Origin: Axinella damicornis
Taxonomy: Eukaryota; Porifera; Demospongiae; Axinellida; Axinellidae
Direction of reading: 5' to 3'
Assembly (NCBI GenBank): GCA_963931865.1
Contig: OZ007509.1
Coordinates: 2,123,554 to 2,187,553 of the forward strand
DNA: 64,000 nucleotides
Part shown: positions 1-64,000 of the stretch, piece after piece
Numbering within the stretch: the first letter of the stretch is position 1
How the letters are laid out: the number at the start of each line of letters is the position of its first letter
Program-made: the position numbers and the translations under genes
Notes under the pieces: generated by a model
The model's database searches: none
What the model saw: only the letters and a program-made list of their open reading frames with translations
What the model was told of the DNA's origin: nothing

Positions 1-1551
1 GCCAAAGACAGAGATATCCGAGAGAGGGATAATCGGCTTCAAGAAAAGGAAAATCGGATTCAAAATCTTGAAGAAGAAGTTGGTGTTCTTGGTCGACGGC
101 TGCAAATGGCAGGTGTCACCGTGCAGCAGGTTCGCCGACTACAAGATAAAAGGCTTGAAGAAGTTCAAGAAAAAGACCAAGAACAACAACGGAAGGATGA
201 AGAGCTACAAGAAAAGAATACACAGCTGGAGCTGCAGAGCCAGGAGCTGTACCAGAAGAATCAAGAACTGGACCAAAAGAATCGTGAGCTGCACAAGAAA
301 GAACATGAGCTACAAGAGAAAGATTGTGAGCTGCAAGAGAAAGATCGTGAACTGCAAGAGAAAGATCATCTACTGCAGCAGCTGCAGTTACAGTTGGTCA
401 ATCAGGCTCCACCCACCTCCCTGAGGCAGGCCACACCCACTTCCTTTACGTACAACATCAGTGGAGGTGGATTAGAGACAGCTACTGTCAGAACATGTTC
501 TCAATTCTCAATTGAGGTTTTGTATTCCCATGGTGGGCCGTGCTCTAGCAGCCAGCGTGTCACAGCCGAGCTGAACTCCACAACCACCTGGTCAGTCACA
601 AAGGCCACAGTGGAACAGAAATCCCCATCCACCTATGAAGTGACGTACACTCCCATCACCCGAGGGAGGCACGAGCTGTGTTTGAGGGTGAACGGTGATG
701 AGATCCACGGCAGCCCATTCACAGTGGTCGTGTACCCCGACCCGACTCAGCTGCGCCAGCCGGTGAGTGTGATTGAAGGGGTCAAGCGTCCATATGGAGT
801 GGCATTCAATAGCCATGGTGAGATGTATACAGCAGAGTCCTGCAGTAGGCAGGTTGCAGTGTTTGACAGCAGTGGCAAGAGGATTAGTAGCATTCGGTCC
901 AGAGAGCAGTTTCTGTGTCCCTACTTCATTGCCATTGACAGTAACAATAATGTTTATGTAACCAGTAAGAACAAGCTGCAGAAGTTTGACAGGAATGGCG
1001 AGTTTGTCAAGAATGTTGGGAGTGGCAGTAGGGGAAGCAAACCAGGAGAGTTCCATGAACCACAAGGGGTCAAAGTTCATCAGAACCAAGTGTATGTGTG
1101 TGACTCAGGCAACCATCGAATTCAGGTATTTGACTTGGAGTTTTTGTTCATCACATCTTTTGGCACTCCAGGCTCTGGACAAGGACGGTTTGATCAGCCT
1201 AATGACCTAGCCTTTGACAGCCAGGGGAATATCTATGTGACTGACCATGGCAACAAGCGAGTTCAGGTCCTGGACCCCAACGGTCGCTACCTCCGGCAGT
1301 TTGGTAACGAGAGTGGGCCAGGGAAACTGAAGGGACCTGAGGGAATACACATTGCATACGACCGTGTGTATGTATCAGATCGTTATAACCATCATATTGC
1401 TGTATTCCAGTTGTCTGGTGCATTCATCACCACGTTTGGCAAGTGTGGGAAGGGAAGAGGTGAATTCTACACTCCATGTGGCATTGCATTTGATTGTGAT
1501 GGCTTTCTTTATGTTTGTGACTGGTTGAATGATCGTATCCAGGTGTTCTAA
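1..1551 (+). CDS. 3' part of a kinase/coiled-coil/filamin/NHL protein (partial)
   Basis: The frame is open from base 1 to the TAA at 1549-1551, so the gene enters from the left. The visible 516 residues begin inside a Glu/Gln/Lys-rich coiled coil with heptad-like repeats (LQEKDRELQEKD), to about residue 128. A filamin-type Ig repeat follows (starting PTSFTYNISG, ending GSPFTVVVYP). The C-terminal half is about six NHL repeats with the usual PxGVAF and VYVCDSGNHRIQVFD patterns, a beta-propeller as in TRIM2/3/71. The sequence lines up along its whole length with the complete paralogue at 10386-12875, where a protein kinase domain precedes the coiled coil. The missing 5' part therefore probably encodes a kinase, which cannot be confirmed here. 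No intron is needed in this part. It is likely a cytoplasmic signalling scaffold; the propeller ligand is unknown. Confidence 0.85.
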   Translation, partial: AKDRDIRERDNRLQEKENRIQNLEEEVGVLGRRLQMAGVTVQQVRRLQDKRLEEVQEKDQEQQRKDEELQEKNTQLELQSQELYQKNQELDQKNRELHKKEHELQEKDCELQEKDRELQEKDHLLQQLQLQLVNQAPPTSLRQATPTSFTYNISGGGLETATVRTCSQFSIEVLYSHGGPCSSSQRVTAELNSTTTWSVTKATVEQKSPSTYEVTYTPITRGRHELCLRVNGDEIHGSPFTVVVYPDPTQLRQPVSVIEGVKRPYGVAFNSHGEMYTAESCSRQVAVFDSSGKRISSIRSREQFLCPYFIAIDSNNNVYVTSKNKLQKFDRNGEFVKNVGSGSRGSKPGEFHEPQGVKVHQNQVYVCDSGNHRIQVFDLEFLFITSFGTPGSGQGRFDQPNDLAFDSQGNIYVTDHGNKRVQVLDPNGRYLRQFGNESGPGKLKGPEGIHIAYDRVYVSDRYNHHIAVFQLSGAFITTFGKCGKGRGEFYTPCGIAFDCDGFLYVCDWLNDRIQVF

Positions 1552-2845
1552 ACATACGTATTGCTGATTGTTTTGTAACTTTTCAGTGCTGTATATACGT
1601 AGTTGTACATCTAAATATAAATTGATATCTAAACTCGGATTATTCTCAGTGATGCTTTAGCCCAACACTTTGAATCAACAGCTCCTGGCTATCGAACCAG
1701 GAGTACTGTAGGGGCCTATATTCTATCCATTAGTGATATCACTGCATGATTGACAAGATTGAAGTAGGACCTTCAAGATTGTTCTTCAGGAGGGAGGGAG
1801 GGAGGGAGGAGCCAGTATTTGTAGCTACCACTATAGATATGTCTGAAATTAATGCTAAGTGTGGCGCCCTGCAGCAAAATTCCCCTCGCTCTCACATAAC
1901 CCTAGCTGTTTATACTGCTGAGATGGGGCCTACGGTAATTCCAGCACTACCAAGTTGTTGTTATTTTACCTGAACAAACAAGGTGTATAGCCTCATTCCC
2001 AGGCTCTCGTTCTCGGAACGAGAGCCTGGGAATGAGGCTACAAGGTGTAGGGGTGCAATTGATTTAACTTAGTGAAAGGTGTAATCACTCACTTGATTGC
2101 AAGAGAGATTTAAAGCTTTGCACAGGTCACTACCATTAAGGTCACTACCACCCTTCATATATGAGTGCATAGGATGGCAAACAGACTAAAGATTGATTGT
2201 ACAATTCCATATTTCGGAACTCAGAACTGTACACACCGTCGATCATACACAAGTTTCCTCACTGCTGAACCAGCAGGGCTCACAATAGTGACAATACCAG
2301 CCAGACAAAGAACAAAGAACAAATTCTGAGGTTGCTTCTTCAATGACTTGTCCTGAGATCACAGCGGATTGATGCAGAATTAGTTGCCGAACAGAATGAT
2401 TGCACAGTCGGGTGAAAACTAGTGAATATGTCTGCTTATAGTGTGCCCCACAGCCAAAGTTAGGTAATACATGTATATCCAATATAGTGCTGAGATCGGG
2501 CTTCTGCTATAACCTGAAATTCCAGCACAACACGTTTAGCAAGTTTGATACTGAATGCAGATGAGGTGCAGGGGGTACCAGGTGCCCGCAAATGCTCTAC
2601 AGCAGGTCTGCATGTATTGACATACTCAAGAGGGAAAGCTTTGCGGGTACAGTACCACTAAATTGCTGCTTGGTGGATCAAGGGCTTTCGACTCCTCTGC
2701 TAGTCATGTACTTGTGAATCCAGCAACAAGCTTATTGGTTTGCAAATGATTATTATACAATTAATTAGTGCAAGTGCAAAAAACATTTAAATAGAATAAA
2801 CAAATTATTATCTGATGTACATACTTGGCTAATAAAAGTGTTTTG
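1552..2845. other. intergenic, 3' flank shared with the paralogue
   Basis: No gene is recognisable. Short blocks after the stop (1552-1650, and about 2095-2260) resemble the flank after the second paralogue (12876-12975 and about 13255-13390), including the shared run GTGCATAGGAT. The duplication that made the pair therefore included 3' flanking DNA. One small palindromic transposon (1988-2040) lies inside. Confidence 0.6.
1988..2040. mobile_element. TAGCC-family palindromic MITE
   Basis: Almost perfect hairpin whose arms start TAGCCTCATTCCCAGGC and end in the reverse complement. The 9-bp direct repeat CAAGGTGTA lies on both sides (1979-1987 and 2041-2049), as expected of a target-site duplication. 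It has no coding capacity. Confidence 0.9.
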
Positions 2846-5722
2846 CTAATGTTTCGGGTGTTTCTTTGCAATTCGTTCCGTGAGTTCTGCTCTGTTCACA
2901 TTCGGATGTGTAAGGGCCTTACCAAGCACTTGCCAACTGGGTAGGCCATTCTTGGTAACATAATCTCGTCTCTTCAGCCATGAAACAAGCATTTCTCTCG
3001 CGCACTCTCCAATGATTCCACGGTTTTCAATTTCCATTTGCTTCAGAGTGTCATAGTGCAAGCCAAGAGCGAGGCCCAAGTCGAACCACTCCGTCACTGC
3101 TGCCGTCTCCAGCCTCACAGTAACAAGTGCTTCAATGCCTGAAATGAGAAAGAGAGTGTCACTAGCTCCAGAGGCACTCACAGGATACCAATCTAATAAC
3201 CTGTTTGGTATCAGAGGGGAAATGGGAGTGAGCTAATGGCATGATTATTTATCCTGTGTGATACTATATCAGGAGTAATGCCTACCAAGTGGAGAGTCAT
3301 CAATGGTCAGTGTGGTTATCTGGTGATGTGTTGATGGAACAGCAAGGGGCTGCACCGGTACACCTGGACCTCTATCACTGACTTCCTGTAATATGAACAA
3401 TGAGAATATACCGTAAACTCGGGAGTGGTAAATTATACCATGGACCTGAATAAATGACAGCCTCGTTCCCAGGCCCCTCCCAGCTTTCTGTCGCTTGCAG
3501 TACAGTTAAGCAGGAATGCAAGCGATGAAAAGCTGGGCGGGGGCCTGGGAACACGTCTACATGAACGATTCTACTATAGCTGAAGGCTTCAGTATAAGTA
3601 CCTGGCCAAACCACACAAAGTGTGGGGCAAGCATGGACACCGGACCTGAAGCCTTGCACCTCATCATCGTAGGGTTGTCACCCTCACAGATGGCTATGTG
3701 TGGGCTGGTTGGACAATCTTCTCCTGGGCAATTGAAAGCGAGGTGGGGAGTTGTCTTGCAGGAATAGCTACGAGACTTAATGACGGTGTTCAGCCCCTCA
3801 AGAATGGCAGTGCGAATGCTTGAGCAAGCCTCATAAGTAGGGAGACGCTGGTGACCTTCTGGACGATAGAACCATACCTCGAAATGTGTTGGGTGTGCTA
3901 CCATCGTCACCTTGTCCACATCTTGACCGACTAGAAAGCGGATCTTGTTTCTGTAGACATCAACTCTTTCCATTAGACTCCACTTTAAAGTGCAGCATGG
4001 GTCATTTGATTGGCTAATGAGATACACTGCAAGAGCTGAGAATATCCCGACCGGGCAGTAGCCACACTCAAACGTTACCAAGAGTGGAGGGCAGTGTGCT
4101 TGGAGATCACTAGCAGTTGGACATTCCAACTCATCTGTTGGCAAAATGCAGGGCATGAAATAGTTCTGCTGCGAACCAGCGAGAGCGGCAATAGGCACCA
4201 AGATGTGGAGATATTCCAGAAGCTTCAGGAGCTTTTCTGCTGGTAGAAGATCTGAAGTTTCTTTAAGCGTTGCTGACCGTTTGTGAATCTCCTGGAACTC
4301 CTCTACCGAAAACATTCCTGTTTTCTTGAAACGCCGGCAACCTGCCTCTCCCACTTTTCGAAATGTGAAAGTACGGGCTATCAGGTTGTTGATGCTGTCG
4401 ACGATAAGCTGCTGGTCACAGATCACCAACTCTTTCATCTCCTTCACTTCAGGATAGTATCGGATCATGCCTGACCTGTGGAGATACAAGAGTGTGTCAT
4501 TCAGCTCTTCTTTCCGGATTCCACAGCGTTTGGCGACCTTGCGACAGTACTTCATTTCGAGGATGCGGACCCCCGATTTTCGTAAACTGGTCTCAAAGAG
4601 GAGTTGTGGAGCAGGGATTTCAACTGGTGGAAATTTCTTCTCGATTATATCAGATAGCACTGCACGTAAGTGTTGAATATCCATGCCATTCTCTTGGGTG
4701 TTATCTATTGGCAGAACCACCTGGCCGGGATTGGGATACTGAATCATATTGCTGTCAAAGTGCTTCGTATTCTCAATTTTCTCTCTCAACAATTCGTCGG
4801 CAGTCGTAATATCATCATGAGAGGCTTTGTCTTTGTGAGTGCCTACGAACAATGCAACAGACTGTGAGGAACTGCTGGAATTGGGTGATGACGCTTGAGA
4901 CCCATAGCATGCTGTGGCTGCAAGGCTCTGAAAAATAACATCTTCGGTGGTGTAGCTAGTATCGTACTCTTCCATCATTCTCCCATCAGCACTGATGTAA
5001 CGAACCGGACATTTCTCCCTGAGGTTCTCATTGACCTTGAAGACGAGGAGCGTGATCACCGGTCCACTTATGAGGGCTGGTAATATCTCGTGGAATTCAG
5101 GCTGTCCCCCTGTGTCAGTAAGGTGTACCGTGGTGGACCCTTCCAGAGATCGGTGGAGTATTCCCCAATGCCTGTTCAAAGATTCCTCCAAAATCTGCTC
5201 GGGTTTTTTCAAATATTTGCTGCTGTGGTAATCGATCTGTCCCCCTTGAGCAGCTGCTTCTTGTCTCCCTGATTTTGCTCCTTGAATGGATGGCTGTTTC
5301 CTAAACAACTGTCCCATAGCAGCTGCCACTTTGGATTTGGACTTTTGGTGCGGTTGTAAGTGTAGATTTTCAGCTGCAATCATCAACATCTCCACCAGAC
5401 GCAGCACTTGATCATCTAGCGTCAGCAGGGTCCACTGTACGCCACTCGCAATGGCAGCACTGGACCTTGGCAGTTTCGTGATAGTGACTTTCAGGGGTAC
5501 TTCAACAACACCTGTGCTCGGAACGAGGCCTCGGATTCGAGCTGGAACAAGATTGAGGATGCGCATCTTTGTGGTCGTCTTTCCAGCACCAGGGGGACCT
5601 ACAAATATGATGTTCGCAATGCTCTGCCTGATTGGGCCTCTCTTTTCAATAACTTGTCTGCACAAATGTAGTAGTCCTGCATGAAAGTTATTAAATATTG
5701 AATGAATGGCTGCACACTGCAT
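2846..5722 (-). CDS. ROCO-family GTPase with C-terminal Death domain
   Basis: Three exons join in phase: 3602-5722, 3286-3385 and 2846-3138. The first encodes a Roc-type GTPase with a P-loop (GPPGAGKTT, about residues 42-50), a DTGGQPEFHE G3 motif and a THKDK stretch at the G4 position. A COR-like region follows (KYCRKVAKRCGIRKEELND onward). The short middle exon is a linker. The last exon is a Death domain (EWFDLGLALGLHYDTLKQME through SWLKRRD). Introns are GT-AG and phases match (0, then 1). Such proteins link nucleotide-dependent switching to Death-domain signalling, as in DAPK1 and MFHAS1 relatives; no kinase domain is seen. The start is uncertain: the Met at 5722 works, but an acceptor (AG at 5678-5677, exon from 5676) means 5' exons could lie upstream. 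No ankyrin or LRR repeats are visible in the part read. Confidence 0.82.
3458..3559. mobile_element. TAGCC-family MITE in a ROCO intron
   Basis: Inverted repeat inside the intron 3386-3601: the left arm begins AGCCTCGTTCCCAGGCCC, and the right arm reads GGGCCTGGGAACACGTCTA. The inner arms contain AGCTTT/AAAGCT and GCGATGAAAAGCTGGGC, shared with other members here. No clean target duplication remains. Confidence 0.7.
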
Positions 5723-8022
5723 GAGGCTACCTACATCTAGCAGCTACACTTGCTCAGATTCAGATAGAGCTAGCCAGTGCACCTCACTTTCTATACACAC
5801 TGCAAAAACGGTGTAGTTGTTTTGATTGCTTGGTGGTTACTACAGTTGCACCATGTTTGAACATGCAGGAACCCAGTTGTCTGCATTTCAGTAGCATCCT
5901 ACATGGAGTGGCCATTCCAGTAGTATCCTACACAAACATGGTTTATGTAGCGTACTACTGGAATGCTCAGTTTATGTAGGATGCTATCGTCCTCCACATT
6001 CTAATAGAAAGTATTGCCTCGATCCTGCTTGTCCAAACATGGTGCAGTTATAGTAACCACCAAGCAGTCAAAGTAACTACTTCGTTTTTGCAGTGCAGGG
6101 ATAGTGCACCTGTTATCTTCCATAGGGAGCGACTTCAGCCAGACAATAATCTCCACCTCCTTAACTTACTGTCTGACTTGTGGGCTTCCTCAGTGGCTGA
6201 AGCTGGCAATAATTAATTATTCTGCTTACGCATGTGAGAAGTGGGGTTAAGCAATCAGTTTTGTACGCCTGTCCAATGAATCTTGCGACATAAACATAAA
6301 GTACTTAAACAAAAGCAAATAACAAGGAACTGTTCTATATGTGTACCTGACAAGATGCTTTGTTTCGCTGTTATTGAAGCTATTTCCTATTATTATTGGT
6401 CCCACCTCTTTAGGATCACAGAGTCCTTTTCAAAAAACTTACTGCAGTTGGAAACTTCATGTTTCGAGATGACCGCTAGAAAATGCACTTATATACTTCT
6501 CAGATGTCGTTACTATTGTTTCGGCTGTTTTTTTTCAGCTTTAATTGTAAAATTTGGCTCCACCTCTTCATGTCGGTGTATATACGGCAGTTGGTCACTC
6601 CCACACCTCGGATACGAGCACACACGAACACTGTATACGCAATAGCATGTGTTCGCCCCCACATAATCATGCATCCATGCATCGGTAGTACTGGAAACGG
6701 ACAGAGAGATGCCTCGGTGATTGTAGCTGCACACTATCCTTCCACATGGGGTATGTGTTCTATGAACATCTCTAGTTTTACAAGTAGCTTTGCTCACTTT
6801 GTTTGCTCAGCTATGCCCCCTCATTCGCCTATGTGAGGCAGTCCAACATTTGTGCAGAGGTCTAACGAACTCTTGCTTCCGCTCCCCGATCACTTCTGCT
6901 TCAGCTACTACTGCTCTTCGGTTGTGTCTGCTTGCAGCTCCAGCCACTCTGAAAGGTTCCAGCCCCTGCCCAACGTTATTGAGCATTCTTCATGGAGGTT
7001 GCGAGGTTTGGAGGTTGTAGTGAAGTACCAGGGTTGTCCCTCAAACATCCCACTTCAATTACACACACACAGTTGGAATCTTAATGTACTGACTGAGGTG
7101 GAGCCAAGGTCAATTGTCTGCCAATAAGGAAGCGCACCATAGGACAAAAGAAAACTATGGTCTTCATTAGCCCCCCACTAAAACATTAGTGCATGACTGT
7201 CATTCCCGTACTAATTGAGTGGAAACCATACTCCTGACAAGCCAGTGAATCATGACCCAGGTCTTTCTCTTGCCCCTTAACAAGAGATAAATCTCTTGGA
7301 TGCATCAGTAGACTGCATACATGAGCTTAATTGTATGTATTTACATTTTGTTCCGATAAACACACCACTCACATTAGCAATGGTGGTAACAACAGAATGC
7401 AGTACAGTACTAGTGGGAGTACCAACACAGGCATTGCGTTGTGAAATTCACTCATAGAATAGATACCGTACAGTATGTTTATTTTGTGGGAGAAAAGTCA
7501 CATTTCTGTGGTGATTCACAGTTTTATCTGAGAAAATCATTCGTGGAGATCGGTACATATATACTTATTTATTCACATTCAACACACTGATTCTGTGTTA
7601 CCAAAGCTGGATGGTCCACTGTCGGTGGTAGTACCTGTATTGAGTATTCAAACTACCATTTGCTCGTATATTGGCTGCTCAATACCGGTGTGGAGAACTG
7701 CAACTTCGTGAAAGTTTCCTTCACCAAATGTAGTTTTCTCCCACGAAAGAACCCGCTATATGGTAATCGATTCTACTATCTATGCTTATAGTGAGTACAG
7801 GCATGTCCAAACTTTTTGACTGGGAGAATGCATTGCAAGAGCACGAAAGATAAGAGTTGCAAGTGATTTATGGCACAATGTACGGATGCCAGATATAGGG
7901 AAAATTTACAGCAAACTCATCTACGTATGTGGGGCTTTCTCATACTCGCCCCAATTAGCACTACCATAAGGTGAGAACAAATGTGAAAAATGATCTGTTA
8001 GGGACAGCCCATATTTGGTGGC
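5723..8022. other. no recognisable gene; one MITE
   Basis: Open frames here are short and none resembles a known family. Apart from the inverted-repeat element at 5799-6098 I see only unique DNA. It may hold 5' exons or the promoter of the ROCO gene. Confidence 0.5.
5799..6098. mobile_element. MITE with about 62-bp terminal inverted repeats
   Basis: The left end (CACTGCAAAAACG..., through TGGTGGTTACTACAGTTGCA) returns inverted at 6031-6098 (GTTATAGTAACCACCAAGCA ... TTTTTGCAGTG) with a few mismatches. A second inner inverted pair flanks the centre (CATTCCAGTAGTATCCTAC and its approximate complement). It has no coding capacity and is unrelated to the TAGCC family. Confidence 0.8.
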
Positions 8023-8813
8023 TTATAGGAACCCAAAGCTGTCAAAATGATGACTTTCTCTCTGACTACACTCACCACTGCAATCATCTGGCCTCACTAG
8101 CACTTCAGGATCTGAAAGTGCCATGATTCTAATCAGCTCATAGAATGCCTCGGGGATATTCTCTCCTGTAGCAGCAGAAACCACGAAAAATGGGCACCCC
8201 AATCCCTTTGCAAGTTGTTGTCCTTCCTCGTAGGCTACCCAGCAGTCAGTGTCATCACTGTAGTGCCCCACGAGAACGATTGGATAGTGGTCGCCCTTTT
8301 CTTGATACACCTTGCGACAGGTGTCCTCCATGCTACTAAATGTGTCCCGCTCTTGTGAATCATACACCAGCATGACTCCATCTGTTGTCCTCAGAAAAAG
8401 TTCTATCATGGCCTGGAAGGCCTCCTGGATTAGGAAGGAATTATCAGTGTGTATTAGGAACCACAGGCGTACCACCATACAAACATCACTGTAAGTTACC
8501 ATTCCACTGAGATCCAGAACGTCCAGCAAAACACGCCTCTTGTCAGGCATTTGTACCTCTTTCTGGAAACCCACTGAAATTAAGAAAGCCGAGTAAAGCC
8601 AAGTCAGTTGCATGCATGCTTATGATGCCTGTATCCATACCATTTTCACATCCAAGAAATGCCTGACCAATTGCTGTAGACGACAGATAGACAACAATAA
8701 ACTTCGCTAGCTATATTCAGTACTGCTATAACCACAGAGATTATCTATCTATCCTTACCTCCCTTGATGGGAGCACCAAGAAGTATAATCTTGTACTCCG
8801 GAATGTGGGCCAT
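8023..8813 (-). CDS. degenerate Ras-like small GTPase
   Basis: Proposed exons are 8759-8813 (MAHIPEYKIILLGAPIKG), a 33-nt microexon 8641-8673 and 8023-8573; all joints are phase 1 with GT-AG borders. The microexon is optional, since exons 1 and 3 also join in frame. The fold is Ras-like: beta-1 KIILLG, DVLDLSGM at the G3 site, GVMLVYD, PIVLVGH at G4 and FFVVSAATGENIPEAF around G5. The G1 Gly-Lys-Ser, the G3 DxxGQ and the G4 NKxD are all lost or changed, and about 20 extra residues follow G3. It is therefore likely a pseudo-GTPase that binds nucleotide poorly or not at all. The C terminus has no CAAX box. Confidence 0.65.
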
Positions 8814-9138
8814 CAGCTACTACACAGACAACTGCTACATGACTAGAGGCTAGCTACGTGACCTCTGAAAGTTTATTCCAATGATATCCTAGGATATCCA
8901 AGGAACCTAATTCAGTATAATATTATACATAATAATTATTATTATATTTACAGAGCGTAGTGGGTGGGGCTCACTTGGGATTACGCAATCAGCACATGAC
9001 TGTCTCTTTTAGGGCGTTGCCATTCCAGAATCGAACGAGTATTCCACTGCCATTGAACTGTGAAAGGTACTGTTAGCCTGGAGAGTTACCTTCTAGTTTG
9101 GGAGATACTGGTGCATGAGACTGGGGTGTTAGTCTGGA

Positions 9139-9168
9139 CATAGATAATAAACTAGTTTATTATCTATG
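9139..9168. mobile_element. 30-bp palindromic element, CATAGATAATA family
   Basis: Perfect palindrome with arms CATAGATAATAAACT. It is flanked by the 7-bp direct repeat GTCTGGA (9132-9138 and 9169-9175). Same terminal sequence as 34760-34801 and nearly the same as 26971-27228. Confidence 0.8.
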
Positions 9169-9391
9169 GTCTGGATCCCAGACCCTACTGGGGTTTCAGG
9201 ATAGTCCAACAACTGCCAGTGTGTTTGCAGCCTCAGGTGTAGTGAGTTTGTAATGACAGTTCATGTGCAGATATATGTTGTTGTAACTCGTAAATGTCTT
9301 CTGCAAAACCTACCATAACTCTGCAGGTAGAGCAATACGAAAGCCATCCCTATAGTTATGGTTCACCAAGACCTGCCCACAGCCACAAGCT

Positions 9392-9667
9392 AAGGGGGTG
9401 ACACTCCCATTGATGCCGTAGTCAGAGCTGCGACCGGGGTCAAGAAATCTTGACCGTCATTTTTGCTGCTTGACCGCTTGACCGCATCGCAAAAAGACAC
9501 TTGACCGTTTGACTGCGCTGTATTTCAGCCGTTGACCGCTTGACCGCCGATAGTATACGGAAGAATGCGTAGCGACTGCAGCCTTTCCTTAGTATACGGG
9601 GTCAAGATTCGCTGATAAGCCTGGTCGCAGCTCTGACTACAGCGTGTATGGGAGTGTCACCCCCTTG
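9392..9667. mobile_element. MITE with AAGGGGGTGACACTCCCAT ends
   Basis: Terminal inverted repeats AAGGGGGTGACACTCCCAT / ATGGGAGTGTCACCCCCTT extend inward to about 45 bp with gaps (GTAGTCAGAGCTGCGACC and its complement). The centre is rich in TTGACCG repeats. A partial copy follows at 9688-9800, and a diverged relative sits at 48664-48890. Confidence 0.85.
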
Positions 9668-9687
9668 AGCCATATTAGCACTTAATC

Positions 9688-9800
9688 AAGGGGGTGACAC
9701 TCCCGTAGTCACAGCTGTGACCGGGGTCAGGAAATCTTGACCGCCATTTTTGCTGCTTGACCACTTTACCACATCGCAGCAAGACTCTTGACCATTTGAA
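9688..9800. mobile_element. partial copy of the preceding MITE
   Basis: It repeats the left half of 9392-9667 in the same orientation (AAGGGGGTGACACTCCC, GACCGGGGTCAGGAAATCTT). The right end is missing. Confidence 0.7.
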
Positions 9801-10385
9801 TACTGACTGAACAGCTGTCCCTCCTATCACAATTGCAATTACAACTGAAGTCAAGACTTTGACTGACTGCTTTCCCATTGGCTGGACCAATTTTCAGCAT
9901 TCTGCACACCACTGTGTCTACTACTATCCCGTTTACACTACCTAAAAAGAACTGTGCTGGCACTGTTTAGTATGGTTCAGCATGGTTATTGATTTGCTGT
10001 GTAAACACTCAAACTACATTATTAGTTTCTCCTCATCACCCCCGCATGCACTCTGGAATACATTTGACTTTGTTGAATGCAACCATTGTTCAAATTGAGC
10101 CGTCACAGAATTACTAGAAATAACTCCGCCCACTTCTGTGTGTGCTGTGAATATGCTTAACACCCACTTGACTTGAAGCCATAGTAGGTACAAGTGTAAC
10201 AGTACTGTTGTCACGGCAACAGGCTTCCCCTTCCATTATGAGATTGGGGACACTAGGAGGTCATTACTCACCACAGTTGCCATGGGAATGCATACTAAGT
10301 AGGTTCAATCTTGGTGCATAATTATATGATCCATTCCTTCTCACAACTACTGATTTCCCTTCACAGGTAGTACCTACCAGCAGCC

Positions 10386-12875
10386 ATGGCCCAGCAAACT
10401 CCACCCAAGAAGCAGTTCCAGTACCAAAACTTCCAACTCTTACCTCAAGAATCCCTCGGTATTGGGTCCTACGGGAAGGTCTGCAAGGCCATACTCGACC
10501 AGCTCCCCTGTGCAGCCAAGCTCCTCCATCCAGTCCTCTTCCAGTTCAATGATCCTGCCAGCCAGACCATCGTACGACGGTTCGAGCAGGAGTGTGAATT
10601 CCTCAGTGAGATAAGGCACCCCCACGTGGTGCAGTACCTCGGTGTGGCTCGTGACCCAGAGTCCGGCCTACTCATCCTGCTGATGGAGCTGATGGATGAG
10701 TCTCTTACAGTATTTCTCGAGCGATCAAACGAGCCTCTCCCCTACCACCTCCAGGCGAATCTGTGCCACGATGTGGCCCTGGCCCTCGCCTACCTCCACT
10801 TCAACGGCATCATTCATAGGGACCTCTCGAGCAACAATGTCCTCCTCATAGCAGGCAGCAGAGCAAAAGTGACCGACTTTGGAATGTCGAAGCTGTCTGA
10901 AATGCACCCTCGTATGACCCCCCTCACCCAGTGCCCGGGCACGTTAGCCTACATGCCTCCAGAGGCCTTGAAGGTACCACCAGTGTACAGCAAGAAACTG
11001 GACGTCTTCTCCAGTGGTGTGGTTGCCGTCCAGATCATGACTCGCAACTTCCCCGACCCAGGTCCTCCCACTATGGAAATAGAAATACAAGACGCACGAT
11101 TTCCGTCCGGAACTGCACTAGTACCTGTGCTTGAAGTTGATCGTCGCAAGAACCACATAGATCTCATTAACCCCGCCCACCCCCTCCTTCCTGTGGCTCT
11201 GGACTGCCTGAAGAACAGGGAGAGGGAACGCCCCTCTGCACAGGACCTCTGCTGTCGCATAGCTGTACTGAAGGTGGAACCCCAGTACTCCCAGAGTGTA
11301 CAGGAGGGAGAGAGGGAGGGAGGGAGAGGAGATAGTGGGGCAGCTGAGGTGTTGGCAGCCAAAGACAGAGATATCCGAGACAGGGACAATCGACTTCAAG
11401 AAAAGGAAAATCGGATTCAAAATCTTGAAGATGAAGTTGGTGTTCTCGGTCGACGGCTACAGATGGCAGGTGTGCAGGTTCGCCGTCTGCAAGATGAAAA
11501 GTTCGAGGAACTTCAAGAAAAAGACCAAGAGCTACAACAAAAAGATGAAGTGGTACGAGAAAAGAATATGCAACTGGAGTTGCGGAGCCAGGAGCTGTAC
11601 CAGAAGAATCAAGAGTTGGACCAAAAGAATCGTGAGCTGCACAAGAAAGATCGTGAACTGCAAGGGAAAGATCGTGAACTGCAGCAGCTGCGGTTACAGT
11701 TGGTCAGTCAGGCTCCACCCACCTCCCTTAGGCAGGCCACACCCACTTCCTTTACGTACAACATCAGTGGAGCTGGACTAGAGAGAGCTACGGTCAAAAC
11801 ACGTTCTCAATTCACAATTGAAGTTTTGTATTCCCATGGTGGGCCATGCTCTAGCAGCCAGCGTGTCATAGCCGAGCTGAAGTCCACAACCTCCAGGTCA
11901 GTCACAAAGGCCACTGTGGTACAGAAATCCCCCTCCACCTATGAAGTGACGTACACTCCCACCACTCGAGGGAGGCACGAGCTGTGTGTGAGGGTGAATG
12001 GTGATGAGATCCAGGGCAGCCCATTCATGGTGGTCATGTACCCTGACCCAACTCAGCTGCGCCAGTCAGTGAGGGTGATTGAAGAGGTCAAGTATCCACG
12101 TGGAATGGCATTAAATAGCCATGGTAGGATGTATGTAACAGAGTCTTTAACAACTGATAGCCAGGTTGTGGTGCTTGACAGCAGTGGCAGGAGGATTAGT
12201 ATCATTGGGTCCAGAGGGGATGGACCAGGACAGTTTCAGTCCCCTCGTTACATTGTCATTGACAGTACCGATAACGTTTATGTAACCAGTTATCACAAGG
12301 TGCAAAAGTTTGACAGAAATGGCGAGTTTGTCAAGAGTGTTGGGAGTGACAGCGAGGGAAGCAAACCAGGAGAGTTCCACACCCCCCAAGGGATCAAAGT
12401 TCATCAGAACCAAGTGTATGTGTGTGACTCAGGCAACCATCGAATTCAGGTGTTTGACTTGGAGTTATTGTTCATCACATCTTTTGGCACTAAAGGCTCT
12501 GGACAAGGGCAGTATAATGGGCCCAATGGCCTAGCCTTCGACAACCAGGGGGCTATCTATGTGAGTGAATGGGGCAACAACCGAGTTCAGGTCCTGGACC
12601 CCAATGGCCGCTACCTCCGGCAGTTTGGTGACAGGAGTGGTCCAGGGAAACTGAACCGACCTAACGGAATACACATTGCACACAAGTGTGTGTATGTATC
12701 AGACTATGTAACCAGTTGTATTGCTGTATTCCAGTTGTCTGGTGCATTCCTCACCTCCTTTGGCAAGTATGGGAAGGGAAGGGGGGAATTCTATCATCCA
12801 TGTGGCATTGTATTTGATTGTAATGGTTTTCTTTATGTGTGTGACTGGTTGAATGATCGTATCCAGGTGTTCTGA
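10386..12875 (+). CDS. protein kinase fused to coiled coil, filamin repeat and NHL propeller
   Basis: One uninterrupted 829-residue frame starting at ATG 10386, soon after a likely 5' UTR splice acceptor. Residues about 15-295 form a kinase: glycine loop GIGSYGKV (25-32), the VAxK-type lysine in CAAKLL (K45), HRDLSSNN (144-151), DFG (164-166) and MPPEAL. The sites needed for catalysis are present, and the style is tyrosine-kinase-like/RIPK. Residues about 325-440 are coiled coil (KNQELDQKNRELHKKDRELQ). A filamin-type repeat spans about 450-550 and NHL repeats run from about 560 to the end. The layout resembles TRIM2/3/71 with the RING/B-box part replaced by a kinase. It is probably a cytoplasmic receptor-like kinase that senses through its propeller. 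A canonical AATAAA lies at 13002-13007. The paralogue at 1-1551 is about 80% alike by eye. Confidence 0.92.
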   Translation: MAQQTPPKKQFQYQNFQLLPQESLGIGSYGKVCKAILDQLPCAAKLLHPVLFQFNDPASQTIVRRFEQECEFLSEIRHPHVVQYLGVARDPESGLLILLMELMDESLTVFLERSNEPLPYHLQANLCHDVALALAYLHFNGIIHRDLSSNNVLLIAGSRAKVTDFGMSKLSEMHPRMTPLTQCPGTLAYMPPEALKVPPVYSKKLDVFSSGVVAVQIMTRNFPDPGPPTMEIEIQDARFPSGTALVPVLEVDRRKNHIDLINPAHPLLPVALDCLKNRERERPSAQDLCCRIAVLKVEPQYSQSVQEGEREGGRGDSGAAEVLAAKDRDIRDRDNRLQEKENRIQNLEDEVGVLGRRLQMAGVQVRRLQDEKFEELQEKDQELQQKDEVVREKNMQLELRSQELYQKNQELDQKNRELHKKDRELQGKDRELQQLRLQLVSQAPPTSLRQATPTSFTYNISGAGLERATVKTRSQFTIEVLYSHGGPCSSSQRVIAELKSTTSRSVTKATVVQKSPSTYEVTYTPTTRGRHELCVRVNGDEIQGSPFMVVMYPDPTQLRQSVRVIEEVKYPRGMALNSHGRMYVTESLTTDSQVVVLDSSGRRISIIGSRGDGPGQFQSPRYIVIDSTDNVYVTSYHKVQKFDRNGEFVKSVGSDSEGSKPGEFHTPQGIKVHQNQVYVCDSGNHRIQVFDLELLFITSFGTKGSGQGQYNGPNGLAFDNQGAIYVSEWGNNRVQVLDPNGRYLRQFGDRSGPGKLNRPNGIHIAHKCVYVSDYVTSCIAVFQLSGAFLTSFGKYGKGRGEFYHPCGIVFDCNGFLYVCDWLNDRIQVF

Positions 12876-14369
12876 ACATTTTGTTGATCATTTTGTAATT
12901 TTTCAATGCAGTACATAGTTGTACATGTCACATACTAGACCTTTCTTCATACAAAGAATCTAAACTCGGATTAAGTCATTGATATTGTGAATGAAAATGA
13001 AAATAAAATGCTGGATGGGCAGGAGAGACAGTTGCCCACCACTCCTTTATTGGGCCATGCAGGATGAATGAAGTCTGATTTTGAGTCATGCAGCATGCTC
13101 TGGATCCCATCTGTCCAAGACATTGGGACAAGCTAGTACATGCTGGTGTATTATACGGTCAACACTCTGGTTACACAGACATGCATATATATATTATACA
13201 GATACACAACTCATTGTATGGTTACACCATCAAAGAGTCAATGACTCAATACATCATGCAAGAGAGGAAGCTTTGCACCGGTACCAGTCCAGTTAGGTCA
13301 CCTCCATATGTGTGCATAGGATTAAGATTGTGGTAGACGATTGTGTAATTCAGTCATACACTAGTTTCCACACTGCAAACCAAGAGTTGAAAGCAATGAC
13401 TAGGAATACGTATCACCATGCCTTGATACTGACACGTGCTTATGAGTCTTACTATATACTAGGGCCACACCAAATAATTGATCTGGATCCGGTGGGTCTA
13501 TTTTTTATGGATTGCAAAAAAGTAAATTAGCTTCTATTAGTGGGTGTGGTTCAATTACATAGCCTCGTTCCCAGGCCTTCGCACTTGTCGCCTGCAGTAT
13601 ACTAACATGGGGGAATGCCTGGTAAAACTCGTCACGTGCAGTGACGTAGGTGGATGCTACAATTACATGCTAGATCTACAGAAGCAGTGAAACTTTGAAC
13701 TGTGGTCAAGTGCTAGTGGGAAGATAAGCCATTTCATAATGATATTCATATTTTTGGCTGCATGCCACCCTAGTCAAAATTTGAATTTGGGACTGGGCTG
13801 TCCAAGAAACAAGTCCCGTTCCCAGACAATTTTTTGAGTGTGGAGCTGAGATAAAATTTACTGTTCGACTCCATTGGTTACCTTTTGTATTTAGTGTGGT
13901 ACTCCATTTTCTTTGATGCAATCATTGCCAAGCGCATTAGGGTGAGGCTCTGAATATTAATGGAGGATCTATTTCTCACGATATACACATGTACGTGTAC
14001 TGGGACTGTCAGTGTCACGCTCAGGATTGATAACACTGTTGTGGGTTTCCTGCCAACCAATTGAGTTTTATTTGCCTCAAGGACTCAATGGTGTGAGACT
14101 GAACAAGTGTGCGGTGCCTCTGGAGCAGCTACATATGGAGTCGAACAGTGAGCACAGTCGGCACCAGTTTATACCGCAACTCCACAATAATTATAGTCTC
14201 ATGTAGCCAGAGACTAGGGTACAAGCCCCCTTCAGGGCTTAGAGCTATAGAGCAGCTACATGTTGTGAGAGTGAGAACAGAGATTACCGCGTGTGTAGGT
14301 GCACTAGCCAAAAGCTTATGTGAAAGTAGGTAAAAGAAAGGAATGCAGTCATTGAATTTTGAGATCAGT
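12876..14369. other. intergenic between convergent genes
   Basis: It contains the 3' flank of the kinase gene with AATAAA at 13002-13007, a block resembling 2095-2260, and one short MITE (13561-13659). No further gene is recognised. TCERG1 ends at 14370 on the opposite strand. Confidence 0.5.
13561..13659. mobile_element. TAGCC-family MITE, shortened form
   Basis: It begins (T)AGCCTCGTTCCCAGGCCTTC and ends GGATGCTA, flanked by CAATTACAT on both sides (13552-13560 and 13660-13668). The interior (GGTAAAACTCGTCACGTGCA) matches the longer element at 60738-60952, so this looks like an internally deleted copy. Confidence 0.8.
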
Positions 14370-17300
14370 TTACAGAGGTTTCTTCAGTCTATCAGAGGGG
14401 TTGGTAGCGGTGGGCGGGGGAGGAGGACCCTTCCTGTAGAGGTCGTGAATGTGGTCTTGCAGCATTACCTCTCGTTCGTCCGCTACACATTCTAACACCA
14501 AGAATCTTCGGTCATTCTGCACACACACAGGACAGAAAGAACACTTCATTACTGGGGATCGTGTACAAAAGATTTTAAGATGACAGTGCATCAAAATTGG
14601 AGGCTGAAATGACCTCTGGGAGCAGTTTCAAGCCCAACAGGCGGAGGGAACAGAAGCTCAAGAGGCTGAAAATGATCTCCAGAAATGCTGTGGGTGGGAA
14701 AGCTATTCAGCTTAGAACACAAATATCGTACCTTTAGAAACTCTACAATCTCTCTATAATGTTTGCCGGATTCCCTGATCAGTTCATGAGACCTGCAGTG
14801 GAGGATCACAGACAGCATACCCACAAGAATAACAGTCGTACTCCTAGACTAGCCACGTTCCCAGGCTCTCCCATTGTAAGCCCTGAAAACCTGGGTGATG
14901 TCCTGGGAACGAGGCTATTCCCAGACCACCCCCAGCAAAATAGACATGGGAATGAGACCGTGTGATGCACAATACGATGTGGCAATGGCTCTACCAACCT
15001 TAGCCTCGTACCCAGGCCTTCAATCGCGGGGGAAAGGCCTGGTATACACTGTTTGCGCATGCGTTTAATTTAAATGTGAATATTACGTCAATTTTAATTG
15101 TGACGTTTGCGAATGGGTTGGGCTTAACCGATGATGTTTGCTTAAACACACCCGCGTACTCGTGCATGAGAGCGATCAAAGGGCTCACAACCGATGACGT
15201 TTGCTTAAACACACCCGCGTACTCGGGCATGAGAGCGATCAAAGGGCTCACAACAAGGCTGAAGCACACCACAGCTCTTTCCACTGTCTACAAGTCCCTT
15301 CTTGTAGCTAGTCCATGAGGAAAGGGAGCGTGTCGTTCGTTGCGGTTCTAGGAATGTACACGTAGACGTCATTCGACGTCTTCGTTTCACGGAAGAATAC
15401 CAAGATATCCTATTTTCCAAGATTTTGGGGGAAATTAAGCGCATGCGCAAACAGTGTATTACCAGGCCTTCCCCCCGTGATTGAAGGCCTGGGTACGAGG
15501 CTATACCAACCTATACGTTATCTTCTTAGTTTCTCTCAGGAGAGCTCTGAACTCGTTCTTGGCAACAACCATCTTGTCCCTCAGGTACTTGTCGTACTCG
15601 AGCTCCCTCCTCTGTACGTACGGGGGAGGATGACATGTGACACAGAGCAGACTACAACAGAGATTGCTGACTACAGCCAGCTTGGGTACATGTGCTGCAT
15701 TACAGGAACTCTTAGAGAGAGAGAGACGAGAGACTGAGATGCGCTCACTTACATGGTCAGAATCACCAAAGTTTTTGTATCTTGGGTCTTCTTTGATCAA
15801 CTTACGAGCCTTCTTCCACGGCATAGTGAGCGTAATCTGTCAGGGGGTACACACACACATATAATAACACATACTGCCGTGGGAGAGAATCATGTGATTA
15901 CTTACACAGGAGAACAGGTACACAGTATTCTATCCTTGGCTACACAAACAAGACTGTCCACATTCTTAGTCCGGGAATGACCTTTCCTCTGCTACTGAAA
16001 CCCATCAACTCCGCTTGTTCTTAGCCTGGGAATGAGACCGGCTAATCCTGTACTCATTCTTAGCCTGGGAATGAGACCGGCTAATCCTGTACTCATTCTC
16101 AGCCTGGGAATGAGACCGGCTAATCCTGTACTCATTCTTAGCCTGGGAATGAGACCGGCTAATCCTGTACTCATTCTCAGCCTGGGAATGAGACCGGCTA
16201 ATCCTGTACTCATTCTTAGCCTGGGAATGAGACCGGCTAATCCTGTACTCATTCTTAGCCTGGGAATGAGACTACACAAACTCCAAGTCTGGGAACTAGA
16301 TTGGTCAATCACTTGTTGCAGTTTTTGCACAAATGCAAGAGAGACAGAGATACCTCTTAATGAAATGATGGGATACTTTGGCAAGAGAAGTGGGATGGAG
16401 ACAGCTAGTTCTCAATGCAAGAGGGAGGAGAAAGAGTGCCAAGAATCAGGCTTGGGTGATGACTGGGAGGACAACACCTCAGTGGTACCTTCACGACTGG
16501 CGCACAAACCAATATCACTGAAATCATTGAGGTAACCTACTTTCAACACGGGGAGAAGAGGGGGTGCAGACCTGGGGCGTTTCCTCTAGCAGCTTCCTGA
16601 ATTGGAGCCTCTTCTTCTCCGCAAGGGTCTCCGCGTGCTCTCTGAAGAGGCGTTCCTTCTCTGTGGTCTCCAGGAGGTCAGCCAGCTCCCAGCGATGGTC
16701 CCGACGGAGGGAGCGCTTGGTATCATGCCAGATGGCATCTGAGTTCCGGACCTGAGAGAGAACAAGGAGAAAGTGAGATGAGCTCAGCTTACAGATACAT
16801 GTTTATAGATCTGTTTCCGCATAACTCATGGTTAGTGCAGTCTCCTTTGCAATTCAGGAATATTCACTGTTCTGGCCAAACACGTAACCTCATGACATCA
16901 TAGCTACATCACAACAACCAATCAAAGCTACTTACCATGTCCACGAGGAGTGCTTTGAAGTGCTGTGTGGCCTCGCTCTTCCTGAGTTGGTCCCTCTCCC
17001 TGTCCCACTCCTTCTCCTGTGCCGTCCGGCTCATCTTCACCTCTCTCTCACGCTCTTTGAGGCTAGCCTGGATCCGCTCCTGGCGCTCCTGGTCTGGGTC
17101 CAATGACTATCGATGTGTGGATGTGAGTGTGATGTGTGTGATGTGTGAATGTGAGTGTGATGTGAGTTTGACTGTGATGTGTGATGTGTGGATGTGTGTA
17201 AGTGTGATGTGTGGATGTGAGTGTGGTATAGATGTGAGTGTGATGTGTGGATGTGTGAGTGTGATGTGTGGATGTGTGAGTGTGATGTGTGGATGTGAGT

Positions 17301-20300
17301 GTGATGTGTGGATGTGTTTGTGATGTGTGGATGTGTGTGAGTGTGATGTGTGGATGTGTGAGTGTGATGTGTGGATGTGATGTGTGGATGTGTGTGATGT
17401 GTGGATGTGTGTGATGTGTGGATGTGTGAGTGTGATGTGTGGATGTGTGTGATGTGTGGATGTGAGTGTGATGTGTGGATGTGAGTGTGATGTGTGGATG
17501 TGAGTGTGATGTGTGGATGTGAGTGCAATTATGCCCTCTCTCTCAATCCTCCTACCTTGCTCACAAGTGTCTTCACGTGCTCCTGGAACCACTCTTCCCT
17601 CTGGGCCACACCCCCTACGGCCTTGTACCGGACATCCTTCTCGTAGAGGCCCTTCACCTTCTTCCACTGGGTCCGCTCAGTGATGGCGTCACTCTCCGAG
17701 AGCATGGCCAAGAAGTCGGACTTCACCTGGGGAAACAAACACGCACGAGTGTTTCGCCTTGCATGTTTCTACATGCCCTAACTGATACAGACAATGGTCG
17801 GCTAAAGCTAAAGGTATGACCAATCAGAGGTACATTGTACATGTATGCATTCAGCATCCAGACAGGCCCTACCATACGGCAGGACGAAGCAGTTACTTCG
17901 TCTATGGCAGCGTCCCCTCAACCAACCCAATCCTTCCTTTTTCATCCATCCTTTCTCCATCCTCCCTCACTCTTACTCTTTCCATCCCTCCCTCCATCCT
18001 TCTCTCTCTCCGTCTCCCCCTCCCTCTGTCCCTCTCCCCTCCTCTTCTCCTTCCTCTCTCCCTCCAGTCCATCCATCCATCCGTCCACCAATCTTTCCCA
18101 TCCATCCATCCATCCATCCATCCATCCATCCATCCTTCCTTCTCTCCCCCTCCCTTCCCTCCCTCTCCCTTCCCTCCCCCTCCCTTGCAAACCTTTTCTG
18201 CTTTGCTCTTGGCAGCTTGCTTATGATGCTCATCCTTCATCTTGTTTGTCTTCTTCAGCTCCGAGAGGTACTCTGAGAACAACTGCTCGCGGTCTCGCAT
18301 CTTCTCAATTGCCCTGAACCGTTCCTCCTTCCCATACTTCACAGCAAAATCACTGAAGTTGGACCTGGTGGGGAGGAGGACTTCATGAAGCACAGTTGAC
18401 CATATAGTCGACTACATTTTGCTACGTATCTTGGGCTAGGAAGGAGATATGAAGCTGGGATTTGCACCATTGTGATCAGCATGAATAGAGCATTCCAGTG
18501 ATGTCCGTTTTGCTGTAGGTTGAATTTTGAGCCAAAATCATGAAAAACCATGGATTATAGCCTTTGGTCGAGTGCGATTTTTGTCAAAAATGTGACTGAC
18601 ATTAAAAATCATTTTAAGGACATCATTTGAAAGCTCTTTTTATGTTGATTACAAAGGCGCAATCCCCAGCTTCATATCTCAGTCATACACCTAGTGCAGT
18701 GATCTTTTCTGAGCCTATTCCCAATATGAATTTCGGTTCATTGGTCCATTTTTGGTAGAAATTGCACAGCAGCCACACAATAGAACAGGAGCACTTGGTT
18801 TATGCCAATTTAGGTTTATTTCCAAAACTGGCATGTCAAAATGTGCCATAATTGGTAGAAAATCGTTGCCAATTTTGGCACCACGAAAGCACGATACACA
18901 CACACACATGTACACCTATTAAATATGCAAATACGTTTTGCTACGCAATCCAAACCAGTTCAATGGTACAGGGGATTACGGAGATTGATCTCACCACATC
19001 CACAGGATGTCAGGATAAACATGACATAATCATGATGTAATCGACATGTGGTATCGATATCTCATGATGGTGCAACCGACCTTGGATGGAGCCTTGACTC
19101 CTCCAGGAGTGCCCGAAACTGATCCTTTTTCTCCTTCAGTTTGCTCTTCTTCTCCTTCCTCTCCTCCTCGGCACGGGAGCGGATGAACGCCTCAAAGCAT
19201 GCCTTCCGCTCTTTTGTGTTCAATAGCATGTAGCGGGGATCAAAGACAAACTTGGGCAGCTCTTTATCCCAGGTGGAGAAGGCTGATACCTGAGGAGGGA
19301 GGGAGAGGGAGGGGGGTAGGGGAAGAGTGGGGAGGGAGGTTAGGGAGGGAGGGAGGGAGGGAGGAAGGGAAGGGAAGAGGGGAGGAGGGAGGAGGGAGGG
19401 AGGGAGGGAGGGAGGGAAGGAAGGAGGAGGGAGGGAGGGAGGGGAAGAGGGAGGGAGGGAGGGAGGAGGGAGGGAGGGAGGGAGGGGAAGAGGAGAGGAG
19501 GGAGGAGGAGGGAGGGAGAGGGAGGGAGAGGGAAGGGGGAGGAGGGAGCAAATGCAAGAGGGGAGACAGAAGATGAACAGTGCATAACTAAATACTTGGA
19601 GAGGTCCAGCCCTTGCTAACGGCTATTGCTCTGCTCACCCCTCTCTCCAGCAGCATCTCCTTGAACTGTCTCTGCCGTTCCTCCAGTGATTTCCCTGCTC
19701 TCAGTTGCACTGCCTTCTTCTCCGTATCTGTCGCCTCAGCCAGGTGGGCGTGCACCTCAACCACGGGAGCCCCACTCACCACGTCCTGCAGTACAGATGG
19801 CTCCACAGGCCTAGCTTCTACCTCACCCTCTCCTTCCGAGTCAGAATCTTGCCTGGGTCTCTTTGCCACAGGCTCCACCTGGACTTCACCAACACGTTCT
19901 GCAAAGAGTGAGGGCTTGACATTCATGTATCACATCTGCTCAAGACAGGAACAGTGGTCCACTGGACATCTGCAGTGGACCACTGAAATATCCATTCTAC
20001 TTGTACCCAACACTACCCACTCACACACCCCATCCCCTCACACCCACCAAACCACACCCACACCCTCACTACACAACATACAACACACCACACAACACAT
20101 CACACACCCCACACACATCTCATACACCCACACACTCACTCTTTCCTCCGGGAGGATCATCCAGCAGTCTCACTACTTGCGGGTTGCTGGCCAATTCTTC
20201 AGGAATGGTCCACACGGAGGTGTGGCTGGTGACGTTGAAGAAGAACCTCCTCTCGTCACTGGTCCATACTACTGACCACGGCGTTCCCGGAATAGGGAAA

Positions 20301-23300
20301 CTTGAAATGGGGCGCGGGCCCTTGGGCTCCTCTTTGATTGGCAGCGGTTGTAACACCGGTTGTAACACTGGTTGTAGCACTGGTTGCAATACTGGCTGCA
20401 CTATTGGCTGCACCAGTTGTGGAGGCTCTTGGGATACGACAGCAAAGGGTGCGGAGGTCGTAACCGCGGTAGCACTAGGGGGCTCCTCCTTTGCGTCTGA
20501 TACAGGTGTCGTTGGATCAAGTTCCACCCCAGTCTGCATCAAGAAGCAAGTTACCACATGGATCAACAAGGAACAAGTCAAGGATCGCCAGTAGGTTGGG
20601 ATTCAGTACATGAAGGAGCACATGAGCCACCGAAGGCCTTCAGCGGCTCATGTGCTCCTGGTACAGGTTATTGTAGGATACCAGGTAAGTGGAGTGTTGC
20701 AGGCCTTAACTTCTACACATGACATAGCCTCGTTCCCAGTCCCACGCCCAGCTTTTCATCGCTGCTTAGTACGGTAAAGCGGGGAGGGCCTGGTACATTT
20801 CCTCACGTGAGTGACGTCAAGGGTAGAAAGGGGTAGAAAGACCGGAAGCAGGCGTGGGCGTACGTGGGTCTCAGAACAGCAAGAAGAGCGAAGGTACCAG
20901 GTAACACACCACACGTATCTAGCTAGCGGGGGGCGACTGTCATACTCACCGAGCGTTGAACGTGTAGATGGCTTGGACTTGGACTTGACTACCCCTTGAG
21001 GGGTTTACCACGATGGTGGCTAACGAGGGCCTGGAGAAGGCAGAGCCTATGAACCCAGGTCCCCCGGGACCGACGGCTTTACATCCCCTCCGAAGGATGC
21101 GGTGTGAACTGTTTCAGGTGTAACACCTTCAAGAACACACCTACTCATTTTTTAGGGTGGAGCTGAGTAGACTCCGGGGAGACTCCCTATAGGCAGCAGC
21201 CATAACCCACAACCTGGCCAACATGCCTTTTCGGTTTGTGGGACCTTAAAGGAAAGAAAGTACCCTGCCACTGGTGGGACTCGAACTCATGACTTTTGGT
21301 CAATAGCCCAAGTCTTTAACCACTAGGCCACCCGTCGCCCCCATGGCTGAATAACACGCAAAAAGTAGCGTCTTCGTTCTGAAAATTTTGCGGTTTTTCA
21401 ATTACGTCATGCTCACGTGAGGAAATGTACCAGGCCCTCCCCGCTTTACCGTACTAAGCAGCGACGAAAAGCTGGGCGTGGGACTGGGTACGAGGCTACA
21501 CATGACATGTAATGGATATTCAACATGAGAGAGGTCACTGAAAGTGCACCAACTACTCCTAGCTATATAGACATTTCTCACTGCACTATCGTAATGGGGC
21601 AGCTGATGGAATCCAGTGGCATTGCACACGTAGCAACAATTAATTACTGATCTTACTATGGAATGTAGGTTGGATCATACATTCCACGTTCAGAAACTAA
21701 CAGCAGTATGTTGTGTGTTAGTGTCTCCATGTCTGTCTGCTCAAGACCCTCATGCAATGTCACATGACATTTGGGTTCAAGCAATCACAGGGGTACATGC
21801 TTTGTGTGTAGGTAACCTTTTGAACCTGGAGCTCATATACAGCAGCAAGGAGGAATATCTTGCCATACAACTGTACTAGTGACCGATCAGAATCTTCTGG
21901 GGCTGGGAACAATGCTATCGGGTTTAGAGTACATGTAGAGGATTTCTGTGAGCAATCATTCTGGGGACCTGACGTACCTCCTGCTTCTCCTCGGTCTGCT
22001 GCTGATCCACTTCCATCGTCTCAGCTTCTTCGGTCTTCTTTTCATCCTCAACAGTGGCATTAGAACCAGTCTGACTGGTTTGACTGGCAGGCCCAGAAGG
22101 TGCAGTGGGGACAGCCGCTACTTGGGCCAGAGGTGGTTGCTGCTGCTGCACTGCTTGGGGGAGGGGCTGGGCACCGGGAGGAGTACCTACCAGAGAAGGG
22201 AGTGTACGACAGTGTTGAGATCTTCTTCTCCATCACACTACACTATTACACTTCTTCGATGATGAATGTAGTACATCATCTACTACTCAGAGATGGTTAC
22301 ATCACCACATGCTATAGCCTTGTTCCCAGGCCGCCTGGGAACAAGGCTACACACACTGATGCCATCAACTCTCCTCTGTGCTAAGGTTGATGAAAACCGA
22401 AGCCAACATGACCCCACAACCTAGCAACTAGCCTTGTTCCCAGGCCATGGGTGGGTGGGGGGGGGGGGGGGGGGGTTTCATGCATTGAGAACACAATGTC
22501 ATTCCATATACACACACCTGCAGCGGAGTGGGATGGCATTCTCTGGGCTGACATCCCGTGAGGCAATATTCCCTGGGGTACAACTCCTTGTGCTGGCATT
22601 CCCTGGGGTACAACTCCTTGTGCTGGCATTCCCTGGGGTGCAACTCCCTGGGGTAGCCCCCCCTGGGGCGACGCTCCATTGGGCGACACTCCCTGGGGTG
22701 GGGGACCTCCCCCAAAGCCGGCAGGGAGAGGCATAACAAGTTCAAAGTCCTTTGGTTTCTCCCAGACGGACTGCCGTGTGACCTTGTTGTAGTAGTAAGT
22801 CTTGCCCTCGGGGGTGGTGTGCTCCGACCAGACCTTGGTGGGCACTAATTGGGGAGCACCGGGCATGTTGGGCAGCGGAAAGGGGAAGGGGAGGGGAAGA
22901 CCACCTGGCACTGGAGCACCTCCTGGGTAGGACAAAGACATCAATTTGATACCACATCATTATTACATGTAGTTCGGTGAGCGTTTATTCTCCACAGTGA
23001 GTTACATGTAGTCATGTACTTGGTTAAAATGCATTCAGCTTGCTCACGCTTGCTCTGCAATGCTCTGCATTCACTTACAATGTAGTATACAAGTATAGAT
23101 AAGATTGACTTCCAAGATTACAGGCTTTTACAGAGCTATGCACAAGACATAACCTGTTTCAATGCTGCACATTATCAGGGGGCAGCTGGGGGACAATCTG
23201 GGCAACACAAGGGGGCAGCTGGGGGATGATCTGGGCATTACTTACCAGGGGGCAGCTAGGGGATGATCTGGGCATTACCAGGGGGCAGCTGGGGGACGAT

Positions 23301-26300
23301 CTGGGCATTAATTACCAGGGGGCAGCTGGGGGATGATCTGGGCATTACCAGGGGACAGCTGGGGGACGATCTGGGCATTAATTACCAGGGGGCAGCTGGG
23401 GGATGATCTGGGCATTACCAGGGGACAGCTGGGGGATGATCTGGGCATTAATTACCAGGGGGCAGCTGGGGGATGATCTGGGCATTTTGAGGCCTCTCCC
23501 ACGTTGTCTTCTGCGTCTGAGGGTGGGAGTAGTAGGTCCTGCCGTCAGCCGTCTTGTGCTCAAACCACACCTCAGTCTGGCTGCTGGGAGGGGGGAGGGA
23601 GATACCCTGTGGCGAGAGTAAGAGAGCAAGCTGATGACATCACACGAGAGTGGGGGATCGAGATCTGCCTATAGACCTTGAGGTAGTACGCCAGGCCATG
23701 GCGCTGCAAGTGTACATGTGGCCCGACCACACCCTCGCAAGTTATAGTCTGAGTTGCAAAGATTTCGGCTATGTTCATAGGCCCCATGTCGTCCTTGTGA
23801 ATTACAAAACTGGAGAAGCGAGCCAGAAGATCAACATTTCTAAGCATGACCCGATTCACAGCCTCGTCGTAATACAGGCAGCTATTGAGGAAGGGGGAGG
23901 GGCACATGGACGCAGGAGGGTGGGACCCCGGGTCTTTTCTCCATGCACTGCACATACAGTGCAACAGAGCAAGAGAGCAAAACTTTTGAAATGTCTCAGA
24001 TTTTACAATAAAGCCATCCTGTCATGTTATTTAGGCATAAAATGATGTATACCACTGTTAGCTGAATGAACACTGCTTACACAGCTAGGTTCCAGTTTCT
24101 TGGTATACCTGCCATACTTAAGAAACGCCACTGCAGATTTTCGTGACGTCACAGATTTCTGCCCAGAAGCGCTCTCATGAATTCTCGAAGCCATTTTCAA
24201 GTGAATCGCGCTAACTGTAAGTGCCGTGGCTGTACTTAATTATATAAACACCGATGACATCACAGAAGGTATGCCCGCCCATGACACGTCACTAAAATGG
24301 CTGCAAGTTTACAGTTTCCACTCAGAAGCGCTTTCATACATTCCAGGAAGGTTCTTGTCCCCGAAAAAGTACTTGAAGCAAAACTATAATCTATCTCAAA
24401 GGCATTTTTGCTGTTAACTCGCTTATCTCCAAGTTATGTGGCTATCCTATGCTAAACACTTTTGCTCCTAAAATAACAGTTTTTATGGGTTTTCCTGACA
24501 GTGCTTGGGATTGAAGCCTGTTGACTACCTTCCAAATAAACTTCAATGTGAAGGCAACTTTCATATAGCATCTGCACTCTTATCTTCTAGTAACAGGCTT
24601 ATGCCATGCTAAACACTTTTTCTGAATGTGGTGACTGTTGGCAGCCATATTGGTGAGGGGACATCACGTGACACTTAATTAACTTAGGGGAAGCATAACA
24701 AGTGATGTGTCTCTCCTTTTATGTACTTTGTAAACACATTTGATGTTTGTGTCAAGCACTACAGTTAAAAGTTTCTAAAATCAAAAGTTTTGCTCTCTTG
24801 CTCTGTTGCACTGTACATGTATCAAGATTAGGACCATGATTAAAAATCCACCTTCCTTTGGCGCAACTGTGCACTGAGCACGGAAGGAATACTAAAGTGG
24901 AGGTGTCAGTAATGACCACTCTGTCTCCATGGAGACAAGACGCTTCACCTGCGGTGGGCGCACTGGAGGGGGCATCCTCATCAGGGGCTGGGGGCCAGGG
25001 GGAACCTGCAGGGGGGAGAGTCGCAACTTGGGAAGTTCCAACTAGAAGACAATACGTTATTAGCTAACAACAGACAACAGGTCCATTGCAATGCAAGACG
25101 GGGTGAGGGGATGGGGAGGTGGGGTGGTCAGGCAGTCATCTGTAGACTCGCTGGTGAGGTATTACCCCACTCTATACTTGGTGCACTTTCTCTGAGGGAA
25201 GGAGAGTCTGGAAGGATTTTGCACGTGATCTATCACATGCAAAGGCAATAAATCACAGAATGCTCATCATGTTGTCAGTGTGTGACTAGTGTGTGAACTG
25301 TGAGAACAGGGAAATACAAGACCAAGAGGACAAGCTTATAATATTATGTATCCGGTGTGTGCTGTAGGTATCAGTGGTGGCTCTGTACCACATGCAAATC
25401 CAGTATTCCTTCAGGTCCTCTCCAAAGCTGCGGCACAAACTCTAGCCTGAGTAGGAGCCTACAGTACAGCCACGGTACAATTCCTGATGTGTGATGCACT
25501 TACATGCACGTGGTGCGGCATCCTTGGGCCGGGGGGAGGGAGCCTGGGGCCAGGGGGAGGGAGTCTAACAGGAGGCGGCATTCCTGGAGGATAAAGTCTC
25601 TCAGTGATCTCCAAGTAGCAACACACACATACATGTACAAGAACATGTGTACACACACATCACATGTATCAGCATGACCAGGAGCACATAGCGATCAGCG
25701 TCAACTCAACTGTAAGATTGGTACACATGCAATACCCACAGAAGTCTATACTCAGACTCAGTTCTCTCACCAAAATGCAAGGACAGTTTGTGTTATTGTG
25801 CACTCCTAAAAATAGCCCCTGAAGGGCAGCACCACAAACTCAGCAGTCATTGGTGATTTACATAATGGCTTTGGCTAGCTGGCTGGTTACAATACATCAT
25901 GCACACCAGTCCATTTCATGTATATTGCATACTGCACATGTACGACATCATTGTGACATCATTGTATGACATAATGGCATGACATCACAAAATGGTGGAC
26001 ACCTTGGTTTCTCAGAAAATATTGCATACTAAAACTGCTTTTGCCAACCACTTCCAACACCACACTTGGCAGTTATGGAACTCCTATATTTCACTGAACG
26101 AGGGGGAAAGGAAGGTCTACTGTAGTCTCATTCCCAGGCCCTTCCTATGGTCTGGGATCTGGGATTGACCCAAGGCAGGTCTTCTTGCACAAGCATGGTG
26201 AGTGTGAATACTGGTCACAGATTTGACAACGCTGACATGAGAAGCACAAGACAAAGAGGACTAGCATCTCCTACCATGAAGGGTTCATTGTGCATGTCAT

Positions 26301-27237
26301 TGAGAAGAGAGACTATCACATGACCCAACAGGGGCGGGAGGCAGGCACCTGGTTGCTGTGGAGGGCCACGAGGAGGAGGGATACCGGGCATACCCTGTGG
26401 GGGAAAGAGAGAGGGTGGGGTGGGGGGTGTGGCTCCAGGAGAACTGCCAGGGGGCATCAGTCTGAAGTGATAAAGAAGCCTCCAATGATAGAGATGGACA
26501 GAGAGATCAGCTGTTGACAGGAATGCTCCCATACAATGACAAGGTAGATACGAATTAGGCACAAAACAATGATCTGTTCCACAACAGACACTGTGGTACT
26601 AGATAATGACAGCACTGATGCTGGTGAGCTGTTGGTTTCGAGGTGTTTCACAGAAAATATGGAGTGGCCAATTAATTTACGTTTTGCAAGAAGTGGTTCA
26701 CCATGCAGGACCAAATGTCACCCAACTGGTCCGCCCTCTGGGACCTAAACATTCTGGTACTCCCATGAATAATGACATTATACAATATTGCAAGTAACGA
26801 TGCTACGCCTTGTAAGCAATGTTGCCTGCTAGACTGGAGGAAGATTGAAGAGCCACCAATCACAAAGCAGTGTGTGCAACAGCTCAGAAATCAAGTGCAT
26901 ATTACTGTGGGGATGAATTTACGGACGGGCAAACCTAGTCCAGGGGAAATATCAATATCTTCCATCAAAGCATAGATAAGGTAAGTCGGGGTAATTTCGG
27001 TCACGGTTTATTTCCGGTCACTTAGTAGAGAAGGGCTTCTCTATTCTAAAAGCTACGTTTTCAGCCAAAACTATGGTGCTGTGCAGATAGAGGCAACACT
27101 CAGCTATAAAATATCTGTCGGCAAAATCGAGACCTTGCATCCTTTGCGCGTATCTGCCTAAGTGACCAGAAATACCTGGTGACCGAAATTACCCGGACTT
27201 ACCTTACATTTACGTTCTATTATCTATGATCAAAGTT

Positions 27238-27274
<37 letters not shown>

Positions 27275-27481
27275 ATGATCCATGGACCAAATCAGTCTCT
27301 CATTTCAATGACAGTTCCTTTTGAAGCACACTGATACATTTTCGAGCTGCGAATTTAACTTCATGAGCATGCTCATTCTAGTCCAAATAACTCACCTGGT
27401 AGGGCCTGGGGTCTGGAGAAGCGGCTGGTCACCGCTCTGCATGGGAGAAACACCTGGTATCTGGACCTGCGTTGACGCCAT
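14370..27481 (-). CDS. TCERG1: TCERG1/CA150 transcription elongation regulator (3 WW, 6 FF)
   Basis: Eighteen exons join in phase to 1,016 codons plus stop: 27396-27481, 26349-26461, 25504-25583, 24949-25005, 23456-23606, 22518-22922, 21978-22186, 20140-20533, 19639-19898, 19081-19289, 18193-18364, 17556-17726, 16936-17106, 16572-16751, 15753-15836, 15511-15611, 14732-14792, 14370-14516. Domains: Pro-rich N terminus; WW1 ([17 protein letters not shown], about 125-150); WW2 ([20 protein letters not shown]); WW3 ([15 protein letters not shown]). Six FF domains follow from about 560 ([20 protein letters not shown], then [17 protein letters not shown] and others) to a [10 protein letters not shown] tail. 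The match to animal TCERG1 is close throughout. In animals this nuclear protein couples RNA polymerase II elongation to splicing: WW domains bind splicing factors and FF domains bind the phosphorylated polymerase tail. The 3' border of WW1 lies in a minisatellite. The first four exons are the least certain. Confidence 0.93.
14850..14917. mobile_element. TAGCC-family MITE, old copy
   Basis: Ends TAGCCACGTTCCCAGGCT and CCTGGGAACGAGGCTA within a TCERG1 intron. Flanks CTCCTAGAC and TTCCCAGAC agree at 7 of 9 positions, perhaps a decayed target duplication. Confidence 0.65.
15001..15503. mobile_element. TAGCC-family element inserted at a TCERG1 splice donor
   Basis: Terminal inverted repeats of about 65 bp (TAGCCTCGTACCCAGGCCTT ... 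and the complement ending GAGGCTA) surround two 63-bp direct repeats (15128-15190 and 15191-15253). A 9-bp target duplication TACCAACCT lies at 14992-15000 and 15504-15512. The right copy covers the 5' splice site of the exon 15511-15611, read on the minus strand as AG|GTTGGTA. Confidence 0.9.
16015..16275. repeat. 39-bp minisatellite built from a MITE end
   Basis: Six to seven copies of a 39-bp unit containing TAGCCTGGGAATGAGACCGG, alternating TCTTAG and TCTCAG variants, in a TCERG1 intron. The unit includes the outer sequence of the TAGCC element family. Confidence 0.9.
17108..17525. repeat. GTGTGATGTGTGGATGTGA minisatellite
   Basis: About 420 bp of imperfect GTGATGTGTGGATGT repeats fill almost the whole intron between TCERG1 exons 17556-17726 and 16936-17106. 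They run up to within a few bases of the acceptor for the exon starting at 17106. Confidence 0.9.
17942..18188. repeat. TCC/CATC-rich low-complexity tract
   Basis: Pyrimidine-rich plus strand with runs of CATC and CTCCC, directly after the donor of TCERG1 exon 18193-18364. No gene. Confidence 0.85.
18426..18860. repeat. dispersed repeat, copy 1
   Basis: About 430 bp nearly repeated at 58534-58964 in the same orientation (shared ATCTTGGGCTAGGAA start, AAACCATGGATTATAGCCTT, AATGTGCCATAATTGGTAG end). Non-coding, inside a TCERG1 intron. No terminal inverted repeats seen; class unknown. Confidence 0.85.
19290..19555. repeat. GGGA-rich purine tract
   Basis: About 260 bp of GGAGG/GGGA repeats. Read on the minus strand this is a long pyrimidine tract ending at the acceptor of TCERG1 exon 19081-19289. 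Confidence 0.85.
20725..21498. mobile_element. large TAGCC-family element carrying a nested SINE
   Basis: Terminal inverted repeats of about 90 bp (TAGCCTCGTTCCCAGTCCCA ... and its complement ending CGAGGCTA), flanked by the 9-bp repeat CACATGACA (20716-20724 and 21499-21507). The interior carries a tRNA-like SINE. Located in the TCERG1 intron between exons 20140-20533 and 21978-22186. Confidence 0.9.
20990..21342 (-). mobile_element. tRNA-derived SINE
   Basis: On the minus strand the element starts GGGGGCGACGGGTGGCC. It has an RNA polymerase III A box (TGGCCTAGTGGTTAAAG, 21314-21330) and B box (GAGTTCGAGTCCC, 21276-21288) at tRNA spacing, then about 250 bp of non-tRNA body containing GATGTAAAGCCGTCGGTCCC. 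The tRNA part would not fold as a working tRNA. Its left boundary is approximate. Confidence 0.8.
22315..22349. mobile_element. minimal 35-bp TAGCC palindrome
   Basis: TAGCCTTGTTCCCAGGC and its exact complement separated by one base. This is the shortest form of the family seen here, with no clear target duplication. Confidence 0.75.
22457..22475. repeat. G homopolymer (19)
   Basis: Run of 19 G in a TCERG1 intron. The length may be affected by sequencing. Confidence 0.8.
23172..23486. repeat. minisatellite containing the end of the WW1 exon and its donor
   Basis: About eight copies of a 32-36 bp unit (CAGGGGGCAGCTGGGGGATG, ATCTGGGCATTA). On the minus strand the unit reads as the last codons of TCERG1 exon 23456-23606 ([10 protein letters not shown]) followed by GGTAAT. 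Each copy thus repeats the exon end plus a potential splice donor. All lie downstream of the real exon. Confidence 0.9.
23955..24815. mobile_element. 860-bp element with about 36-bp inverted ends
   Basis: Left end TACAGTGCAACAGAGCAAGA followed by GAGCAAAACTTTTGA; the same sequence returns inverted at about 24780-24815. No coding frame of note. It lies in the TCERG1 intron between exons 23456-23606 and 24949-25005. Confidence 0.8.
26971..27228. mobile_element. MITE, CATAGATAA family with 7-bp target duplication
   Basis: Outer ends CATAGATAA / TTATCTATG, then a near-perfect inner inverted repeat (TAAGGTAAGTCGGGGTAATT, and its complement at 27180-27206). ATCAAAG flanks it on both sides (26964-26970 and 27229-27235). 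Confidence 0.85.
27241..27274. repeat. C homopolymer (34)
   Basis: Uninterrupted run of 34 C in the first TCERG1 intron, just after the MITE at 26971-27228. Confidence 0.85.
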
Positions 27482-27633
27482 TCTGCTGCTCAACTTTAGA
27501 GCGCACGTGATTGGGAGGGGTTAATAATTAATATATAATGCTAATACAGGAAGTACCCTACCCAAGCCTAGCCCTTGTTGTACACTCTGCAGAGACTGAC
27601 CTACTCCACCAGCACAAGCAGAAGAGAGCAGCC
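27482..27633. promoter_or_regulatory. divergent promoter region TCERG1 / hexokinase
   Basis: Only 152 bp separate the TCERG1 start codon (minus) from the hexokinase start codon (plus), so the 5' UTRs and core promoters must share this stretch. No TATA box stands out. It contains AATTAATATATAATGC and a TCTGCAGAGA palindrome. Confidence 0.65.
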
Positions 27634-30265
27634 ATGGGAACGACTGTGGTATGCAGTAGTAGGCTAGTCTAATGATAATTCAGTTGCAATAGTTTTGCCA
27701 ATCAATCATTGAGGCCTCCTGGGATCTAGTGATGCGCTGCATGCACAACCATCTTATGCAACAATGTCATGCAGCATGTAGTTTGTGAGCTCACAGCTGT
27801 GAAGGCGAACTCAACATGCTGGCCAGCAGAAGACCGTGCCATGTTGAGACCTCGTACATTCTAGGTGGAGATAACATTGGGTTCCCAATACCAATTTTGG
27901 GGTCATGCCATCAGTTTCATGCCACTCAAGATGGCAGCACATGATATAGTACCAACTCTTGCATGAGGAGAACCTTATTCCCAAGCCATGGAGGTGGTGG
28001 GGGTGGGCACTATTCCTTCCAGGTGATATCCACTGCAGGAGCCAGATATAGCCTCGTCCTCCCACCCTCCTGGAAGGATACTATATCTGACCCTCCATTG
28101 GCTATCAAACTGAACCTGCATCGAACCATTGTGCTGCCCAGCTGCGTACTTGCTCAAATGCATGATTCACATTGCATGCTAACTGACTGACACTCAACTA
28201 GCAAGTAGCAATACGTGGTGAAGCCAGACCCAAGGTGCATAAGCACAACGATCTTGTCTGAAAGTAGCCTCGTACCCAGGCCCGACCGCCCGGGCGGTCG
28301 GGCCTGCGTACGAGGCTAGTCTGAAAGTTATAGCAGGTTTTGTGCTCAAGGAATTTATGTGACGGGCCTGGTCTGAATCCTATACCGGGTTTCGAACCTC
28401 AAAGAATTCATATCAATATGCATGGTGATCATATTCCACACATACACATCACATGTATGTCCATCACATTGTGTGGTACATCATGCCTTCTCCAGGACGA
28501 GGTTGTAAAGGCATTTGACTTAACAAAGGAGGGGATGCAGGAGGTGGAGCTCCGGATCACGGCTGACTTTCAGAAAGGTCTGGAGAGGGAAGGGGACGAC
28601 GTGAAGATCAAGATGCTGGTCACGTACGTCCACTCTCTCCCGGACGGCTCTGAGCAGGGGAACTTCCTGGGACTTGATCTCGGGGGCAGCAACTTCAGGG
28701 TGCTCCTCATCAGTGAGTGGGAAGCTCTCTGTCCCTGTCAGTCATTTGCACATACACTGAGGTCCAGTGTGTAGTCTCCACAGGATACCTTACAGCTGGT
28801 GTGGCCGGAGTCATTTGAGTCTCCTCACATGTAGCAGTATCTCTTCTAGAAATTCAACAGCTTCTGAGAGATGTCTGTGAGCTTTGCCACTTGCAGCTAT
28901 GAACAGGACCAACCTCACCCATCTCTCTTGTTGACTGTAATATATTTTCGGCACCTTTCCTTCCAAAAAAATCCCGAGACAGTTTAAATTTGGGAATCCC
29001 CCTTGGCGATTATTTATCCCATCTGAGTAAAGTGATGCCGAATTTTTAGAGTGGACCTTCAGTGATGCTGTCAGCTAGTGAGTTGATCTGTATACCTCTA
29101 CCCTCATACTCACTCAGACTTGCAAGGCGGGAAAGTGGAGCAGAAGTTTGTAAAATGTGTGATTGACGATGAAACAAAGCAGTCTACCCAGGAGAGACTC
29201 TTTGACTTTATTGCCAAGTCTGTGGCCGACTTCATCAAGAAAGAGAACATCACTACCAAGCTTCCCCTCGGCTTCACATTTTCATTCCCTGTTCACCAGA
29301 CCAGCCTCGTCTCTGGTACACTCATCCGGTGGACAAAAGACTTCTCTGCCAGTGGTGCTGTTGGGAATGATGTCATCAAAATGCTCAGAGATGCCTTCGC
29401 AAGGAGAGGGGTCAGTTTGTTTGTGGTATATGTACATGTGTGTGTGATTGGTGGGGGGCAAGGGGAGCAGAGGAGGCCCAGTAGATTTGACATGGTTAAG
29501 TCACTCACTTCATTGTATTAGGACAAAAGGCAGACAACAATATGTACACACACTGCATAACTCGTGTCATAGGTGTATTTGCACACAAGTGCTTAGCCTC
29601 GTTCTAAGTCTCCCCCTGCGCAGCAACGAAAGGTTATTTTTCATTGCAATGCAAGGGGGAACCTAGGAACGAGGTTACACAAGTGTAATTCATGCAACTG
29701 TACGTACGTGTTCAACACCTCTGACCTGCATATCATTTAACAGAAGGCATACCTCACTATGCCACAAAAGTTAACATTTGATGTATAATGCACGGTACTT
29801 CTGATTACGTTCTTCTTGTCCTGCCCCTCTTCTGGTGACTAGGATGTAGAGGTGGACCTCGTGGGGCTCCTGAACGATACCACGGCAACGCAGCTGGCAA
29901 TTGGGTATGAAGACCACGACTGCCACGTCGGGCTCATCCTTGGCACTGGGACAAACGCCTGCTACATGGAGAACCTTGACGCTGTGAAGAAGTACACTGG
30001 AGACCGCTCCAAGTATTCCCGGGTCATTATCAACTGTGAGTGGGGGGCATTTGGAGATGATGGGGCTCTAGACCCCTGGCTGACCGAGTTTGATAAGGAG
30101 CTGGATAAGCATGTGCTCAACCCTAAACAACAAACGTGAGTATTGATGGTGATAAGTGTGTGTGTGTGTGTGTGTGTGCATGTGCGTGTGTGTGTGTGTG
30201 TGTGTGTGGTGTGTGTGCATGGTGTGTGTGTGTGTGTGTTTGCATGCGTGTGTGCGTGCATGTGT

Positions 30266-30296
<31 letters not shown>

Positions 30297-30757
30297 GGGG
30301 GGGGGAAGGCTACCATTTGAGTTGTATGTAGTAGGCTTCATTTTTGTTACAGTGCCTCTTCTCTCTTGTGCATCCTCCCCTCAGCTATGAGAAGATGATA
30401 TCGGGGAAGTACCTCGGAGAGATTGCTCGCCTTGCTCTGCAGAAGTTGGTCAAGGGTGGACAGCTCTTTGGGGGGAAGTCCTCGACCAAGTTTGATACAT
30501 TCGAAGCCTTTGAGAGCAAATATGTCTCGATCATTGAAGGAAGGTTTGTAGAGACGACCTGTGTGTTATGGATGGAGGAGTGACCCCAGCCCTGCTGCAG
30601 CCAGGGAACAATTAAGTCATTTCTGTGGTTATGCAAACCGGAAATACACACAAGGGCATTGAGAGTTGATCTTCTTTTTGAAAGTTGGCACCGTTCATTC
30701 ATCGTCTGCTGTATCATACACACATGCAATTTACACACAAACACAATCCCCCCCCCC

Positions 30758-30788
<31 letters not shown>

Positions 30789-31788
30789 ACACACACACAC
30801 GTTCACAGTGATGGAAAGGAATGTATGCGCATCCTAAAGGAAGACTTCGGCATTACTGCCTCCGACACAGACTGTGAGACAGTGAGGAGGGTGTGTGAGG
30901 CGGTCTCCACACGGGCAGCCCGACTGGCAGCAGCTGGAATTGTAGCTCTGGTCAGAAAGATCAAGAAACTGGAGAAGTGCACAGTGGCTGTCGATGGCTC
31001 TCTCTATAAGCTGCATCCAAAGTTCCGTGGAAGGTGTGGATGGATAGTTGTGAGTGTGGGAGGCTGAGAGAGTTGGGACAGTTAAACGTGGACAGCTTAC
31101 TATCATTCCATGCCCACATATTACTCAAAACAACGTGCTGTCTAGCAGGTGTCCAGGTTGCTAGCTACTATAGATCTAGTCTATCGAACTAGACCAATTT
31201 TCTCTTGCTCAGGAAGTTGGGGGTGGGGCGGCCTTCCCTCCGCCCCACCCCCAACTTCCTGAGCGAGAGAAAATTCGATAGACTACAGATCAGGCTCATG
31301 CAGCAATGCTGAAGTGTCTTCCTAGTCTAGCACCACTTGCTATGATATCTTTCTGCTCCATCAGCCTATACACAGAACCTTACACTATACATCATTATGG
31401 TTCGGATTATCTCAGGTGATTCAGTGGAAATGACAGTTGTTTATTAACATACTATGAGAGTATGATACTATACCTGTTACATGAGATGCCACTAGACGGC
31501 AGAGCCATCCTTGCAGCCCTAATATGGAGGCTTGATGCAGTGTGTAGGCACAGTATGAATGCACTGAGTAGACTGCACATAGCTACCTAGCTAGCCTATA
31601 GTCGAGGCTGTTGAGCTGCAGTGATGTAGCTGTTACTATCTGCCTCCTCTAGGATGCAAGGGGCAATGGATGAACTGGCTCCTGGTAACCACATTCTGAT
31701 GACTCCGTCTGAGGATGGCTCAGGGCGGGGGGCGGCCATTGTGGCAGCTGTTGCATCAAGACTGAGGGACGCGGGGGAATTCAAGTGA
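27634..31788 (+). CDS. hexokinase, single catalytic half (about 50 kDa)
   Basis: Seven exons (27634-27648, 28496-28712, 29118-29410, 29843-30135, 30385-30543, 30809-31033, 31653-31788) join in phase to 445 residues. The first coding exon is only 15 nt (MGTTV). Motifs: phosphate-1 loop DLGGSNFR (66-73), sugar-binding [10 protein letters not shown] (126-135), catalytic Asp in LLNDTTAT (D187), [10 protein letters not shown] (209-218), [14 protein letters not shown], and a C-terminal nucleotide motif [10 protein letters not shown]. It phosphorylates glucose and related hexoses with ATP, the first step of glycolysis. The length is that of one half of vertebrate hexokinase I, with no fused second half and no obvious N-terminal mitochondrial-binding helix. 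Two introns carry long microsatellites and G/C runs close to splice sites. A dead copy of the last exon lies at 39685-39812. Confidence 0.94.
28265..28318. mobile_element. TAGCC-family palindromic MITE
   Basis: 54-bp hairpin (TAGCCTCGTACCCAGGCC ... GCGTACGAGGCTA) in hexokinase intron 1. The flanking 9-bp repeat is GTCTGAAAG (28256-28264 and 28319-28327). Confidence 0.9.
29594..29677. mobile_element. TAGCC-family MITE
   Basis: Ends TAGCCTCGTTCTAAGTC and CTAGGAACGAGGTTA, with inner arms of CCCCCTGC/GCAAGGGGG type. Flanks CACAAGTGC and CACAAGTGT suggest a slightly decayed 9-bp target duplication. In the hexokinase intron 29411-29842. Confidence 0.75.
30157..30305. repeat. TG microsatellite ending in 26 G
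   Basis: (TG)n with CATG interruptions, then 30280-30305 all G. It begins about 20 bases after a hexokinase splice donor. Confidence 0.9.
30748..30800. repeat. C run (27) followed by AC microsatellite
   Basis: C run 30748-30774, then (AC)n to 30800, ending eight bases before the hexokinase exon at 30809. It takes the place of a normal pyrimidine tract. Confidence 0.9.
31178..31289. repeat. 112-bp inverted repeat in the last hexokinase intron
   Basis: The left arm contains TTTTCTCTTGCTCAGGAAGT followed by TGGGGGTGGGGCGG. The right arm is the near-exact complement, with an 8-base CCTTCCCT centre. The outer TCTATCGA/TCGATAGA pairs too. Possibly an old MITE of another family. Confidence 0.75.
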
Positions 31789-31977
31789 CCACAACCACAA
31801 ACTGCAGCTAGAAATTAATTTTAATTCCGAGTTTAGCCTAGCAAGAATTGTGTGATACAATGACATTGTAGTCCCTAGTTTTATTTCATTGGTATATTTT
31901 TGCCAGATTATGTTGAAGCAAATTCATGACTTTGGGGGGCAACCCCACACACCATTTGCACATCTCATGAGAAGAAA

Positions 31978-34659
31978 ATGGCTGACAGTGGGACAAGCAT
32001 GAGTGCAAGGAAGAGCAGCAGCTGGATTTTGTTCATCTGTGGAGATTTGAAGAATGTGCTTGCTGTTCAAGTCCACAATGTTGAGGTAGCTATAGCTACC
32101 TATAATTAAAGATTGTACTGAAATGGTAGGCTGCCCAGGGACATTGGTCTTTGTCTCTCACATGTGCTAGGTTGCATGATAGTATAATTTGCTTGGATAG
32201 TGCAATAGATATGTAGATTGTGTACATGCAGCGGTATAGCTGCATGTATTTTGTTCACCAGGCCAATTGCTACCTGCAGTATGGAACCCTCTGTAGGAGA
32301 GCACAGTTGGAGACCTGAAGTCACTCATCCAAGAGAGGTCAGGGATCCCAGCTGCTGAGCAGAAGTTGTCCGTTGGTGAGGTTCTGCTCAGCAGAGATGC
32401 ACTCAAACTTCAAGACATTCAACCGGAGCTGAAGGATGGGTCCTCTGTTACTCTAGCGCATGTCCGAGTGTGGCATCTGACCATCCAGGACAGGAGCAGC
32501 AACAAGAGCATCAGCCTAAGAGTCCCTAATCCACAGGTGGGTGATATGGCTATGCAGTCTTATATGTAGGTCCAATTAGTGAATAATTATTCTGCTTAAT
32601 TCTCATTGACCACACACATTCCCAGTGTATTACAATCCGCCAGTTGAAGTCCTTGGTCCAAGCTGCTGCAAATGTTGCTTCTTGTGAGCAGAAGCTGATC
32701 CACATGGAGGGAGGAACGTTACAGTTGCTGCATGACGAAGATGAGCTGGATGGGAGAGAGCTATATCTCCATGATTACCCAAGTGTGGATGATGATTCCA
32801 CCATCGTTTTGATGCATTTGCCTACCTGGAAAATACACGTGGAGTATCCACAGGGAAAGAGCTTCACTCTCCAAATTAGCAACCCAGAGGTGATGAGTGA
32901 GTACATTTCCATCATTGTTATTAATTGTATTCGTGAGGCCTCTGCAAGTGGGAATCTATAGCTCAGTATATCTGTAGTATCCAAGAACCTACTAGCTGTT
33001 TGGTCAGTATATCTGTATTATACAAGAACAGACATACTAGCTATAACTAGCTACATACATGTGTAAGGGTGTTGGAGTTTAGTGTAAAAACTCATAAAAG
33101 GCTGAGAACTATAAATCTAACAGCATATTATAGCTAGCTATACCCTTGCTTAGAGAACAATACTGTCCATGCATGATGTTTATTGTGAACAACTGGCCTC
33201 AATCGAGTTCATTAATTCCCATGCATATGCTATTGTTGAAGTAGTCAAATGAAAGCTACATGTGGTGAATGAGGCTAGCAAGCTTAAAGTGTGTTCATAT
33301 TTCTTGCAGACTACTCCTATGTCAGTACTCAAAACTCTCATCCAAGAGAGGACTTGGCTGCTACCCCGTCAACAAGTCCTGATGCAGTACAGAAATGCCC
33401 TTTGTCTGAATTATCGTGATGACCAGATGTGCCTGTATGTCACAGGTCTGGAAGATGAAGCCACTATCTGGCTTAAAAGGTCGTCTGGATGGCATATTTA
33501 CATCCGGATGGTGGATGGGAGCACTACCACGATCACCTTGGATAATCCTAAGGTTTGGCTGAGGCTGCAAGCGCGTTGAATTAGTACTAAGGAAGGAGTC
33601 GAAGGACTTCTTTGGTACATAATTCAGCATGCATGTGATGTATGCATGGTGCAGGTATACAAATTGCTCCCCCCCTATGCCCACACAACTCACGTATGTA
33701 CTCTGGATTCATTTATCCTCATTCCCAGTCCTATAATCTATCAGTTGTTGTTTGACAACAATCAGCTATATATTGAAGCAGAAGAAAAATATTGTAACGA
33801 GGACTGGTGTCTGGTTAATCAATACCCAATGATGATAGCTATAGTGCATAACTGGTTATGTTCCACAATTCTCTTCATGCATTGTAAATGTTGAACATGT
33901 ACAGGGAATTTCAGTGCCAGACCTGAAGGTCTTGATTGAGAAGAGTACTAAGATTCCTGCTTACGAGCAACGGCTGTCCTACAACCACACCATTCTTGAG
34001 GATATCTATCTTGACAGTCAGGAGCAAGTGAAGCAGAGGTATCTGAGGCATTACCTTGGTGTTGGAGATGAGTCTGTGCTCTGCCTGGTGAGGCTGACTG
34101 GGACAAACTTCAAAGTGTCTCTGCCCAACCCCACTCTACTCAGCTGCAATAATTGCGTCTTTTACATGAATTTTGTTTCTAATGTAAGTCAGATTGAGTG
34201 TTTGTTTAAGCTGTTAACACTAAAGCATTAGCTGAATCCAATTGTTAACCCTTTCATCTCCTTCCATCATGATACTAGCTATATATTCATATATAGGCTT
34301 TCTAATGAACACTTGACAGTTTATTGATTGAGAAAGTCAACTACTAGATTTTTGTCCATGTATAAGTCAGTGTGATGGGCAGAGTTAATATCTCTCAACT
34401 GTTTGAGAATACAAATTTGTCCCTGTAGCTACCTGTGAAAGTGTTAGCTAACCCATAGCCAAGTTACAAGCAACAAAATACACATTTCTACCCACAGGAC
34501 GTCTCATTGCAGGCATTCAATGATCTACTCCTGCAGAAAACACATCATCAGTATAAGAGTTTACATGCCGGTTACGGAGCTTGGAACCTGTCCATCATTA
34601 AGGAATATAATTGGTGTCGTTATGAACATAGGAATGGTACTAGTTTTAACCTTTCATGA
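31978..34659 (+). CDS. multi-ubiquitin-like-domain protein, gene 1
   Basis: Six exons, all joined in phase 0: 31978-32085, 32297-32536, 32626-32889, 33310-33552, 33905-34183, 34498-34659; 431 residues. The protein is a chain of about five ubiquitin-like folds. In each, a beta-1/beta-2 hairpin (for example WILFICGDLKNVLAVQV) precedes an intron, then helix 1 and the rest follow (TVGDLKSLIQERSGIPAAEQ, compare ubiquitin [20 protein letters not shown]). Domain starts: about residues 15, 102, 192, 271 and 360. The last is weakly conserved. No domain ends in Gly-Gly, so conjugation or polyubiquitin-style processing is unlikely. No signal peptide or membrane segment is seen. Function unknown; perhaps a ubiquitin-mimicking adaptor. 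It starts 189 bp after hexokinase. The start at MADSGTSMS has an alternative Met at position 8. Confidence 0.8.
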
Positions 34660-34759
34660 TAATGAGTAGCTACATTCTAATCCTGCTAGTGTCATAGCTA
34701 CCAGTACGAACTGCATTTGTGGAGATTTTGAACGATCGTTGAATTCTTGTAGCTTATAG

Positions 34760-34801
34760 CATAGATAATAGAATACTCACGTGAGTATTCTATTATCTAT
34801 G
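34760..34801. mobile_element. 42-bp palindrome, CATAGATAATA family
   Basis: Perfect palindrome with arms CATAGATAATAGAATACTCAC and the 7-bp flanking repeat CTTATAG (34753-34759 and 34802-34808). Confidence 0.8.
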
Positions 34802-34985
34802 CTTATAGCTAGCTAGCTATAATATATCTAAAGACAATAACTTGTGGATTTCATGTATGGAGTAGTTACACAGGCTGCAAGTTTAAATTTATGGTATGCA
34901 CAATGTGCTTTGATCTTTTGAACTTAGCTGATTATTCGGGTCTCTAAAATCCAATAGACACTTCATCATACCCACAGACTAAGCT

Positions 34986-35188
34986 GGTTATTGCACTCAA
35001 GCCGGTCTCTTAGGCTAGCTGTGCAGAGACCTTCGGGATGCAACTATAATCACCTCAGGCTTTGCCCTCGGTGACTATGTAGCTAGGTAGCTACGTAGCT
35101 AGCTACCTACATAGTCACCAAGCTATAGCTAGCACATAATTAATCCCTCAGGTTGCTAAGAGGCATACATCTACTGAGTGCAATAACC
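34986..35188. mobile_element. MITE-like inverted repeat
   Basis: Ends GGTTATTGCACTCA / TGAGTGCAATAACC, with a central palindrome GGTGACTATGTAGCTAGGTA / complement at about 35069-35119. No coding capacity. Confidence 0.7.
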
Positions 35189-35355
35189 TATATAGCTGCA
35201 CGTACACACAGCAGGTGAACACCCATCTGCCATATTATGGTTTCTGTGGCTGAATTCATGACTTTGGGGGCATGCAGCCCCATACCATAATCATTTATAT
35301 GCCATGCATGAATGAAGAAAATGGCTGACAGTAGCTACGTAGTAGGCAGACAAGC

Positions 35356-38300
35356 ATGAGTGCGAGGAAGAGCAGCAGCTGGATTTTGTTCATCTGTGGA
35401 GATTTGGGGAATGTGCTTGCTGTTCAAGTCGACAATGTTGAGGTCATGACGTTCATATGTAGAGCATGACTGCATGTGCATCATAGCTGCTAGCTAGCTA
35501 TAGCTATAGGCATGCCATGGAAATGACCTGGAGATGACCTTATAATTGCACGTAGGTTGGAGATTAAACTACTGAATTCATAATATCACTCAACCCTTTA
35601 GGGGCTTGAGGGGGGGGGGGGGGGGGGGTTATGTATTTACCATGGAGAAGTGGTGGGCTGCTCAAGGGCATTGGGTTAGTAGATGTAGCTATACGTAGCA
35701 ATTGCTACAGACATTTAGCTAACTAAATCACATGCAGTAGCTATAACAGCTGCGGTTCACCAGGCCAATAATTCCTCTGTAGGAGAGCACGGTTGGAGAC
35801 TTGAAGTCACTCATCCAAGAGAGGTCAGGGATCCCAGCTGCTGAGCAGAAGTTGTCCGTTGGGGAGGTTCTGCTCAGTAGAGATGCACTCAAACTTCAAG
35901 ATGTCCAACCGGAGCTGAAGGATGGGTCCTCTGTTACTCTTGTGCATGTCCAAGTGTGGCATCTGACCATCCAGGACAGGAGCAGCAACAAGAGCATCAG
36001 CCTAAAGGTTGCATACCCCCAGGTAGCTATGAAGAAACAGTTACCTTGCGTAGTTACTTATGTACCAGGATTACTGTGCTGGTGTGGTGGTATCAGTATA
36101 TAACCTATCCTCATTCCCATGCAGTAGCTGCTATAGTGGAAAGGCCTGCATGATATACATGTAACATGGGGCCCGGGACAGAAAGATGGAGATGGTTTAT
36201 TTGAGACCTTTGTCAGACGGTGTGCGCACAAAATTATTGTCCTTTTTGTTTGGCTTTGGATTTCACAGGATGCTACCATCACACACTTGAAGCACTTGGT
36301 CCAAGTTGCCACAAAAGTTGTCCCTTATGAGCAGAAGCTGATCCACATGGAGGAAGGCACATTACAGTTGCTGCTTGAGGAAGAAGAGCCAGGTCGGAGA
36401 GAGATTCACCTCCACGACTATCCAGGTCTTGGTGATGGCTCCACCATCATTTTGATGCACCAGCCTACTTGGAAACTATATGTAGAGTATCCACAGGGGA
36501 AGAGCTTCGCCCTCCAAGTTAGCAACCCCGAGGTGTGTACATTTCCATCAGTATTGTAGAAACCTTAATGCATAGTGGCCATAGCTCACATTACTGCACA
36601 TGCATACCGTGTTGCTTGCTTGATCCAAAATCAGAATGCATGTAAAACTGCAAGATATCAAGTCACGTGATATTTTGCAGTTTTGCATTCTGATTTTGGT
36701 TCAAGCAAGTAGCTAGCTAACGTGAAAAACACAGTAGCATAATTATTCTGAACAGCTAAGCCCCACGCTCCACCTAGTCTCACAGGCCAGCCCATTTCCA
36801 CACTGGCAGGGAGGGAGGGAAGTGCAGAAGTGGGCTGCAGCTAGCCCGCGAGTTATCAAGCTTTTGTTGAAGTATGCAAATGAAATGGTGGGCAAGGCTA
36901 GTAAACCTTATTCCTTTGCAGACTACCCCTGTGTCATCACTGAAAAATTTGATCCAAGAGAGAACTGGGCTGCTTCCCCGCAAGCAAGCCCTGAATCGCT
37001 ACCGTAGGAAAAGGTTTGTAAAATCCAATTCCTGGCACTTCCAAGACCTCTACTTCCCACTGGATGACGACCAGATGATGTTGTGTCAGTGTCCTCTGGA
37101 AGACAAGGCCACTATCAGGCTTGAGAGGTTCTCCGGATGGCATATTTACATCCGGATGGTGGATGGGAGCACTACCATGATCACCTTAGATAATCCTGAG
37201 GTATGGTATAGTTCTAGTGTTGTTCTCAGGCTCTCCTGCGCGATGGAAAAAATTCGGGAAAAAAGGGTATTTGGCACATGAGAAATGTCACAGGTAGACA
37301 GAACTTAATTGTGTGTGGGCTCTATCTACCCTGACGTCACTCACATGATCCCAGGCCGCCCCCCACTTTTTCTGTACTGTAAGCGATGAAAAGCTGAGCG
37401 GGTGCCTGGGAATGAGGCTAGTATACAGTTCATTGGCTGCAGGGTTTGGTATAATGGCTCCCTCTAGATCAGAGTCTGTTTCAGCATATGTGCTGAAGTA
37501 CTTCCTGTCCTACCTTACTAGGTTTTGTTGAACAACAATATCTCAATGAGGATCAGAACCAGGGATAGTGTTAGTGCTGTGATATTGCTCCTGGAATCAA
37601 CACTGATTATTGGGGGTCGAATAATTGCCAATTATCCGATTATTGGTCAAAATTTGTGGAGGCATAATATATGTATGTAGTGATGCTTCGTTGAGTTCAA
37701 AATACGTACATACCACCAAGTATTACAAACATACACATACGGTGAGTTCCTACGATATAATAGTACACCATGAATACACAATAGTATAGTTTACTACAAG
37801 TTTATATTGCATATCACCATTTTCTGTTCCCTTTATTGTGCTCGCTAACATACTCACAAGCAGATTTCAATAATTGATATCTTAATTTTACCACCAATTA
37901 TTGATCTAAGATCTTTATATTGATCAATTATTCAATTAATTGATTATTGGTCACAGCTCTAGATAGTGTTAGCTGGTAGTTAACTATGGATGTGAAGCAT
38001 TATGGTAGCCAGTGCACACATCTTACTAGGTATGGAAATATCATGTTGAAAGTGTTCAAAATAGAGTATTGTACATGTACAGGAGGTTTCGGTGCCAGAC
38101 TTGAAGGTCTTGATTGAGAAGACTACAAAGATTCCTGCTTACGAGCAACGGCTGTCCTACAACCACACCATTCTTGAGGATATCTATCTTGACAGTCAGG
38201 AGCAAGTGAAGCCGATGTATCTGAAGCATTACCTTGGTGTTGGAGACGAGTCTGTGCTCTGCCTGGTGAGGCTGACCGGGAAGAACTTCAAAGTAACTCT

Positions 38301-38793
38301 ACCTGGTTGCAGTTGGGCCTTTTACATGAATTTTGTTTCTAATGTAAGTCAGATTGAGTGTTTTAAAAGCGTTAGCTGAATTTAGGAATACCGTTAAGCA
38401 GTTGAGAGATATAATGCCTCACATCACACTAACTTAGCTATACGTGGACAAAAATCTACTAGTTGACACAAACTATCAAGTGTTCATTAGAAAGCCTAGT
38501 ATGAAGATGCTGAAGTGACAGCTCTGTCCCTATCCTGTGACCCTCAAGTAATATTGCTAAAACAACAATATACATTTCTACAGGACGTCTCATTAGAGGA
38601 ACTCAAGGATCTACTCCTGCAGAAAATACATCATCAGTATAACAGATTTCTAATCACATACAGTATGTCAGGTGGTTACACTACATCATGTGATTACTGC
38701 TTGTCTGGACCCGGCAACTATAATCGTTGGATAGAAAGTAATTGGTCTTCTATTGCTGAGAATGGCACGGTGCTGAAACTTCTTGATTCATAA
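35356..38793 (+). CDS. multi-ubiquitin-like-domain protein, gene 2
   Basis: Exons 35356-35442, 35783-36022, 36269-36532, 36922-37200, 38083-38343, 38584-38793, all phase 0; 446 residues. Same five-domain layout as gene 1. The upstream ATG used in gene 1 is followed here by an in-frame stop, so the start is the inner Met (MSARKSSSW). Exon 2 is nearly identical to gene 1, whereas exons 3 and 4 differ clearly (DATITHLKHLVQVATKVV against CITIRQLKSLVQAAANVA). Exon 4 is 12 codons longer, with a basic RYRRKRF insert. The first donor is GTCATG, a weak site shared with gene 4. The end carries a longer fifth domain (SGPGNYNRWIESNWSS). No Gly-Gly end. Function unknown. Confidence 0.78.
36612..36711. repeat. 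100-bp palindrome in intron 3 of gene 2
   Basis: GCTTGCTTGATCCAAAATCA ... and its near-complement TGATTTTGGTTCAAGCAAG around a TCACGTGA centre. A degraded copy lies at about 47070-47165 in gene 4, so the insertion predates the large duplication. Confidence 0.75.
37349..37422. mobile_element. TAGCC-family MITE in gene 2, intron 4
   Basis: Arms CCCAGGCCGCCCCCCACTTT and GGGTGCCTGGGAATGAGGCTA, with GCGATGAAAAGCTGAGCG inside. The left tip is worn. The same insertion is present in gene 4 at about 47788-47860. Confidence 0.65.
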
Positions 38794-38949
38794 GTTAGTT
38801 CTGCATTATTGTACATGTAGTCTTGTATCATAATATGGAATCTGTTAGTAATTTTGCAGGACAGCAACTGTCAGTTGTGGGACTCTTGTATGTGAGTACG
38901 TCCAGTATGGTTATACATTTTCTACACATGTATATACACACTCATGTGT

Positions 38950-38982
38950 GAGCATACACACACACATCATGCACACACACAT

Positions 38983-39052
<70 letters not shown>

Positions 39053-39068
39053 CACACACATAAACACA

Positions 39069-39112
<44 letters not shown>
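38950..39112. repeat. AC microsatellite
   Basis: Long (AC)n with AACAC interruptions downstream of gene 2. The equivalent tract after gene 4 is at 49311-49361. Confidence 0.9.
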
Positions 39113-39114
<2 letters not shown>

Positions 39115-39306
39115 TGCTTGGCATGCACACACACTCCTTGCACACACCATAAACACAAATGTGTGGTATCAGTTGGGAATTCTACAAAAGGAGGTTAGAG
39201 TAGTGATGCAGCTGTACCTTGTTAGTAAGTTGTTACATATCTGCATGGTGTCCTAATGTGTTAAGAGAGTTTCAGGCAGTCTACATAACATCGTACGTAC
39301 ACACTA

Positions 39307-39684
39307 TCACTTTGGTATGTAGCTGGTGGGGGAGGTGGGCCTGTGCTGGATAACGTCCACGAGGGTAGGGGTGGAGATGCGGTTCCTGTTGAGCTTCCGG
39401 AGCCCTCTGGCTCCAAGAGGAGCTGTGATGGCCTCCATGGTGCGCTGGTGGTAGAGCTTCCTCTTCCAGCTGAGGGCCAGGGCGGCCGCCTCTGTCTGCT
39501 CACTGTCCTCGGGTGGGTTCAGACCCTGAGAGTGTGGGGTGGAAGGGGAGAAAGCTAATAGGTATGAAGTGTATTTCCTTCTAGAGGACCCCTTTACACG
39601 TATGTCTGACAATGAGGAGGCCGTGCATGTGGTTATTCACCTTCATGCAAGCAGATTCAGCGGCCTGAACAGTCTTGATGACTG
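39307..39684 (-). pseudogene. truncated copy of the vinculin 3' end
   Basis: 39307-39525 copies the last vinculin exon (49566-49784), including the acceptor and the stop, with few changes. 39641-39684 copies the 3' part of the penultimate exon and then stops abruptly, continuing into hexokinase sequence. With no promoter or upstream exons it cannot make vinculin. It is the right end of the left duplication copy. Confidence 0.9.
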
Positions 39685-39812
39685 GGGCAATGAATGAGCT
39701 GGCTCCCGGTAACCACATTCTCATGACTCCGTCTGAGGATGGCTCAGGGCGGGGGGCGGCCATTGTGGCAGCTGTTGCATCAAGACTGAGGGACGCGGGG
39801 GAATTCAAGTGA
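39685..39812 (+). pseudogene. orphan copy of the last hexokinase exon
   Basis: 128 bp matching 31661-31788 almost base for base, including the [10 protein letters not shown] motif and the TGA. It lacks the first eight bases of the exon and its splice acceptor. It is joined directly to a vinculin fragment. Confidence 0.92.
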
Positions 39813-39979
39813 CCACAACCACAACTGCAGCTAGAAATTTTAATTCCGAGTTTAGCCTAGCAAGAATTGTGTGATACAATGACATTGTAGTCCCTAGTTT
39901 TATTTCTTATTTTTGCCAGATTATGTTGAAGCAAATTCATGACTTTGGGGGCAACCCCACACACTCTCATGAGAAGAAA

Positions 39980-42900
39980 ATGGCTGACAGTGGGACAAGC
40001 ATGAGTGTGAGGAAGGGCAGCAGCTGGATTTTGTTCATCTGTGGAGATTTGAAGAATGTGCTTGCTGTTCAAGTCAACAATGTCGAGGTAGCTAGCTAGC
40101 TAGCCTAGTAATTTCACAAAGAACAGCTGTGTACATGCATAGAGATGACTGCCTCGAACTCTTACCCGGGCTTGGTTTGCATGCACTATAAATTGAGCCA
40201 CTGAATGCTAATATTGTACAAATGGTGGGCTGCCCAGGGACATTGGTCTTTGTCTCTCACATGTGCTAGGTTACATGATTGTAGTATAATTATGCTTATA
40301 GCTATTGCTAGCCTCGTTCCCAGGCACTCAGTATAATTGAGCATGCGCCTGGGAACAAGGCTGAGCTAGATAATGCACCAGTAGCTGCTACATGTATTTT
40401 GTTCACGAGGCCAATTGCTATGGTATGAAACCCTCTGTAGGAGAGCACGGTTGGAGACCTGAAGTCACTCATCCAAGAGAGGTCAGGGATCCCAGCTGCT
40501 GAGCAGAAGTTGTTCCTCGGAAAGTTACTGATCAGCAGAGATGCACTCAAACTTCAAGATGTCCAACCGGAGCTGAAGGATGGGTCCTCTGTCACTCTTG
40601 CGCATGTCCAAGTGTGGCATCTGACCATCCAGGACAGGAGCAACAACAAGAGCATCAGCCTAAGAGTCCCAAATCCACAGGTGGGTGATATATTTGCAGT
40701 CTATACGCTTATCCAATTTGTGAATAGTTATTCTGCTTCGATTCATATACACCACACACTCTCAGTGTGTTACCATCCGCCAGTTGAAGTCCTTGGTCCA
40801 AGCTGCTGCAAATGTTGCCTCTTGTGAGCAGAAGCTGATCCTCATGGAGGGAGGAACATTGCAGTTGCTGCATGACGAAGCAGAACTGTGCGAATATTGG
40901 AAGGAGCTATACCTCCATGATTACCCAAGTCTCGGTGATGGTTCTACCATCATTTTGATGCGTTTGTGTACCTGGAAGATAGAAGTGCAGTATTCACAGG
41001 GATTGAACTTCACCCTCCAAATTAGCAACCCAGAGGTATGTAATTTCTATTCCCTGGGCCAATATAAATAAGGAAAAGTCTAAAACATAATTAGTTTTGT
41101 TTGTGAGCCTCGTGTGCATGTTTGGGGTCTGGGAATGAGACTTGGGATGCCCAAGAATCTAAGCTATTTGATTATGTAATTCAAAGTATAGATACCGTAT
41201 ATAGTATTCGCGTTATAACATCTATGACCCCAGTAGGGTCACATCGACCCCCCATGACTAGGGCACATGCATGCAGGTTAATGTATTTAGCAGCTGTGTG
41301 TGTGTGTGTGGGTGCTTTGTGTGTGGCAAGCAGCTGTGCTTATAATAATTTGTGTTTAAGTAGCTAGTATTCATGAAGCAAATTTAATAATAACTTTGCA
41401 TGCAGTGGCATTATAAATACTGGTATCCCAGCATGTACCCTACAGCAATGTCATGCAGGCTGCCCCTGCACGATAACTGAGCTATCTCATGCTTCAAGGT
41501 GCTCCATAATTATCTGTGGAACATAATATTGCTATTTAGCTAAGACAATGCATGACGTTGTGACAGTTAGTCTCAGCCAAGGTCATTCCCATGGCATACA
41601 TACATTTTGCTTTTGTTGGAGTATGCGCATGTGACAATCGAGAGTAGAAATCAGTCCTTATATTCCATATGTACATGTACCTTCAACTTGTAAAGGAAGT
41701 TGACAAGGTTTCAGCAAGTGGCTCATAGAGATCAGAGATCACTAGAGTGGCAAATTTAAGTTTGAGATTGATTAGTCTTTGTTCCCAGATCAAATCACAG
41801 TGCGTATATCACTTCCACGCTGGGTCTGGGACCGAGACTATAGGTAGACTAATAATTAGGACTGATATCTACTCTTGACTGTTGCAAATTAAAGCTATGT
41901 TGTACTGTAGTGTGTAGGAGGTTGAAAGGCACAGGCTGTGGTTTATATTCCGAAGCCATGCAGCCGTGCAACAGCTGTGGGTTTATAGAAATTTGAATTA
42001 GAGCATGATGACTCAGCGTTTATGGAAATTAGACCATGGCTCAGCGCATTCTGGATTGAGTTGTTGGAGCGTGCTAATCCAGGTAGCTATAGTACAAACC
42101 AGTTAGACTAAGCCCTTTTGTGGATTATAGGAAATCCCACTCAAGGCTGTTCATTTAGACCACTCCGCTGCGCAAGACCACTCGGCTGCGCCTCGTGCAT
42201 GGTCTATATAAACAGCCTCTCGTGGTTATTTCCCATAAACCACTCAAGGCCATAGTCTAACTATAACGTGGATGAGACTGGTGATTTTGTATGTGTTCAT
42301 TTTTCTTGCAGACTACTCCTATGTCAGTACTCAAAACTCTCATCCAAGAGAGGACTGGGCTTCTACCCCATCAGCAAGAACTGACTACACCTACTTCTGC
42401 AGGTTATCATGACGACCAAATGTGCCTATATCTTCTGAAAGACAAGGCCACCATCCGGCTTGTTAAGAAGATAGGGTTCTCCGGATGGCACATTTACATC
42501 CGGATGGTGGATGGGAGCACTACCACGATCACCTTAGATCATCCTAAGGTATGGTATAGTTCACAGGCTGCATGGGATTGAATTGGTATTAGCTATGGCT
42601 AGGACTCCTTTTCCGCGTTCAGCATGCATGCATGTGGTGTATGGTGCAGGCATAGCCTGCCTCCTTATGCCCCACACAGTTCAACTCATGCTTGGCGAAC
42701 TTGTCCTACTTACATTTTATTGCTGAGCGTCTCAGCATGAGGCAACTAATCATGCAGTGTAGTCACATGGCATTTGTATACCCGGGTAATTATGTTGTAT
42801 ATGAAGCTAATTAATTATTCATGAGTTAATTAACTAATATCTCTATTATTTCCACATGATTACTCCCACAGTGCACGTAAACAGTTGCTCTCGAAATGCT

Positions 42901-43731
42901 ACAGCAATATGCCGGTGCCCTGACTGTCCCAGACTTGCAGCACTATCCGCGTTAAGAGTATATACGCCAGCTCATGGTCAACCTAGCTCCTGTCTCTGTC
43001 ATCAGATCGAATGCACACCGTATGCGGCGTGTACGTGTGTGAGGATCTAGGACTCCGGACACACGCGTCATTATTCAGAAAAGCGAGAAGGCAGCTGCCT
43101 CCTCTGCCTCAATGCTAGCTATGCCCTTGGCTTACTTTGAGCATAAGTAGGCAAATTTTGGGCATAATTTTAGGTACAATTTTGAGCATGCATAATGCAA
43201 TAGCGTAATGGGTGAAAATTATCCACCCAACCCTTGTCTAAGATCCATACTGCACTCACTGACATGGACGTGCGTCGGTATGAACACGTGCCAGAGCCCG
43301 TGTACACCCGTACTTTTAGTTCCTGAACGTAACTGAAGTTGTGCACATATATGTATATTATATAATACTAGTGCATACGTGAATGCACGCAGAAGAGCCT
43401 CGCGGGAAGCGAGTTAGTAGTTGCTGTAAGACCAACTATCTGGCAATCCCAGGAATAGAGATTGTCATGTTTATGTATTCACAGCCTGGTACATGGTAAG
43501 TATATTCATGTGACTCATCTGTGGCCGGGTAAGTATATTCACGACACCCATAATCATTTTTGGAGCTACAACTCTGTATTATAAGTAGCAGCAGACACCA
43601 TAATATTGTAAGGACGACATTCGCTGCGTTAGTGCCCACGCGCACTTGTGAGAGTTCACCCCGCGCACTTGCCTTGCACAGTGACAGTGCGTATGAGTGA
43701 CGTCCTTATTGCATTCCTGAGCGTTACAAAC

Positions 43732-43766
<35 letters not shown>

Positions 43767-45490
43767 CGCTAGCTCAGATTCGACTGCCCTGCTGCACGAT
43801 TAGTTGCCTCGCTTCCCGCTCGGCAATTATACATACAAAACAATGCTAGCTCAATATCAGACCGCCGTTGTCACGATTAGTTGCCTCACTACGCTCGGCA
43901 ATTTAAAGGGCCATGGAATGAGTAAACCCACAGGTGACTAATTGTATTCATGACCCTAATTAGGGAGTCAATATCAAAATAATTCATTTAGTACAATATT
44001 ACAGCATTACTCAAAATTGCAGTTTCTCAAAAAAAAACAACCGAAACTTCAGGACTGAGATGGAAGCTAGAAATATAGTTGCAGACATCATGACCACTGT
44101 TTTGGCTGGTTTTAGCTACTTCTGAGCTAACATTTGACTCAACCTACAAAGGCAATGACATAAGCTTCATCATGTATATGATCATACTCAGAAAAGTGTG
44201 CATGTTGGCTGCCAGTTCGGTGTGGATCCTAGGCAAGATAGAAAGCATTTGTGTGCCGGGTAAGTGTTTATATGAACACACTGTAGTAACGGATTAGGGT
44301 GAAGTGATCAATGGATATACAAGTGTATTTAGCACCTACCTATGAGGACATTAGAATGTAGCTGAAGTGGTAGGTGGGTGCTAGCTATAGATGCACAGTA
44401 TAAAGTTTTTACACATCACAATGAAATAATGCCAATACAGAACATTACAGTGCCAAACTTGAAGGTCTTGATAGAGAAGAGTACTGACATTCCTGCTTAC
44501 GAGCAACGACTGTCCCACAATCACACCATTCTTGAGGATATCTATTTTGATATTTGGGAGAGAATGAAGCCGAGGTATCTGTGGCACTATCTTGGTGTTG
44601 GAGACGAGTCTGTGCTCTGCCTGGTGAGGCTGACTGGGACAAACCTCGTGTCTCTGCCCAAGGCCAACTCCTCTCAATACAACTACAATTGTATCTTTTA
44701 CATGAATTTTGTTTCTAATGTAAGTCAGATTGAGTGTTTGTTTAAGCTGTAAACACACTAAAGCATTAGTTGAATCCAGGCTTGCTAATTTTTACCGGTA
44801 AGAATTCCCTAGAAGTTGAGAGATATTAACATCTCTCAATTAAGCCCATTACATGACTTATACATGGCAAAAAAATACTAGTTGACCTATCAAGTGTTCA
44901 CTAGAAAGCCAAGTATGAAGACACTGAAGTGACAGCTCTATCCTTATACCTGTGAAAGAGTGGACCACGATGAGCCAGAATTTCTCTATAATTCATTTTC
45001 AATAACTGCAACGTTTCGACCCAACTAGCAGTTGGGTCCAAACGTATTGAAAATTATTATTATTATTGCAAAATCCTGGCTCATTGTGGTGCACTCTTTA
45101 ATTTATGCACTAGAATTCAACACTAGTGGACCCAATTGTGAAGTATGTCGTTGTAGCCGGCACTTGACTCTGTAAACATAATTTATAGCTATGTACCTGT
45201 GAAAGTGATAATCATACTAAAGTAACCAACTGGCTAGCTAATATTGAATGCACTACTAAAACAACTACTACAATACACATTCCTACCCACAGCTGCAGGA
45301 CGTCTCATTGCAGACATTCAATGACCTACTCCTGCAGAAAACACACCGTCAATGCACGAGCTTACAGGCCATGGGACCGGATGCAGGATTGTGTGCTCTG
45401 ATCGCTAACATTCCTATGGCAGAATATTATTGGTCTTGTTTTAAACCTAAGCTTAAGAATGGTACTTGTGTTTACCTTCATTACAAGTAG
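39980..45490 (+). CDS. multi-ubiquitin-like-domain protein, gene 3
   Basis: Exons 39980-40087, 40441-40680, 40766-41035, 42312-42548, 44441-44719, 45299-45490, all phase 0; 441 residues. Sister of gene 1: same first exon (MADSGTSMSVRKGSSW), same CVTIRQLKSLVQAAANVA in exon 3 and the short form of exon 4. It is the most altered member: exon 2 begins LFLGKLLISRDA, exon 3 carries ELCEYWKELY, and the fifth domain differs at its end. Introns 3 and 4 have grown to 1.3 and 1.9 kb. All splice sites are GT-AG and no stop interrupts the frame, so it looks functional, though long introns and drift make it the likeliest to be failing. Exon 6 could start six bases earlier. Confidence 0.72.
40309..40364. 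mobile_element. TAGCC-family MITE in gene 3, intron 1
   Basis: TAGCCTCGTTCCCAGGCACT and GCGCCTGGGAACAAGGCTG form the arms. It is absent from intron 1 of gene 1, so it inserted after the large duplication. Confidence 0.75.
42131..42232. mobile_element. MITE-like inverted repeat in gene 3, intron 3
   Basis: GGAAATCCCACTCAAGGCTG ... pairs with CAGCCTCTCGTGGTTATTTCC around a centre with two CCACTCxGCTGCGC repeats. Not found in gene 1. Confidence 0.65.
42549..44440. other. 1.9-kb intron 4 of gene 3, foreign-looking
   Basis: About five times longer than the same intron in gene 1. It contains a TA microsatellite (43733-43767) and repeated GTTGCCTCxxTxCxCGCTCGG motifs. No coding frame resembles a known family. 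Confidence 0.5.
44955..45106. mobile_element. MITE-like inverted repeat in gene 3, intron 5
   Basis: AAGAGTGGACCACGATGAGC / complement at about 45078-45106, with inner CAACTAGCAGTTG. No coding capacity; absent from gene 1. Confidence 0.7.
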
Positions 45491-45804
45491 CTAATCTAAT
45501 TCTGCCAGTGTCATATAGCTACCAATACAAATACTGATTTGTGGAGATTTTGAATTCTTGTAGCTAGTTAGCTAGCTACATAGCTAGCTGGCTAAGCTAC
45601 CTAGCTAGCTATAGCTAAAGACAATCTATAGCTAGCTAGCTAACTTTTGTGGGCTTCGTATATGGAGTAGCTAGCCAAGTGCAACACATGTGAAAACCCA
45701 TCATATAAATTCATGACCCGTTTAACTTGGGGCAGGCCCACATGTACACCATAACAAAATGGCTGCCAGTAGCTACTAGCTAGCTATATAGTATACAGAC
45801 AAGC
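45491..45804. other. spacer between genes 3 and 4
   Basis: Mostly CTAGCTAG low-complexity DNA plus the duplicated leader of gene 4 (AATTCATGACCCGTTTAACT). No gene. Confidence 0.5.
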
Positions 45805-48800
45805 ATGAGCGTGAGGAAGAGCTGCTGGATTTTGTTCATCTGTGGAGATTTGGGGAATGTGCTTGCTGTTCAAGTCAACAATGTTGAGGTCATGAAGTTC
45901 ATACAGCTAGCTGGCTATAGCTATATAAAGCTAAATTGCATGCTTGTTTTGCAGAACATGACCGCATATAGCTAGCTAGCTAGGCATGCCATGGAGATGA
46001 CTTTATAGAATCCTTAGCTTAGCTACGTAGGTTGGAGATAAACTATAGTACGGCTGAATTCAAGTGTAGCTATAGCTACCCTTTACTTCAGGATATGGTA
46101 ACTTAGCTACATATTTTGCACATCAGGGCTCAATTGGGCTTTGTCTCCCATGTAGCTAGCTGTAGTGTACATGTACTCACAAGTTAGTAGAGGTAGCTAT
46201 ATAGATGTACGTGGCAATTGCTACATACAGATAGTAATCATAAGATTATTATGTAGCTGAGTACATGTATAACAGCTGTGTTGACTTCATTCACTAGGCC
46301 AATTGCTATGATAATGGAACCCTCTGTAGGAGAGCACGGTTGGAGACTTGAAGTCACTCATCCAAGAGAGGTCAGGGATCCCAGCTGCTGAGCAGAAGTT
46401 GTTGGTTGGTGAGGTTCTGCTCAGCAGAGATGCACTCAAACTTCAAGATGTCCAACCGGAGCTGAAGGATGGGTCCTCTGTCACTCTTGTGCATGTCCAA
46501 GTGTGGCATCTGACCATCCTGGACAGGAGCAGCAACAAGAGCATTAGCGTAAAGGTTGCATATCCCCAGGTAGCTATGCATGTCATTTTAAGAACAGTGA
46601 CTTGCCTTGCGTAGCTAGTTACTAGCTGTACCATGCGCAGGATTACTGTGCTGGTACAACATGGGGCCCAGGACAGAAAGATATCTATGATATGGATTAT
46701 CGAGACCTTTGTCAGTGTGCACACAAAATGAATGTTCTTTTTCATTGGCTTTGGATTTCACAGGATGCTACAATTACACACTTGAAGCACTTGGTCCAAG
46801 TTGCCACAAAAGTTGTCCCTTATGAGCAGAAGCTGATCCACATTTTTGGAGGCACATTGCAGTTGCTGCTTGAGGAAGGTCCAGAGCCAGTTCGGAGAGA
46901 GCTTCACCTTCACGACTATCCAGGTCTTGGTGATGGCTCCACCATCATTTTGATGCACCAGCCTACTTGGAAACTATATGTAGAGTATCCACAGGGGAAG
47001 AGCTTCGCCCTCCAAGTTAGCAACCCAGAGGTGTGTAACCTTAATGCATAGCCCACATTACTGCACATGCATGTTTGATCCAAAATCAGAATGCATATAC
47101 AACTGCAAGCTATCAAGTCATCCACTTTTGCTTTCTGATTTTGGTTCAAGAAAATGCAAGCAACCTGAAAACACAGTAGCATATTCTGAACAGCTAGGCT
47201 ATCCTTCCCCAGGCTCCACCTAGTTTCAGCCATGCAGCCCATTTCCACACAGGGAGGGATCCGGAGGGAAGTGCAGAAGTGGGCTGCAGCTAGCCGGCGA
47301 GTTTTCAAGCTTTTTTAAGTATGCAAGTGAAATGGTGTGCAAATGCTAGTAAACCATTAGACTTATTCCTTGCAGAGCACCCCTGTGTCATCACTGAAAA
47401 ATTTGATCCAAGAGAGAACTGGGCTGCTGCCACGCAAGCAAGCCCTGAATCGATACCGTAGGAAAAGGTTCGTGAAATCCAATTCCTGGCACTTTCAAGA
47501 CCTCTACTACCCACTGGATGACGACCAGATGATGTTGTGTCAGTGTCCTCTGGAAGACAAGGCCACAATCAGGCTTGAGAGGTTCCCTGGATGGCATATT
47601 TACATCCGGATGGTGGATGGGAGCACTACCACAATCACCTTAGATAATCCTGAGGTATGGTATAGTTCTAGTGTTTCAGGCTCTCCTGTGCAGTGAAAAC
47701 AATTCGGATATTTGGCACGTGAGAAGTGTCACAGGTAGAGAACTTAATTGTGTGTGGGCTCTATCTACCCTGACGTCACTCACATGATCCCAGGCTAGCC
47801 CCCACTTTTTCTGTACTGTAAGCGACGAAAAGCTGAGCGGGTGCCTGGGAATGAGGCTAGTATATAGTTCACACTGGCTGCAGGGTTTGGTATACATAAT
47901 GGCTCCCTCAGAGTCAGAGTCCGTTTCAGCATATGTGTGAAGTACAGTCCTCGATCCCTGTCCTATGCTACTAGGTTTTGTTGAACAACATAGATGAGGA
48001 AGAACCAGGGATAGTATTAGTTGATAGTTGATGTATAATATTTATGGACGTGAAGCATTATGGTAGCTAGTGCAAATACATCTTACTAGTTATTATTATG
48101 AATGGGTTGAAAGTGTTCACTGCAATGAAGTAGTACATTGTACATGCATGGTGCAGGAGGTTACGGTGCGAGACCTGAAGGTCTTGATAGAGAAGAGTAC
48201 TGACATTCCTGCTTATGAGCAACGGCTCTCCTACAACCACACCATTCTTGAGGATATCTATCTTGACAGTCAGGAGCAAGTGAAGCCGATGTATCTGAGG
48301 CATTACCTTGGTGTTGGAGATGAGTCTGTGCTCTGCCTGGTGAGGCTGACTGGGACAAACTTCATAGTGTCTCTGCCCAACCCCACTCAACTCAGCTGCA
48401 ATAAATGTGTCTTTTACATGAATTTAGTTTCTAATGTAAGTCAGATTGAGTGTTTGTTTAATAAGTTGTTAACACTAAAGCACTAATTTAGCTGACTCGA
48501 TCCAGGCATGCTTATTTTAACCTTTCACCGGTAAGAATTCCCTAGCAGTTGAGAGATATTAACACCTCTCAAGTAAGCCCATTACACTACTTATACATCT
48601 ACTAGCTGAACTGTTCATTAGAAAGCCTATAATATAGCTAGCTAGTATCACTGATACAAGAAACAAGGGGAAGTCATGCCAATAAGCACCACAGTCACAG
48701 CTGCGACCGCGTGTCAAAACTCTGACCTGCACGGCTTACCGTTGACCACACTGATTTTTGAGGCTTTGACCGTTGACTTTGCACTATATACGGAAGAATA

Positions 48801-49199
48801 CGTAGTGACTCCACCCCTTCCTTAGTATACAGGTTGACCATGCGCAGACACAGCTGTGACTATGGTGCTTATTGGCGTGACCTCCCCTTGAAGAAAATGA
48901 CATATCTGACCCTATCCTGTGAAAGTGTTAGCTAACCATAGATGAAGTTACAATTGTAATGCACTACTATAAATAACAACACACTTTTCTACCCACAGGA
49001 TGTCTCATTGCGGGCACTCAATGACCTACTCCTGCAGAGAACACATCATCAGTATATGAGAGTTAGGATCACATACAGTGTGTCAAGTGATTACCTTATT
49101 TTCAATTTGTCTAGACCCGGCGACTATAATACTTGGAATGAAAATGTTTGGTCTTCTATTACTAAGAATGGCACCACGCTGGACCTTTTTGATTCATAA
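45805..49199 (+). CDS. multi-ubiquitin-like-domain protein, gene 4
   Basis: Exons 45805-45888, 46330-46569, 46764-47030, 47376-47654, 48157-48435, 48999-49199, all phase 0; 449 residues. Sister of gene 2: inner start codon (MSVRKSCW), weak GTCATG first donor, DATITHLKHLVQVATKVV in exon 3, RYRRKRF insert in exon 4 and the longer fifth domain (SRPGDYNTWNENVWSS). Intron positions and several intronic insertions match gene 2, confirming that a pair was duplicated as a unit. No Gly-Gly C terminus. The gene ends 367 bp from the convergent vinculin gene. Confidence 0.78.
48664..48890. mobile_element. MITE in gene 4, intron 5
   Basis: Ends CAAGGGGAAGTCATGCCAAT / ATTGGCGTGACCTCCCCTTG extend about 40 bp inward, and AAGAAA flanks both sides. 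The inside (TATACGGAAGAATACGTAG) matches the element at 9392-9667. Absent from gene 2. Confidence 0.85.
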
Positions 49200-49310
49200 T
49201 TTTAATTTGTGTATCATAATTTTGCATGACAGCAACTTTCTGTGGCTCTTCTATGTGAGTACGTCCAGTATGGATGGTTATAAATTTTCTACACAGTCAT
49301 GTACACACTC

Positions 49311-49311
49311 A

Positions 49312-49361
<50 letters not shown>
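49311..49361. repeat. AC microsatellite
   Basis: (AC)n between gene 4 and vinculin, the counterpart of 38950-39112 but about one third as long. Confidence 0.9.
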
Positions 49362-49363
<2 letters not shown>

Positions 49364-49565
49364 AGTTGCTTGGTATGCACACACACACAAAGTTGCTTGG
49401 CATGCACACACACAACAATGCACGCACCATAAACACAAATGTGTGGTATCAGTTGGGGAGTCTACAAAAGGAGGTTAGAGTCGAAAACTGGTATACCTTG
49501 TTAGTAAGTTGTTACACCTGGTGTCAAGAGAGTTTCAGGCAGTCTACATAACATCGTACACACTA

Positions 49566-62124
<12,559 letters not shown>

Positions 62125-62733
62125 GTTGTCGGCTTGTTTCTCCAGAGCTCCGTGGAGACTAGACCCGCCCCTAGAGTACGCGCATCGAGGTAGACCCGCC
62201 CCCTAGAGTACGCGCATCCAGGTAGACCCGCCCCCTTTCACACATGCATACGCATATGAATTTGTGCGAGATCAATTATGTCATGAGCCCCCCCCCCCCC
62301 CCCCCCCCCCCGAGATGTACTCTATGCCTGATCCTGTACAATAATTGAAGAACCAGCACACAAGGGACGACACCCAGTACCAATACACACACGTTCAGCT
62401 TGTCTTGAATGATCGAATCATGTAAACGTGCATAAATCATGCTGCAGTTCATGGCAACAATTAGGGTGGACAGTATTGGTTATCAACACTTGCAGCTGCT
62501 ATTCAACATTACAGTCAGTAAGAAAAGTGTATTGTATGATTGTGTAACTGTGAATGGTCTGTCACAGCAATATCAATAAATTTATGTGTTGTGATATTGA
62601 CGCTAGTAGCACAATAATATACCACTAAGAAGTCAATTCACCTTGAGTCGCTAGCTTGGTGTGCAGTAGCAATCAACAAACAACAGACAACATGAAACCC
62701 AATAACCAGTCTTGCATGTTGACAAACCAACAT
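62125..62733. promoter_or_regulatory. vinculin upstream region
   Basis: Immediately before the vinculin start codon lie three tandem copies of a roughly 32-bp unit with AGACCCGCCCC (62157-62232), GC-box-like motifs fitting a promoter. Farther out are a 24-C run (62288-62311) and unique DNA up to the acid phosphatase stop. No gene seen. Confidence 0.55.
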
Positions 62734-64000
62734 TCAGTGCCATCTCCACCCTCTGCTGGGTGTGACCAGGCACTGCTTAGCGGGGTCAGATGGAGTGACA
62801 GTGCTGAGGTAAGCAGAGAAAGTCTTGTAGTCACAGAGGGACGATCCAGAACAAAATGGTAGGCTTGACACCTGTCCGTTATATACAACTCGAATAGAGT
62901 AGCCACTGCTTGAGGCCGTCTTGTACAGTTCGATTAGCATCATGGAAGCATAACTGGGCCAGATGCCATTGTCGATTTGCAGGGCCACAAGAAGCGGAAT
63001 CACTGGGTTGGATGAAAACAGATAAAGCCTTTTCTGCTACCATGGAACGTTTGTGTATTGGTCCTAACCTTATTGACAACCAAGTATGTAACTTACAAGT
63101 TGTATCATGACCAGAAAAGAGAAGGAATTTTGCGACTTCAGACTTGCCATCCACCATTGCATTCATGGGCTTGAAGGAAGAGAGCAAGTGACAGTATACA
63201 TGCAACATGGCACCAACAGAGAGATACCAGTCCGGGAATGAACCGAGGTTTAGCCTCGTTCCCAGTCCCACGCCCAGCTTTTTGTCACTTGCAGTACGAT
63301 TTATTGTACTGCAAGTGACGAAAAGCTGGGCGTGGGACTGGGAACGTGGCTACAAAGCTACTTTTGAAGGTTTGTTGAATTTGTACGGAATAGAGGTTCC
63401 AGAAGGTTACATGCCCAATCATTCAGTGAAAACATCATAGAAATATTTCTACATCACTGTAGTCGCTTGTTATTAGGTGCATGTGCCTACAAGCGAGATG
63501 CGCTTAATTTCGAATTACAGTAAAAAATGAAGGCGAATGAACCTTCGAAGGTTGAACCATTGTTTGTGCCCCAGTTTGCAGTATTACCTGCCATATGCCC
63601 CAGTTGCATGCAGTATTACCTGCCATATGCCCCAGTTGCATGCAGTATTACCTGCCATATGCCCCAGTTGCATGCAGTATTACCTGCCATATGCCCCAGT
63701 TGCATGCAGTATTACCTGCCATATATGCCCCAGTTGCATGCAGTATTACCTGCCATATGCCCCAGTTGCATGCAGTATTACCTGCCATATGCCCCGATTG
63801 CATGCAGTATTACCTGCCATATGCCCCAGTTGCATGCAGTATTACCTGCCATATGTCGTTCAGAAGAAACCCAATGCCCACTTGTGCATTCTCCGGTAAG
63901 GAGGGATACTTGAATGAGTTATAGAACTGCCAGGAAAACTCCATCCATGACTGTTCATATAAATCCTCCGTCATGCCCTTGGGCCACGACAGCCCATGGC
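62734..64000 (-). CDS. histidine acid phosphatase, C-terminal part (partial)
   Basis: Exons 62734-63002 and 63097-63169 are secure, and an exon from 63846 to beyond the window edge is likely. They encode FLLFSGHDTTLIPLLVALQI (the conserved HD proton-donor motif of branch-2 histidine phosphatases, compare SAHDTT in prostatic and lysosomal acid phosphatase). After this come GIWPSYASMMLIELYK and a C-terminal VRVVYNGQVSSLPFCSGSSL region. The upstream exon reads LSWPKGMTEDLYEQSW, like the LPPWVTED segment of lysosomal acid phosphatase. The enzyme hydrolyses phosphate monoesters at acid pH, usually lysosomal or secreted. The N-terminal RHG active site and any signal peptide lie outside the window. 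The link between 63846 and 63169 may include another exon that I could not place. Confidence 0.82.
63251..63352. mobile_element. TAGCC-family palindromic MITE
   Basis: 102-bp near-perfect hairpin (TAGCCTCGTTCCCAGTCCCA / complement), with the same arm as the element at 20725-21498. In an acid phosphatase intron. Confidence 0.85.
63569..63860. repeat. 32-bp minisatellite containing a splice donor
   Basis: Nine copies of GCAGTATTACCTGCCATATG + CCCCAGTTGCAT. On the gene strand the unit reads CATATGGCAG|GTAATACTGC, identical to the end of the acid phosphatase exon at 63846 and its donor. One copy has an extra AT. Confidence 0.92.

Follow-up and report, generated by a model that had tools for sequence, protein, structure and literature searches.

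Ubiquitin is among the most conserved of eukaryotic proteins, and polyubiquitin of the UBB/UBC type strings its units head to tail, each near-identical to the next and ending in Gly-Gly. In ISG15 and FAT10, two units are joined and a C-terminal Gly-Gly serves conjugation. Mammalian OASL binds RIG-I with two ubiquitin-like domains that lack LRLRGG, and the source describes the human domains as thought to mimic polyubiquitin (PMC8764230). USP7 carries five tandem ubiquitin-like domains at its C terminus that bind substrates (PMC4624675). Polyubiquitin appears in Kaur et al. (2021) among the fusions of the DEDD2-clade TRADD-N domain, and the same text describes large TRADD-N expansions in marine animals, sponges among them (PMC8195603).

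Here we describe four tandem genes, g1 to g4, found in a window of 64,000 nucleotides (the whole stretch of DNA analyzed) of the sponge Axinella damicornis. As in polyubiquitin, the encoded units are of the ubiquitin family and run head to tail, and the best profile match among solved structures is linear polyubiquitin. Unlike the units of polyubiquitin, those of g1-g4 are on average 26-30% identical to ubiquitin, each is interrupted by a phase-0 intron, none ends in Gly-Gly, and units 1-4 lack Lys48, Lys63 and most of the Ile44 patch. ISG15 and FAT10 likewise hold tandem ubiquitin-like units in one small protein, but their C-terminal Gly-Gly is missing from all four g1-g4 proteins. OASL shares with g1-g4 its diverged tandem units without LRLRGG, and the profile of g1-g4 weakly matches a 2'-5' oligoadenylate synthase chain (7sbi); OASL, however, has two units behind an OAS domain, whereas g1-g4 have four to five units and no OAS domain. 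Membership in OASL was rejected, the OAS nucleotidyltransferase family being absent at E values up to 1 (Pfam). USP7 also has tandem diverged units, but attached to TRAF and protease domains; the TRAF, USP protease and USP7 C-terminal families were all absent from g1-g4 at E values up to 1 (Pfam), and membership in USP7 was rejected too. A UBA domain, as in the UBL-UBA shuttles DSK2 and Rad23, was sought in g1-g4, and no UBA family was found at E values up to 1 (Pfam). The polyubiquitin-TRADD-N fusions are similar in that polyubiquitin has been recruited outside ordinary protein tagging (PMC8195603), but differ in that g1-g4 contain no death-fold or TRADD-N family (Pfam).

An earlier, sequence-only reading of the locus knew of no described family with this layout. 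For the chain itself this agrees with our literature search, which lay mostly outside subscription journals: it returned no paper on a family of the g1-g4 type, and no stand-alone chain of four to five diverged units, with an intron in each, set among many longer chains. The statement needs qualifying for tandem diverged units as such, which are known from USP7 (five) and OASL (two), and the sponge genome itself holds many other poly-ubiquitin-like genes. 

Gene structure of the array

Rebuilding the array from the DNA gave four tandem genes of six exons apiece on the forward strand, from a first ATG at 31978 to a final stop at 49199, reproducing the span first proposed. The models were placed by hand on the DNA, not on RNA evidence, and encode proteins of 431-449 aa: g1 at 31978-34659 (431 aa), g2 at 35356-38793 (446 aa), g3 at 39980-45490 (441 aa) and g4 at 45805-49199 (449 aa). 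In these hand-placed models, all 24 exons are a multiple of three bases long, none contains an internal stop, and all 20 introns are GT-AG introns in phase 0. There is one intron per unit, and it breaks every unit at approximately the same position. With strands and helices named from the alignment to ubiquitin, exon 1 encodes strands 1-2 of unit 1, each of exons 2-5 covers one unit from helix 1 to strand 5 and continues through strands 1-2 of the next, and exon 6 supplies the remainder of unit 5 and the stop. Exons 2-5 are symmetrical phase-0 modules, duplicable with the frame intact.

In g1, strands 1-2 of unit 1 lie in exon 1 (31978..32085), and exon 2 (32297..32536) holds helix 1 to strand 5 of unit 1 with strands 1-2 of unit 2. 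The remainders of units 2, 3 and 4, each followed by the start of the next unit, occupy exon 3 (32626..32889), exon 4 (33310..33552) and exon 5 (33905..34183), and the remainder of a doubtful unit 5 and the stop occupy exon 6 (34498..34659). The six exons of g2 lie, in order, at 35356..35442, 35783..36022, 36269..36532, 36922..37200, 38083..38343 and 38584..38793; those of g3 at 39980..40087, 40441..40680, 40766..41035, 42312..42548, 44441..44719 and 45299..45490; and those of g4 at 45805..45888, 46330..46569, 46764..47030, 47376..47654, 48157..48435 and 48999..49199, all on the forward strand. The start ATG lies later in g2 and g4 than in g1 and g3. Exon 4 of both g2 and g4 carries a basic insertion in unit 3 that is absent from g1 and g3.

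Ubiquitin-family assignment and a doubtful fifth unit

Ubiquitin (PF00240) is the best Pfam family of all four proteins (E = 1.2e-17 to 4.5e-24), matched in three to four separate stretches per protein at 63.8-84.4 bits against a cut-off of 25.4. Judged by sequence, this likeness to ubiquitin exceeds chance. No other known family displaced PF00240 in any of the four proteins, which bears out their initial placement in the ubiquitin family, and no second domain over the Pfam cut-off was found in g1-g4. Against solved structures, the profile of the four genes matched linear polyubiquitin best (E = 1.7e-31), followed by ISG15 (0.008), DSK2 (0.009) and the 2'-5' oligoadenylate synthase chain 7sbi (0.013); no USP7 chain stood among the best 60 of the 233 matches. 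We infer that the units would fold as beta-grasp domains. Two structure models were of too low confidence and were not used: one of a diverged single-exon chain of the genome predicted from one sequence (L018; pLDDT 31), and a poor one of exon 5 alone predicted from a 16-row alignment (pLDDT 50).

The proteins had been read as chains of five ubiquitin-like domains, which held for units 1-4 but was not confirmed for unit 5. A ubiquitin profile that left out g1-g4, based on polyubiquitin and on the genome's other poly-ubiquitin-like frames, found units 1-4 in all 16 cases (15-32 bits) and unit 5 in none of four, each scoring below 0 bits. A prior profile that included g1-g4 gave the identical split, but was circular. 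Profile-profile comparison (hhalign) of unit 5 with ubiquitin units returned a probability of 0.1%; given equal treatment, unit 2 was itself a weak match (47 columns aligned, E = 0.0012, probability 19%). Over its first 16 residues, exon 6 nevertheless matches the beginnings of exons 2-5 in register: in 16 comparisons that are not independent of one another, 2-81 of 5000 shuffles scored as high. We regard unit 5 as a putative fifth unit that is decayed or unrecognizable, and the chain as four domains plus a doubtful fifth.

Diverged units that lack the conjugation tail

Units in the same position have mean identities across genes of 0.92, 0.73, 0.69, 0.87 and 0.53 (units 1-5), against 0.16-0.33 between different positions, and the order of distinct units is common to all four genes. 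The sequence-only reading was therefore right that the units differ strongly from each other (16-33% mean identity between positions), that their order is fixed (53-92% within positions) and that none ends in Gly-Gly. Within the last ten residues, Gly-Gly was found in 0 of 20 units, and none of the four proteins ends in it. Read directly from the alignment, strand 5 is separated from strand 1 of the next unit at most borders by about two residues, in place of the LRGG of polyubiquitin; the border between units 4 and 5, and that between units 3 and 4 of g3, are longer. By eye, most borders appear too short to accommodate an LRLRGG tail. The tandem ubiquitin-like domains and the weak ISG15 profile match (E = 0.008) could suggest that the protein is a covalent modifier like ISG15 or FAT10, or is processed into several such modifiers, but with no Gly-Gly end on any of 20 units, the last unit included, this reading was rejected as extremely improbable.

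Residue counts were made by aligning units 1-4 of g1-g4 with ubiquitin (16 rows; the alignment is less certain beyond position 50). Hydrophobic residues prevail at the buried positions, with frequent exceptions at positions 1 and 50. All 16 units retain Gln41 and Lys27, and seven retain Lys11, while Lys6, Lys29, Lys33, Lys48 and Lys63 occur in none of the 16 aligned units. Each unit has two to seven lysines when counted anywhere in the unit. On the face through which ubiquitin is usually recognized, Ile44 is kept in four of 16 units, solely in unit 2 (all four genes), Val70 in seven, and Leu8 and His68 in none, and no unit has the whole Ile44 patch. Some ubiquitin-like contacts may remain, to judge from Ile44 in unit 2, Val70, Lys27 and Lys11.

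These counts bear on whether the proteins imitate linear polyubiquitin and, as ubiquitin mimics or decoys, bind ubiquitin receptors, deubiquitinases or microbial effectors so as to activate, block or soak them up. Linear polyubiquitin chains are the nearest solved structures by sequence (1.7e-31), unit 2 has Ile44 in every gene and Val70 persists in 7/16 units, the human OASL domains are thought to imitate polyubiquitin (PMC8764230), and a chain lacking Gly-Gly should not be cut by deubiquitinases. The whole patch is nevertheless present in no unit, and mean identity to ubiquitin is just 0.26-0.30. Of the ubiquitin-mimic scaffold or decoy first suggested for the locus, it is the decoy of ubiquitin's usual face that is weakened by Ile44 in 4/16 units and by the complete absence of Leu8 and His68. 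We consider mimicry unlikely, ranking it second after the scaffold discussed below.

Poly-ubiquitin-like genes in the same genome and elsewhere

A search of the 226-Mb assembly yielded at least 150 ubiquitin-family matches, scored out of 315 candidates. Among 20 stretches fetched from these matches, 16 contain a frame of four or more units; the longest frames reach 25 units, and frames are unbroken for up to 2105 codons. When 20 frames of at least four units were ranked by mean identity to ubiquitin, they formed a continuum. At its top stands an intact polyubiquitin (seven units, all with Gly-Gly, 0.99 identity to ubiquitin), followed by partly changed chains (0.65-0.78 identity, one to eight units with Gly-Gly) and fully diverged chains (0.31-0.42 identity, zero to one unit with Gly-Gly). 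The g1-g4 genes form the last, most diverged end (0.26-0.30 mean identity, no Gly-Gly). They agree with the diverged chains of the genome in their tandem ubiquitin-family units, low mutual identity and lack of Gly-Gly, but differ from its single-exon chains in having one intron per unit. One giant chain has nine relatives in the protein collection (1159-3262 aa, 23-79% identity).

It could be that g1-g4 belong to a larger, diversifying poly-ubiquitin-like immune repertoire of this animal, whose tandem units arise, disappear and diverge and serve as modules for recognition or signaling. Several of the poly-ubiquitin-like genes are clustered, frames of four or more units are frequent among the fetched stretches (16/20), and another gene of the genome joins three ubiquitin-like units to a RING finger; the polyubiquitin-TRADD-N fusions and the TRADD-N expansions of marine animals (PMC8195603) would fit as well. 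Against this, g1-g4 themselves have no second domain over the Pfam cut-off and, as shown below, their exons 1-5 are conserving rather than diversifying. We rate this reading as improbable, a little below mimicry.

Relatives outside the window were found with exon 5 as query, for which 12 of 22 candidates scored at E values up to 1. Two of these are the window's own and ten lie outside, in ENA or JGI material; measured against the exon of g4, the ten are 60-89% identical (E = 7e-50 to 5e-11). P0012, the closest of them, might come from a second assembly of the same animal or be an allele. A tree was built from 13 of the 16 aligned rows, leaving out one fragment and the two copies that belong to the window. 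In it, P0014 is joined to g2 (support 96/92), while g1, g3 and g4 fall elsewhere, and most other forks are uncertain. On the evidence of this grouping, the split between g2 and the other three genes predates the separation from the source of P0014, be that a species or an allele. A whole-protein search with the four-gene alignment scored the 7997 candidates sharing most words and returned none at E = 0.01. This result says little, because the known relatives are short frames around single exons, multi-exon genes being broken up in that material.

Selection and duplication history

Overall dN/dS across the six gene pairs is 0.42-0.53. For exons 1-5 together it is 0.42 (g1/g3), 0.27 (g2/g4) and 0.35 (g1/g2), and in each of these three tested pairs none of 1000 bootstraps reached 1, which shows purifying selection on this part of the genes. 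No clear constraint is seen on exon 6: its dN/dS is 0.46, 1.32 and 0.80 for the same pairs in the same order, and the bootstraps that reached or exceeded 1 numbered 29 of 999, 751 of 1000 and 243 of 1000. Values for individual short exons are scattered, exon 1 (29 codons) reaching 1.19 in one pair. In a decoy caught up in an arms race, the surfaces would be expected to keep changing, and the conservation of exons 1-5 therefore argues further against mimicry.

Decaying copies of polyubiquitin without function would be consistent with the weak constraint on exon 6 and the value of 1.19 for exon 1, and the genome does contain many stages of divergence from intact polyubiquitin. Yet none of the 24 exons has an internal stop, all 20 introns have kept GT-AG, dN/dS of exons 1-5 together is 0.27-0.42, and relatives of exon 5 persist elsewhere at 60-89% identity. 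Exon 6 taken alone would not reject a pseudogene; dN/dS and the intact exons largely refute one, and we regard decay as highly unlikely.

Protein identity is 79% for g1/g3 and 87% for g2/g4, compared to 69-76% for the other pairs, which makes it probable that the array arose by block duplication of a pair resembling g1-g2. Repeats in the DNA point the same way. One putative scar, at 31660..32107, is 92% identical to 39684-40113 and comprises DNA upstream of g1 and g3 together with their exon 1. A second, at 39025..39684, is 84% identical to 49303-49967, a match next to which a probable gene of the vinculin family, on the minus strand, has its 3' end. Of this gene, two exons match PF01044 below the cut-off (E = 1.3e-7 and 2.6e-4), and a vinculin exon compared with solved structures found no match. 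There is a hexokinase gene upstream.

A putative non-conjugating scaffold

Because the core of the units is largely kept, the tail and most of the recognition face are gone, and exons 1-5 are under purifying selection, we propose that g1-g4 encode polyubiquitin-like, non-conjugating multivalent binding scaffolds, a reading to which we assign a rough probability of 0.55. Instead of tagging, the ubiquitin fold would here provide a stable unit for making new contacts, in a protein that would stay one uncleaved chain and would not be joined to targets. Several partners could be held through new surfaces of the units. Units 1 and 4, in which the four genes resemble each other most, might carry constant contacts, while variable contacts could be made by the loop of unit 3, with its basic insertion in g2 and g4 only, and by exon 6. 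Our guess is that g1-g4 descend from polyubiquitin itself. We also guess at a setting in innate immunity or stress signaling, by analogy, since mammalian OASL binds RIG-I through a pair of such units lacking LRLRGG (PMC8764230) and the TRADD-N fusions of animal immunity-type proteins include polyubiquitin (PMC8195603); no clue to immunity was found at the locus.

On a wider and more doubtful view, which we offer tentatively, polyubiquitin would have been turned in this animal into a large class of non-conjugating modular scaffolds, possibly an innate-immune or stress-signaling repertoire. Single-exon chains would have grown to 25 diverged units, and the phase-0 exons of the g1-g4 family would let units be added or lost with the frame unbroken. 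The fold would have been kept while the tagging tail and most of the recognition face were stripped away and new surfaces evolved. A lineage whose polyubiquitin-like chains have multiplied and diverged, with most buried core positions kept and the tagging tail, Lys48, Lys63 and most of the recognition patch shed, would be a natural experiment in separating what ubiquitin needs for its fold from what it needs for its function, and g1-g4 offer a defined gene family in which to test such chains as signaling scaffolds in this animal.

The array of four tandem six-exon genes (g1 to g4), each encoding a chain of ubiquitin-like units, carries between its genes repeated copies of two flanking sequences: one comes from beside the 3' end of a probable vinculin-family gene (repeated at window 39025-39684), and the other is DNA upstream of the array (window 31660-32107). 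These repeats between the genes mark block duplication. The third ubiquitin-like unit contains a strongly basic insertion in g2 (exon 4, 36922-37200) and g4 (exon 4, 47376-47654), and this is absent from g1 and g3. Judged by eye, the insertion is a possible nuclear localization signal.

Elsewhere in the window, a plus-strand frame of 834 aa (10371-12875) brings together protein kinase, filamin-repeat, and NHL β-propeller domains. A minus-strand frame of 728 aa (3557-5743) has a subthreshold match to COR-A, scoring 33.7 bits, slightly under the curated cutoff of 35.3 bits. The frame adjoining it (2846-3232) looks death-domain-like by eye and had no Pfam match. By eye, the 728-aa frame also resembles an open frame in another stretch of the genome (L009, 4667-6001), which adjoins a 15-unit poly-ubiquitin-like frame. 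A P-loop-like motif could be discerned by eye in this L009 frame, for which Pfam at an E value of 1e-4 returned zero families.

Poly-ubiquitin-like frames that consist of a single exon and carry as many as 25 units occur in L024 (977-7213), L022, L021, L011, and other stretches of the genome. Gly-Gly is absent from the most diverged frames of this kind, and one giant single-exon chain has nine relatives in the protein collection, the longest of 3262 aa. On the minus strand of L024, a 227-aa frame from position 126, adjoining the 25-unit poly-ubiquitin-like frame, has the appearance by eye of a retroelement integrase fragment. A further single frame (L027, 1416-3080) joins three ubiquitin-like units to a C-terminal RING finger, a layout that is E3-like.
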